A stretch of DNA of 64,000 nt. It comes from Primulina eburnea. Lineage: Eukaryota; Streptophyta; Magnoliopsida; Lamiales; Gesneriaceae. Below the pieces are notes generated by a model. That model saw only the letters and a list, made by a program, of their open reading frames with translations. It was not told where the DNA came from and did not search any database. Position 1 is the stretch's first letter. Each line of letters starts with the position of its first letter. The stretch spans positions 10,213,485-10,277,484 of the forward strand of contig NC_133102.1 of the NCBI RefSeq assembly GCF_022965805.1. The letters are read 5' to 3'. Positions 1 to 64,000 of this stretch are shown here, in pieces. The position numbers and the translations under genes are program-made.

Positions 1-105
1 GAAGAAAAAATTGATGTCCATCTTAGGTAGTTACTATAATGTCCTGAACTTTAATAAAATAAAATAGATACATAAATATGCACTTTATTACTCACACACG
101 GTTAA
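1..105. other. left flank and target-site copy
   Basis: AT-rich flank with no coding signal. The last five bases (101-105, gttaa) are the left target-site duplication of the Tekay element that follows; the right copy is 5274-5278. Confidence 0.6.
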
Positions 106-1218
106 TGTAGTGACCCGTTCCAGAATCACCTACTAATCAAGAACTAAGCATGCAATTAACTTAATTAATAATAATCAGAGATAACAGCTGAAATATGGAC
201 AAATGACAGTAGTTATACAACCCAATCGAAATCAGAACAATCTCAGAATATATTCGGTACAACCATAACGAAATAGAATAGTACTGAAAACTAAACCAAC
301 CAGCTACTCACTGACCTCCTCCTGCTCTTCCTGAGCCATCCAACCTGAGGCCTGCCCCGTGGGAATGGGGTGTCCAAGATAAACAAAAACCGAGGACGTG
401 AGCGATAAGAACGCCCAGTACAAAAGCATGAGTATACAAACCTATATGAAATGCACATGCTATGATATGATACCAGGGTAGTCAAGAAATAGGAGTAACA
501 AAGGATCTCAAAATGCTCAGTCTAGAGGCGCCAAGTGGATAGTGCCGCGCGGTACTCCTCTGGGTCACTGCATCCACTACAAGAACAGACGTGGACCTAA
601 AATGTCCCGGATCACCGAAGCCCTCCCGACCCGTCGGCCACTGTGTACTCTCGGTGTCCATGCGTCCACAAGACAAGACAGGGCTGAGCGGCCCCACAAG
701 ATATAGCTTATCTCGAAAGAGATACAGCTCAACAGTAAAGGCTATCTCGAAGGAGATACGGCTCAACATGAAATGCAACATGCAGTAATAAACGTGACAT
801 AATAGCATGCATCATATGACATATATCAATGCACCACATAATCATGCAACACATATAAGAATGTATACTCGACCAGGATATCTCGGATAGTACTTTCGTA
901 CCTCTATCACAGCAAGCCTAGCCTTACGCAACACCGCTAATCAGGTCTAGAACAAGCCTACGCATCAAAAGCATACCCAATGAACAATACTACCATGCTC
1001 AACTAGCAAAACCAGTACTACCAAAGGTTTAGGGTTTACCTTCGTCCGTCGACAGCCCTTTGATGTCGATTGCCTCGTAACTCAGGCGTCGCTACACTAC
1101 CAATCCTGGCAGCTCTTGGCTATCGCTCGACCGACAACTAACCCTAGAAACCTTCCAAACCTCTCAAAATGAGACACAACTTCAAGAACTTGCCATCCAA
1201 AATGAGGAATTCCGAGCA

Positions 1219-1228
1219 CTATTTATAG
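1219..1228 (-). promoter_or_regulatory. TATA box in LTR
   Basis: On the minus strand this reads CTATAAATAG, a near-perfect plant TATA box. It lies just downstream of the palindrome array at 1235-1467. The same box is at 4940-4949 in the 5' LTR, where it would drive the element. Confidence 0.75.
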
Positions 1229-1234
1229 GCTATG

Positions 1235-1467
1235 TTCGGATCCACCGAACCCACTTCGGAACGTCCGAACTCCCACGTGTCCATCCGAACTCCCACGTGT
1301 CCATCGGCTCTTGACACCTCATGATCGGATCCACCGAACCTACACTTCGGAACGTCCGAACTCCCACGTGTCCATCGGCTCTTGACACCTCATGATCGGA
1401 TCCACCGAACTCACTTCGGATCGTCCGAACTCTTCGGTGCTACCGAACCATCTTCGGTCCGTCCGAT
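1235..1467 (-). promoter_or_regulatory. U3 array of TTCGG-n5-CCGAA palindromes and CACGTG boxes
   Basis: Seven 15-bp near-palindromes of the type TTCGG/CCGAA start at 1235, 1255, 1324, 1346, 1395, 1415 and 1433, with a related half-diverged unit at 1453. Neighbours within a group are 18 to 22 bp apart. Interleaved are three copies of a block containing CCCACGTGTCC, a G-box/ABRE-like core bound by plant bZIP or bHLH factors. The array ends 7 bp upstream of the TATA box. The copy in the 5' LTR is at 4956-5188. Confidence 0.7.
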
Positions 1468-1552
1468 CATGACCACGGTCAAAATTACACATTAAACCTT
1501 CTTAATCACCATTAATCCGTTAATTACCCAATTTGGAATTCGGGCTACTACA

Positions 1553-1570
1553 TTCTCCCCCCCTTAAAAG
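1553..1570 (-). other. Polypurine tract
   Basis: On the minus strand this is a purine run centred on AAGGGGGGGAGAA, directly next to the 3' LTR, as required to prime plus-strand DNA. Immediately upstream in element sense (1571-1588) is the motif gatttcgaggacgaaat, which recurs before the LTR in the other Tekay-type elements of this window. Confidence 0.85.
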
Positions 1571-1627
1571 ATTTCGTCCTCGAAATCAGGCTTAGAGGAT
1601 GAACAAAACGAAATAACAGCATCGTTA

Positions 1628-2684
1628 TTATATCTCAAATGTTGTTGAACACAACTGATCTAGAAAATCCCGAAAGACTCGATTCATCAGATCCATGAAC
1701 ACTGCTGGCGCATTCGTCAATCCAAATGGCGTAACTAGAAACTCGTAATGCCCATATCGAGTACGAAATGCAGTCTTGGAAATATCATCATCTCTAACTC
1801 TCATCTGATGATAACCCGATCGCAAGTCAATCTTGGAGTAAACAGAGGTACCCTGAAGCTGATCGAACAAATCATCGATACGAGGTAATGGATACTTGTT
1901 TTGGATCGTCACACGATTCAGCTGGCGATAATCAATGCACAAACGCATCGATCCATCCTTCTTCTTGACAAACAAGACTGGGGCTTCCCAAGGTGAAACA
2001 CTCGGGCGAATATAACCTTTATCAAGAAGATCCTGCAATTGCTGCTTCAATTCTCTCATCTCTGACGGAGCAAGACGATAGGGGGCACGAGAAATCGGTG
2101 CAGTCCCTGGCATTAACTCAATGCCAAATTCCACCTCTCTAACCGGAGGAAAACCAGGAATCTTATCTGGAAAAACATCAGGAGATTCACAAACCACTGG
2201 AATATCATCTATACCAACACTACCTGAGGAAGAATCAATCGCATAGATGAGGTAGCCTTCCCCGCCCGCCTCTAAAGCACGACAGGCTTTCAGAGCAGAT
2301 ACCACTGGCATCGGAGGTCGCGCTCCCTCACCATAGAAAAACCAACTAGAGCTCTCAGTTGTACAAAACTGAACAAGCTTCTGGTAACAATCCACGGTAG
2401 CTCGGTAGGTAGTCAATAGGTCTATACCTAGAATACAATCAAAATCTTCCATCTCCAAGATCATAAGATTCGCAATCAATTCGTTACCCTCAAAATCTAA
2501 GGGACAACCCATCACTAGACGCTTTGCTAACACCGAATGACCCATCGGGGTAGAAACGGAAAGAATGACGTCTAGAGAAACATACGGTAACTTATGACGC
2601 TTAACAAATCGTGCAAAAATGAATGTGATGCTCCGCTATCAATAAGAACAAAAGCAGGAATACCGCATAAATGAAAAGTACCTG
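1628..2684 (-). pseudogene. pol fragment: aspartic protease and truncated reverse transcriptase
   Basis: The minus strand encodes a protease with the catalytic motif DSGASHSF (about 2620-2645). After a one-base frameshift near 2616 comes an open frame (1628-2545) with the rest of the protease (ILGIDLL) and the RT fingers and palm: [38 protein letters not shown] and FGLTNAP. The frame ends a few residues after FRDFLDQ, just before the place where the catalytic F/Y-x-DD should be. An internal deletion then joins it to the 3' untranslated region. A second frameshift, in a GA run near 2690, separates it from gag. It cannot make an active RT. Family assignment to Tekay/Del is by residue similarity recalled from the family. 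Confidence 0.88.
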
Positions 2685-3728
2685 CTATGACTCTCTCTCT
2701 GTCTCATCTGCAGCCTGATCCTGGTTCAGCGCAAAAACCTGACCTTGGGCACGAGGTCGAAGATTTGAACTACCCACTGCCTGACCCTGCCTCCTCTGCT
2801 GAACAATCGTCTGAGATCCGGAACCAGATCCTGCTCCACCTCGCAACTGAGGACAATTCTTCTTGAGATGCCCCATCTCTCCGCACTGAAAACAAGCTCC
2901 CGTGGCTGATCGGCATTGCTCCGATGGATGGTTCTTCCCACAATGCACACAAGAAACCTTATTCTTATCAAAGCGGAAAACACCGCTAGACCGTGATCCA
3001 GATCCAGAAGAAGAAGAACCAGATTTCTTGAAAGACTGAGATCGAGGGCTCAAAGTACTCGGAGGTCGAGAAGAAAGAATAGCCCTACCACGCTGGAGAC
3101 TGATCTCTGCCTGGCGACACCGGTTCACTAACCCATCATAAGAAGTAGGATTATCACAGACAGTGACTCGATCAAAAATCTCCTGGTTAAGACCCTGGAG
3201 GAAATGGTCATACTTGGCCTCAGAACTGCCACTGATATGAGGGGCAAAAGGTAACAACTCGAAGAACTTCTGCTGATATTCATCAACAGACATACTCCCC
3301 TGCTTAAGATTCTGGAGCTCAATCGTCTTTGCCTGTCGAAGGGCTGGAGGAAAATACAGCTGCATGAAAGCTGCACGGAAATCGGCCCAAGTCACCCTAC
3401 CCTGAGACTGGACTATCGGCGCAGAAGTCGATCGCCACCACTTGCGCGCACGGCCCTCGAGAAGAAAACTAAGGGTCTCTATCTTCTGCTCCTCGGTGCA
3501 CTGGAATGCACGGAAACAACTCTCCATGCGCTCTAACCAATCCTCAGCATCATCGGGAGTCTCACCGCCGACTAAAGGCTTAGGCCCCATATGAATGAAA
3601 TGGTGCAAATCAAAACGCCTAGGACCATCCCGACGATGACGATGTTCACGATGACGCCTACGATCATCCTGGTCACCCCAACGACCTACACTTCCCTGAC
3701 TACTCTCATCACCAAAGTGGTCAGCCAT
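2685..3728 (-). CDS. gag: Tekay-type Gag polyprotein
   Basis: An intact minus-strand frame of about 347 residues from the ATG of MADHFGDESSQ. An in-frame extension of 17 residues upstream is less likely to be translated. It has an Arg/His-rich N-terminus, then the retrotransposon gag domain (AEDWLERMESCFRAF, LLEGRARKWW, LRQAKTIELQNLKQG, SVDEYQQKF). A Ser/Gly-rich linker follows, then a CCHC zinc knuckle CFQCGEMGHLKKNC near residue 300. Gag assembles the virus-like particle in the cytoplasm and packages RNA. Normally gag and pol are one frame in this lineage. Here the gag stop comes from slippage in a GAGAGA run, so it now ends as a free Gag. This is the only full-length protein left in the element. 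Confidence 0.88.
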   Translation of the reverse strand: MADHFGDESSQGSVGRWGDQDDRRRHREHRHRRDGPRRFDLHHFIHMGPKPLVGGETPDDAEDWLERMESCFRAFQCTEEQKIETLSFLLEGRARKWWRSTSAPIVQSQGRVTWADFRAAFMQLYFPPALRQAKTIELQNLKQGSMSVDEYQQKFFELLPFAPHISGSSEAKYDHFLQGLNQEIFDRVTVCDNPTSYDGLVNRCRQAEISLQRGRAILSSRPPSTLSPRSQSFKKSGSSSSGSGSRSSGVFRFDKNKVSCVHCGKNHPSEQCRSATGACFQCGEMGHLKKNCPQLRGGAGSGSGSQTIVQQRRQGQAVGSSNLRPRAQGQVFALNQDQAADETERES

Positions 3729-3810
3729 CGCTACAAGATAGAATAGGGAAAATGGTAAAATGGTCCACGAAAATCCCAAAACAGAATCTATATCCCAAAA
3801 TCGTAAGCAT

Positions 3811-3822
3811 GCTCTGATACCA
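3811..3822 (-). other. Primer binding site, initiator-Met tRNA
   Basis: The minus strand reads TGGTATCAGAGC, complementary to the 3' end of plant initiator-Met tRNA. It lies four bases from the 5' LTR (3827-5273) and fixes the element's orientation. Confidence 0.92.
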
Positions 3823-3826
3823 TAAA

Positions 3827-5273
3827 TGTAGTGACCCGTTCCAGAATCACCTACTAATCAAGAACTAAGCATGCAATTAACTTAATTAATAATAATCAGA
3901 GATAACAGCGGAAATATGGACAAATGACAGTAGTTATACAACCCAATCGAAATCAGAACAATCTCAGAATATATTCGGTACAACCATAACGAAATAGAAT
4001 AGTACTGAAAACTAAACCAACCAGCTACTCACTAACCTCCTCCTGCTCTTCCTGAGCCATCCAACCTGAGGCCTGCCCTGTGGGAATGGGGTGTCCAAGA
4101 TAAACAAAAACCGAGGACGTGAGCGATAAGAACGCCCAGTACAAAAGCATGAGTATACAAACCTATATGAAATGCACATGCTATGATATGATACCAGGGT
4201 ATTCAAGAAATAGGAGTAACAAAGGATCTCAAAATGCTCAGTCTAGAGGCGCCAAGTGGATAGTGCCGCGCGGTACTCCTCTGGGTCACTGCATCCACTA
4301 CAAGAACAGACGTGGACCTAAAATGTCCCGGATCACCGAAGCCCTCCCGACCCGTCGGCCACTGTGTACTCTCGGTGTCCATGCGTCCACAAGACAAGAC
4401 AGGGCTGAGCGGCCCCACAAGATATAGCTTATCTCGAAAGAGATACAGCTCAACAGTAAAGGCTATCTCGAAGGAGATACGGCTCAACATGAAATGCAAC
4501 ATGCAGTAATAAACGTGACATAATAGCATGCATCATATGACATATATCAATGCACCACATAATCATGCAACACATATAAGAATGTATACTCGACCAGGAT
4601 ATCTCGGATAGTACTTTCGTACCTCTATCACAGCAAGCCTAGCCTTACGCAACACCGCTAATCAGGTCTAGAACAAGCCTACGCATCAAAAGCATATCCA
4701 ATGAACAATACTACCATGCTCAACTAGCAAAACCAGTACTACCAAAGGTTTAGGGTTTACCTTCGTCCGTCGACAGCCCTTTGATGTCGATTGCCTCGTA
4801 ACTCAGGCGTCGCTACACTACCAATCCTGGCAGCTCTTGGCTATCGCTCGACCGACAACTAACCCTAGAAACCTTCCAAACCTCTCAAAATGAGACACAA
4901 CTTCAAGAACTTGCCATCCAAAATGAGGAATTCCGAGCACTATTTATAGGCTATGTTCGGATCCACCGAACCCACTTCGGAACGTCCGAACTCCCACGTG
5001 TCCATCCGAACTCCCACGTGTCCATCGGCTCTTGACACCTCATGATCGGATCCACCGAACCTACACTTCGGAACGTCCGAACTCCCACGTGTCCATCGGC
5101 TCTTGACACCTCATGATCGGATCCACCGAACTCACTTCGGATCGTCCGAACTCTTCGGTGCTACCGAACCATCTTCGGTCCGTCCGATCATGACCACGGT
5201 CAAAATTACACATTAAACCTTCTTAATCACCATTAATCCGTTAATTACCCAATTTGGAATTCGGGCTACTACA
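3827..5273 (-). repeat. 5' LTR of the minus-strand Tekay element
   Basis: A 1447-bp LTR with the same length as the 3' LTR and only a handful of substitutions. Its TATA box is at 4940-4949 and the palindrome/CACGTG array at 4956-5188. The right target duplication gttaa is at 5274-5278. Confidence 0.95.
4940..5188 (-). promoter_or_regulatory. Active-position promoter of the Tekay element
   Basis: This is the 5' LTR copy of the TATA box (4940-4949) and upstream palindrome array (4956-5188). In this position it would drive transcription leftwards through gag. Three CACGTG cores in the array could confer ABA or stress response; that is inference from the motif alone. Confidence 0.6.
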
Positions 5274-5338
5274 GTTAATCTAGTTCTTCCAGTAGTACTT
5301 TGAGCATCAGAGCACCACTTATTAGTCCTCATTATATC

Positions 5339-5583
5339 GCTCCAAAAGGTGAAATCGCTCACCTTAGGCGCCCCTCACCTCCGGCCCGACAGGATTGTGA
5401 GAGGAGTTAAATCATGGTGACTCAGCCAACCAACAACAGCTAGACCTTATGCTACGCTACGCACAAGGAGCTCCCCCACATTGGAAGGAATTAAACTCTC
5501 ACACTGCCGCTTGCGAGACTCGACCCCTGGTCATTGCTCCAAGATTCACTGCTGCTGACCAACTGAGCTAAGCCCATGCGGGC
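5339..5583 (-). mobile_element. tRNA-derived SINE
   Basis: A 245-bp unit with perfect 18-bp target duplications attagtcctcattatatc at 5321-5338 and 5584-5601. On the minus strand it begins with a tRNA-like head. An A box TAGCTCAGTTGG is at 5559-5570 and a B box GGTCGAGTCTC is at 5516-5526, about 30 nt apart, as in Pol III internal promoters. The 3' end has a hairpin AGGTGA-GCGATT-TCACCT followed by TTTT, a possible Pol III stop. There is no poly(A) tail. I cannot name the family. Confidence 0.88.
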
Positions 5584-5601
5584 ATTAGTCCTCATTATAT
5601 C

Positions 5602-5784
5602 ATATATATGTACTCGGGTTTTAAAACATTATTATCATTTCAATCCATCAATATATGAAGATGGTTGTAGAAGTTAGCGAGGATTAGCAGGTTTGTCATC
5701 TCTCTGATTGGGTTAGATATCGGTTTTAGTTTGTCGTCCTAATCGTTTTTGTTAGGAATTACAACTGAGATATTAACGCTAGTT
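5602..5784. other. Unassigned spacer
   Basis: AT-rich sequence with no coding, RNA or repeat signal that I can support. Confidence 0.4.
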
Positions 5785-6600
5785 TGTCAGGATCGAGATT
5801 TGAAATTTTAGAGGGGGAGTGAATAAATTTTCTTTGAATTTTTTCGATTGTGTTAACAATGCTAAAACTTTCTTCTTGTTAATAGAGTTTTCAGCAAGTC
5901 AATCAGTGTGAACTGTGCGGATTTAGGATTACTGAAACTGGTTTGAACAAATAACTATTCAGTTGGGTAGTTAAGAGAAGATAAACTAAATGATAAAGGA
6001 ATACATGAATGTTTATGGATGTTCCGAGACTTCAATGCTCCTACGTCACCCTTTCTTCCTCAAAAAAGATTTGTACTAAAAGATTTTGGTAATTAAAGTG
6101 ATTTGAAATTACCTACTTCAGTAGAAGTTAACATTGCCTAATTGAAACTCTTACAGAAACTTAAACTGAAAAACTTAAAGTAGTATAGTTTCTTTCTCAT
6201 AGCTTATGTGAACTAAATAGAATAATTTTGTGCACGAATGTGATCCTTGATATGATAAGATAAATAACAAATCATTGTGTGCTTCTTCTTTATTCCGACT
6301 TCTTATAATATTTTTGAAAAGAGATTGTCTTTGCTTTCAGTCGAGGATTCTTGTAGATGACTGGTTCAACTGATCCTATATATGGTCTCAATCTTCGACG
6401 GTAACTTGTACAAAAAATATCCATTCATGATTGCAAATATACCAGTTGCCGATTCATCGTCTTTTCTGGTATTAGTTGACTTCTGACATAGACTGTCATT
6501 CTTATCCTTACAGTGATCGGTGAGGACAAAAAAGCTATATTACTTTAGGTTCCGATCCTTAATAATTGATCGGTAAGGTCCTCGTAACGATCTCGTTTAA
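5785..6600 (-). repeat. Degenerate copia-type LTR remnant
   Basis: Similar in layout to the LTRs of the copia element at 34175-45402: a purine-rich start with 'agagggggagtgaataaa', then 'ggatgttccgagacttc' and 'tcctacgtcaccctttc' in the same order. It is strongly diverged, ends are approximate, and no target duplication is seen. Orientation follows the order of these blocks. Confidence 0.5.
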
Positions 6601-6609
6601 AGTGATAGT

Positions 6610-8065
6610 CGTTGGGTTATCAGTTTTTTCGTGTCCAAAACGCAGCGGAAGTTTAAAAATTTTATTTTGACATTCAAATATTATCTTGGATACTCGTATG
6701 TTTTAAATTAAAAGAATATACATAGGGATTTTATAATTTACCTTTAGTGACTAAATCACACGGCACCAACTACTTCGGTATTAGCGGATGTAACTCTTGT
6801 TGAATTCCTTACAAACTTTCTTCAAAATATTCTTTCTTCAATCCCCTAATCCGGTTCACGACTGAATTACTTGTTCCTCTTTTAACTTGTACTAGATAGT
6901 ACAGCACGTTGGAGAGCAAAAATTGAGAGGCGGCTCAAAACCTTGAAAAATTGGAGTGGCCGAATATTTTGACAGAAGGGAGTGCAATTTTCGGAAATTG
7001 CAAGGAAGATAATGGAGGCTAGTGGAGGCTAAGGTTATGACTTATTCCATAAAACAAAAGCCTTAACCTAATTACCTTAATTATAGATTTATGTTCCATA
7101 ATTAACTTTAATGGACTTGATTAATTAATTGGACTAGTCCAACTAGTTAAATTAATTATATCAAAGTTCATTAAGAACTTTAATTATTTAGTATGTTAGA
7201 CTTGTACTCCGACAAGCTCATTAAATATACTTTTACTACATTTAATTTAATATTTAATAAACTCAACTCGCGAGTTTAGTAATTTAAATTCTCAAATTTT
7301 ATAGATTTAAATCCTTGGATTTATTCTATCGGAATTTTAAATAACATAATTTCAATTTGTTGAATTTACTGTCTCATAAATTCAGCTCTTTGAATTTACT
7401 ATATCATAATTTTATATAAATTTAACTCCTTGAATTAGTCTCTCAAATTTTAATTATCATAAATTGAACTCATTGAATTTAATTATCATAAATTCAACTC
7501 CTACACATTTCACAATTGCGCCCAACCTCGCCACCTTGTGACCCCTGCGGAGTCGGTAAACGAGTCAAAGTACAATCCTAGTATGTAGAGTCTCAGTTTG
7601 TCCCAGGTCGTAAGGACTAATCATGTGCAATCACAACCACAGATTTTTCCTATCAATGAATGATAACCACTTAGAAAGTCCGAGGGAGGGTTGTTCGGTA
7701 CAATCATCGTATGATTACCCATTTGTATGATTGGATATCTCTATGCCCTTACTATGAAACATGGTACACAACATCACAGATGCTAGTCTCAAGCTCAAGC
7801 GGTCTTTATCCTTATTTTAGTCGGCTGAATCGACTACGAACAAATTTAGAATATACAGTGTTTACAAATGAGTTCAAAGATCGAATTACAATTCATTTGT
7901 ATTAAAGTATAATCAAAGAATTTATCTATGCTGATTGCATGACTATACAGATAAAGTAAAATGAAACCATAAAAAGTTAAATTATATTAAAATAAAGATT
8001 GTTTATTTCACTTGAGTCATTAAATTCCCTAGCCAACTGTTGACTTGCAGGCATCTACACTAACA
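6610..8065. repeat. Probable old solo LTR
   Basis: About 1456 bp running from 'cgttgggttatc' (an LTR start would be tgttggg) to 'gcatctacactaaca'. Flanking pentamers atagt (6605-6609) and atagc (8066-8070) match at four of five positions and may be a decayed target duplication. It contains 'gtgtccaaaacgcagcgg', which I associate with copia-type LTRs. A 64-codon frame inside it is not convincing. Confidence 0.45.
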
Positions 8066-8317
8066 ATAGCATGTTGGTTTGAATTAAATCAGAAGCTCCT
8101 TAAGCATTTTGGTAGATTGATTTTTACGCTGGATATTACTTTGAGTTTGCGATTAGTTAGGTTAGTTATTTCAGTTTTTTGGTCGAATTTTTAGTTTGGA
8201 TCTTTTTATCAAACATAAAAACTAAATGTTCCAATATAGTTGAAGTGAGGTTGCACAACATGATTGTATAATTCAAATTCTTCTGGTTGAATTATTGCAT
8301 TCATGGAAGAATAGGAG
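8066..8317. other. Spacer with target-site copy
   Basis: No gene or repeat recognised. The last five bases (8313-8317, aggag) are the left target duplication of the Tekay element that follows. Confidence 0.5.
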
Positions 8318-9720
8318 TGTAGTGCCCAAATTCAGTACACGTATAACCCATGCATTCATTTAATTATTAAATAATTTAATTAATTTTATATTGATTTTAG
8401 CGATGCATGACTTATTTAAATGCATTATTTTAAATTAATTACGTTTATGTGATGCATGTTAAAAATAGTTTTCGTGCTTCATGTTTCAGGCGATTATTCG
8501 AGGCGGGATCGAGGAAAAGACCGGTGACGATTTTGGCAATTTAGGACGTGGTATTTTATTTTAAGATTTATGATGGGGCATTTTAAATAAACTACAGAGT
8601 TTTAGTATTTTAAAGCCTTATTTATGTATGGAGTGATTTAAGAGTTTAAAACTTTTAAAATTGGTGTGTAATTTTTTTAATTGTAGAGTTTGATTAAATT
8701 AGTGTTGTTAACTTTTAATTAGTATTTAATTTAGTTAATTTAGCACAAATTTCTCCTAATTAAAAAAAAACACACACGTTACACACACTCACACACACTT
8801 ACACATTTTTACACACACTAAAACACACAACACACCCTACACATCTTATTTTCAGATTTTAAAAGAGAGAAACCTAGGGTTCCTACTCCTTCAGCAGCCG
8901 CCCCCTTTCATTCATCATCCTAGCCAAATTTTCGTAAGTTTTACTGCAAGATTTTGGAGCCACCGTCGTCCCGGATCAAGCCTCGTTCCATCTCCGCTTT
9001 GGTGTCGTCGTTACGGTATTTTTAAATATAAAAAAAGCACGTATATTCTGTTCTTTCCTCATCGATCATGTCATATTATGCATGTGTTGTTATTTATGCG
9101 TAAATCCATGTATGAAGTGTAGTAGTTTGAGCGGTTATTTGTTTGGATCGATTTTGAAGGAAAAATTTTTTTAGATCTAAACTCGTTTTTTTTGTTCTTC
9201 TCAAAACTAAGATTTTTCAGTCGAGATTTTGAGAAAACTTTCAACTATAAAATTGTATAACTTTTCGATACCTTCGATTTGATATAAAATTCGAAATTTT
9301 TGGACGAAAATTGAGTGGGTTATTGCGTTTTTCGTGGGGCTGCTCAAACTGCGACTTTTACGAAAATTGTGTTCTTGAAGTTTATTGGTTGCAGGCTTCA
9401 TTGGAGATCGACGGGCGATCGTTGTTGCACCTAGGTATGATTATTATGTTGTTGGTTTGGTATGTGTACGTCGTTTAGTGTCGATAGGCACTCGAATGCC
9501 TTAGAAGTCGTAGATAAGGAATTGGTGTCAATTGTCACGTTTTGAATGGTATGCGTCGTAGGGTGAACATCGTCGCTTTGGGAATTTTTACGAATATGGT
9601 TTGATGTTGTGGCACGCTAGGTTGAGTCTTGGGGTGTCGATTTGTGGACCGTGCAATCGAGTCTAGACTGTTAAGCAAGAACTTGATTAGAATTTCCGAA
9701 GTTTTCATGTCCCGCAGGTA

Positions 9721-9903
9721 CACGGACCCACAGACGGACCCTGGCACGGGGTCCGTGCCTTGTTTCTTCCGGGGTGTATTTTTCCAGAGTCTACACGGAC
9801 CCCCACCCGGACCCTGACACGGGGTCTGTGTCCACCCTTTCCTCTGAACCTTTTCACCCGAGCCTACACGGACCCCCACACGGATGTAGACACGGGGTCC
9901 GTG
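9721..9903 (+). promoter_or_regulatory. Paired CACGG...CCGTG palindromes upstream of TATA
   Basis: Three pairs. Each has a left CACGGACCC box and a right CACGGGGTCCGTG palindrome starting 24 bp later: 9721/9745, 9794/9818 and 9867/9891. In the third, the arms ACACGGACCCC and GGGGTCCGTGT can pair over 11 bp. The array sits about 67 bp upstream of the TATA box at 9970. The 3' LTR copy is at about 17258-17443 and a related array is in the solo LTR at 59532-59643. Confidence 0.65.
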
Positions 9904-9969
9904 TCCTTCATATTTTGGGAAGAAAATTTAATGTTTGCTTGGGGCGCGATGTCATGGGTTAGTGCAAGG

Positions 9970-9978
9970 ATTATAAAG
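9970..9978 (+). promoter_or_regulatory. Probable LTR TATA box
   Basis: TTATAAAGG, in the only region of the LTR where a TATA box follows a GC-rich array. The matching site in the 3' LTR is near 17509-17519. Confidence 0.5.
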
Positions 9979-10220
9979 GTCGAGTCAAGGGAAATTGTAG
10001 AGGGTTCTAAGAATTGATTGAGCTTGAGAGTGAGTATGATAAATACGTCTAAGTTATGCAAGTTAAGTATGTAAATTCATGCTAGTATGTGCAGAAACGG
10101 CCCCGATCGAAGTCCAACGAATCCCTCAACGCCAAGTAAGTATGTTTGACGTGCGAGAAAATATTTTAAGTTTTTGAGGTATGCTAAATGTGTTGTGACC
10201 AAACTATGTTTAAGATTGGA

Positions 10221-10340
10221 AAGCGTTAAATTATGAACGGGGACCAATCCGCCCGTTAAATTATGAACGGGTTAGATCGTGGTTGGAAAGCGTTAAATTA
10301 TGAACGGGGACCAACCAGCCTGTTAAATTATGAATGGGGA
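10221..10340 (+). repeat. Leader repeat GTTAAATTATGAACGGG
   Basis: Four copies of GTTAAATTATGAAcGGG alternate with 'gaccaaycmgcc' spacers, downstream of the TATA box and so probably in the transcript leader. The block is also in the 3' LTR (about 17762-17876) and is almost unchanged in the diverged solo LTR at 60055-60175. Confidence 0.7.
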
Positions 10341-10974
10341 TCTCATGTATGTAGTAGTGGATACGTCCCTGTCAGCCCAGTACTGTGGTTTGTCTGATCA
10401 GGCGTTTATTATGTATGGGTCACTTGCTTTGAAACATTCTCTACGCAAAATGATGAAGTTATGTATGTTCAAGTATGCATTATGTTTATGAAAAGTTTTC
10501 ATGTTATGGCACGTCTATGCTATGCACGTATGTTCAAGTTTAGTACGCAAATTAAAGTTTAAATATGTATGTCTTATTTTAAAGTTGCATGCGGTTTTAT
10601 TATGTAGTACTCGTTATTTCCAGTTTATACGTGTTGAGTCTTTAGACTCATTAGACTTGATCGATGCGGGTGAGTATGTTGATGAGGAGATAGGAGGTGG
10701 CGACCCAGGGGCAGGCTTGGACTGAGCGGGCGGCTTAACCAGAGGACTGCAATGTTTAAGTTTTATGCAAAAGTTAAAATACTCTGATTTTAAGTCTTGA
10801 TTTATGACGTTATGAACAAGTACTTTCTTTTATCAACATTTTATCGGTGACGAATGATTTCAAAAATGTATTTTTTTTATGAATGATGAGTGACGACCGT
10901 ATGGATGATTTCTATTTATGAAAATTTTTAATTTTTCCGCAAATTTGAGTATGAAAAGTACGGTACGTTACAGT

Positions 10975-10986
10975 TGGTATCAGAGC
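10975..10986 (+). other. Primer binding site, initiator-Met tRNA
   Basis: TGGTATCAGAGC two bases after the 5' LTR; it matches the 3' end of initiator-Met tRNA. Confidence 0.92.
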
Positions 10987-11205
10987 CGTGTTCTTATAAA
11001 GGGTTACGCCTACCGCCAGTCGCAAGAAGCTCACGAAGTCACACATCAAGTCTGTAAGTTTAAAGTTTTGCATTATGTTATATAGTAAGCATCAAGTTAT
11101 GATTTCAATATGTGCATGTTTTAAGTTTGAATTACGTGCATCTTAATATATTGATTCATATTCATACATGTTGGGTTTACGTGTTGGGTAATTCATTGGA
11201 ACAGT

Positions 11206-12284
11206 ATGCCTCCTAGACGTATGGTTAACCAGGAAGCTAGGACTGAGGACATGGAGCACCGAGAGGAGGAAAGAGCCAATCCTCCACCACCACCACCAGA
11301 TATGCAGGCGCAGATGCTTGCTGGTATGACGCAATTCTTCGCACAGTTTGCGAGGAACCAGACTGCTGTAGGCCCCGAGGAGAGGCCTAGACCAGAGGCA
11401 GTTTATGAGAGGTTTCGGAGGATGAGTTAAGAAGGAGTTCTGGGGTACTACTGACCCGATGGCAGCTGAGGGATGGATCAAGTCCATCGAGGTAATATTT
11501 GACTTTATGGAGCTGATGGACGCTGACAGGGTTAGATGTGCTATATTCTTGCTGTCAGGGGATGCTAGACTATGGTGGGAGAGTGCGTCAGTGGCAGTAA
11601 ACTTGCAGACTCTGTCGTGGAACGGGTTCAAAGAGGTGTTCTATGCCAAGTACTTCACTGAGGAAGTACGCTCTCGTCTAACCAACGAGTTTATGACTCT
11701 ACGGCAGGGTGACAGTAACGTGGCATAATTTGTCAGAAAGTTTGAGAGAGGGTGTCACTTCGTGCCCCTCATTGCAAATGACGCACATGCAAAGTTGAGA
11801 CATTTCCTGAATGGGTTGCAGCCGATCCTGCGCCGCAACGTGAGAGTAGCTGGCCCTACTAGCTTTACGGTTACCGTATCTAGAGCATTGGCGGCAGAAC
11901 AGGATATGAGGGATATAGAGGCGGACAGACAGGGCAAGAGGCCCTATCAGGCACCACCGCAGCACCTGCAGCACCAGCATCAGAGGCCCCAATTCAAGAA
12001 ACCGTACCAGGGGCCGCCAGGGAAGAAGCCGTATCATGGACCACCTAAGGACAAGGGTCCAATTCAGCAGCAGGGGGCGTATCAGAAACCCGTTGCTTAC
12101 CCAGTGTGTCCTAAATGCAAACGCCAGCACCTGGGGCAGTGCTTATATGGATCGGGCAAGTGCTTCAAGTATGGAGCTAGCGACCACATGTTGAAAGAGT
12201 GCCCGCAGTGGAAGCAGCCAACCCAGGGCAGGGCATTCGCCATGGATGCACAGGAGGCGGAGCCGGACACCACTTTACTGACTG
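11206..12284 (+). pseudogene. gag: Tekay-type gag, frameshifted
   Basis: Begins MPPRRMVNQEARTEDMEHREE, followed by the gag domain in pieces: AEGWIKSIEVIFDFM, LLSGDARLWWES, FMTLRQGDSNVA and FVRKFERG. A frameshift near 11430 and a stop at about 11727 (gca-taa-ttt) break the frame. The C-terminal part is Pro/Gln/Lys-rich and ends with a CCHC-type knuckle in which the second Cys is replaced by Tyr (CFKYGASDHMLKEC, tgt to tat). That would abolish zinc binding. The frame then runs into a candidate intron at 12285. Confidence 0.85.
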
Positions 12285-12465
12285 GTAAACTTTTCTATCC
12301 AAGCTCAGTATTATTTTGCCTTGCATGTGGAATTTTCTTACTTGGGATTATTAGTGTGCTAGAAATATTTTGTGTGCCTTGGGATATTGAGTTCTATTAT
12401 ACTTGAGGTTTATGGTAGAATTTTTGGGATATAAGTTTGTTTTGTGTTGTGCTAACGCATATCAG
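12285..12465 (+). other. Candidate 181-bp spliceosomal intron in gag-pol
   Basis: The stretch starts GTAAAC and ends ATCAG. It is T/A-rich, has T-rich runs before the end, and has GCTAAC (branch-point-like) at 12451-12456. Joining the flanks gives ...LLTG-NIFIKR..., the junction expected for this family just before the protease DSGATHSF. Unspliced, the frame reads into a stop at about 12404. One further base deletion lies downstream of the junction (near 12485). The Tekay at 106-5273 has no insertion at the equivalent place. Confidence 0.6.
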
Positions 12466-15400
12466 GAAACATTTTTATTAAGAGATTATCACAACTGCAC
12501 TGATAGACTCAGGAGCCACTCACTCCTTCATATCGGAGACGTTTGCTAATCATTTGGACCTCAAGTCCATTGGCCTAGACGTGAACTTTTCAATGACAGT
12601 CCCATCAGGGGAAGAGCTGTTAGCTACCAGTGTGGTCAGGCATATCGATCTAGAACTGCATGGCAACCTAGTATATGCAGATTTAATCCTATTGTCGATG
12701 CCAGAATTCGACATCATACTAGGAATGGATTGGCTGACTAAGAACAGAGTCCTTATCGACTTTCAGAAGAGATCAGTGCTAGTCAGACCATTGGGCATGG
12801 AGCAGTTTCTTTTTGAACCAGCCAGGTGGAGGAGTTTCCCGCGTGTGATCTCTTGCATACAGGCACAAAGACTCATTTCCAAGGGGTGTCAGGCGTTATT
12901 GGCCAGCATCACCTCAGCACCTGACATGCCCACTCCATTACTATCAGATGTGCCAGTAGTCAGAGATTTCGCAGACGTCTTTCTAGACGACGTCGCAGGA
13001 CTTCCACCTGATAGAGAGGTGGAGTTTACAATCGATCTCATGCCAGGCACAGTGCCAATCTCTAAGGCACCGTACAGATTAGCTCCAGCAGAAATGTTAG
13101 AACTCAAGCAACAGATTCAGGAGCTCTTAGACAAGGAGTTTATCCGCCCGAGTTTCTCACCGTGGGGTGCAGCAGTGCTGTTTGTAAAGAAGAAGGATGG
13201 GAGCATGAGACTATGCATCGATTATCGGGAGCTGAACAAGGTAACGATTAAGAATAAGTACCCGTTGCCTAGAATCGAAGACTTGTTTGATAAATTGCAG
13301 GGAGCTACAGTGTTCTCTAAGATAGATCTTCGATCAGGGAACCATCAGCTGAAAGTGAATGATGCAGATGTCCACAAGACAGCTTTCAGGACCAGATATG
13401 GGCATTACGAGTTCTTGGTGATGCCATTTGGATTGACAAATGCTCCAGCAATTTTCATGGACCTCATGAACCGAGTATTTCAGTCGTTCCTCGATCAATT
13501 CGTCATAGTATTCATTGACGACATTCTTATATACTCGAAGAGCCATGAGGAGCACAACCAGCACTTGAGGACAGTATTACAAACTTTGTAGAGTCGCAAG
13601 TTATTTGCGAAATTCAGCAAGTGTGAATTTTGGTTAGAGAAGATAGCATTTTTGGGGCATATAGTATCTAGCAGTGGAATCGAGGTGGATCTAGCGAAAG
13701 TAGCGGCTGTCAAGGAATGGGTTGAGCCAAAGAATGCATCTGAAATCCGCAGCTTTTTGGGTTTAGCCGGTTACTACCGTAAGTTCATTCGGGGATTTTC
13801 ATCCATAGCAGTGCCACTCACTTCACTCACCAAGAAAAATGCCAAATTTGTGTGGAGTGCAGAGTGTCAGAAGAGCTTCGATACGTTGAAGCAAGCCCTC
13901 ATATCGGCGCCAGTGCTAGCCATGTCGACGGGACAAGGTGATTTCGTGCTATACATCGATGCATCTAAGCTCGGGTTAGGCGCAGTATTGATGCAGCAGG
14001 GTCGGGTCATAGCTTATGCTTCCAGGCAGTTGAAAGTGAACGAGAAGAATTATCTGACTCACGACCTGGAGCTAGCCGCCGTTGTCTTCGCACTAAAAAT
14101 TTGGAGACACTACCTATACGGTGAGAAATGTCAGATTTTCACCGATCATAAGAGTCTCAAATATTTCTTCACGCAGAAAGAGCTGAATATGAGACAGAGA
14201 CGGTGGTTAGAACTTGTGAAAGATTACGACTGCGAAATTAGCTACCATCCGGGAAAGGCTAATGTTGTCGCAGACGCTTTGAGCAGAAAGGTGACAGTTG
14301 TAGCTCAGTTATCAGTGCAGAGACCGCTTCAGTCTGAGATTCAGAGATTTGGTCTAGAGATTTATCGTGAGGGCAGAGCTCCTAGGCTGTCTAATCTGAC
14401 AGTCAAATCTGATTTGCTAGACCGTATCCGGGCAGGACAGTCTTCAGACGAGCAGCTATAGAAATGGAGACTGAAAGATGAAGCCAATGGCAATATTCTT
14501 TATACAGTGTCAGATGGGATTGTGAGATACAGAGGTAGAATGTGGGTGCCTAGTGGCGAATCGATCAGGCAGGATATTTAGACAGAGGCACACGCATCTC
14601 CGTATTCTATCCATCCAGGAGGTACCAAGATGTATAAGGACCTCCAGATCTTGTATTGGTGGCCGGGAATGAAGCGAGACATCCGTAGATTCGTATCAAA
14701 ATGTCTCACTTGCCAGCAAGTAAAAGCTGGACATCAGAGGCCAGTAGGATTGGTTATGCCACTTCCCATCCCCGAGTGGAAGTGGGAGAACATTAATATG
14801 GATTTTGTGGTTGGGTTGCCGAGGTCAGTCAGAGGATCGAATTATATTTGGGTTATAGTAGACCGACTCACCAAGTTAGCGCATTTCTTGCCAGTGAAGA
14901 CGATTTTCTCCATGACGCAGTATGCGGAGCTTTACATCAAGGAGATAGTCCGTCTACATGGGTTTCCAGTTTCGATTGTGTCCGACAGGGACCCGAGGTT
15001 CACCTCGTCCTTCTGGAAGAGCTTACACGCAGCCATGGGAACGAAGTTGCTTTTCAGTACAGCTTTTCACCCGCAGACAGATGGCCAGTCTGAGCGAGTG
15101 ATTCAGATTCTGGAAGATTTACTAAGAGCCTGTATATTGATTTTCAAGGAAGTTGGGAGTCTAAGCTACCTCTAGTGGAGTTCACATACAGCAACCGCTT
15201 CCAAGCATCAATTGGTATGGCTCCCTATGAGGCGTTGTATGGGAGGAAGTGCCAGTTCATTGGGATGAAGTTGGTGAGAGAGCAGAACTCGGTCCAGAAA
15301 TAGTTCAGCAGACCGCAACCGTGGTGGTCAAGATTCGGGACAGAATGAAGACCGCCCAAAGCCGTCAGAAGAGCTATGCGGATAAGAGAAGGAGAGAGCT

Positions 15401-15836
15401 CGAGTTTGCCGTTGGTGATCACGTATTCGTCAAGATAGCACCTATGAAGGGTGTTATGAGATTTGGAAAGAGAGGCAAACTGAGTCCGAGGTTCATTGGG
15501 CCGTTTGAGATTTTGGACAGAATTGGGACACTAGCCTATCGTGTTGCCCTTCCGCCGAATCTGGCTGGGGTGCAAAATGTGTTCCATGTCTCGATGCTGA
15601 GGAAATATTTGTCTAATCCTTCGCACATTCTAAGTTATGAGACGTTGCAGCTGGCTCCAGATCTGTCTTATTAGGAGAAACCAGTCCAAATCCTAGACAC
15701 GCAAGAGCGCAGATTCCGGCACAAAGTGACTAAGCTAGTCAAAGTCCAGTGGCTAAACCAATTGGTGGAAGAGGCCACTTGGGAGTCCGAAGCAGATATG
15801 AGACTTCGCTACCCGGAGTTGTTCGGTAAGATTTAA
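12466..15836 (+). pseudogene. pol: Tekay pol: PR, RT, RNase H, integrase, chromodomain
   Basis: All domains are visible in order. Protease has DSGATHSF (about 12508) and ILGMDWL. RT has [38 protein letters not shown] and the catalytic FIDD at 13511-13522. RNase H has [19 protein letters not shown] and ADALSRK. Integrase has an HHCC finger (14600-14730), the DDE region with SDRDPRFTSSFW, and FHPQTDGQSE. A GPFEILDRIG module and a chromodomain (VQILDTQERRFR..VKVQW) end it at 15836. Stops occur at 13589, 14459, about 14578 and 15672 (several fit CAG to TAG or GAG to TAG), with frameshifts near 12485 and 15140. It is inactive. The chromodomain would target insertion to marked chromatin. Confidence 0.92.
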
Positions 15837-15872
15837 TTTCGAGGACGAAATTTTTATAAATGGGGAAGGAAC
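15837..15872 (+). other. 3' motif and polypurine tract
   Basis: The motif aatttcgaggacgaaattt (15836-15854) lies just after the pol stop and is followed by tggggaagga (15861-15870), the polypurine tract next to the 3' LTR. Confidence 0.8.
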
Positions 15873-18228
15873 TATAGTGCCCAAATTCAGTACACGTATA
15901 ACCCATGCATTCATTTAATTATTAAATAATTTAATAAATTTTATATTGATTTTAGCGATGCATGACTTATTTAAATGCATTATTTTAAATTAATTACGTT
16001 TATGTGATGCACGTTAAAATAGTTTTCGAGCTTCATGTTTCAGGCGATTATTCGAGGCGGGATCGAGGAAAAGACCGGTGACGATTTTGGCAATTTAGGA
16101 CGTGGTATTTTATTTTAAGATTTAGGATGGGGCATTTTAAATAAACTATAGAGTTTTAGTATTTTAAAGCCTTATTTATGTATGGAGTGATTTAAGAGTT
16201 TAAAACTTTTAAAATTGGTGTGTAATTTTTTTAATTGTAGAGTTTGATTAAATTAGTGTTGTTAACTTTTAATTAGTATTTAATTTAGTTAATTTAGCAC
16301 AAATATCTCCTAATTAAAAACACACACACACACGTTACACACACTCACACACACTTACACGTTTTTACACACACTAAAACACACAACACACCTTACACAT
16401 CTTATTTTCATATTTTAAAAGAGAGAAACCCAGGGTTCCTACTCCTTCAGCAGCCGCCCCCTTTCATTCATCATCCTAGACAAATTTTCGTAAGTTTTAC
16501 TGCAAGATTTTGGAGCCACCGTCGTCCCGGATCAAGCTTCGCTCCATCTCCGTTTCGGTGTCGTCGTTACGGTATTTTTAAATTATTCTGTTCTTTCCTC
16601 ATCGATCATGTCATATTATGCGTGTGTTGTTATTTATGCGTAAATCCATGTATGAAGTGTAGTACTTTGAGCGGTTATTTGTTTGGATCGATTTTGAAGG
16701 AAAAAAAATTTAGATCTAAACTCGTTTTTACTGTTCTTCTCGAAACTGAGATTTTTCAGTCGAGATTTTGAGAAAACTTTCAACTATAAAATTGTATAAC
16801 TTTTCGATACCTTCGATTTGATATAAAATTCGAAATTTTTGGACGAAAATTGAGTGGGTTATTGCGTTTTTCGTGGGGCTGCTCAAACTGCGACTTTTAC
16901 GAAAATTGTGTTCTTGAAGTTTATTGGTTGCAGGCTTCATTGGAGATCGACGGGCGATCGTTGTTGCACCTAGGTATGATTATTATGTTGTTGGGTTGGT
17001 ATGTGTACGTAGTTTAGTGTCGATAGGCACTCGAATGCCTTAGAAGTCGTAGGAAAGGAATTGGTGTCAATTGTCACGTTTTGAATGGTATGCGTCGTAG
17101 GGTGAACATCGTCGCTTTGGGAATTTTTACGAATATGGTTTGATGTTGTGGCACGCTAGGTTGAGTCTTGGGGTGTCGATTTGTGGACCGTGCAATCGAG
17201 TCTAGACTGTTAAGCAAGAACCTGATTAGAATTTCCGAAGTTTTCTTGTCCCGCAGGTACACGGACCCACAGACGGACCCTGGCACGGGGTCCGTGCCTT
17301 GTTTCTTCCGGGGTGTATTTTTCCAGAGTCTACACGGACCCCCACCCGGACCCTGACACGGGGTCCGTGTCCACCCTTTCCTCCGAACCTTTTCACCCGA
17401 GCCTACACGGACCCCCACACGGATGTAGGCACGGGGTCCGTGTCCTTCATATTTTGGGAAGAAAATTTATTGTTTGCTTGGGGCGCGATGTCATGGGTTA
17501 GTGCAAGGATTATAAAGGTCGAGTCAAGGGAAATTGTAGAGGGTTCTAAGAAATGATTGAGCTTGAGAGTAAGTATGATAAATACGTCTAAGTTATGCAA
17601 GTTAAGTATGTAAATTCATGTTAGTATGTGCAGCAACGGCCCCGATCGAAGTCCAACGAATCCCTCAACGCCAAGTAAGTATGTTTGACGTGCGAGAAAA
17701 TATTTTAAGTTTTTGAGGTATGCTAAATGTCTTGTGACCAAACTATGTTTAGGATTGGAAAGCGTTAAATTATGAACGGGGACCAATCCGTCCGTTAAAT
17801 TATGAACATATTAGATCATGGTTGGAAAGCGTTAAATTATGAACGGGGACCAACCAGCCCGTTAAATTATGAACGGAGATCTCATGTATGTGGTAGTGGA
17901 TACGTCCCTGTCAGCCCAGTACTGTGGTTTGTCTGATCAGGCGTTTATTATGTATGGGTCACTTGCTTCGAAACATCCTCTACGCAAAATGATGAAGTTA
18001 TGTATGTTCAAGTATGCATTATGTTTATGAAAAGTTTTCATGTTATGGCACGTCTATGCTATGCACGTATGTTCAAGTTTAGTACGCAAATTAAAGTTCA
18101 AATATGTATGTCTTATTTTAAAGTTGCATGCGGTTTTATTATGTAGTACTCGTTATTTCCAGTCTATACGTGTTGAGTCTTTAGACTCACTAGACTTGAT
18201 CGATGCGGGTGAGTATGTTGATGAGGAG
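15873..18228 (+). repeat. 3' LTR of plus-strand Tekay, left piece
   Basis: Collinear with 8318-10680. The first two bases are TA rather than TG. The palindrome array is at about 17258-17443, the TATA region near 17509 and the leader repeat at about 17762-17876. It is interrupted after aggag (18224-18228), the target duplication of the nested Athila. Confidence 0.93.
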
Positions 18229-18411
18229 TGATAAGTGCAATTTATTGTACTTTTATTACTTGTTTTTAATTTGGAATTTTGTGATTCTTGAGCAGGTTTT
18301 ATTTGATTTGTTGTTGTTTTTGTTATTGTAGTTTGGAAGCTTAGAAATGAGAGTTTGGAGTAGTATAGTGATGAATTAGAAGGTGCAAAGGACAAAGAGA
18401 GACGATGCAAC

Positions 18412-18545
18412 ACCGCACCCGCGGTGTCCACATGACCGCACCCACGGTCATGCTAGGACCGCACCCGCGGTCTCACACGCTGAACAGGAGGAATTCCGCC
18501 GAGACACCACCGCACCCGCGGTCCTACCATCACCGCACCCGCGGT
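18412..18545 (+). promoter_or_regulatory. Array of 14-bp palindromes, 23-bp phased, in Athila U3
   Basis: Five copies of ACCGCACCCGCGGT (arms ACCGC/GCGGT, loop ACCC) start at 18412, 18435, 18458, 18509 and 18532. Spacings are 23, 23, 51 and 23 bp. The 9-nt spacers within the 23-bp steps differ in sequence. Bases flanking several units are complementary (ac..gt, tg..ca, g..c), which lengthens the possible stem. The 3' LTR copy starts at 29148, 29171, 29194, 29245 and 29268 with the same spacing despite point changes. Confidence 0.8.
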
Positions 18546-18640
18546 CGTGCACCAACATCATTCCGGAAATTGTGAAACTTTGTGGACTTTGAATAAAAGT
18601 AGAGGAAAATGGTGTGCTACGTGGGGAATCCTGTCTAGAC

Positions 18641-18648
18641 TATAAAAG
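18641..18648 (+). promoter_or_regulatory. Athila LTR TATA box
   Basis: TATAAAAG about 95 bp downstream of the palindrome array. This is the best TATA box in the LTR; the start of transcription would be about 30 bp further on. Confidence 0.7.
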
Positions 18649-19598
18649 GATATCTTTTTCATCACCTAGGTCATATAGAGAGGAGCAAGGAAAAGGGTGG
18701 AGGCTACAAAGAAAAGATTGAAGATCAAGCTCATCTTCTTCAACAAGTTCTTGCACACTTTTGGACAAAAAAACTTGATGCACTTCTCCAAAACTCTTGT
18801 TCTAAGTTCTTACTTTATTTTTACTTTTATTTTGATATGTCTTGTTTAAGATTTATGTGTTGTTGTGTTATTTTCATTATTATGAACTAAATCTTAATTC
18901 TAGAGGAATGATGGAACTAAACTAGAAACCATGTGTTGAGATTCATGATTTATGCTATATAAGTTGTCTTTATTGTTCATTTGTGTTTTTCCAATCTTAA
19001 TGCTTTCATTTTACTGGCCATATCTTGAATGATTTGTATGTTATAAATTATCACTTGGAAAAGGAAATTTATACTCAAGAAAGGGAAAAATACATCGGTA
19101 GTATTTATATAGTTCGGGAGGACATCTATTGCTATTGAAGCCATAAAAATAATTTAGCGCTTATTGTGTTATTTAATTTTAGATTGTCGACAGGGATGTG
19201 ACAATCTTTTGTTAAATAATTAGTATCTACTTAACACTCGGGAGAGGGAGTGGATAATTATAGAATTCTTGGTTAATGAATAAGAAGGACAATTATAATA
19301 TAGCTACACAAAATAGCACATGGTGGATAGTTGCGTGAAGTCAGACCTCTAGATCTTTTACTCCATTGTTCAAATCTGTTCGGTACTACAATTAAATTTA
19401 TTTTCAATTCAGTTATTGATACGAACAAATCTGTTAATTGATTATTCTAAATAAAATCGAGACTATTTTAATTACAAGCATTAATATAAATTTAGAATTA
19501 CATTCCTCGTGGGATCGACACTTGTACTCAAAATTACATTTTACTATAACTTGACGTCGTGCGCTTGCGAGTAATTAAGAAAACACGCAACAAGTTTT

Positions 19599-19616
19599 TG
19601 GCGCCGTTGCCGGGGA
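19599..19616 (+). other. Primer binding site, Asp tRNA
   Basis: TGGCGCCGTTGCCGGGGA, 18 bases complementary to the 3' end of tRNA-Asp, as is usual for Athila. It lies six bases after the 5' LTR. Confidence 0.93.
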
Positions 19617-19733
19617 ATGTAAAATTTGAATTTATATTAGTATTGTTACCAATTAGTCTAGATTTTAATTTAGAGCTATTGTTATTGTACTACATTAAAC
19701 ACTTATTTGTTTATTGTCTTTGTTTAACAGTGC

Positions 19734-21712
19734 ATGCGAAGTTCGCAAAATCTTGACTTGCTTATCTTTGATCCTGAGATCGAAAGAACCGCAAGAAGAT
19801 TAAGAAAGGCAAGAAGAGAAGAGATTAGAGCAATGGCTGAAAACAGAGACAATGAAAATCCACCCCCTGCAATACCCATCCGAGATCATTTTAGGTCGGT
19901 ACTGAATGCTCATTATTCGGGCATAGCACGAGGAACTATTAATGCAAACAACTTTGAGCTCAAACCTGCATTGATAAACATGGTTCAACAGAATCAGTTT
20001 GGAGGAGCCGCTACTGCAGATCCTCATTTACATCCCAGAACATTCCTTGAATTACTGATACGGTAAAAATAAATGGTGTTTCTGATGATATAATTCGATT
20101 GCGTTTGTTTCCTTTTTCTCTTAGGGACCAAGCAAGAGGATGGCTCCAATCGCTTCCTTTGGGGAGTATCACTACTTGGCAGGCTTTAGCAACCAAGTTT
20201 CTTGCAAAATATTTCCCACCTGCAAAGTCTGCACAATTGAAAATTGAGATAAGTACTTTTAGGCAGACTGATTTTGAGCAACTATATGAGGCATGGGAAC
20301 AGTATAAGGAGTTGTTGAGGAGATGTCCAAACCATGGTTTTGAAGATTGGGTACAGATTGAATTATTTTACAATGGTTTGAATGGACAAACAAGAGGCAC
20401 TGTTGATGCAGCAGCTGGTGGCACAATATTTGCCAAATCACCCGATCAAGCATATGATTTGCTTGAACAGATGACCATTAACATTTATCAGTGGCCGTCT
20501 GAAAGATCAGGAGTAAAGAAGCAAGCTGGAATTTATGCCATAGATCCTATTACATCACTCACCGCTCAAGTTTCAGCTTTGACAACTCAAATTGCAGCAA
20601 TGAATAAAGCTAGTACATCAGAGGTTGAAAATGCATCTGTTGTTACTGAAGAACCACATATTCCTGATGAGGCTCATTATATCAACAATAGGAATTTTGG
20701 TGGTTATGGAGGATATCGAGGTAACCCTCCCCCTAACACTTATCATCCGGGTTTGAGAAATCACGAGAATTTTTCATATGCTAATAATAAGAATGTGTTG
20801 ACTCCTCCACCGGGGTTCAATACATCAAAGGGGGAAGGAAAACCTTCACTTGAGGATCTTGTTGGGACATTTGTTGTTGAATCGAGTAAAAGGATGGCTA
20901 GGACTGAATCTCGTATTGATGGCATGGAAACTCACATGGGAAATATGGGAGCCACAATGAAATCATTGGAGACACAGATTGGTCAATTGGCTAATGCATT
21001 GAAAGATCAAAATAAAGGTCAATTCCCAAGTAACACTGAAGTGAATCCAAAAGAGCAATGCAAAGCTGTAACTTTGAGAAGTGGAAAAGAACTTGAGGGT
21101 AAAAATTCCAATGAAAAGGATGAAAAAGAGGTTACTGTTGAAGAAGTCGAAATAGAGGGATCCAAAGCTGAAGCTGAAGTTGAACAACCTCCGGTATTTA
21201 AGCCAATTCTTCCATATCCGCAGAGGTTCAAAAAGAAGAAATTGGATGAGCAATTTGCCAAATTTTTGGAGATATTCAAGAAGATTCATATCAACATTCC
21301 ATTTGCTGATGCTTTAGAGCAAATGCCAAACTATGCAAAGTTCATAAAAGACGTGATGTCAAAGAAGAGGAAGTTGCATGAGTTTGAGGCATTGAAGTTG
21401 ACAGAAGAGTGTAGCGCCATACTTCAAAGAAAACTACCACAGAAACTCAAAGATCCAGGGAGTTTTACTATCCCTTGTGTTATTGGTGGTTCTAGAATAA
21501 ATAAAGCTTTATGTGATTTAGGTGCCAGTATTAATTTAATGCATTTTTCTATTTACAGGACTTTAGAGCTTGGCGAGGTGAAGCCTAGCACTATTACCCT
21601 ACAGCTGGCAGACAGATCACTTACATATCCACGGGGTATAGTGGAGGATGTTCTGGTAAAGGTAGAAAAATTTATATTTCCTGCTGATTTTGTCATTCTA
21701 GATATGGAATAA
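19734..21712 (+). pseudogene. gag: Athila gag and protease
   Basis: Starts at the ATG of MRSSQNLDLLIFDPEIERT, typical of Athila Gag N-termini. A frameshift near 20055, after FLEL, interrupts the gag domain; it resumes in the next frame (FPFSLRDQARGWL, FLAKYFPP, FYNGLNGQTRGTVDAAAGG, NIYQWPSER). A long variable region follows (NFGGYGGYRGN, a coiled segment around GMETHMGNMGATMKSLE, LRSGKELEG), then the protease-like CDLGASINLM near 21510-21540. The frame ends in a premature TAA at 21710-21712. Translation in the same frame continues as DQDTPLIFGRPFL, so this is a nonsense change (GAA to TAA fits). Function: particle shell and maturation protease. Confidence 0.9.
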
Positions 21713-24037
21713 GATCAGGACACTCCGCTTATCTTTGGAAGGCCATTCTTGGCCACTGGAAAAGCTTTGATTGATGTGCACAAAGGAGAACTTACATTGA
21801 GAGTAGGTGGAGAAGAAGTCATGTTCAACATCTACAACACAATCAAAGAACCAAATGAGGTAAGTACTTGTAATAGCATTGATGTAATTGATTCATGTGT
21901 ATCTCATGTTGGTGCAGGTAGATTGACGAAAGATTCCTTAGAGAGATGCTTGTTGGAATCGGCGTCTACACTGGATGAAGATGATTGGGATGTGCAAGAT
22001 GAGTTACTTGCTCTCGATACAATGCCTAAAGAAAAGATTGATGTGCATCATATAGAGCTACTTGAAGATGCAAGTATAGAGGTACCAAAAATATCCCCTG
22101 AATTGAAGGAACTTCCAAGTCACCTTTGTTATGCATTTTTAGGTGAAAATTCGACATATCCGGTAATCATCTCTTCTTTTCTTACTTGTACTGAAAAAGA
22201 GAAATTGTTGAGAGTGTTGAGGGAATTTAAATCTGCTTTGGGATGGACAATTGCTGATATAAAGGGGATTAGTCCTACAGTTTGTATGCATAAAATCTTA
22301 ATGCAGGAGTCATATTCACCCTATGTTGATCATCAGAGAAGGCTTAATCCAGCAATGAAAGAGGTTGTGAGGGCTGAGGTATTAAAATTTTTAAATGCTG
22401 GTGTTATTTATGCTATATATGATAGCTCGTGGGTTTCACCAGTACAAGTAGTGCCTAAGAAGGGAGGAATAACTGTAGTGAGAAATGAGAATAATGAATT
22501 GATTTCAACTCGTCCAATGACTGGTTGGCGAGTATGCATAGACTATAGGAAATTGAATGATGCAACTAGGAAAGACCATTTCCCTCTTCCTTTTATTGAC
22601 CAGATGCTTGATAGAGTTGGTGGTTATCATTATTATTGCTTTCTAGATGGTTATTCAGGTTACAATCAGATTGTCATAGCACCGGAGGATCAGGAGAAGA
22701 CTACCTTCACATGCCCTTACGGTACATTTGCTTTCAGGAGAATGTCATTTGGTCTGTGCAATGCACCTGCTACTTTTCAGAGGTGTATGATGGCCATATT
22801 TTCTGACATGGTTGAGGAAATAATGGAGGTTTTTATGGATGATATCTCTGTGTTCGGTTCATCTTTTGATCACTGTTTGCAAAATTTAATGCTTGTGTTG
22901 CAGAGATGTCAGGCGAAGAATTTAGTTTTGAATTGGGAAAAATGTCACTTCATGGTTCCAGAAGGTATTGTGCTTGGCCATAAAATTTTGGCTAAAGGAA
23001 TTGAAGTGGACAGGGCCAAAGTTGTGGCAATTGAAAATCTTTCACCGCCAAAGAATGTGAAAGGAATCAGAAGTTTCTTGGGACATGTCGGGTTCTATCG
23101 TCGTTATATCAAAGATTTCTCTAAAATTACTAGACCTTTATGTAATTTGTTAGAGAAAGATTCGACATTTATTTTTGACGATGAGTGTTTGCAGGCATTT
23201 AACAGGATCAAGAAAGCACTGATTTCTGCTCCCATTATGATAGTGCCTGATTGGAATGAGCCATTTGAGCTCATGTGTGATGCTAGCGACTATGCTGTGG
23301 GAGCAGCATTGGGACAGAGGCGAGACAAGATGTTCAAGGCTATCTACTATGCAAGTCGTACACTTAATGCAGCCCAACAGAACTATACAACTACTGAAAA
23401 AGAGATGCTAGCAGTGGTGTTTGCATTTGACAAGTTCAGAACATATCTCATAGGCACTAAGGTAACCGTTTTTACTGATCATGCAGCTCTTCGCTATTTG
23501 TTTGCCAAAAAGGATGCCAAGCCCAGGTTGATACGATGGATACTTTTACTTCAAGAATTTGATTTTGAAGTCAAAGACAAGAAAGGTTGTGAGAACCAGG
23601 TGGCAGATCATTTGTCACGACTAGAGCTTGAAGAAAGAACTGATGGTGAAGTCATTAATGAGACGTTCCCAGACGAACAACTATTTGAGGTAAATTCTAA
23701 ACTCCCTTGGTTTGCCGATATAGCTAACTTTTTGTCTTGTGGTACTTTTCCTCCAGATCTGAATCATCACCAGAAAAAGAAGTTCTTCCATGATATCAAT
23801 TTTTTCTTCTGGGATGATCCTTGTGTGTATAAGAGATGTGCTGACCAAGTGATTAGGAGATGTGTTGATGGAGAAGATGCACACAAAATTCTGGAACAAT
23901 GTCATTCATCACCTTATGGTGGACATTTTGGAGCTACACGAACAACAGCTAAGGTATTGCAATCAGGTTTTTTCTGGCCTACTTTGTTTAAGGATAGCTA
24001 TACCTTAGTGAAATCATGTGATAAGTGCCAAAGGTAG
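21713..24037 (+). pseudogene. pol: Athila pol: RT, RNase H, integrase finger
   Basis: Same frame as the preceding gag-protease. The end of the protease (LIFGRPFLATGKALIDV) leads to RT: VQVVPKKGG, CIDYRKLN, FLDGYSGYNQI, FGLCNAPATFQ and the catalytic FMDD at 22832-22843. RNase H has MCDASDYAVGAAL, TEKEMLAVV and TDHAALRYL. The integrase HHCC finger ends CDKCQR. A one-base loss at about 24035 (tgccaaaggta) shifts the frame and gives a stop at 24037. About 770 residues are otherwise uninterrupted, so RT and RNase H look intact. Confidence 0.92.
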
Positions 24038-24987
24038 GAAACATTTCGAGGCGTCACGAAATGCCACTGACAAATATTTTGGAAGTGGAACTTTTTGATG
24101 TCTGGGGCATAGATTTCATGGGACCTTTTCCCCCTTCTTTTGGTCAATCTTACATATTATTAGCTGTAGATTATGTTTCGAAATGGGTGGAAGCAATCGC
24201 CACCAGTACTAACGATGCTCGTGTGGTAGTTAAGTTTGTGCACAAGAACATTTTCACCAGGTTTGGAACAGCGAGAGCCATCATAAGTGACGAAGGTACG
24301 CATTTTTGCAATAGAATTTTTAACTCACTGATGGCTAAATACAATGTAAAGCACAGAGTGTCATTGGCATATCATCCTCAATCGAACGGCCAAGCTGAAA
24401 TATCCAACCGGGAAATCAAACAAATCTTAGAAAAGACTGTCAATACAAATCGGAAGGATTGGGCTATAAAATTGGATGATGCATTGTGGGCTTATAGGAC
24501 AGCGTTCAAGACACCTATTGGGATGTCTCCTTATAGGTTGGTTTTCGGTAAAGCCTGTCACTTGCCACTGGAATTGGAGCATCGAGCATTCTGGGCAGTT
24601 AAGAAGTTGAATTTTGATTTGAAAGCCGCTGGAGATGAAAGAAAACTTCAGTTGAATGAAATGGAGGAGTTCCGCAATGATGCCTATGAAAATGCCAAGA
24701 TTTATAAAGAACAGACCAAGAAGTGGCACGATAAGCTCATTGTACGAAATGAACTAAAACCAGGACAACAAGTACTCTTGTTCAATTCCCGTCTAAAGTT
24801 GTTTCCTGGTAAGTTGAAATCGCGTTGGTCAGGCCCATTTTTGGTGGAGACAGTGTACCCTCATGGAGCGATTGAGCTAAAATGCAATGATGGAAGGACT
24901 TTCAAGGTGAACGGGCAGCGAGTTAAACCATACTATGGAAATGAAGTAAGGAACCTTGACAACATTCCTTTGGGCGGATCAACTTGA
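24025..24987 (+). pseudogene. Athila integrase core and C-terminus
   Basis: Continues from the integrase finger in another frame after the frameshift. It contains the DDE core: [22 protein letters not shown] and [21 protein letters not shown], then a C-terminal part with [25 protein letters not shown] and NGQRVKPYY. There is no chromodomain, as is usual for Athila. Length is normal. Separated from RT, it would not be made as part of the polyprotein. Confidence 0.9.
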
Positions 24988-25302
24988 TATTGACTGATGG
25001 TAGTCAGGCTGAAGACGTTAAACCAAGCGCTTATTGGGAGGCAACCCAAATTTTTGTTTCTCTTTTGCATGTTGATTTTGATTTTGGTTTTGATTTTATT
25101 TTATCATGTTATTTTTGGTTGTGTATTTTTAATATAGTGAGTGCTTAAATCTTCCCAAATTTAATGAATCTCAATTGTTTTCTTTTCAGGACTGAAAATT
25201 TGAGAAGAAAACATTTTGACGAAACAGGAGTGCCCCTGCAGTCTCATGTGCACTGCACCAGTGCTTGAGGTGCATTCAAAATACAAGAAAATTCGAAGCA
25301 GG
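24988..25302 (+). other. Untranslated region after Athila pol
   Basis: No coding signal. It holds 'aagcgcttattgggaggcaacccaa', a short block I recall as common after Athila pol, then T-rich sequence leading into the palindrome array. Confidence 0.5.
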
Positions 25303-25648
25303 AGTGCACCCGCGGTACAAAGACACCGCCCCTGCGCTTAGTGTGCCGAAGCACAACCGCACCCGCGGTGCTAACAATACCGCACCCGCGGTCGTGCAGT
25401 ATGGAAAAATGCAAGTGCTGCCGAGAGGGTACCGCACCCGCGCTCCCTAGCATACCGCCCCCGCGCTGAGCTGCCGAAAGATACCGCACCCGCGGTACGC
25501 CTAACACCGCACCCGTGGTCTATTCACATGGAAAAATGCGCTGAGCTGCCGAATGCTTACCGCACCCGCGGTACCCTTCACGCCGCTCCCGCGCTGCACT
25601 CCCGAACGAACACCGCTCCCGCGGTGCTTACTATACCGCACCCGCGGT
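25303..25648 (+). promoter_or_regulatory. Internal array of twelve 14-bp palindromes in six 23-bp pairs
   Basis: Units matching ACCGC-[A/T]CCC-GCGGT start at 25303/25325, 25356/25379, 25431/25454, 25483/25506, 25559/25582 and 25612/25635. Within-pair spacing is 22 for the diverged first pair and exactly 23 for the other five. Pair-to-pair steps alternate 53, 75, 52, 76 and 53 bp, giving a higher-order period of about 128 bp. The longer intervals share 'atggaaaaatgc' and 'gctgccga'. Spacers within pairs are 9 nt and differ. ATTTAAAG (25655-25662) follows at once, so this may be an internal promoter for the ORF at 26172. That role is inference. Confidence 0.75.
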
Positions 25649-26171
25649 CGCACCATTTAAAGACAGAATCGGGCAATCTCTTGACATAATCGAAGAACAC
25701 ACTCAAGAACCCCCACTTCCATTTCGAAATCCCTACTCAAAAAACACAACTCTCACACCAAATTTTTGTTATTATTTCAACAAATTCACCACTACAACCT
25801 AAAAAGCTTCACTCATTCCATCAAATATCACATTCCTTTCCACCAAATTCAACATCAAACCTAGGGTTGAAAAGGGGCTTGAAAATTTTTTCAAGGATTT
25901 GAAGGAAACTTTGATTTTGTTCTTCAAGAAACAATTCAACACACTCAAGGTGAGCAAATTCATCTCATATTTATGAAAATTTCGAATTTGTTGGTGATAA
26001 TTGGTTTGGAAGGAAAATTCATTTGGTGAAGCACATTCTTGATTTTGGGGATATTGTTTATTGATTGTTGAATACATTGTTGAGGTGTGGATATTATGAG
26101 TAGTAGTTTGGGGGAGTGCAAGAATCCTTGTATTTTGAGAAGTGGGTTGAAGTGAAGTTGTTGTTTAAAAA
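25649..26171 (+). other. Possible leader of the Athila extra ORF
   Basis: It has a TTTAAA-type TATA-like site at 25655-25662, then C/A-rich sequence. A good splice donor, CAAG|GTGAGC, is near 25949. A T-rich stretch ending TTTAAAAAG lies directly before the ORF. A leader intron from about 25951 to 26171 is possible but unproven. Confidence 0.35.
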
Positions 26172-27348
26172 GTGTTCGACAAAAGGCCTCCAAGAAGTAA
26201 ACAATCTAAGGGTGCTTCATCCTCATCAACGGTGAATTATGATGCGAGTCGGTTTTATGATGAGAAGGCGGAGGAGCAATATGGGAAGATTTTGAATAAA
26301 AGCATTATCAAGGAGAGGGGATTTGATATGAGCTTCCCTCAATCTGAAATTGGGATGATGCTTACAGCTCGACATTGGGAAGAATTTGGCAGGCAGCCAC
26401 ATGATGCTGTCATTTCACTGGTGAGAGAGTTCTATGCTAACTTAAAGGTTAGATATGATCGGTTGATGGTTTTTGTGAGAGGAAAACAGGTAGCCTTTGA
26501 TGCACATATGATTAACACGTTATATGGCATCCCTGAAATCATGCACGACGAGTATGAAGAATACAGAAACGAGCATGTTGATTATAACAGTATTCTTCAA
26601 ACAATTTGCATACAGAGAGCTGAATGGAGAATGAGGGACGATGTGCACTTGAGCCTAGCAAAGTCTGATCTGAAGACTGTTGCGAAAAATTGGTATTCAT
26701 TCATTTCTGCTAGGATCAAGCCTACCGAACACATCACTACCGTGATCAAGGAGAGAGCCATTCTCACATATTGCATTATGACAGGGAAGACAGTTGATCT
26801 AGGTCAATTGCTTCAGAATTCAATTCTAGACTATGCAAGAGGTAACTCTCCGAGTGGACTTCTCCACCCCTCTCTCATCACTGTTTTATGCCAACATGCG
26901 GGGGTTACTTGGGCAACGAATGAAGAGTTGTTGAGGCCAAAGAATGAAATTGTGGTAATTCAACCATATGGGGGCGTCAGAAATGACCAAGCTGCAGCAC
27001 GTAGAGCTGAAAGGGAATTCAATAGGAGAGCTGCAGAGAGACGTGCCCAGGCCCAGGCCCAGGCCCAAGAACCACCACCGCAACACAGGCAGAGGAGAGA
27101 CAGACTGACTCAGTTGGAAGAGGACATGCGAGTTCAGCGCCAAGAGATGGATGCGTTTCGGTATAGGACCGATACATTCATGGGATACATGATGGATTTC
27201 ACTTCGGTGTTGGCTCAGAATTTTTCCATCTGCTTCCACTTCTGGTCATCCATTTCCACCTCCTCCACAGTGGCCACCCGTTTACCACCCGCCAGAGTTC
27301 CAACCATCCAACGACGACGAAGATGAGGATGATGGCAATGACCACTGA
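26172..27348 (+). pseudogene. Athila extra ORF (env position), plant-transposon-protein-like
   Basis: About 390 codons downstream of pol, where Athila elements keep their third gene. The frame opens at a GTG; an in-frame stop lies just upstream at 26166, so either the ATG was lost or the start is made by splicing. It contains ERGFDMSFP, RHWEEFGRQPHDAVISLVREFYANL, VFVRGKQVAFDAHMINTLYGIP and TGKTVDLGQLLQNSI. I recall this pattern from 'putative plant transposon protein' domains. A Gln/Ala-rich coiled segment follows. An extra T in a run near 27222 shifts the frame; the other frame has a Pro-rich, then acidic tail ending at TGA 27346-27348, probably the original end. I see no signal peptide or membrane span. 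Confidence 0.65.
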
Positions 27349-28964
27349 CGGTTGTTGCCCAGTGTATGTGCATTTTCCTATTTATCATGCGTATTTACAT
27401 CGAGGACAATGCACATGTTTAAGTTTGGGGGAGATTTGGTTTATTTTATTTTTGTGTTTTATTTTATTTTATTTGGAGTGTTTATTTGCTTTTGTGTGTT
27501 TATTTATTTAGTGTAGTTTTGTGTGTTTAAATTTTTGGTTTATTTTGTGTGTTTGTAGTATTTTAGTCATGAAATTTTTAATGAATTGGCCAATGATGAA
27601 AATATTTTTTTATGGAAAAGAAAGGTCATGCATCAAATTCATGTTAATTGATCAATTTGAAAAATTTAGAGAATAATCATGAGATTTGGTGAGTTTGAGA
27701 CTTACAATTTCTATAAAACCTTGTGATTTTTATTTGACATTGAAATAAATTTTTTGCAAACACATAGATGATTGAGGCAATCTTTGATTTTATTTGGGCC
27801 ATTTATATTATTCATAAACATTCAATTGAAGCTCTTTTGAGCCTATATGAACAAAGAATTGTGCTTTTGAAATTCCTTGGAAGCCAATCACTTTTCTTTT
27901 TGAATATATATGTATTTGGTTGATTCATTGAGACACCATTTTCACGATGATTAGATTCTACTCTTTGATGGTGAATTGAGATTTTGTCTAGAACTATCCA
28001 AACATCACTCGAGGCGAAATACGGACAAATTATGATTTAGGAATGATTTAGGTGATTTTTGGATCGATTGAGCCTTTCAAGCTACCAAATAAAATTATTT
28101 TATCATTTGTCACCTCTTTGAGCTTATATGAATTTGAATGGCACATGTAAATATGTGTAAAAGACCCCCATTCAAATATTTTTTTCAAGTATCCCACGAT
28201 TACCAACCTTTTGAATATCTTATACAATTATTTCCTACCTTCTCAAGGGAGTAAGAATTCAAAAGATTAAAGAAAGTGATATTCTCCTACAAAAGAAAAC
28301 AAAAGAAAAATGAATAATGATACATTGTTGAAGTTGGAGAAAAAGGGGAGAAAAAGAGATGAAATGAATAAAGAAAAAATTGGAGATCAAAAGAAATAGT
28401 GGAGTTTGCAAAATAGATGAAATTCAATTTACTCCCTTATTTGAACTCCTAATCTTTATTTGTAGCCATGAACCGAGGCCTAACATAACAACCATTGAAA
28501 ATCCTATTAACCTAGTCATAGTTGTCCAATATACTAGTGGAGAGTGATTGGGAGGATCTAGCCTATGGACAATCGATAAACACTTTCATTGAGTAAGAAT
28601 CTTGATCAACTCTACACACACCTCATTGCATCAAATATTTATTGGGTATCCATTTCTTGAATGAATATTGCTTTGAACCCAATCTTTACCGAAAAAGACC
28701 TTGTGATATGTGTTTGTAAAAATTTGAAATCAATTAAGAATGATTTGAAACATGGTTGAAGAGATTTGAAGTTAGAAAATTAACCAATCACATGATTTTA
28801 TCCGGATGAACAAGTGGTTGAATTAATTTGAATTGTAAATGCATGAATGGTTTTAAATTTATCTTGAGGCCAAGTTCTTTAAAAAATTTCATGACTTGTT
28901 TGTTTGTTTGTTCTTGTTGTTTTGTTTTGCTCAGGACTAGAAAAATCTTAAGTCTTGGGGAGTT
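27349..28964 (+). other. Athila 3' untranslated region and polypurine tract
   Basis: 1.6 kb of T- and A-rich DNA without a convincing frame. A short purine run 'catttgtttaagtttggggga' lies near 27413-27432. The end, 'agtcttggggagtt' (about 28951-28964), borders the 3' LTR and is the likely polypurine tract. Confidence 0.6.
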
Positions 28965-30327
28965 TGATAAGTGCAATTTATTGTACTTTTATTACTTGTT
29001 TTTAACTTGGAATTTTGTGATTCTTGAGCAGGTTTTATTTGATTTGTTGTTGTTTTTGTTATTGTAGTTTGGAAGCTTAGAAATGAGAGTTTGGAGTAGT
29101 ATAGTGATGAATTAGAAGGTGCAAAGGACAAAGAGAGACGATGCAACACCGCACCCGCGGTGTCCACATGACCACACCCGCGGTCATGCTAGGACTGCAC
29201 CCGCGGTCTCACACGCTGAACAGGAGGAATTCCGCCGAGACACCACCGCACCCGCGGTCCTACCATCACCGCACCCGTGGTCGTGCACCAACATCATTCC
29301 GGAAATTGTGAAACTTTGTGGACTTTGAATAAAAGTAGAGGAAAATGGTGTGCTACGTGGGGAATCCTGTCTAGACTATAAAAGGATCTCTTTTTCATCA
29401 CCTAGGTCATATAGAGAGGAGCAAGGAAAAGGGTGGAGGCTACAAAGAAAAGATTGAAGATCAAGCTCATCTTCTCAACAAGTTCTTGCACACTTTTGGA
29501 CAAAAAAACTTGATACACTTCTCCAAAACTCTTGTTCTAAGTTCTTACTTTATTTTTACTTTTATTTTGATATGTCTTGTTTAAGATTTATGTGTTGTTG
29601 TGTTATTTTCATTATTATGAACTAAATCTTAATTCTAGAGGAATGATGGAACAAAACTAGAAACCATGTGTTGAGATTCATGATTTATGCTATATAAATT
29701 GTCTTTATTGTTCATTTGTGTTTTTCAAATCTTAATACTTTCATTTTACTGGTCATATCTTGAATGATTTGTATGTTATAAATTATCACTTGGAAAAGGA
29801 AATTTATACTCAAGAAATGGAAAAATACATCGGTAGTATTTATATAGTTCGGGAGGACATCTATTGCTATTGAAGTCATAAAAAGAATTTAATGCTTATT
29901 GTGTTATTTAATTTTAGATTATTGACAGGGATGTTACAATCTTTTGTTAAATAATTAGTATCTACTTAACACTAGGGAGATGGAGTGGATAATTATAGAA
30001 TTCTTGGTTAATGAATAAGAAGGACAATTATAATATAGCTACACAAAATAGCACATGGTGGATAGTTGCGTGAAGTCAGACCTCTAGATCTTTTACTCCA
30101 TTGTTCAAATCTGTTTGGTACTACAATTAAATTTATTTTCAATTCAGTTATTGATACGAACAAATCTGTAAATTGATTATTCTAAATAAAATCGAGACTA
30201 TTTTAATTACACGCATTAATATAAATTTAGAATTACATTCCTCGTGGGATCGACACTTGTACTCAAAATTACATTTTACTATAACTTGACGTCGTGCGCT
30301 TGCGAGTAATTAAGAAAACACGCAACA
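28965..30327 (+). repeat. Athila 3' LTR
   Basis: 1363 bp, the same ends as the 5' LTR. The palindrome array at 29148-29281 keeps its 23-bp phasing although three units have lost one base of symmetry (for example actgcacccgcggt at 29194). Confidence 0.95.
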
Positions 30328-30332
30328 AGGAG

Positions 30333-30615
30333 ACAGGAGGTGGCGACCCAGGGGCAGGCTTGGACTGAGCGGGCGGCTTAACCCGAGGACCGCAATGTTT
30401 AAGTTTTATGCAATAGTTAAAATACTCTGATTTTAAGTCTTGATTTATGACGTTATGAACAAGTACTTTCTTTTAACAACATTTTATCGGTGACAAATGA
30501 TTTCAAAAATGTATTTTTTTTATGAATGATGAGTAACGACCGTATGGATGATTTCTATTTATGAAAATTTTTAATTTTTTCGCAAATTTGAGTATGAAAA
30601 GTACGGTACGTTACA
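30333..30615 (+). repeat. 3' LTR of plus-strand Tekay, right piece
   Basis: Continues the LTR from gagacaggaggtgg to acgttaca and matches 10690-10972. It is followed by aggag (30616-30620), the target duplication of the Tekay element. Confidence 0.92.
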
Positions 30616-30620
30616 AGGAG

Positions 30621-31551
30621 ACAGAAAGATTTTGATTTCGATATTTTCATAAATAAATAATCGGTTCTTACCCTACTTATTATACACATGTGTTCGCACG
30701 CTCACCATGATTTGTCTCATTATCGGTCTTGTATTGTTTAGAACTCATCAGTTGACATATATTCACTGCGTTTGCTCGAACATCTTCCGCACTTAATGAT
30801 AGTCTAATTTGTTTGACAGATTGCATGGTTCTAATTAAGAATCACTTCATCGGTTGCTAACTCAACCATAAGGCGCACCTAGTTTGTTGCACCAGTCATA
30901 ACATAATTTATATTGTTTGTGAATTTTAAATTCACTCGTTTGTTATAAATTTATGTAGATATATGGGTAATTATGATCGATGGATATGAAATACTCAATT
31001 CATATCTATTATTCAAATCTCCCTCCAAATCAAATCTAGAGTTTAGTTATTTAAAAAAAATTCAAAAAAATTATATTTTTTAATGTGACAAATATAATTT
31101 TTTAAACCAAATCTATAGGTTAGTTATTTAAAACAATTTCAAAAAAAATTATATTTGTCACATTAAAAAAATTAAAATTGTATTATTTTGATTGTGAAAA
31201 TAATGTTACAGGCTTGACTCCACGGCTCCACCATATTGGGGAGTTGGCAAGAGACCTTAAAAATAGTCAATTTTACGATTCCAAAATAAAAAAAAAAATT
31301 AGTCATTTTTTTATTGCAGGAGTGGGGTGAACTTATTTTATTATTTCACATAAAAACTCATATATAATCTTATCCATGAAAAATTATTATTTTTCACTCT
31401 AGTTATGTTGTTAACTCATCTCACAAGAAACGTACTCATTGTTTTGATGGAACTAAAATGATAGAAATATTTGTTTAAAAAAAATTTGTTAGAGAATTCA
31501 ACTATAAAGTCTTGAGAATCTAATAAATTTGTGATATACTCAATTCATCTC

Positions 31552-31556
<5 letters not shown>
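30621..31556. other. AT-rich spacer with a 28-bp inverted repeat
   Basis: No gene recognised. Two similar 50-bp direct blocks beginning caaatcta lie at about 31030 and 31108. A 28-bp inverted repeat 'ttttaatgtgacaaatataa' occurs at about 31076-31104 and, inverted, at 31140-31171. Its origin is unknown. Confidence 0.4.

Positions 31557-31614
<58 letters not shown>
31557..31614. repeat. TA microsatellite
   Basis: An uninterrupted TA dinucleotide run of nearly 60 bp directly left of a foldback MITE. Another TA run continues on the right of the MITE (31785-31811). Confidence 0.9.
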
Positions 31615-31615
<1 letters not shown>

Positions 31616-31617
<2 letters not shown>

Positions 31618-31780
31618 TTTTGATATGTTGCACACCTACCGTGCACACCTATGTGAGCACTGATGAGGTGTCACTCACCCATTGGATGTGATGAAATATA
31701 GAAAAATTGCGCATCCAATTGGTGAGTGACACCTCATCGATGCTCATATAGGTGTGCACGAAAGGTGTGCAGCATATCAA

Positions 31781-31784
<4 letters not shown>
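31616..31784. mobile_element. Foldback MITE
   Basis: 169 bp, almost entirely a long inverted repeat. The left arm begins agttttgatatgttgcacacc; the right arm ends with its complement. Arms of about 65 bp (with 'tgaggtgtcactcacc' near the inner end) flank a short AT-rich centre. It sits inside a TA run, consistent with a TA target duplication, so a Tc1/mariner-type origin is possible. The usual Stowaway terminus is not present. There is no coding capacity. Confidence 0.75.
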
Positions 31785-31816
<32 letters not shown>

Positions 31817-32077
31817 TTTTTCATTTATCTCAAATATATAGGAATATATTCATATTTAGCCATATTTTTTCTATTTTCTAATATATCCTTATTTAATTCG
31901 ATCCCTAAAATATAATTCAATATCTAATATATTCTTAACATAATTAATTCATCTCAACTATATATATATATATATATATATTATTTTTTTCATTTATCTC
32001 AAATATATAGGAATATATTCATATTTAGCCATATTTTTCTATTTTCTAATATATTCTTAACATAATTAATTCATCTC

Positions 32078-32135
<58 letters not shown>

Positions 32136-32405
32136 TTTTTCATTTATCTCAAATATATAGGAATATATTCATATTTAGCCATATTTTTCTATTTTCTAAT
32201 ATATCCTTATTTAATTCGATCCCTAAAATATAATTCAATATCTAATATATTCTTAACATAATTAATTCATCTCAACTATATATATATATATATATTATTT
32301 TTTTCATTTATCTCAAATATATAGGAATATATTCATATTTAGCCATATTTTTTCTATTTTCTAATATATCCCTATTTAATTCGATCCCTAAAATATAATT
32401 CAATC
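31785..32405. repeat. Tandem array of AT-rich units, about 100-150 bp
   Basis: Four units begin 'ttatttttttcatttatc' after a TA run, near 31811, 31981, 32130 and 32296. Each continues 'ggaatatattcatatttagcc'. The second unit lacks an internal stretch of about 45 bp that the first and third have; the fourth diverges at its end. TA runs of different lengths separate the units. Confidence 0.8.
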
Positions 32406-32739
32406 TCTTTTCTTTCAACTATCCCAAATTAGTCTATTATGTTTCAAAGAATTTTTCCAAAATGGCCATCAAAGCATAAATATTTTCAAAATATACCAAA
32501 CTACCCTTAATTCTTTTTATTAAGGAATTATTATATGGCCATAAAAATTATGGTAAAATTATTTCAAACATACAAAATTATTACTAATATGTAATTATAT
32601 GTTTGAGGATGAGATTTTCTAAAAATTTATGGATTTGAACCTATGTTCGAGATTTAAATATTTAATGTACTTATTTCAATACTCATCTAACTAATGTTAG
32701 ATAGTAGGAGAAAAGAACATATCAGAATCCTAAGGTGAA
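32406..32739. other. Spacer, nothing recognised
   Basis: AT-rich sequence without a supported feature. Confidence 0.4.
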
Positions 32740-34174
32740 TTTATGATTCAGAGTAATATGTCTCTAGAAATAGTCGTGGATTCTTCTAAATTTTATGGAG
32801 ATCTTAAAGAGATCCAAAATACAATATACAACCATGTCAATCAACTATACTATGTACTACGTAAAATTGAAGAAATCATTTTACAAACAAGAAGAAATTA
32901 TTGGAATACTAAATGATATTCAAACAAGAATCCAAAATCTAGAACAATAATAAAGTTTAGTAGAAGAATCTCAGAAGGAAAGTTACCATCATCTTTTGGT
33001 ACTAAACCTTTATTATATCAAAGAAGGAAGACCAAAGTGATACAAAAATCTTTAACTGATGACGAGAAAATGACCAATCTCATCAAAATTATCTTAGAAA
33101 AGACAATAATATGATGCCAACTTTCAGAGAAGTTTGTTCTGGATGATCCATAAGACCTTGCAAAGTCTTTTGAAATCTTATGGTTGTAGATATAAAAATG
33201 AATACAATTGGGGTTGGTGAACAACTCTTAGTTAGTAGAATACAAGAACCACCAAGAAAAAGTGTTGACATGGGTGGACCCCAAAATGATTTCCAGGTTC
33301 TAAAGAAGCACACACAGTGGGTTATCTATTTTGGAACAAAACACTCTATTTAATTTGGTTTGGAACCAATACATCTTTATGGGTTATGTTCAACCTTGAT
33401 GTACTGAACTTCAAAAACATAAAAGATCTCAAAGTTGATTAGACATCGGCTATGAGAATCGCAGTAAAAACACTTGATCTCAATAGAGAATTATTCATTA
33501 AACTTTTAAAAATTGTTATTATGGGATTAGTTAAAATTGCTTAGGACTTGACTTTGGTAGAAATCAAACAGTCATTCCTAGTTGGAGAATCCCTTAGATA
33601 TATAGCAGGAAGAATTGCTACCCAATTTAAAGCACAAATTATATGGGTTGATTATTTCGACAGTCAAGACATAGAGAAAAAAAATACTCAAGCTCTGTAT
33701 AATATTTAATTACATGAAATATATTTAGTGGATGAATACATTATGCTTTTCAATAAATATATATGTAATTCAGGGGTAAAAAAAAATAACAATGTAACAT
33801 TTCTTTGCTAAAATGCCAATTCCTTGGAGAAAAATGTTAATAAGAGAATATGTCCTTGGCAATCCAGATAATTTGGCCAGACAATCTACTTTTCTTAAAG
33901 GAAAATTGACAGACTCAGAAGAAAGTATATATCAATAAGAAGGAGTCATGAGTCAGATAAAATATAATTAGAATCTGACTGAAGATGAAATATTTTGACA
34001 CAAAAATAATCTTTTCAGATTTCTTAACAGGAGATGGAAAACACTAATGTTGATTTCATCATGAAAATGCAGAGAAATTTGAGGGAACACCATCAAATAC
34101 TTCAAACCGAGTTCAACAAGCTTGCCCTAAATGCCAAAGTTGCGGGTAGGTTACAACAAGTTGATAAAATCACT
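32740..34174 (+). pseudogene. Pararetrovirus-like remnant, left part
   Basis: The plus strand, read across frames with many stops, has protein-like stretches unlike LTR elements. Between about 33450 and 33930 the pattern resembles a Caulimoviridae coat-protein region: a Leu/Ile-rich start, then 'LVDEYI', then 'MPIPW' and a short basic segment. An ATG at 34034 opens another short frame that is cut by the copia insertion at 34174 (target duplication tcact). No RT or movement-protein signature is visible, so the assignment is tentative. If right, this is an old, disabled integrated copy. It could instead be another decayed retroelement. Confidence 0.4.
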
Positions 34175-35143
34175 TGAAAGGATCGGTAAATCGAATAAAG
34201 AGTGTTTAGAAGGGGGGATTGAATAAACACCGCTCAAATTTAAATATTCTTTGACAATGTGAGTTCAGTTTTGTTACAAACTGAAACTAGATATCCCGTC
34301 GGTCAATAGCAATCAGTTAAACTGAATAAAACAGTTGCGGAAAATAAACTGACTGATAGATAGATTATCTAACTGAAAATGATAACTGAAATAATGACAC
34401 CACAATTTGTTTCTGGATGTTCGGAGACTTGAATAACTCCTACGTCACCCCTTCTGTCACGAAGATAGGATATTCACTAAAAGACTTTGATCAAATACAA
34501 AACACTGTACTGACCCACTTCAGTTTGGACTTATCACTTTGCCAAGACTGAAACTCTTAGTATACAACACTTTTACAGATCGTAACTGATCTTAGCACAA
34601 TTTAGAAAATCAAACAACGATTTCAGAGTGCTATGTAAGCTCGAGAATGTAGTCTAGAATACTACTGATATGACTGATAAGCGTGAGCTTTGATTCTCGA
34701 ATGCGAGTCGATATTTTTGCAGCGTAACAACAAGTAAAATGATATGGCTGAAAGTCGGTTGTTCTTCAGTTGCTGCCTTCGACTATTTATAGACTTTCCT
34801 TTTAACGGTAACATTAAAGAATATTTGAATATTTTAACCGTTGATTGCCACGTCGACATTCTCTGACGATCGTACACTGTTCATTCTGAAATGCGGCGTT
34901 CCACTACTAGTTGCAGGTGGATGTACTATTTGTCGGTTGTCGCTTTCGACTGATGACGTGTACAGCTGAGAAATCAGCTGGTCAAGAATCAGTTGACGAG
35001 ATCAGTTGATGAGAATGAACTGACGAGATTTCCAGCTGAGAGGTCAGTTGGATTAGTTCAGTTGCGACGATCAGTTAGTCGGATTCAGTTGCTGAATTCA
35101 GTTGGTAAATTCTTTGTCAAACGCCGGAATTAAGTTTCCAACA
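34175..35143 (-). repeat. Copia 3' LTR
   Basis: 969 bp from tgaaaggatcgg to agtttccaaca. On the minus strand it has a TATA box (CTATAAATAG, near 34785-34795) and, upstream of it, many CAGTTG and CAGCTG words (34960-35105). The block 'cctacgtcaccccttct' is shared with other copia LTRs in the window. Confidence 0.94.
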
Positions 35144-35156
35144 ATTTCCCCCTTTA
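35144..35156 (-). other. Copia polypurine tract
   Basis: On the minus strand this reads AAAGGGGGAAAT, next to the 3' LTR. Confidence 0.85.
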
Positions 35157-35283
35157 TGGTGTTTGATAAAACCAGAGTAATAAATAACTGAATAACTGAA
35201 TTCATAGAGATAAAATAAGATGTTGATTCAACTGAATTCATATACTTCACAAATACAAGAATTTAAAATTTCTTCTGCTACGC

Positions 35284-37875
35284 TTAAGACTCTTCCCCCT
35301 TTTTGTCAAACAGCTCTATCTTAGTCGATAATTTACGAACGTCAATCGACAGGAGGTGGACAGAGTCGGAAATATTGCTGATAGCAGTAGTCATTGCAAC
35401 TTGAAGCAAGTCGATTTTTCTTGAGACGAGTGACTCCACACTGTCGACTCGTTGGTTAATAGAGTATTGAGTGGCAGTGATGCTCGACAATATTCCTCTG
35501 TTTTTCTGTATATCTTCAACTGCAAATGTCAAAGAAGTAACAGCATCTTGTATGGCGTTCAGTTTTTCTAAGTTGAACTGATGAGAATGGTCCAACTTCA
35601 AAGTGTGAGACAGTTGCGTATTCTGAATCTTGGAGATGGCCGTAAGCATTTGACTCATAATGTCCTGCATATTCTGAACTTCTTCAAAGATAAGATCAAA
35701 ATCTGATGAAGATGGAGGAGGAGACTGATGAGAGGTTCCTGGTTTTCCCATGGTGTGTTCAGAAATGACTAAAGCTTGTTCAGTTGTAGCAGCAGCATTC
35801 TGAACTGGAACATCAGTTTCAGTAATCTCTCCTTGAACTGGAGGCAGTGATGGTGGGTTCTGATCAGCAGATACGTTGGCCTGATGAATAGTAGATGGGG
35901 AAGAAACCAAAACTGGTGCCTCTAAAGGATGATCTATTGAAACAATTGGCTCATCAGTTGAAAGGGTTTGGTCAGCAGATGAAACTTGCTGAACTAGTGC
36001 CTCTGATGAAGTAAGAGCCTCTGGATCGATTTGATCAACGGAGTGATCAACTTTGTCAGAAGTAGGTTCGATCAAATGGGATTCTAGTGCCACTGCTTGA
36101 ATGATTTCATCAATATGAGCGAAAGAAAGTTCGGCCTCAGTGTACAATTGTTGTTCAGCAGGAGGTGGTTGAGGTAGATCCTGAACTGGTTCGTCAGTTG
36201 AAACAGGAGCCTGTTCTGAGGATGGTTCTTCGACTGTATCATCTTCATCATCAGTGGAGTCTACTTGATGAAGAACCAACTCTTGATCCATTTCCCAAAA
36301 TTTTATCTGAGATAGCAACCCAACCAAATCAGCGTCTAGCTGAGTAATTACTGCTTGATCAGCATAGGCAGTAGGATTTGTGGGAACGTAATTGGCCTTC
36401 AGTTTGCCAACAATTTGAGCCAACTTCTTGGCTCTCACTTGATCAAACAAATAAGATTTTCGTTCCATGGCCTGAGCAACTGTAGCTGCTTTCACCGTTT
36501 TGAGAACATAAGCTTCCAGCTTGATAAAAGTGTTCAGTTGAGATTTCTTCTTCAGTTGCTTGGCAAAAACTTCTGTACGGAAAGCTGTTCAAGCATCGTA
36601 GGCCTGAATTTTTGAAGCCGCATAAATATTGACCTTTGCCCAAACAAGATCAATGTGAGTTTGAATAGGGTTGGATGGTCTGGGCTCTTCAATCAACTTG
36701 CCCTTTCCTTTCTCGGTGCTCAGAATGTGAGGGATCTCCAATCCTGTTCGAGTAGATTCCACCACTTCTATAAATTTTATCCCTTTGGGTCGAGCAGGTT
36801 CCACACCAGTAGAGCGAGTGATCTGAGTCAGAGGAGCTTTGGCCCGAACCGATTCCTTTTTGGCACCAACTGAAGCTTCTGGTGGAATGATCTTCAGATG
36901 GACTGCTTCAATAGGCTGTTGAACAACTGAAGAAACAGTCGTATCAGTATGAATGGATGCCTCGGTAGTTGTTTTAACCCTGTGGGTTCTTGGTTTCTTG
37001 ACAATCCGTGGAGATGGAGTTTTCTCGGAATCAGATGCACTCAAAATTAATTTCCTTTTAGCTACCTTCAGTTGAGCCAAAGTTTTGGCCTTCTTCACTG
37101 ATTTTGGGGCTGCCTGCTGAGTCCCAATCTCCTGCTTGACCTTTACGAACTGAGCAGGGGTAATGTCCAACTTGGTCTTGAGTGGCATAGTATTCTTCGC
37201 ATTGAAGAATTTTAATTTTGATGATCTTTCAGAATCATCAGCCACTAACCCTTTCAATTTCAGCAGATAGATGAGTTGCACAGCAAATCCCTTGGACTGT
37301 TTGGAAGACAAAAACATTTTCTTCAGAACATTAAATATAAGGTGCTTCCAGTTGAGTTTACGATCAGCCATAATAACAGAAATGGCTTGAAATTTCTCCA
37401 AATTGAGGGCAGCGAACGATCCAGCTTTTGCCAAAAGCCCCTTGGCAACAATATCAGCAAGTAACTGAACTTCATACTTCAGTTCTTTCTTTGGATCGGA
37501 AACTTTGATCTTCCGTCCATCAGCGGAAAGTGAAGTTTGCATCTCTTCAATATCAGAAGCTTTAACATCCGAGAGGTGTGCCAATCCATCAGAGGGTAAG
37601 GAAAATATTTCTCCAAAGGAGTCTTCAGAGATGGTCAGAGGCAGATCATTGACAATGGAAACGATGTTTCCATCAGAATCGACCATACCGGTGGAGTAGA
37701 AATCCTGAAGTTCTTTGGGGTAGATTTCTTGAGATGATTTTCCCAAGAATGTCCGTAATCCAGCAATCTCAAGTTTTTGAAAAACTTTCTTGACATTATC
37801 ATCCCCGAAGGATAGAATTGATCCGAAATTGATAGCCATAGCATTTAGCATATAAGCGAGAATTTGAGTTGCCAT
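35284..37875 (-). pseudogene. Copia accessory ORF in the env position, one internal stop
   Basis: About 860 codons in one frame from MATQILAYMLNAMAINFG (ATG 37873-37875) to a stop at 35284. One TGA at about 36589 divides it (CGA to TGA would explain it). Residues 1-220 form a compact Leu/Phe-rich domain (VKKVFQKLEIAGLRTFLG, AKAGSFAALNLEKFQAI, SKGFAVQLIYLL). Then comes a Lys-rich basic region with KKAKTLAQLKVAKRKL, then a helical segment (LKKKSQLNTFIKLEAYVLKT). A long acidic, Ser/Pro/Gln-rich stretch follows, and the C-terminus looks like a coiled coil (about residues 720-860). No signal peptide or membrane span is evident. I recall related ORFs in copia elements of some asterids. Function unknown. 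A decayed homologue is at 52044-54140. Confidence 0.75.
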
Positions 37876-38431
37876 TGATAACTGAATGAATTCCTGAAAA
37901 GATTGAAGCATGAAATTTGATCTTGCTCTCAAACAATTTTGGATAAACGTAAAGAGAAAAATGAAATGGAGTGGGTAAAATCTTTTTGTTCGTGACTGTT
38001 CGAATTTTTGGACACGTGTCTGTCCAAGAAAATTTCAAATAATTTCGAGTGTACGTGTGCCAAATGCGTGTGTATTTTGAACGGTTTCAAATGTGTCCAC
38101 GTAGAATCATTTTCTGAAAAGCAGTATTTAATGCTTGAAAGACAGTCACGTCGCTTGATTTGGAATAAAATAGATTTAATTAGTTAACTTATGTGAGAAG
38201 ATTAGCAAAAAGCTCAATTGAACGATCAGTTGTGAAACTGTGTCCTTTCAGTTGAGAACTGACTAACCAATTGTCTTCTCAGTTAACCTCTTAAAAACCA
38301 ATATTCCCCCTTAATAAATGCATTAATGATAATGACGAAAATATAAACAAGATTAATTAACAAAATCCTGAAGCTTGGTAGAGTAATCGTCATTCAGAAA
38401 GACACTGTCCTTTCAGCTTCCTTGTCCTATC
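37876..38431 (-). other. Shared spacer between two divergent reading frames
   Basis: About 550 bp between the start of the sense accessory ORF and the antisense gene. The two genes point away from each other, so this could act as a divergent promoter. It has CAGTTG words and a CCAAT near 38298 but no other strong signal. Confidence 0.4.
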
Positions 38432-38440
38432 CTATAAATA
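38432..38440 (+). promoter_or_regulatory. TATA box of the antisense gene
   Basis: CTATAAATA on the plus strand, 57 bp before the ATG at 38497. With a normal 30-bp distance the 5' leader would be about 30 nt. Confidence 0.65.
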
Positions 38441-38496
38441 AGATTTAAACAATTAGGCACAAATATATCGGCAGATAATATTCAGCAACAAAAAAA

Positions 38497-38826
38497 ATGG
38501 CAGGTGCTAGTAGTTCGAGTGTCTCTCCGTTTTCTTTGGAGTCAAGAAAAGATGCTATTGAAGACGAGGTCTTCTACACCAGTCTTCCCTACTGGGAAGA
38601 GTTACAGGAGCTTGAGTTCCTGTACAATTCTGGAAGGGCCACCACCTTCAAACGGGTGGCACAGCTGAGAGAAGTGCGGGAGCACTTGAACATTGCTGCT
38701 TGGGTGGACGTCTTTAAAGATGGTCATCTCTATCAGCTAATGCTTCGAAAGGAGCTGGAGATTCTCAATCGCATAGCTTCCTCTCACAGCTTCTGCAAGA
38801 CATCTTCCTCAGCTCTAGATGTTTAG
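38497..38826 (+). CDS. Small antisense gene inside the copia element
   Basis: 109 codons on the strand opposite to gag-pol. Start MAGASSSSVSPF; the ATG has an excellent plant context (AAAAAAAATGGC). A TATA box lies upstream and AATAAA is at 38895-38900 downstream. The product is soluble and charged: a Ser-rich N-terminus, then helices with PYWEELQELEFLYNSGRATTFKRVAQLREVREHL and AAWVDVFKDGHLYQLMLRKELEILNRIA. There is no signal peptide or known motif. The frame is undamaged while every other ORF of the element has stops, apart from pol over most of its length. It may regulate the element or be a captured host fragment; I do not know its function. Confidence 0.6.
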   Translation: MAGASSSSVSPFSLESRKDAIEDEVFYTSLPYWEELQELEFLYNSGRATTFKRVAQLREVREHLNIAAWVDVFKDGHLYQLMLRKELEILNRIASSHSFCKTSSSALDV

Positions 38827-38894
38827 TTGAGAATGTGGATTGCTGATGTAGAGAAAAAATATGATAATGTAATCATGGCCAATGTTTATGGTTA

Positions 38895-38900
38895 AATAAA
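38895..38900 (+). terminator. Poly(A) signal after antisense gene
   Basis: AATAAA 69 bp after the stop codon of the antisense gene, followed by T-rich sequence. Confidence 0.45.
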
Positions 38901-39173
38901 ATATCTATTTTGTTTTAATGTTGCTTTTCTTGTTCCTGCAAGTAATAAGTCTCATGAGTTAATATATAAGCATATGAACTGATGAAACGCTGAAAAAAAA
39001 TGACTGACATCAGTTGAATCAAAAAGAAAGATTAAAGTGAATTGAACAAACTAACTGCTCAGAAATAACTGACATCAGTTGAGAGTTATAAGAGTAATCA
39101 ACTAACTGACAAATCAGTAAATGATAATAAAGCTGACAAATGAGTTAAGAATTAAGACAGCAATAACAACTGA

Positions 39174-42100
39174 TTAGGATAAATCAATCAATCCAAGTAT
39201 ATTGCGAAAATGAGAAAACTTAGTCTCAGCCAGTGGTTTGGTGAAGATATCAGCTGCTTGCTGTTCCGTTGAGACGTATTCCAGTCTGATGTTCTTCTTC
39301 AGGGCATGATCTCTGATGAAGTGATGTCTTACATCTATGTGCTTAGTCCTGTAGTGAAGAACTGGATTATAGGTAATGGCAATTGTGCTTGTGTTGTCAC
39401 AGAATATTGGAGATTCTGTTGCATCAACACCATAATCTTTCAGTTGTTGCTGAATCCAGAGCAGTTGAGCACAACAGCTTCCAGCAGCAAGGTATTCTGC
39501 TTCAGTTGTGGAAGTTACTATGGATGTTTGCTTCTTACTGAACCAAGAGATCAGTCTGTCTCTTAGAAACTGACATTATCCACTTGTACTTTTTCGGTCA
39601 AGCTTGCATCCTGCATAATCTGCATCTGAATAACCAATGAGTCTTTAGGATACCATAATCCAACATTTTGAGTGCCTTTAAGATATTTCAGGATACGCTT
39701 GGCAGCTGAAAAATGTGATAGTTTAGGATTTGCTTGAAATCTAGCACACATGCATACAACAAACACAATATCAGGACGACTAGCAGTTAGGTACAATAAT
39801 GATCCTATTAAACCTCTGTAAAGTGTCGTCTCAACTGATGTTCCCCCTTGATCAGTGTCTAATTTAACTGATGATCTCATCGGAGTGCTTGCTGCTGAAC
39901 ATGATTCCATGCCAAATTTCTTCAGCAATTCCTTAGTGTATTTGGTTTGACTGATAAAAGTTCCTGAATCCAGTTGCTTCACTTGTAAACCAAGAAAGAA
40001 TGTCAGCTCACCCATCATGCTCATTTCGAACTTATCCTGCATTAACTTAGCAAATTTCTCGCATAATCTGGGGTTAGTTGACCCAAAAATAATGTCATCA
40101 ACATAAATTTGAACGAGTAGAATATTATCATTCTTGGAAAATTTGAACAAAGTTTTATCAACTGATCCAACAGAAAAATCATGATCAATTAGAAATTTTG
40201 AAAGGGTTTCATACCAAGCTCTTGGAGCTTGTTTGAGACCATATAATGCTTTGTTCAAATGATAGAAATGATCAGGAAGGTGATGATTGATGAAACCTGG
40301 TGGTTGTTCAACGTAGACTTCTTCCTGCAATTGACCATTCAAAAATGCACTCTTCAAGTCCATTTGGTAGACTTTGAAGTTCTTGAACGATGCGTAGGCA
40401 AGGAATATTCTGATTGCCTCCAGTCTTGCAACTGGTGCATATGTTTCATCGTAATCAATCCCTTCTTCTTGCCTATAGCCTTGTGCCACTGGTCTTGCTT
40501 TGTTGCGCACCACTGAGCCATCTTCGTTCAGTTTGTTTCTGTACATCCATTTTGTACCTATAACAGTTTTTGAAATTGGTCTTGGAACTAAGTTCCAGAC
40601 GTTGTTATGGACAAACTGATTTAGCTCCTCTTGCATTGCATTTATCCAGTTAGAATCAGCAAGAGCTTCCTCAGTTTTCTTAGGTTCCAATTGAGATACA
40701 AAGGCTGAATGAATAAATAGATTGAGCATCTGATTTCTGGTTCTTACTGGATCAGATGGGTTACCTATTACCAATTCTGGAGGGTGTGATTTCTTCCATT
40801 TAAGTTCAGCATTTGTTGCCTCTCTATCAGCAATTTCTTTGATAGGTAACTGAATGTTCTCAGTTTCAGTTGGAGCTGATTCAGTTGGCAACTGATTCAC
40901 ATTTGTTTGCTCCACTAACTGATTGTCAAGATTTGCTTCCAATTCAGCTGATTGATCCAATATCTCAGGTTCGGGTGTTTGGAGATTGCTTTGATTAATA
41001 TGAATGTCTTCTTCATCATCATCGTCCAAGCTTATATCTGTAAATCTATCAGCTAGCTCAACTATATCAGTTGGCTTAATAGTTAGTGCAGATTCATCAA
41101 ACACGACATGAATAGATTCCTCAACATTCAAAGTATTTTTGTTGAAGACTCTATAGGCTTTACTCACTGAAAAATAACCAAGAAATATTCCCTCTTCAGA
41201 TTTCGCATCAAAAGCTTTTAAATGAGTTTTACCATTGACAAGTATAAAACATCTGCAGCCGAATATTTTAAAATATGAAACCACGCTCTTTCTTCCATGC
41301 CAGATCTCATAAGGTGTTTTCATATGATTCTTATTAATCATAGATCTGTTTTGAGTGTAACACGCAGTGTTCACTGCCTCTGCCCAAAACCTTTGAGAGA
41401 TACTAGAATCAGCAAGCATTGTTCTAGCAGCCTCTTTGAGGGTCCGATTTCTCCTTTCAGCTACACCATTTTGCTGAGGTGTTCTAGCTGCTGAGAGCTC
41501 ATGCTTGATTCCGGTATTCTCTAAATAATTTGAAAGAATTTGATTGACAAATTCAGTTCCTCGATCGGATCTGATTCTATCAATTCCAACTGATTTTTCA
41601 TTTGATAATCTTTTAAAAAGCTTAATCAATTGAGCAGCAGTTTGGTCTTTGGATTTGAGAAATATAACCCAAGTAAATCTTGAAAAGTCATCTACAACCA
41701 CTAGGGTGTACTTCATTCCCCCTAAGCTCATGACTAATATTGGACCGAATAGATCCATATGTAACAGCTCTAAGCATCGGGAAGAAGATTTACGACCCTT
41801 GTTTTTAAAAGAAGATTTGATTTGCTTACCAAACTGACATGCTGAGCAAATTTTGTCTTTGATAAAATCCATTTTGGGCAGTCCAGTAACAAGATCGTGG
41901 TTACTCAAATAAGCAATAGATTTGAAATTCAGGTGGTTTAACCTCTTATGTCGCAGCCAATTTTTAGAAAACTTTGAAGCAATAAGACATACTGGCGCAT
42001 AAGGTTGATCATTCCAGCTGACTTTATAAGTGTTTCCACACCTTTTGCCAGTTAGAATAATCTCTTCAGTTGAGCTTTTGACTGAACACGAATGTTTGTC

Positions 42101-42373
42101 AAACTGAACTGAGAATCCATTGTCGCATAATTGACTGATGCTGATCAGATTATACTTTAGATTCTCAACTAGTAAAACATCATTAATAATGAAGTTACCA
42201 TGGACAAGCTTACCCTTACCCACGGTTTTACCTTTAGAGTTGTCTCCAAAACTGATATTTGGACCTTCATATTTGATCAGTTGAGACAGTAAGTTTGCAT
42301 CTCCTGTCATATGTCTTGAGCATCCACTGTCCAAGTACCAGACTGATCCTCTGCTTGTACCTGATACCTGCAA
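39174..42373 (-). pseudogene. pol: Copia pol: PR, integrase, RT, RNase H
   Basis: On the minus strand, 936 codons are open from 42373 to 39563. Protease motif [14 protein letters not shown]; integrase HHCC ([21 protein letters not shown]), DDE core ([32 protein letters not shown]) and a long linker. RT has [49 protein letters not shown] and the catalytic YVDD at 40094-40105. RNase H starts at LWYPKDS. A frameshift near 39640 and a stop at about 39578 break RNase H. Its remainder (STTEAEYLAA, TKHIDVRHHFIRD, ADIFTKPL) continues to TAA at 39174-39176. Integrase and RT look intact. Confidence 0.92.
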
Positions 42374-42406
42374 TCACACACAAAATTTAATATTGGTACC
42401 CTTTTT
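42374..42406 (-). other. gag-pol junction with two stops
   Basis: Gag and pol are in the same frame but separated by TAG and, 12 codons on, TGA. The sequence before pol on the minus strand is tgtgtgtgattgcag, a good splice acceptor. Readthrough of one stop is known for SIRE-type elements; splicing could skip both. Neither can be decided here. Confidence 0.4.
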
Positions 42407-44377
42407 CTATTTGGGTCCAAAACTGATTAGTCCTTTAGGAATCCAGACTTGGATCAGTCTAACTGACTGTCCAGTTGCTGTATCCCAGATTGTCTTTCTC
42501 GACTTGTGTGTGCTTTGTGTATGGTGAGTGGGTGAAACAACATATGATTTGCCTTTTTTCAACTGATTGTTCAGCCAGTATCTTTTCTGAACTAGCTTAC
42601 TGTTGTAGTAATTTGAGTAGCCATTTGAGTAATTTTTGCTGAAAATTTTTGGTTGCTGACTTCGTGAGTCAGTCTCAACTTTAGGGCTGTAACTAATACC
42701 ACATCTCTTGCCCTTGTTCATATTTTGAATTGGCTGTTCAATCAGTTTACTCGGCTCCGCTTGTTCTTGTACCATAGCTGATTTTACAAAGTGAATATAT
42801 TTCCCTTTGTTTATATTCAGTTTTGGCTGAGTATCTTTGGAAGACAAATCATCTTTACTAGAGAATCCTAAACCAGTTTTATCTGTAACTGATTTCTGAG
42901 AATTCTGCATATCAGTTAATGCATCAGACGATTTGTTCCAAGCCTGAATAAGCTCATTGTGCTTTGAATTTTCAAGCAACAATTTTTGAATCATTAATTG
43001 ATCCTTGCTTCTTTCATTACTGAGCTCAGCAATCTCCCTTTTTAGACTCAACATATCAACTGATTCATCAGTTTTTGTTTTATCGTCTTTGGGATCATTT
43101 TGTTTTGCTCTGGCTTTTTCAAAAGATAAAGCAAGCTTTTGATACTCACTAACCATTTCATGAAGAGTCGAAATAAGCTCTTCTCTTGTGAAATCAGTTG
43201 AGCTAAAGTCAAATACCTGTTGGCTACTTGATTGATCTTCTGTGTCATCAGCCATCAGGCACTTTACTTCTTCTTCATCTTCACTAGAGCTGCAAGAAGT
43301 TTCTGGTTCTGACTCTTCGCTGTCAGTCTCTGCCCATTTGGCTTTGCTATCTTCAGCTAGAAGTACTTCATGTTTCTTTCTGTAAGGCCTTTTGTCGTCC
43401 TTAGATCTCCTCTTGTGCTCATATACTTTCTTCTTTCTTTCAGTTGACACTTGACTGTCCTTCTTAGGCTTGGGACAGTCAACAATAAAATGTCCAGATT
43501 TACCACAGTTGTAGCATGCGTTTGACTCTTCTCTGGAGTTGTTTCTTTGATAGTGCTTCTGAAAATTTCCTTGATTTTTCCTTATAAATCTTCCAAACTT
43601 CTTAATGAACAATGACATGGCATCATTGCTTAGTTGATCTGCAGCTTTCTCAACTGAACCAGTTGGTTCTGTTCTTACAGCAGCTAAGGCAGTAGTAGCT
43701 GCTGGGGTAGATGGTTCTCCTTCTCGAGTTTGCAGTTCAAACTCGTATGCTTTCAAGTCAGCGAATAGATCATGGAGTTCAACTTTGTTTAGATCTTTAG
43801 ATTCCCTCATTGCCATGGTTTTTACATCTCATTCTTTGGGAAGACCTCTGATCACCTTCAATGCTACTTCTTTATTGGTGTACACTTTTCCAAGTGCATT
43901 CAGTTCGTTGATGATGCAACTGGTTCTTTCATCATATTCATGCATTGTTTCTCCAACTTTCATTCTGATGTTGTCGAACTTCTGCACAGCAACAGAGAGT
44001 TTGTTTTCTTTGGTTTGTTCGTTGCCTTCGCAAAGCTGAATTAACTTCTCCCAAATCTCTTTGGCTGTCTTGCACATCTTGATATTACTGAACGTTACTT
44101 TGTCCAGTGTTTTATACAATATGTCCTTTGCTACATTGTCTAGATTTGCTTTCCTCTTGTCCTCAGTAGTCCACTGATCTCTGGGCTTTGCAATTCTTTG
44201 AGGTGCCCCTTCTGTGATTGCAACTGCTGTATTGGCTTTCAAAATCTTCATTGGTCCATCAGTTATAACATACCACATATCATCGTCTTGTGCAGCTAAG
44301 TGAGCCTGCATCCTGATTTTCCAATCGTCGAAGTCTTCTCTAGAGAACATAGGAATCTTGTTGAATGAAGACATATT
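42407..44377 (-). pseudogene. gag: Copia gag with one nonsense codon
   Basis: From MSSFNKIPMFSREDFDDWKIRMQAHL (ATG near 44375) to the TAG at 42407. The gag domain has WYVITDGP, RDQWTTEDKRKANLDNVAKDIL, AKEIWEKLIQLCEG and YDERTSCIINELNALG. A TGA at about 43829 follows LPKE; the frame continues as DVKTMAMRESKDLNK, so a Trp codon was probably lost (TGG to TGA). A CCHC knuckle CYNCGKSGHFIVDC follows near 43500, then a long acidic and Lys-rich tail with coiled-coil character. The full product would be about 655 residues, long for copia but usual for SIRE-like elements. Confidence 0.87.
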
Positions 44378-44418
44378 GAACAACTCAAGTATAGATAATC
44401 TTAGATAGGATATAACTC

Positions 44419-44430
44419 GCTCTGATACCA
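44419..44430 (-). other. Primer binding site, initiator-Met tRNA
   Basis: The minus strand reads TGGTATCAGAGC, two bases from the 5' LTR. Confidence 0.92.
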
Positions 44431-44432
44431 CT

Positions 44433-45402
44433 TGAAAGGATCGGTAAATCGAATAAATAGTGTTTAGAAGGGGGGGTTGAATAAACACTGCTCAAATTTA
44501 AATATTCTTTGATAATGTGAGTTCAGTTTTGTTACAAACTGAAACTAGATATCCCGTCAGTCAATAGTAATCAGTTAAACTGAATAAAACAGTTGCGGAA
44601 AATAAACTGACTGATAGATAGATTATCTAATTGAAAATGATAACTGAAATAATGACACCAGAATTTGTTTCTGGATGTTCGGAGACTTGAATAACTCCTA
44701 CGTCACCCCTTCTATCACGAAGATAGGATATTCACTAAAAGACTTTGATCAAATACAAAACCCTGTACTGACCCACTTCAGTTTGGACTTATCACTTTGC
44801 CAAGACTGAAACTCTTAGTATACAACACTTTTACAGATCGTAACTGATCTTAGCACAATTTAGAAAATCAAACGATTTCAGAGTGCTATGTAAGCTCGAG
44901 AATGTAGTCTAGAATAATACTGATATGACTGATAAGCGTGAGCTTTGATTTCTGAATGCGAGTCGATATTTTTGCAGCGTAACAGCAAGTAAAATGATAT
45001 GGCTGAAAGTCGGTTGTTCTTCAGTTGCTGCCTTTGACTATTTATAGACTTTCCTTCCTTTCAACGGTAACATTAAAGAATATTTGAATATTTTAACCGT
45101 TGATTGCCACGTCGACATTCTCTGACGATCGTACACTGTTCATTCTGAAATGTGGCGTTCCACTACTAGTTGCAGGTGGATGTACTATTTGTCGGTTGTC
45201 GCTTTCGACTGATGACGTGTACAGCTGAGAGATCAGCTGGTCAAGAATCAGTTGACGAGATCAGTTGATGAGAATGAACTGACGAGATTTCCAGCTGAGA
45301 GGTCAGTTGGATTAGTTCATTTGCAACGATCAGTTAGTCGGATTTAGTTGATGAATTTAGTTGGTAAATTCTTTGTCAAACGCCGGAATTAAGTTTCCAA
45401 CA
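44433..45402 (-). repeat. Copia 5' LTR
   Basis: 970 bp, same ends as 34175-35143, about 24 differences by eye. The TATA box on the minus strand is near 45040-45050 and the CAGTTG-rich U3 is at 45220-45365. Confidence 0.94.
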
Positions 45403-45407
45403 TCACT

Positions 45408-46014
45408 GTATCTGATCGAATCACAGGATGTTTACATGCCTATACTTAGCTATGGTTTGTATTAAAAATGTTGATCCTCCTTCCAATCGAGAAACAACTA
45501 TCTTCTCAAAAGGAGAGTTTTCGAGTACAGAGCTCTATACCTAGAGAAGGAGATTCAAGTACCCCTAGCACAAGTACAAAGGCAGGATTATTTATAGATG
45601 AGTCGGTCCAAGCAAAAATTGAAGCTCTGGATCCCAATCCTAAGGAAGTCAAGGTATGGTATGAAATTGGGCTCTAGCCTCTGTTTATACTTCATAACAC
45701 AGCTTCCAAAAATATCAGCACTACCAAAGTGCATCCAAGAAGTTGTTAATGAAACATGGACAAACAATGATTATTTGTCCAGATGAGATATTCTGGAGCC
45801 ATGATTTTTCAGTATAACACTAGAACCAGCTGGGAAAGGGTTACTAACACGAAGCCTTTCATTTTATCAAACTATGGAGGCCAGATATAAATATTTATAA
45901 ATTTATCAAAGATCCCTAGCAAAAGAAACATCCCTTGTTGTTTCATTAACTGAAGATGACATTTCTACCAACAGATCATGATGTCTATGAGTCTGTCTTA
46001 CAGAGATAAACAAA
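45408..46014 (+). pseudogene. Pararetrovirus-like remnant, right part
   Basis: Continues the unit at 32740-34174 on the other side of the copia element. The plus strand has a 69-codon open piece (45468-45677), then short pieces in shifting frames ('WYEIGL', 'LPKCIQEVV'). By residue pattern this could be the N-terminal part of a caulimovirus-type polyprotein, but no diagnostic motif is present. It is heavily broken and cannot encode a protein. Confidence 0.35.
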
Positions 46015-46022
46015 GTCAAGTT

Positions 46023-46567
46023 TAGGGATGGCAATGGGCCGGGGCGGGGGCGGGGGCGGGGGCGGGGGCGGGTTTGTCATTCCCATCCCCATCCCCGAAT
46101 TCCATCCCTACCCCCATACCCGCCCCAATCCCCATTTTTTCGGGTTCAGGGAATCCCCAAACCCGAAACTTCGAGAATCAACTTCCCATCCCCGTTTCAA
46201 ATATATTAACGTGGCAAGACGATAACGAATTCGGAGATTTTCTCAAACCAAAACTTATTATTATTAGAAATAGTATTAATATTAATATCAATATCAATAT
46301 TAATAATAATAAGATTATTAATATTTTAAAAAATAATATTATTATTAATATTAATAATAATATTATTTTATTATTGATATTATTTTCGGGACGAGTTTGG
46401 AGATTTCGGAGATGGGGATAGTAATCTCATACCCGTCCCGAATTACATCGGGGATTTAAAAAAAATCCCCGAACTCGAACCCAAACCCGAAAAAATCGGG
46501 GATCCCCATCCCCGTTTCGCGTTTTCCCCACGGGGCCCGAAACTCGTGGGGAAAGTTGCCATCCCTA
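46023..46567. mobile_element. hAT-type MITE
   Basis: 545 bp with terminal inverted repeats TAGGGATGGCAA/TTGCCATCCCTA and a perfect 8-bp target duplication gtcaagtt (46015-46022 and 46568-46575). The ends are very GC-rich with near-complementary CCCC/GGGG arms, and the left end has five direct copies of gggcgg. The centre is AT-only inverted repeat (46260-46385). No transposase. TIR and 8-bp duplication are those of hAT elements. Confidence 0.9.
46037..46072 (+). repeat. (GGGGGC)n run
   Basis: Consecutive ggggc units with G-runs of four or five, inside the hAT MITE. It fits the pattern for a G-quadruplex. Confidence 0.7.
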
Positions 46568-46575
46568 GTCAAGTT

Positions 46576-47129
46576 TTCATTTAAGCTTATCAAAATTTTG
46601 TAAATGTATATTTTCTATTAAATACTATGACATGAAAAACTACAAGTTTTGTAAAAAGACATTTGAAAATAAAATAAATTTTCTGTGGAACAACAAGCTG
46701 CTGGGGAGTAAAAAAACTTGTCAGAAATTATGTAACATGACTCATGTGGGAAGAAGGTAAGAACGCATCTGCCCAGAATGTCCGAACCAAAAGGAGGCAG
46801 AATTCGATAAAGGCTTTCAACCAAGAACAAACCGAAAGCATCTTTCAGAGACATGACCAATTGGTGAGGGACCACACAGAAAACAATTTCCTCGGAGACC
46901 TCAAAAACAAAAGATTCTCCGACATAAATAAAGAAGGCAGGTGGGATGTGACTCACCACTACAAAATGCAGGTCCACTAATTAATGGAATATTGGACCAT
47001 TATCTAGTAAAAGAATGGACCACTCAACTACTCATTACAAAACATTGTCGGCCACAACTGGCAAAAAGGGAAATAAATAATTCAAGGGTGAAGCCCAGCC
47101 GAACTGCTCACGAACTAACAATTTCCTAA
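46576..47129 (+). other. Unassigned, possibly continuing the virus-like remnant
   Basis: Directly continues the host sequence interrupted by the MITE. A 78-codon open stretch (46744-46980) is Lys/Asn/Arg-rich with no recognisable motif. I cannot assign it. Confidence 0.3.
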
Positions 47130-48050
47130 TTGAAGATTAATGCACAGGTTATCAAAGGCAATTGACACCAGCCGAACTGAATTTACAGAGTCAACTGACT
47201 GATCAGTTGGAAACTATTCAGTTGAGAGCTTATCAGCGTCTTCATATCAGCTGATCATTCAGCTGTACACGTCATCAGTTTAAAAAGACATTCAACCGAA
47301 AACAGTACAAAGAAGACTGCAACTCGTAGTGGAACGTCGCAGTTTAGAGTTTACAGTGTACGACTGCCAGAAGAATATTGATGTGGCAATCAACGGATAT
47401 AAAGATTCAAATATTATTTAACGTTACCGTTGAAGAGAAGCCTATTAATAGGTGAGAAGAGAAGTTGAGAAACAACTCTTGAACAACCAATTGATCTATC
47501 TATTCTCAAGCTTGCTGTTACCCTGCTGAATTTACAGCTCTCACTCAAGAATCAAAAGCTCACTCTTATCCAATTTATTTGTAGCATTTGAGGGTACATT
47601 TTGAGCTTGCTAGCACAAACCATTGTATTATTTATTTGATCTTAACTAGATCAGTTGTGCTAAGTCCAGTCGAGAACTATGAGAAATTTAGTAAATTAAG
47701 AGTTTTAGTTTTTGGCAGTGAAGTCCAAACTGAAGTGGGTCTGTACAAGTTTTGTATTGATTAAAGTCTTTTAGTGCATATCCTATCCTTGTGGTAGAAG
47801 GGGTGACATAGGAGTTATTCAATTTCCGAACATCCATAAATCTTCGTGCTATTATTTCAGTCATTTATTCTAACTTTCAGTCAGTTTATTTCCGCAATTG
47901 TATTCAGTTAAATTGATTGTTATCGACTGACAAGATTCCTATTATCATTTTGTCACAGAACTGACACTTCATTCGAAAAGATTACAAAAATCGTGAGTGT
48001 TTATTCAACCACCATTATAAACACATTTCAAACTATCAACCAATCTTATC
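47130..48050 (+). repeat. Copia-type LTR, plus orientation, old
   Basis: Related to the reverse complement of the LTR at 34175-35143: CAGTTG-rich start, 'gtggaacgtcgcag', 'ggcaatcaacgg', 'cctattaataggtg' (TATA position), 'gaagtgggtctgtaca', 'aaggggtgacataggag' and 'gtgtttattcaacc'. It is strongly diverged; ends are approximate. Confidence 0.65.
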
Positions 48051-49031
48051 ATCCCCCTTTGTGAGAATCAATAACATTTAAAAAGATTAAAAGGAATTTT
48101 TAAGTTCGAGCGATAAGAAAGCTCCCCCTCAAGAAATGAATTTTAAAAATGAGTTTAAAACGATTTAAAACATTTTTCAGTTCGAGGGATAATTTTAAAG
48201 AAAACTCCCTCTCAAAGAACTGAACTAAAAAAATCTCCCTTAAAAATATAATAATTCACGCGATTTAATGAAGTTTTAGCAACTTTTAACATTCAAGCAG
48301 TTTAGGCAATACATTAACTGAAGATATCAGTTCAGTAATATTCAAACCAAATGGTAACATGATGTTTATTTAATCAAATAAGCGTCCCTTGTATTATACA
48401 TTAAGCACACCAACAAGTGTAAGGGAAATGCTGCTACACTAGAAAATATTAAACAACATCAAATATCAGTCAGTTTATACATAATAGAACTCAATGTACC
48501 GATAATTGGTTGCCTTGAATGCTTTAAATGCTTCAATTTTGAGTCTCTTTTTGCCAGAAGAGCAGCTAATTTGCCTTGAACTTGATCTTTGTGCTGGCTA
48601 ACTGCTCGAGCTGACTCAAACTGGACTCAATTGATGTTGAACCGCATTGATCATCTACTATGATCTGATATGGCAGTTAAGCGGCGGTATACTGCTGATG
48701 ATTAAGCTCCACTTTAATCATCCAAAATTTTAGCTTATCTGGGTTTCGTCTATTGATCAGTTGGAACTGCTAGGTTGGAAACTGAAATCTTGTCCATCGA
48801 TCAGTTTAGTTGTTCTGCTGCTACTTGAACTCAAAACCCTATAAGTTGCTAAAACAACAAAATCTGGAGTCGAGATAAGTAACTACAATGTTAGTTGAAG
48901 ATCAAACAATCTTCTCTCTTCTCACGGTAAACTCATATAAAAATTTTAAGAGGATTCTAAATCCATTTTAAATAAAATTTTGAAATATATTTTAAAATAT
49001 TAGCTTTCAAATATCATTCTTAGAACAACTA
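48051..49031 (-). other. Short internal region of a minus-strand element
   Basis: A purine tract on the minus strand (AAAGGGGGAT, 48051-48060) and an initiator-Met primer site (49032-49043) bound about 980 bp with no convincing frame. This resembles the inside of a non-autonomous LTR element, but a matching left LTR is not visible. Confidence 0.4.
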
Positions 49032-49043
49032 GCTCTGATACCA
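49032..49043 (-). other. Primer binding site, initiator-Met tRNA
   Basis: The minus strand reads TGGTATCAGAGC, five bases from the LTR that starts at 49049. Confidence 0.8.
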
Positions 49044-49048
49044 ATTTA

Positions 49049-50276
49049 TGGATTGGTTCGGGCACCTTTGAAGGTGTTTCAAACACAATATTCTCAATGA
49101 GCTGCAATAGCTTATGTTCTAAGAATGTAAACACCGATGAATTAGATCGAATTTGGTTTTAAACTAAGCGAAAAATACTCGAAATAATCATTCGTTCTGA
49201 GACTTTAACTGTTCCTACGTCACCCATTTTACCACCTCGGGTAGGTTCCACTAGAAGACTTTGATTTATACAACACCTTGTACAAACCTACCCAGCTTAG
49301 GACTTACACCACTACCTATCTGAACTCCTAGTCTAGACTGAAGCTAGCACCTTCCAGCCAACACTTGTTTAACGTCTATGTGTCAAAGACTACATACACA
49401 AGTTTAACGTCTTTGTGCAAGACTCACTCAACTATGCAATAAGCTCAACTCTCTGTATATGTGAGTGATTGTGTGTGTGCGTGTGTGAGAACTGATCTAT
49501 GAATACAATATGAAAGTGTTCTCATACACTGATAATTTTGATTCTAGACTAAGTTGTTGATATGCCCCATTTTTCTCTTCTTTTCTGATCTTCACACACA
49601 CTCTTTTTTTTTATTTATGGTCTTGATCTTGTATTAATAGAGGTAACATGATCGTACACCAAAACTCATCAAATATGAACGTTGCAGTTTGAATTCGTTC
49701 CTCGAAATGTGCATGTACTTTCCGTCAGCCATTCTGGAACGTTTTGGCTTTAAGCACTGCTGCAACGTCTATCATTGTCCTTTGACTGGGCAAAAGCTTT
49801 TACTCAGTGCGAACAACTGGATTCTATTGAATAAGCTTGTCGTGTTATGAAAATTGGTCGGCTCCTAACTGATGTTCTGAACTGGTCAGTTGAACTGATC
49901 TTGAACTAGTTCGGTGAAATCACTTGGCTCGTCAGCTGAACTGATTTCGCTACTTCAGTTGAACTGGTCAGCTGGACTTTTAATAAGTTAAGCTCTTCAT
50001 CAGCTGGTCGGGCTTCTGAATGTCTTCTGCTGAACTACCTATCAGCTGGACAATCAATTGAACTGGTCTTTTGATATATCATTTGAACTGATTCAGTTTG
50101 GGCGATCTGATGGCGCTTTCAGTTTGTGCTTCGATAGTTCAATTTTGGCTCAATAACTGATCAATTCGAATCTTGATCAGTTTCAGTTTCTGCGCACTTA
50201 TATAAAATAATTAGAAGCAAAATAACAAGTTTTGTTAACACCAAAATCAAGATTGCGAACATGAAATATTTCAACA
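49049..50276 (-). repeat. Copia-type LTR inserted into copia RT
   Basis: 1228 bp from tggattggttcg to atttcaaca. The block order is that of the other copia LTRs ('gttcctacgtcaccc', 'aagactttgattta'), and the U3 is CAGTTG/CAGCTG-rich (49870-50190). Immediately right, at 50277, an RT frame starts in mid-domain, so this LTR or its element broke an older copia pol. Confidence 0.75.
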
Positions 50277-51545
50277 TTTACTCAAAAATTTTAAGATGGA
50301 GAATTACACAGTTACTGTCATCCCTATGAGCTCATTAATCAAATTAGACAAAGATGAAGGGAAAATTTACGTGGATATCGCAATGTAAAAATGTTTATTT
50401 GGCTCACTATTATATTTGATCTCTAGCCGATCAGAAATCAAGTTTGTTGTTTTCTTGTATGCTAGTTTTCAGGCTCATCCTAAACAATCTCATATACTGC
50501 AGCTAAATGCATTCTTAAAAATCTTAAAGGGACTCCATGTATGTAGGGGTGTTCATCGGTCGGTTCAATTCGGTTTTCAGTTTTTTCGGTTTTAGAAATA
50601 TATAATCCGATATCCGAACCATTTTTCTTCGGTTTGGTTCGGTTTTCTACCAAAACGGTTTGGTAATTTCGGTCGGTTAATTCGGTTTTAGTATAATTAT
50701 TTAAATTAATAATATAAATATATTGTAAAATATAATATGTTAACTTTATATATGTTTTCTTAGTAAAATATTTAAATATAAGGTCTAAATTAATTAAACA
50801 AACAACAATCAACTAAAAATTGTTCAAAATAGTTTTTCATTCACTAAATATCATATCAAAATATAAAATATAAATAAAAACATAAAAAAATTTTAATTTA
50901 CTGAAATTTCGGCTTTTTCGATTTTTTCGGTTTTGACATATATAATCCGAAACCGAACCAAATAAACTTCGGTTTTAACATTTATATCCGAATTACAAAA
51001 TTCGAATTTCGGTTCGGTTCGGTGTTCGGTTTGGATTTTCGATTTTTTCGATTTTATCCGAAGTTTAAACACCCCTACATGTATGGGTATTTGGTATCCC
51101 AAAGACTCAAGTTTTAACATTATTATCTATTCAGATGCAGATTATGCAGGTTTCAATATATATAGGAAAATCACCAGTGGATCATGTCATTTTCTTGGAG
51201 ACATTCTGATATCCCTATTCAGAAAGAAGCAAACATCAATCCCACAATGATGGTTGAAGCTGAGTATCTAGATGTTGGGAGGTGTTGTACACAATTATTA
51301 TAGATTCATCAACGATTGCGAGATTATGATATTCAAACAGTTGAATCACCAATCTTTTGTGATGTTACAAGTGCCATAGAAATCACCTAAAATCTTGTCT
51401 TTTACTCTCAGACAAAACATATTGACATTAGAAATAATTTAATCTGAGACAATGTAAGGAAAAAAGACATCCGGCTAGAGTACATTTCAATAGATAACCA
51501 AGCTGCTGACATATTCACTAAGCCATTAACCGAAGCTAAGTTTTA
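50277..51545 (+). pseudogene. Copia RT end and RNase H, split by a MITE
   Basis: Plus-strand pieces match copia pol: the RT thumb ('FKMENYTVTVIPMSS') at 50285, then 'SLLYLISSRSEIKFVV' and 'NAFLKILKGT'. The hAT MITE at 50544-51077 interrupts. RNase H follows at 51086 ('GIWYPKDSS', 'YSDADYAGF', 'FRKKQTSI'; then 'QAADIFTKPL' near 51520). Many stops and shifts. It is more diverged than the pol at 39174-42373. Everything upstream of the RT thumb is gone. Confidence 0.82.
50544..51077. mobile_element. Second hAT-type MITE
   Basis: 534 bp with inverted ends TAGGGGTGTT/AACACCCCTA and an 8-bp target duplication catgtatg (50536-50543 and 51078-51085). The arms are rich in ttcggtt repeats ('ttcggttcggt') and the centre is AT-rich. 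Not closely similar to the MITE at 46023. Confidence 0.88.
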
Positions 51546-52043
51546 AAATTCTCTAATATTATTGGTTTATCTGTTTAGGGGGACAAAATTCAAGGTGAGA
51601 AAATATGTATCAAGCCGGTACACAACTCTGACCGCTCTGGCTAGAGTTTGTGGAAGTTTCATTTTATCACATGCTCTGACTGTTTTTTCTATTAAACAAA
51701 CTAATCGATTCGAGCGGTACAATATTTATTATTTAAAATTTTGAATTATCCCTATTTCATATTTGTTGATGTAACGATTTTTATCCGCATTTAAATTTTT
51801 TATTTTTACTTGGATGTATGAACCACCAGAAGTCATTTTATGATGCTTCAAATTTTAACTAGTGTCATACAAACACATAGACTGTCATGTCTATCAAAAT
51901 GTATCGTATATGTATTCATTGTTTAACATATTTTAATCTTTCCGATCACTTAAACAACTCTATGCATTCTATTTGCACTCTTGTTCTCTTGCACTCTAAC
52001 CAGTTCACAGAGCAACACAAGTTTTTTACTTCAACTCACGAAA
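51546..52043 (+). other. Spacer between copia pol and accessory ORF
   Basis: No supported gene. A 'ttagggggacaaa' purine run occurs near 51573. There is no sign of the antisense gene present at this place in the copia element at 34175. Confidence 0.45.
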
Positions 52044-54140
52044 ATGACAAGCTACTCTAACGACAATCTTGTGTTTCACTTCAAATTAGTTCTGACCATG
52101 AAATATGAGTCCATTCTCACCATGTTTAGGATGTTGTGATATGAATCTGACCGGACATTACCAGCTAACTATTGAAAAGAAGCTCAAGAAAGATCCACTA
52201 GGACTCATGGCAAGCTATCAAGGGCATGAAAATCAAGTTTGGGGGAATTATAATATCATTCAAATGTTGAAGAACCAAGGAAAGAGCCTCCAGGCCAAAG
52301 CAGGTGCGCTTCAGCAACCATTTCCGACTTTCCCCAGCGTGCCAGGCCAAGAAAGGTGCTCGCCAGCGAATATGTGTTACTTGTTTCTAAATATTAAAGA
52401 TCGGGGTTAAAAAATATTGTTGTTCATTGAATCAAGGGTGCGACTGGGTCTAGTTCGTGTTTGTCTTTCTTGGGTAACCAGATTCGCATCATGTTGGAAG
52501 CTTCTAGTGCTTGATGAGCTCTTTGCAACAGGCAAGATTGAGCATGGATCAATTATGTGCGCTATTCAAGGATACAACATAAGAATCACCAAGAAGATGT
52601 TCTCAGAAAGTTTTTGACTACCTACCTCGGTCTAAGTGCATTTTATGAGATTCAAGAATTTAATTTTTCACATTGGAGAGTTGAATTCTCTATCTAGTTA
52701 ACTTCTTTCTTCCTCCATCTGCTTGAAGAAATACCTCAAAGTAGAGTACATTCTACTTGCAGAAATTTTGAGCAAACCATTGTTGACAAAGGCAGGTGCC
52801 TTCGAAAAGTCATTACAGAAATTTTTATTTGCATGGAGACCATCGCCTATAGAATCAATATCATCTGGTCTTACATTATATTCAAGATTTTCAAAGCCAT
52901 GATAAAGAAGGATTCTCAATCTCTTGGGTTTGTTGTTCTGTTATGCTATATGTTGGAACAAATAAATACCAAACGGGTGGATGTTTCAAAGCTCCACCCG
53001 ACTAAACTCATCAACTGGCCCGCTGTGGAATCATATAAAAAAATGTGAAATGGCATTGAATTGTTGGTTGTTAAAAGTGAAAAGGTAGAAGAGAAAGAAC
53101 AAAAGAAAAAGACCAAGCTAGCCAAAACACCAGCTAAAGCGACCAAGAGGAAATTTGTTCTCTTATCAGATTTCGAAATTGACAAAAACAAAGAGAAGAT
53201 ACCTCTCACTCAATTCTTTAGTGTGTCAAAGAAAGTGGATGAACCCAAGGAAAATACTGAAAAGGCGAAGAAGAAGAAGAAGAAGAAGAAGAAGAAGAAG
53301 ATCAAGCTAATAAAGTTTGTCGACGAGCCACTCTGATCTGAAGCAATTCCAGTCATTCCCTTTTCTATCCTAAAATGAGTTAAGAGAGTTGAATGAGAAG
53401 AAGTGACAACTCAATCTGGTATGCCGTCCATTGACCCCCATGGCAAAGGAAAAGGGATACTTTTTGAGGAATCCAAGTTACCCAACGTTCAGACTGAAAT
53501 CAATCTGGTAATGCAGTGAGTGGGTGAGATTGCTAGCAAAAGACTAAGATAATTTGATACGTAGGTGGACTATCAAACCTTTGTCCATTTCAATGTAATC
53601 TGAAAAGAAAAGAAAAGAAAAGAAAAACTCAATTGTTATTGGGCTAGAGAATTAGACTCAGGATTGAGCTGAAAGGGGCTGACCTCTGAATCATTAGGAT
53701 AGATAGATTTCATTGAGCTCCAAATTAGGGAAAGTGTGCTGAGAGAATTCATAAAGCATAAGCGTTCTAGCTTCAATGCTCAAAGTCCATCCTCCAAGGA
53801 TGATGTTGTGGTCATCAGCCATCTCGAAATGGATGCACTATCTGTTTGCATGGACGTGAAAATGAGAAGGGAAGAATATGAGCTACCTCAAGCTGAAAAA
53901 TAAGCCTCTGAGGCAAATTTTCATCTAGGAGCAATGCAGGCAGGTGCACAACCAATTTTTAAGAGATCCCAACCAAAGTTCTCCAAACTCAAGCTATTGA
54001 AGAAGTTGTGATAGAAGAACAAGCTCATACCATTCCTACACAGAATCAGGAAATTCTGCAACCCCTCTACCACTCCAGTTACTGATCTGACCTTTCCATA
54101 TCCAACCATTGTAATTTCTACATAATATCCTCTATCTCCT
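52044..54140 (+). pseudogene. Decayed copia accessory ORF, homologue of 35284-37875
   Basis: Starts at the ATG of MTSYSNDNLVFHFK and continues in broken frames. The match to the accessory ORF of the other copia element is by pattern: 'LTKAGAFEK' against 'LAKAGSFAA' (52780-52810), 'LGFVVLLCYML' against 'KGFAVQLIYLL' (52920-52960), 'TKRKFVLLSDFE' against 'AKRKLILSASDSE' (53140-53180) and 'HGKGKGILFEE' against 'EKGKGKLIEE' (53440-53480). A run of Lys codons from an AAG repeat (53266-53300) is new. Position after RNase H on the same strand is the same as in the other element. Many stops. Confidence 0.65.
53266..53300 (+). repeat. AAG microsatellite
   Basis: About 11 GAA/AAG triplets, in frame with the Lys-rich part of the decayed accessory ORF. 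A short (AAAAG)n run is at about 53603-53626. Confidence 0.85.
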
Positions 54141-54671
54141 ACGGTAACGTCCAAAAGTCAACCCACGTAAGCCGTAAATGTGTTAAATTGCTTAATTTTT
54201 TTATTTAATTGATTTTAAACGATTACTTGATATATATTATACGATTATAGGTCTAATTGCATGATTAGATTACATGATTTCATGAGAATTGAAGGTTTTA
54301 TCTGAATATTCGATAATAGGTTGAGGAAAAGAAACCAGAGACGATCAAGATAAAATATTTTTTTAAATAAATGTTTACAAGACTTATTAATATGATTAAA
54401 TAAGATTAATTTTTTCTAAAAATAATACAGTCCAAATTATTTTACGAGACGAGCTCGATTTTATTCGGGAAGTCAGTTTTAGGCAAATGAGATACTTTTA
54501 AAGAACCAAAAGTATTATTTTTGAAAATCAATTTTTATAAAATTTTATTTATAATTAAAAAGGTATAAACGGCCTAATTTACCTAAGATTAGAATGCCCA
54601 ATATTCCTAAACAAAAAGCTCAAAACCCTAACTCATTAAACACATAAATTTCAAAAATAATAAAAAGCAAA
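54141..54671 (+). repeat. Truncated Tekay-type LTR
   Basis: Has the order of the Tekay LTRs: 'ggttgaggaaaagaaaccagagacgatca' corresponds to the block after 'tttcaggcg' in the LTR at 8318, with similar T-rich surroundings. Only the first 0.5 kb remains; it is cut at about 54671 by a copia-type LTR. Confidence 0.5.
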
Positions 54672-55916
54672 CTGAAGGATCGCTTGCAGAGCACCTTGAG
54701 GTGATTCAAACAAAATATTCTCCAAGAGCTGCAATATCTCGTGTTTTAAGAATGTATATACCGATGAATTAGATCGAGTTTGGTATAGAACCAAGCGAAA
54801 AACACTCGAAATAATCATTCGTTAAGAAACACTGATATATTTTATATCCTGTATAACTGAATAACTATAAATAGCAGGATTCAGTTGAGACATACATCAG
54901 TTTAGTTATTGTGAAAACTGAACCGATATATGCTCTTACTGGTTAAATCAGTTTGAAAACAATAGTTAAATAATTAAATACACAAGATATGTTTATGGAT
55001 GTTCGGAGACTTCAACTGCTCCTACGTCACCCCTTCTACCACCTCGGATAGGATCCACTAGAATGACTTTGATTAATTACTGCAAGTATAGTAACCCACC
55101 CAGATTAGAACTTACCTACTGCCTAATAGAACTCCTAGACTAGACTGAAGGCAGCATCTTCCAGTCAACACTGGTTTAACGTCTGTGTGTCAAAGACTAT
55201 ATACACAAGTTTATTGTCTTTGTGCAAGACTTTATTTGAGTGGTGGTGCGCGTGCGTGTGAGAGAACTGAACAATGAAAGCACCACGAAGGTGTTCTCAT
55301 ACATTGAGGGAAGTAAGCTTCTAAACTAAGCTGATATGACTGAGTATTCCCTCTGGGCAAATTGCTTCTTGTGAGCTGATAAGTAAATAAACGTGCCCTT
55401 TCTTTTTATTTTCACACACTCTTGTATGTGCTCTCTCACTTGCTGATGGTCTTGAGCTTGTATATATAGAGGCATTGAGACAATACTTCAAAACTCATCA
55501 CATGTAATCGTTGAAGCTTGAATTCGTTCCTTGATATATGTGTCTTGACTTTTCTGACATGCCTCCAGGAATCTCTCGCCTTTAATCTTTGCTGCAACGT
55601 TCATTATTGTACCTTTGAACGTACAAATGTTTTTTATCTTTGTGCGTAGTTGGAATCCACCAAGATAAACTTTTCTTGATCTGCAACTCATTGATTCCTA
55701 ACTGATGTTCCTAAGTGGTCATCTGAACTGATCTTCAGTTGGGCTTGGTGAAATCAACTGACTCGTCAGTTGAACTAATTTCACTCTTTCAGCTGAACTG
55801 GTCAGTTTGGTTCTTCATCAGTTGAACTCTTCATCAGCTGGCCGGACTTCTGAACATGTTCTGCTGAACCACCTATAAGCTGGACAATCAGTTGAACTGT
55901 TCTTTAATATGTCAGT
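54672..55916 (-). repeat. Copia-type LTR, truncated by the next element
   Basis: Close relative of 49049-50276: 'gaattagatcgagtttgg', 'cgaaataatcattcg', 'ctcctacgtcaccccttctaccacc' and CAGTTG/CAGCTG-rich U3 (55700-55915). It stops at tcagt (55912-55916), the left target site of the Tekay-like element that follows. Confidence 0.75.
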
Positions 55917-56552
55917 TGTGGGGACCCGAACTTAATTCAATTCTTAATCACTTTCTGGGGAATAATTACTCAATTAAAATAAACAGGTTCTATTTTTTTT
56001 TTTAAAATACAAGAGTACGCAGCATATGAAATAAGTCCTATTTCATTTACAAGATCACTAATCAGATTCTAAGTACAAATCCTGTACAAACGTAAATCAT
56101 AATATCTACTGTTTCTTCACTACACCTCAGGTGATATAACAGATATACTCCTAAGTCCGGATCTCCACGCTAACTGTCTGCTCTCATCCTCTTCTTGACC
56201 CTGATCCAGCCCCACCTGTTGTCATGTACACATACAAAACAAGACAACAGCCGGATAACTCCGGTGAGAAATACATCCCAGTATAAACAATGTAAACATG
56301 CAATCATATAAAAACATATACAAAAGCATATAATAAATATTCATAACATGTATCAAATCAGAAACATAAATCAATATCAAGCAATGAATCACACTCAGAC
56401 TCAGACAACGCGTCGTCTCAGACTCGACTCAACTCTAACATATGGATCCCGATGTCTAGATATTGAGAATTATATCGAATCTCCGTCGATAGGAATGAAT
56501 CAACCCTAAACAGAATCGATATAATTCCTATATCTAGTGTCTGGGCGAAACA

Positions 56553-56699
56553 ACCGCAGAATTGACGAATCAGTCAAGAATTAAGCGAATCAGCCAATAA
56601 CTAGACGAATCAGCCAGTCATTAAGCGAATCAGCCAAAGTTTAGACGAATCAGTCGATAATTAGACGAATCAGCCAATAGCCAGGCGAATCAACCAATG
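56553..56699 (-). repeat. 22-bp tandem array CGAATCAGCCA
   Basis: About seven units of roughly 21-22 bp with the core cgaatcagYcaa. In element sense this lies downstream of the TATA region. The nested LTR inserted into its last unit. Confidence 0.75.
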
Positions 56700-57221
56700 T
56701 GTGGGGACCCGGATGCTAATCAATTTCTTAATCATTATTGGGACTAATTATTCAATTATAAAACAGGGTCAAATTTTTTTTTAAAAATAGTGCGGAACGT
56801 AGTGAAATAAAATATATATACATCTCAGTATATATAAAATACAAATCCTGTATCACAAAACATTTATTCAAACTAGGGATTATTAACTAGGATCAAGTAT
56901 CCAACCCTATCTCTAATCCAAGTCCGGTGCCTCCACTCTAATCATGATCTCTCTCTTCATCTCCTGAACCCTGAACCTGTCCCACCTATTGTCATGTACA
57001 CATACAGACAAGACAACAGCCGGATAACTCTGGTGAGAATAAATCCCAGTATAAATCAACGAAACATGCAATCATATAAATAAATATAAATCATGTAATC
57101 AGGTAACATCAATATGTAACAAAATCTGAAACATAATCAATATCAAGAGGTCAACAATACTCGTAGCTACACAATTTAGACTAGACTCAATCCTAGTCTA
57201 GGGATCCCGGTTTCCAGATGT

Positions 57222-57365
57222 GGTGTTCCTATATCGAATTCCGTAATAGAATGAACTCCGTTTCCTATTACTCGATATAACCAAATATGGTATTCCTATA
57301 TCGAATTCCGTAATAGAAGAAATTCCGATTCTATTTACTCAATATAACCAAACATCCAGTGTCCT
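57222..57365 (-). repeat. 72-bp direct duplication
   Basis: Two copies of a block with 'ttcctatatcgaattccg' and 'ctcgatataaccaaa', differing at several bases. It takes the place of the 22-bp array of the outer LTR. Confidence 0.7.
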
Positions 57366-58131
57366 GTCCTAACCGTCATGGACTGTGGTCCTATCGCCAA
57401 TATCCTTTCTTGTGACATCGTGCAATGTGCCCATGGCAATCCCGCCACTTTCAGGCACCTCTGTCACAAGATAACTCATCTAAAACATGCCCCCTATAAT
57501 TCAATAGAACAAGCATATCAAATCAAATCAATGCAAATATGAATGCAATAAAGTAAAGTATGTGATTTAGGGAAACTCAAGTCTAAACCGATTCAAGTCG
57601 ATCTCCCGGTACCACATTGACTTATACCTTCCGTTGCAGTCTCAGTTTCCTGTTCAGTCGAAGTCCTGAACTCAAAGTCTGTCTGGTAATGACAATATAT
57701 GTAATCTCATGTCAATATACCATTCGAATCAATAACAATCTGATTAATCTGGATTTAATTCAAAACCAACGGCATAACGATACAATCTCAGTATCCCCGT
57801 CAATACCCAATCAACAGACATCAATTACAAATCATAACTCATATCCGATACAATCGGTAATTCATTCATAACTCAAATCTGTCCGATTTCAAATCAATAT
57901 AATCAGAAAATCATTACAATTCCATAATCAGTCTGTTCTTCATTCTGACTTCGATTCTACGATGTCTAATATATCAAAAACACCATATATGAATCCTATT
58001 CAATTCTGACAATAGCATAATTTCAAAGCATGTCAAAACGTAGCAAAACTTACGTCAAGTTGTAGCCTACGTCGATAGGATTACGGTACCGGAGTCGGAT
58101 TCAAAATCGGATGGACGGATTGAAATATAAA

Positions 58132-60813
58132 TGTAAAGCCCAAAAATTAATATACGTAAAATCAATGCATTTATTTAATTTATAAAATTTTACTATTTTA
58201 ATTAATTATGTTTATTTGATGCACGTTAAAAATATTTTATCGAGTTTATGTTTCAGGCGAATATTCGATGCGGGATCGAGAGAAATGACCGGCGATGATT
58301 TTTACAAATTTTAAAATGTGGTATTTTATTTCAAGTTAAGAAAACGGCATTTTTAAATGATTTATGAAGTTTTAATATTTTTAAAGTCTAATTTAAATAT
58401 TAAGTTATTTTAGAATTTTAAATTTTTAAAGTTTATCAATTGTGTATTTTATTTTAATTTTTGGGATTTTTAGTAAAATAATAGTTAGTTAGTATTTTAA
58501 TTAGCTTGTTAATTAAATAATTTAGTCAATAATATACTAACTATAACACACCCACACGTTTCTCTCACTTTGTTTGACAAACAAACACACACACACCTTC
58601 ACTTATTCACAAACACACACACATCTTTAGCATATATACAACACACACCCACATTTCATTTAAAACATGTTTGAAGAGTAGCAAAGTTTTCCTTGAGTTC
58701 TTTAAGCAACCGTTCCTTTCCTCTCAAAATTTTCCAGCACATTTCTTTGAGTTTATTTCAAGAAAAATCGAGCCGCGATCGTCTGGATCAACCTTCGCAT
58801 CGTCTCCGCTTCGGTATCGTCATTACGGTATTTTTAAATATCAAAAGGCACGTATATTCTGTTCTTGCTGCATCGATCATGTCATAGTATGTGTTGCGTT
58901 GTTTTTATGCGTAAAATCCATGTATGATGGGTAGTAGTTTGAGCGGTTATTTGATTAGATCGATTTTGGAGAAAAATTTTTAGATCTAAATCACGTTTTT
59001 CTGTTCTTCTTAAAACTGCGAATTTTCGGTCGAGATTTTGAGAAAACTTTCAACAACAAAAACGTAGATCTTTTTGATACCTTCGATTTGATATAAAATT
59101 CGTAATTTTTTGACAAGAAACGAGTGAGTTATGGTCGTTTTTGTGTGACTGCTCAAACCTACGATATAAAGAAAATGATGGTTATCATGTTTTGAAGTTT
59201 TTGAGTTGCAGGCTTCGTTGGTCATCGTTGGGCTTGTGCTATTGCATTTAGATATGTTATGGGATGTATTTAGATGTTATTTGGTGGTTCGTTTGGGTCT
59301 GGATTGGCTTGGAATGTAATAGAAGTCGTAGGAAGCGAAACGATGTCGAAATATGAATTATTGTTGTATTGAAGTTGCTTGTGGATGCTTGGGGACGTTT
59401 GGGGTGTTTGTACGGTTTTGAATCAAGGTAATAGCATCCTAGGATGAGTCTTGAGGTGTTGGTTCATTGTTCTTAGGCTTGAGTTGGAAGAAGGAATCAT
59501 TAAGTTAGTGAATTTCCACGTCCAGAGGCTACACGGACCTCTTTCCGAACCCCGGCACGGAGTCCGTGTGCGTTTTCCTTCAAAATTACGAAATTCCAGA
59601 GTCTACCCGGATCCGTACACGGACCCCTACACGGGGTCCGTGTACCCCCTATTAAAAAAAATTTTAAAATTTTTATTTTTTATTTTTTTAGGATTTGCTT
59701 CGGGGTTCTATATCATGGTTTAGTACGATGGTTAAAAATTTATTTATGTAAAAATGTAGGATTTGTTTTGGGGTTTTATGTCATGGTTTAGTACGATGAT
59801 TAAACGAGGTCAAGTCCGGAGCGAACTAGAATGGCATAAACTACTTATTCACTTTGGTGGTGAGCTCAAGTACCTACGTCTAAGACATGCAAGTTAAGTA
59901 TTTTAAATTCATGTTAGTATGTGCAGTAACGGCCCCAAGCGAGATCCAACGAATCCCTCAACGCCAAGTAAGTATGTTGACGTGCAAAAGAAAATATTTT
60001 AAGTTTTTGGAGGTATGCTAAATGTCTTGTGACCAAATTATGTTAGGATTGGAAAGCGTTAAATTATGAACGGGGACCAATCCGCCCGTTAAATTATGAA
60101 CGGGTTAGATCGAGGTTGGAAAGCGTTAAATTATGAACGGGGACCAACCAGCCCGTTAAATTATGAACGGGGATCTTATGTATGTGGCAGTGGATACGTC
60201 CCTGTCAGCCCAGTACTGTGGTTTGTCTGATCAGGCATTTATTATGTTATGGGTCATTTGCTTTGAAACATCCTCTACGAAAAATATTGAAGTTATGTAT
60301 GTTCAAGTATGTTCAAGTATGCAAGTATGTTTATGAAAAGTTTAAGTTGATGGCACGTCTAATTATGTATGTATGTAAATTCAAGTTTATGATGTAGGTT
60401 TAACTTTCAAGTATGTATGTTATATTTTGAAATTTTATGTGGTTTTATTATGTAGTACTTGCTATCACCAGTTTATACGTGTTGAGTCTTTAGACTCACT
60501 AGACTTGATCGATGCAGGTGAGTATGTTGAGAAGGAGACAGGAGGTGGTGACCAAGGGGCAGGCTTGGACTGAGCGGAAGGCTAAACCCGATGACCACTA
60601 AGTTTATTTTTTTATTAAAAATTTAAAATACTCTGCTTTTATGTTGGATGTGAGACATTTGAAACAAGTATGTTGTTGGAAAATTTATTTGGTGATGTTG
60701 ATTTCAAATATTAATATGATGAATGATGAGTGACGACCTTATATATTTTATGTTTAAGAAAATTTTAAATTTTTCCGCAAATTTTGAAGTAGTAAAAATT
60801 ACGGTACATTACA
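58132..60813 (+). mobile_element. Solo LTR of the plus-strand Tekay family
   Basis: 2682 bp, starts tgtaaagccc and ends acattaca; target duplication ataaa at 58127-58131 and 60814-60818. Homologous over its length to the LTR at 8318-10972 but clearly diverged. It keeps the CACGG/CCGTG array (59532-59643) and the GTTAAATTATGAACGGG block (60055-60175). It is inside the solo LTR 56700-61290, which is inside the outer LTR. Confidence 0.93.
59532..59643 (+). promoter_or_regulatory. CACGG/CCGTG palindrome array in solo LTR
   Basis: CACGGACCT (59532) and CACGGAGTCCGTG (59556) are 24 bp apart. A second group has CCCGGATCCG (59606), CACGGACCCC (59618) and CACGGGGTCCGTG (59630), again 24 bp from first to last. 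The geometry is that of the array at 9721-9903 although the sequence between has changed. Confidence 0.6.
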
Positions 60814-60887
60814 ATAAAGGCGTAAGGATTTTCGTAAACCTCCCTCGACCCTTTCTCGATTTTTACCTCTGAAGACCGACTTGCATG

Positions 60888-60902
60888 TTTATATATATAT
60901 AT
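60888..60902 (-). promoter_or_regulatory. TATA region of the nested solo LTR
   Basis: The minus strand reads TATATATATATAAA, about 50 bp downstream (in LTR sense) of the palindrome array at 60950-61157. Confidence 0.5.
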
Positions 60903-60949
60903 CAGTGCATGCATATGCGAGGTGGCATCATTTTTGCAACACACGTCGC

Positions 60950-61157
60950 ACCGCGGGTGCGCTCCTTTTCTTACCGCGGGTGCGGTGCCTGACCGCGGGT
61001 GCGGTGCCTCCTAGACCGCGGGTGCGGTCTTGTCTCTGTAATTGCACCGCGGGTGCGGCCTTGTTTTCACCGCGGGTGCGGTCACCCTACTGTATCCCTA
61101 CACCAAATTCCAGAAGCACGACCGCGGGTGTGGTGCTATCCTTACCGCGGGTGCGGT
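60950..61157 (-). promoter_or_regulatory. Four 23-bp pairs of the same 14-mer as in Athila
   Basis: Eight units of ACCGCGGGTGCGGT (minus-strand sense ACCGCACCCGCGGT) start at 60950/60973, 60992/61015, 61046/61069 and 61121/61144. Each pair is spaced exactly 23 bp with unrelated 9-nt spacers. In LTR sense the units have the same orientation as in Athila, although the two elements belong to different lineages. Confidence 0.8.
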
Positions 61158-62185
61158 GACTCCTGCACTATATATTTCATAATTTCATTTTTGAAATATG
61201 TTTCTCGGTATCTCGATTGATCTCTTCATAATCACATGACATTATAAATCAATCATCATTAATTACAGTGATTAATTCTCGGGCATTACACAATGACTAT
61301 CGAATCAGCAGACAATACATGCATTGGCTATGACTCAATAGCCTACAAACATCAATTTCATACATACACGGACTATACATCAATAGCCTACAAACATCAG
61401 TCTTATCAATCGCAAATATCAATGCAATAATTAAAGTATGTGATTTAGGGAGACTCGAGTCAAACCTCACTCGAGTGGTGCAATCCCAACTCAATATTAA
61501 TTTATACATGTATCTTCTCGCTCAGAAGAAGAAGAAGTCCCAAATCTACCTCGGTCCATTCTCAATCTGGTAATAACAATCGAATAGGTATAATATCAAT
61601 AAACAACTCAATTCAATACCTGTTTTGATCAATACTCAAATCACAATACACTCTGATCATTGTCAATCGACATACGGTACCACAATACAATCTAAATCAA
61701 TACTGAATCTGATCAATATCAATTAACTGATGTTTTGACGGCATAACAATACTGTCTCGATAACCCCGTCAGTCCAAACATCATAGATATAATACCAGAA
61801 CTCATAATCAATATCGATACCAGTCCTAATCTCAATAACAATACACATCTGATATGAAATCTCAGTCAAATCGACTCCAAAAATCATAACAATCACATAA
61901 ACAGTCCGTTCTTTAATCTGACTTCAATTATACGATGTATACTATGTCAAGATCATCATATATGATTCCTATTCAATTCTGACACTAGCATAATTTCAAA
62001 ACATGTCAGAACGTAGCAAAACTTACGTCCAGTTGTAGCCTGCGTTGATAGGAATACAGTACTGAAGTCGGATTCAAAATCAGACAGACGAATCGCTCGT
62101 AAATCACGATAATAATCTTCGAAGAACTTTTAAAGCTTTTCCCTCAGATTCTCTCGATTTCCTTCTTGTTTTTGCAAATAAAATG

Positions 62186-62206
62186 TTTGTATATATATAT
62201 ATATAC
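62186..62206 (-). promoter_or_regulatory. TATA region of the outer LTR
   Basis: An alternating TA run; the minus strand reads TATATATATATACAAA. It lies about 65 bp downstream, in LTR sense, of the CGCGCATATGCGCG array. Confidence 0.45.
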
Positions 62207-62270
62207 ACACACACACATACATGCATGGACGGCAAGTGGCTCATTGCATGTTCTGCATGTTGCGCGCGCC

Positions 62271-62445
62271 CGCGCATATGCGCCAGAAGCACTGTCCGGC
62301 TACTGCACTACTCGCGCATATGCGCGAACTCAAGTCGCGCATATGCGCGAGGCCTACTGGTCATGCACAACACACCTCGCGCATATGCGCGAGGCCCTCT
62401 GCCTTTTTCGCGCATGTGCGCGCATCAGTGATGCGCACATGCGCG
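62271..62445 (-). promoter_or_regulatory. CGCGCATATGCGCG palindrome array, 23-bp pairs
   Basis: Six 14-bp palindromes start at 62271, 62313, 62336, 62378, 62409 and 62432. 62313/62336 and 62409/62432 are spaced exactly 23 bp; 62271 and 62378 lack a clear partner. The last pair has changed to CGCGCATGTGCGCG and TGCGCACATGCGCG, which are nearly each other's reverse complement. Frames across this array are artefacts of the repeat. Confidence 0.78.
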
Positions 62446-62616
62446 AGGGCTACTGTTCCTCGCACATTTTCATGCATTTTCTCGTCTTTCCCGGTCCGAT
62501 CCGTTCCATCTATATTTACCTTAATTAATCGATAAATCGTTTCAGATTAATTTCATATTACGGTAAATATACTCAAATCATTTCAGATTACGGTAATCAA
62601 ATTCTCGGGCCTTACA

Positions 62617-62653
62617 TTTCTCCCCCTCTAAGATACGATTTCGTCCTCGAAAT
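62617..62653 (-). other. Polypurine tract and conserved 3' motif
   Basis: The minus strand has gatttcgaggacgaaat, then AGAGGGGGAGAAA next to the LTR. The same two parts in the same order are at 1553-1588 and 15836-15870. Confidence 0.8.
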
Positions 62654-64000
62654 CACAAGCAATCCACTTGTGTAATATAGATAATCATATCCTATCTCAA
62701 ATCAGATGTAAGAAGGAGATATACATAAATTACAATAACATCATATCAACGAAATCACTCGTGATAGAATCAATCTCAGAGCAATGGCTATACAACATCC
62801 GTATATACCAATCACCAGTTCAACAATTCCATAACAATTCAATATTGGCATCTGCTACCAAATTTTGTTAATCCCAGTAAAAGATATTTTAAATCTTCGG
62901 CTTCAAATACCAACAGTCATCATCCGACGTTGGCTCATTTAATGCAAAATTTTTGAGCTATCTTCATTTGTTTCCAATTCCATCGCATTTTCGATATCAG
63001 ATCTCTGATCCTATCAAATTCAATCTCAAGTATCATCGAGATATAAATCCCCATATAATGGAAATTAACAGTTCTCACTGTACAACATTTCAAATGATGT
63101 CATCTCAATACTCATCTGATAGTTATTATTGTACATTAATTCACAAGTGACAATACATCGTTCGTTTAGTGCTAACATCCAGCACTACCGGTCCTGGAGG
63201 TTCTCTAGTATCAGGATAGTTCACTCCAACTATCCGTCAATTTATAGACAATAAAGGAAAGAGTTTATTGTATATCCTGCCAAGAGTACAAAATCAACCA
63301 AAAATCCTGGTATGATATAATCAACTCTGGCATTCAATACAATTTGGCCCCCATTTCTGACATACCTCTCAATCGTTTAATCATATTGTACGTCATCCTG
63401 TACAATATAATATATGCAGATTTGAACAATCGTTCAATCATAACCACATCCTGGTACAATCTTGGCAAGATTTCGGTAATTTCATTACAATATTCATAGA
63501 AATGTACTCCCATTTCTATTCAGAAATCAATAATCTGTATAACCAATTCCCTGGTTTTTATCTTTCTATCTTCATCTGTCAGCGATTTAGACATTTCAAT
63601 ACAAATTCTGACATAACTGATTTAATCTGTTTACTTCAAAACTGTCTGTTTGAATTATTACACATTTCCTGTTACCAGAATCATACTGAATCTACTACTG
63701 TGTGCATCTGACAATACCTGTCATTTCACATTCGAAATATCTGCCACAAACAAATCAACGAATATAAAAGTAAAATGTTACCTACCTGATATTCTGATTG
63801 ACACACTGTTCTGACTATCAAAATCAAGTTCTGAACAGTTTGATCAAATTTCTGAACTGCTTTAATCTTCAATATTAGTTCTGATTCGGCTGAATTGTAT
63901 ATACTCTCAACGGTTCATAACAATCGGTATTAAACACGGATTCAGAATGATAGTAATATCGGATCAGATTCGAATATAAATCAATTTCTGACAGTTATGC
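62654..64000 (-). other. Internal region of the Tekay-like element, no gene recognised
   Basis: 1.35 kb directly inside the 3' end of the element. In an intact Tekay the chromodomain and integrase would be read here on the minus strand, but I see neither their motifs nor a long frame. It may be a long untranslated end, a deletion derivative, or very decayed pol. Confidence 0.4.

Follow-up and report, generated by a model that had tools for sequence, protein, structure and literature searches.

The stretch of DNA analysed here (hereafter the window; 64,000 nucleotides from Primulina eburnea) contains an Athila-type Ty3/gypsy element whose LTRs (18229-19594 and about 28965-30327) are 98.1% identical; over 1366 aligned columns they differ by 25 substitutions and a single gap. 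The element is flanked by a 5-bp direct repeat, AGGAG (18224-18228 and 30328-30332). Its RT and RNase H precede integrase, and the order of Ty1/copia Sireviruses is thus absent. The element has the LTRs and 5-bp target duplication of the Athila type, a gag-pol in which RT comes ahead of integrase, and an additional ORF past pol; the name comes from the first-pass annotation and agrees with the features of the family. A second Gypsy element (8320-30615) hosts the whole element within its 3' LTR, of which 15875-18228 and 30328-30615 are the two parts. An array of short palindromes occupies the segment between pol and a predicted env-like frame, and related arrays are found in both LTRs and elsewhere in the window. 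The features are listed below, with steps between palindromic units measured start to start.

18229-30327, plus strand: Athila-type Ty3/gypsy element (self-BLAST, LTR comparison and domains)
18412-18545, plus strand: array of five units in the 5' LTR, steps 23, 23, 51 and 23, with TATAAA at 18641 (motif scan)
20051-24987, plus strand: gag and pol frames (Retrotrans_gag, RVT_1, RNase H, Integrase_H2C2, rve), upstream of the internal array
25293-25296, plus strand: YCGA box, 10 bp before pair 1 (read from the sequence; the -10 rule comes from the sampled arrays)
25303-25648, plus strand: internal palindrome array, six pairs of the unit ACCGC-WCCC-GCGGT (12 units), located after pol and ahead of the env-like ORF
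25656-25661, plus strand: TTTAAA box 8 nt past the last unit, a candidate internal TATA box (read from the sequence)
26169-27326, plus strand: predicted env-like/ORF3 frame, Pfam PF20167, downstream of the internal array
29148-29281, plus strand: array of five units in the 3' LTR, steps 23, 23, 51 and 23, with TATAAA at 29377 (motif scan)
60950-61157, minus strand: array of eight units, steps 23, 52, 23, 31, 23, 19 and 23, in LTR-A (starts 61290, minus strand), with flanks that group with class FAM0
62261-62444, minus strand: array of a second palindrome, CGCGC-ATAT-GCGCG, in LTR-B (starts 62616, minus strand), plus-strand steps 42, 23, 42, 31 and 23

LTR-A, which carries the array at 60950-61157, shows no BLAST similarity to the Athila-type element. 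LTR-B lies directly to the right of LTR-A and matches it at 77% in its downstream half. A solo LTR (58132-60813), similar to LTRs in 8320-10972, is inserted in LTR-A with the direct repeat ATAAA on both sides. The CpG observed/expected ratio is 0.44 in the interior of the Athila-type element (19700-25200) and 1.09-1.28 in the four window arrays of the first palindrome. When the 5' and 3' LTR arrays of the Athila-type element are compared, four of the 25 substitutions fall within the 70 unit columns and none within the 64 spacer columns. In each of these four columns one LTR retains the common letter, and all four differences are C/T or G/A.

The internal array had been described in the first-pass annotation as twelve units in six pairs, five of them with a 23-bp step and the most diverged with 22, the pairs following each other at alternating steps of about 53 and 75 bp in a 128-bp higher-order unit. 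This description was confirmed. Steps along the array are 22, 31, 23, 52, 23, 29, 23, 53, 23, 30 and 23, pair starts alternate at about 53 and 75 bp, which gives a period of 128 bp, and the same period was reported by Tandem Repeats Finder (2.5 copies, 74% matches). Compared with ACCGCWCCCGCGGT, six units are exact, two have one mismatch, three have two, and one (25325) has three. Mononucleotide shuffling of the 346-bp array left a mean of 0.095 units and a maximum of 2 in 200 shuffles, against 12 in the real sequence (up to three mismatches allowed). At the same threshold the motif occurs 31 times in the whole window, where 1.08 occurrences are expected and at most 5 were found in 100 dinucleotide shuffles. 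In addition to the box before pair 1, YCGA boxes are located at 25346, 25421, 25549 and 25602, each at -10, and at 25474, at -9.

The further statement that the 9-nt spacers share no sequence turned out to be overstated, since spacers 2 and 6 are alike in seven of nine letters, and spacers 4 and 5 in six of nine. Likewise, pair blocks 2 and 6 share 35 of their 37 letters. The six pairs are therefore not independent of each other and, together with the 128-bp tandem period, this makes the fixed step within the internal array alone weak evidence. Regularity of this array is partly a matter of 128-bp tandem duplication, and the weight of the case for spacing rests on arrays outside it.

The host assembly (812 Mb; 812,487,562 bp in 1224 contigs) was scanned for ACCGCWCCCGCGGT, which disclosed 26,617 + 25,750 = 52,367 exact copies and none of the reversed pattern. 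Pairs of half-patterns separated by a 9-nt spacer number 17,184 genome-wide, compared with 7,096 for all spacers of 0-8 nt combined. Among 100 matches of the 0-8 nt class listed (contig C1), spacers were 3 (11), 4 (13), 5 (27), 6 (28) and 8 nt (21) long, with none of 0-2 or 7 nt. Spacers of 3-6 nt (steps 17-20) form a tighter junction class, in which they are short and purine-rich (e.g. GAG, GTGAG and GCAGG). The search with the exact pair pattern gave no matches in viral contigs and a single one in prokaryote contigs, on a contig of a bacterial metagenome bin (L001), where two exact 14-mers at 4916-4950 are separated by 7 nt.

For arrays in LTRs, 20 regions surrounding sites listed within the initial 9.8 Mb of contig C1 were retrieved and yielded 30 arrays. 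The window adds four, the internal array among them. For arrays preceding ORF3, 107 genome matches of the env-like ORF were scored from 3550 first-look candidates, and 1.2 kb upstream of 20 ORFs picked from these 107 was inspected; arrays were present in 17 of the 20 regions. The full sample consists of 51 arrays, 379 units and 328 steps, all from one genome. Three duplicate arrays were removed for the statistics on run length, indels, boxes, TATA-like boxes and unit positions and for the count by class. Units were detected with up to three mismatches to the motif. At 12 of the 14 positions a single letter is found in 87-99% of the sampled units, a conservation that is partly by construction because units were detected through their similarity to the motif.

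Based on BLAST comparison of flanks, arrays were separated into four classes with non-homologous flanks, the 17 pre-ORF3 copies being assigned by position. FAM0 and FAM1 are two LTR groups probably of the chromodomain type, FAM2 is the Athila LTR, and FAM3 is the Athila pre-ORF3 site. In copies L017, L021, L026 and L028 of FAM0/FAM1 the SH3_Tf2-1 domain is well above cut-off. Chromo matches in L017, L021 and L028 (E 5e-5 to 2e-4, 21.4-23.5 bits) are below the Pfam cut-off of 25.1, and a Chromo domain sought in L026 gave no match. In RT, FAM0 and FAM1 have an identity of 0.73-0.76 to each other and of 0.36-0.39 to Athila. Because FAM0 and FAM1 are both assigned to the chromodomain type, only two deep lineages are represented, and copies inside one class are relatives rather than independent cases. 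A free-standing satellite can be ruled out, as the sampled arrays occupy LTR-type flanks or the pre-ORF3 site. In one region (L012), two arrays of the Athila-LTR type, about 6 kb apart (268-416 and 6251-6399), have opposite orientations, unlike an LTR pair.

Other copies were examined for random spacing, and a step of 23 is modal in each of the four classes with non-homologous flanks (38/78 in FAM0, 24/48 in FAM1, 18/34 in FAM2 and 74/168 in FAM3; 154/328 overall). The 328 steps fall into 178 of 22-24, 45 of 29-32 and 84 of 50-54, with 21 of other values. After removal of duplicates, runs joined by steps of 22-24 contain exactly two units in 155 of 191 cases. When the step order was shuffled within arrays, the mean number of two-unit runs was 54.9 (sd 6.4, maximum 78).

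The wording that two helical turns separate the paired palindromes was loose, as 23 bp amounts to 2.2 turns. A step of exactly 21 is absent from the 328 sampled steps, from 139 steps of the second palindrome, and from the 100 close pairs listed, which rules out an exact two-turn spacing. Linkers of at least 28 bp cluster modulo 10.5 bp (resultant 0.82 for 136 linkers of the first palindrome and 0.81 for 60 of the second). With pair steps included, the resultants are 0.58 and 0.70, respectively, and the period of 10.5 bp is then surpassed by 7.2 bp for the first palindrome and by 9.5 bp for the second. The helical reading of linkers is descriptive only.

We have also addressed the question of whether ordinary tandem duplication is sufficient, i.e. 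whether a 23-bp unit and then a 75/128-bp unit were copied, spacers drifting in sequence while inheriting their lengths and spacing having no function. The 128-bp repeat with its 2.5 copies and the near-identity of blocks 2 and 6 in the internal array speak for such a process. In addition, the likeness among 9-nt spacers, both within and between classes, slightly exceeds that obtained after shuffling their letters. Homology of the whole unit, spacer included, holds for the 128-bp period of the internal array, and between classes only weak likeness of spacers and linker ends is seen. Rates of length change point the other way. Indels per substitution amount to 0.268 in flanks, 0.121 in short spacers, 0.122 in mid-length linkers and 0.087 in long linkers (272 pairwise comparisons), and in short spacers 84 length changes were seen against 185.6 expected from flanks. 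As pairwise comparisons are not independent, we read this deficit as a two- to threefold depletion and attach no p value to it. Of 697 short-spacer pairs, 334 were omitted from the comparison, each with spacers equal in length and below 50% identity, and this omission counts against depletion. A control with windows between aligned runs had the same direction; it is biased towards indels and was therefore not used. The effect is weak in FAM0 (19 changes seen, 23.8 expected) and FAM2 (3 seen, 4.3 expected), where lengths change nearly as flanks predict, in accordance with duplication. The proposal that length is kept while sequence drifts is thus upheld for the sample as a whole and only weakly in these two classes. 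Further points against duplication are identical steps in classes with non-homologous flanks and in arrays of a different palindrome, and a box in register with the pair (see below). As the explanation of the spacing we consider it unlikely. The earlier judgement that the pattern is not simple tandem duplication is correct in part, as the internal array does have a 128-bp tandem period.

The 9-nt spacer has a weak dyad bias, in which T hardly ever occupies the first and A the last position, while T is common at the third and A at the seventh. Long linkers compared between classes exceed letter-shuffled likeness by 0.02-0.11 over their first 20 letters and by 0.13-0.23 over their last 12 letters in all six class comparisons, whereas the 12 letters between the ends are within 0.04 of the null. 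Since linker ends are alike between classes, a common origin of the module is possible.

The first unit of a pair is preceded by a box like TGCCGAAGC. Of 182 linker-following units, 102 have YCGA exactly at -10, two at -11 and two at -9, and only one of 171 second units has YCGA in its spacer. Counts by class are uneven (9/40 in FAM0, 5/24 in FAM1, 9/16 in FAM2 and 79/102 in FAM3), and most YCGA boxes belong to FAM3. The form YCGW, adopted after these uneven counts were known, occurs at -10 in 122 of 182 units (14/40, 20/24, 9/16 and 79/102, respectively, i.e. from 35% to 83% by class), and at any other offset in at most five units of a class. The box is therefore strong in FAM1 and FAM3, whereas roughly every second unit has it in FAM2 and every third in FAM0. 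Genome-wide, GCCGA-N6-ACCGCACCCG occurs 4,696 times and its reversed control is absent. The -10 rule is based on the sampled arrays and this one count at the expected offset.

Alternatively, the palindromic units could form hairpins in RNA or DNA and might, for instance, give rise to small RNAs in silencing, as proposed for maize Sireviruses. Small RNAs do map to palindrome clusters of maize Sirevirus LTRs, according to a 2023 paper that cites this result (Bousios 2016, via PMC10760457). RNA of the internal array (25303-25648) folds better than shuffled sequences (z -3.67 sense, -2.25 antisense), and the C/T and G/A character of all four differences inside units of the Athila LTR pair is what methylated cytosines would give. 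Positions 2 and 13 carry C or G in both arms and are weakly associated in the direction expected of base pairing (odds ratio 2.7, p 0.0008, from non-independent units), but 97 of 353 such units break this base pair, which half-sites allow and stems would not, and which rules out a strict hairpin. A fixed 23-bp step and a phased box outside the stem are also left unexplained. We therefore regard hairpins as a distinctly doubtful basis for the arrays.

Distances to a TATA-like box downstream of the last unit are characteristic of the class, with patterns of this box having been selected after reading the sequences. In FAM0, 13 of 14 distinct arrays have the box at 47-55 nt. All six Athila LTR arrays have it at 95-97 nt, and all 19 distinct pre-ORF3 arrays have a TTTAAA-type box at 6-8 nt. 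In FAM1 it was found in only three of nine arrays.

The second palindrome, CGCGC-ATAT-GCGCG, has 24,002 sites in the genome. It was studied in 20 arrays (19 loci in the first 9.2 Mb of C1 and one in the window) with 139 steps, of which 18 arrays could be oriented and two could not. Steps are 22 (37), 23 (37), 31 (30), 40-43 (16) and 48-51 (16), with 25, 28 and 54 found once each. Before the first unit of a run, C, A and G at -10 reach 78%, 75% and 72%, respectively, in 64 distinct flanks, at the offset where the first palindrome has CCG. A TATA-like box is present at 47-66 nt in 12 of 18 arrays. The 24 nt past the last unit match FAM0 in one register, with an identity of 0.371 against 0.252, the next best register giving 0.288. 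The set of spacings is thus that of the first palindrome, and related LTRs have a different palindrome at roughly corresponding positions, with geometry and surroundings retained.

According to a 2023 paper (PMC10760457), the cis-regulatory regions of elements frequently consist of repeat arrays, some of them palindromic. The closest described system are the repeated motifs (RMs) of Ty1/copia Sireviruses (Bousios et al. 2010, PMC2829016), and comparison is made with the available part of that paper. RMs are palindromes that precede the TATA box within LTRs and also precede ENV; they were called Sirevirus-specific, and an internal promoter of ENV was proposed. According to this source, RMs resemble the arrays described here in having many near-identical, GC-rich and CpG-rich palindromes per element, in the LTR cluster upstream of the TATA box (here 18412-18545, with TATAAA at 18641), in extra copies upstream of ENV (here 25303-25648, with the predicted env-like ORF3 from 26169), and in high copy number (here 12 internal units and five per LTR). 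In contrast, the hosts here are Ty3/gypsy lineages, and the RM core is given as CGG...CCG while the one here is CCG-N6-CGG. A fixed pair step, quantised linkers and a phased third box, all present here, are without mention in the available part. With respect to RMs as described there, the Gypsy hosts, the different core, the spacing rule and the phased box are new, while the place and the general design are known.

Two further systems can be compared. Family-specific internal repeats are described between pol and the 3' LTR (PMC11963269), the same position as that of the internal array. They are presented as tandem repeats as such, unlike the alike palindromes with unlike spacers that are common to LTRs in our sample. 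The accessory gene of maize Grande (Gomez-Orte 2013, cited in PMC7264820 and PMC11963269) is also located downstream of pol and has its own promoter, for which there is a candidate only in the case of Athila ORF3; the Grande gene is antisense, in contrast to the sense Athila ORF3. The exact 14-mer was not found in open-licence full texts, and no description of palindrome arrays in Athila or chromodomain elements was found in the titles and abstract starts of the open-licence literature. The available part of PMC11302176 contains nothing on such arrays.

The arrays have in common their anatomy and spacing rule, they recur in Athila and chromodomain-type elements, and they are accompanied by the phased box and TATA-like distances. 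To these observed features we would add, judging from sequence, a binding protein, cooperativity, enhancer activity and, upstream of the env-like frame, an internal promoter. The array is probably an enhancer module of LTR promoters, bound by a host factor and reused upstream of the env-like gene. The U3 of several Ty3/gypsy families carries a module composed of a YCGW box, a 14-bp palindrome, 9 nt and another 14-bp palindrome. Linkers of roughly 31, 42 or 52 bp separate successive modules, and in three of the four classes the last module ends at a fixed distance upstream of the TATA-like box. In this proposal, a homodimer of some host transcription factor would occupy each palindrome (half-site A[C/G]CGC, 4-bp centre), two dimers would come to stand side by side at the 23-bp step and bind cooperatively, and the phased box could accommodate one more half-site or a partner. 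Possible candidates include LOB-domain, CAMTA and AP2/ERF proteins, none of which is singled out, and literature listings on LOB-domain binding sites gave nothing to go by. The first-pass annotation had suggested a protein that binds as a cooperative pair. Cooperative binding in pairs fits the arrays and, as a hypothesis, is the best reading.

In VANDAL elements, VANC anti-silencing proteins encoded by the transposon itself bind to its repeated motifs, and by analogy the array might bind an element-encoded factor such as the product of ORF3, which it adjoins in the Athila-type element, but this is very improbable, as the motif and its spacing are also found in chromodomain-type elements, where the FAM0 copy L017 has between its two LTR arrays only one frame of at least 130 aa, a gag-pol of 1537 aa, even if an Athila protein could act in trans on other lineages. 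The single frame in L017 makes a host protein the likelier shared binder.

Under the host-factor proposal, the array before the env-like ORF would drive a separate internal transcript. Two statements in the literature count against such a promoter: a 2020 review has env-like genes transcribed from the 5' LTR (PMC7264820), and splicing was predicted for Athila env (cited in PMC2829016).

A more general possibility, which we put forward tentatively, is that distantly related retrotransposons have a common enhancer code in which spacing comes first. A plant factor family might read palindrome pairs at 22-23 bp, linkers of about three, four or five helical turns, and a box at -10. LTR families would then be able to swap one palindrome for another (ACCGC-ACCC-GCGGT for CGCGC-ATAT-GCGCG) at the same U3 place and to keep the geometry, because the assembled complex rather than a single site would be under selection. 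Should these readings be right, a minimum of two deep retrotransposon lineages would have exploited one host regulator or regulator family, and the genome would offer, as a natural library, spaced sites in the tens of thousands whose sequence varies independently of their spacing. Two questions would thereby become testable, namely which factor wakes the elements, and what share spacing has, compared with site sequence, in enhancer grammar. Expression of the env-like gene in plant Gypsy elements would be concerned as well.

A Copia element on the minus strand of the window (34171-45402) has integrase before RVT_2 and two extra frames past pol (36589-38034 and 35284-36588), a Sirevirus-like layout, and a scan of its LTRs for clusters of GC-rich palindromes found none. 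A different GC-rich array is present in another pair of LTRs (104-1552 and 3825-5273), at 1234-1466 and 4955-5187. In the first LTR, the only one for which palindromes were listed, it is composed of TTCGG/CCGAA palindromes about 10 bp apart together with 20-mers that contain CACGTG. This array may represent a third kind of U3 palindrome array.
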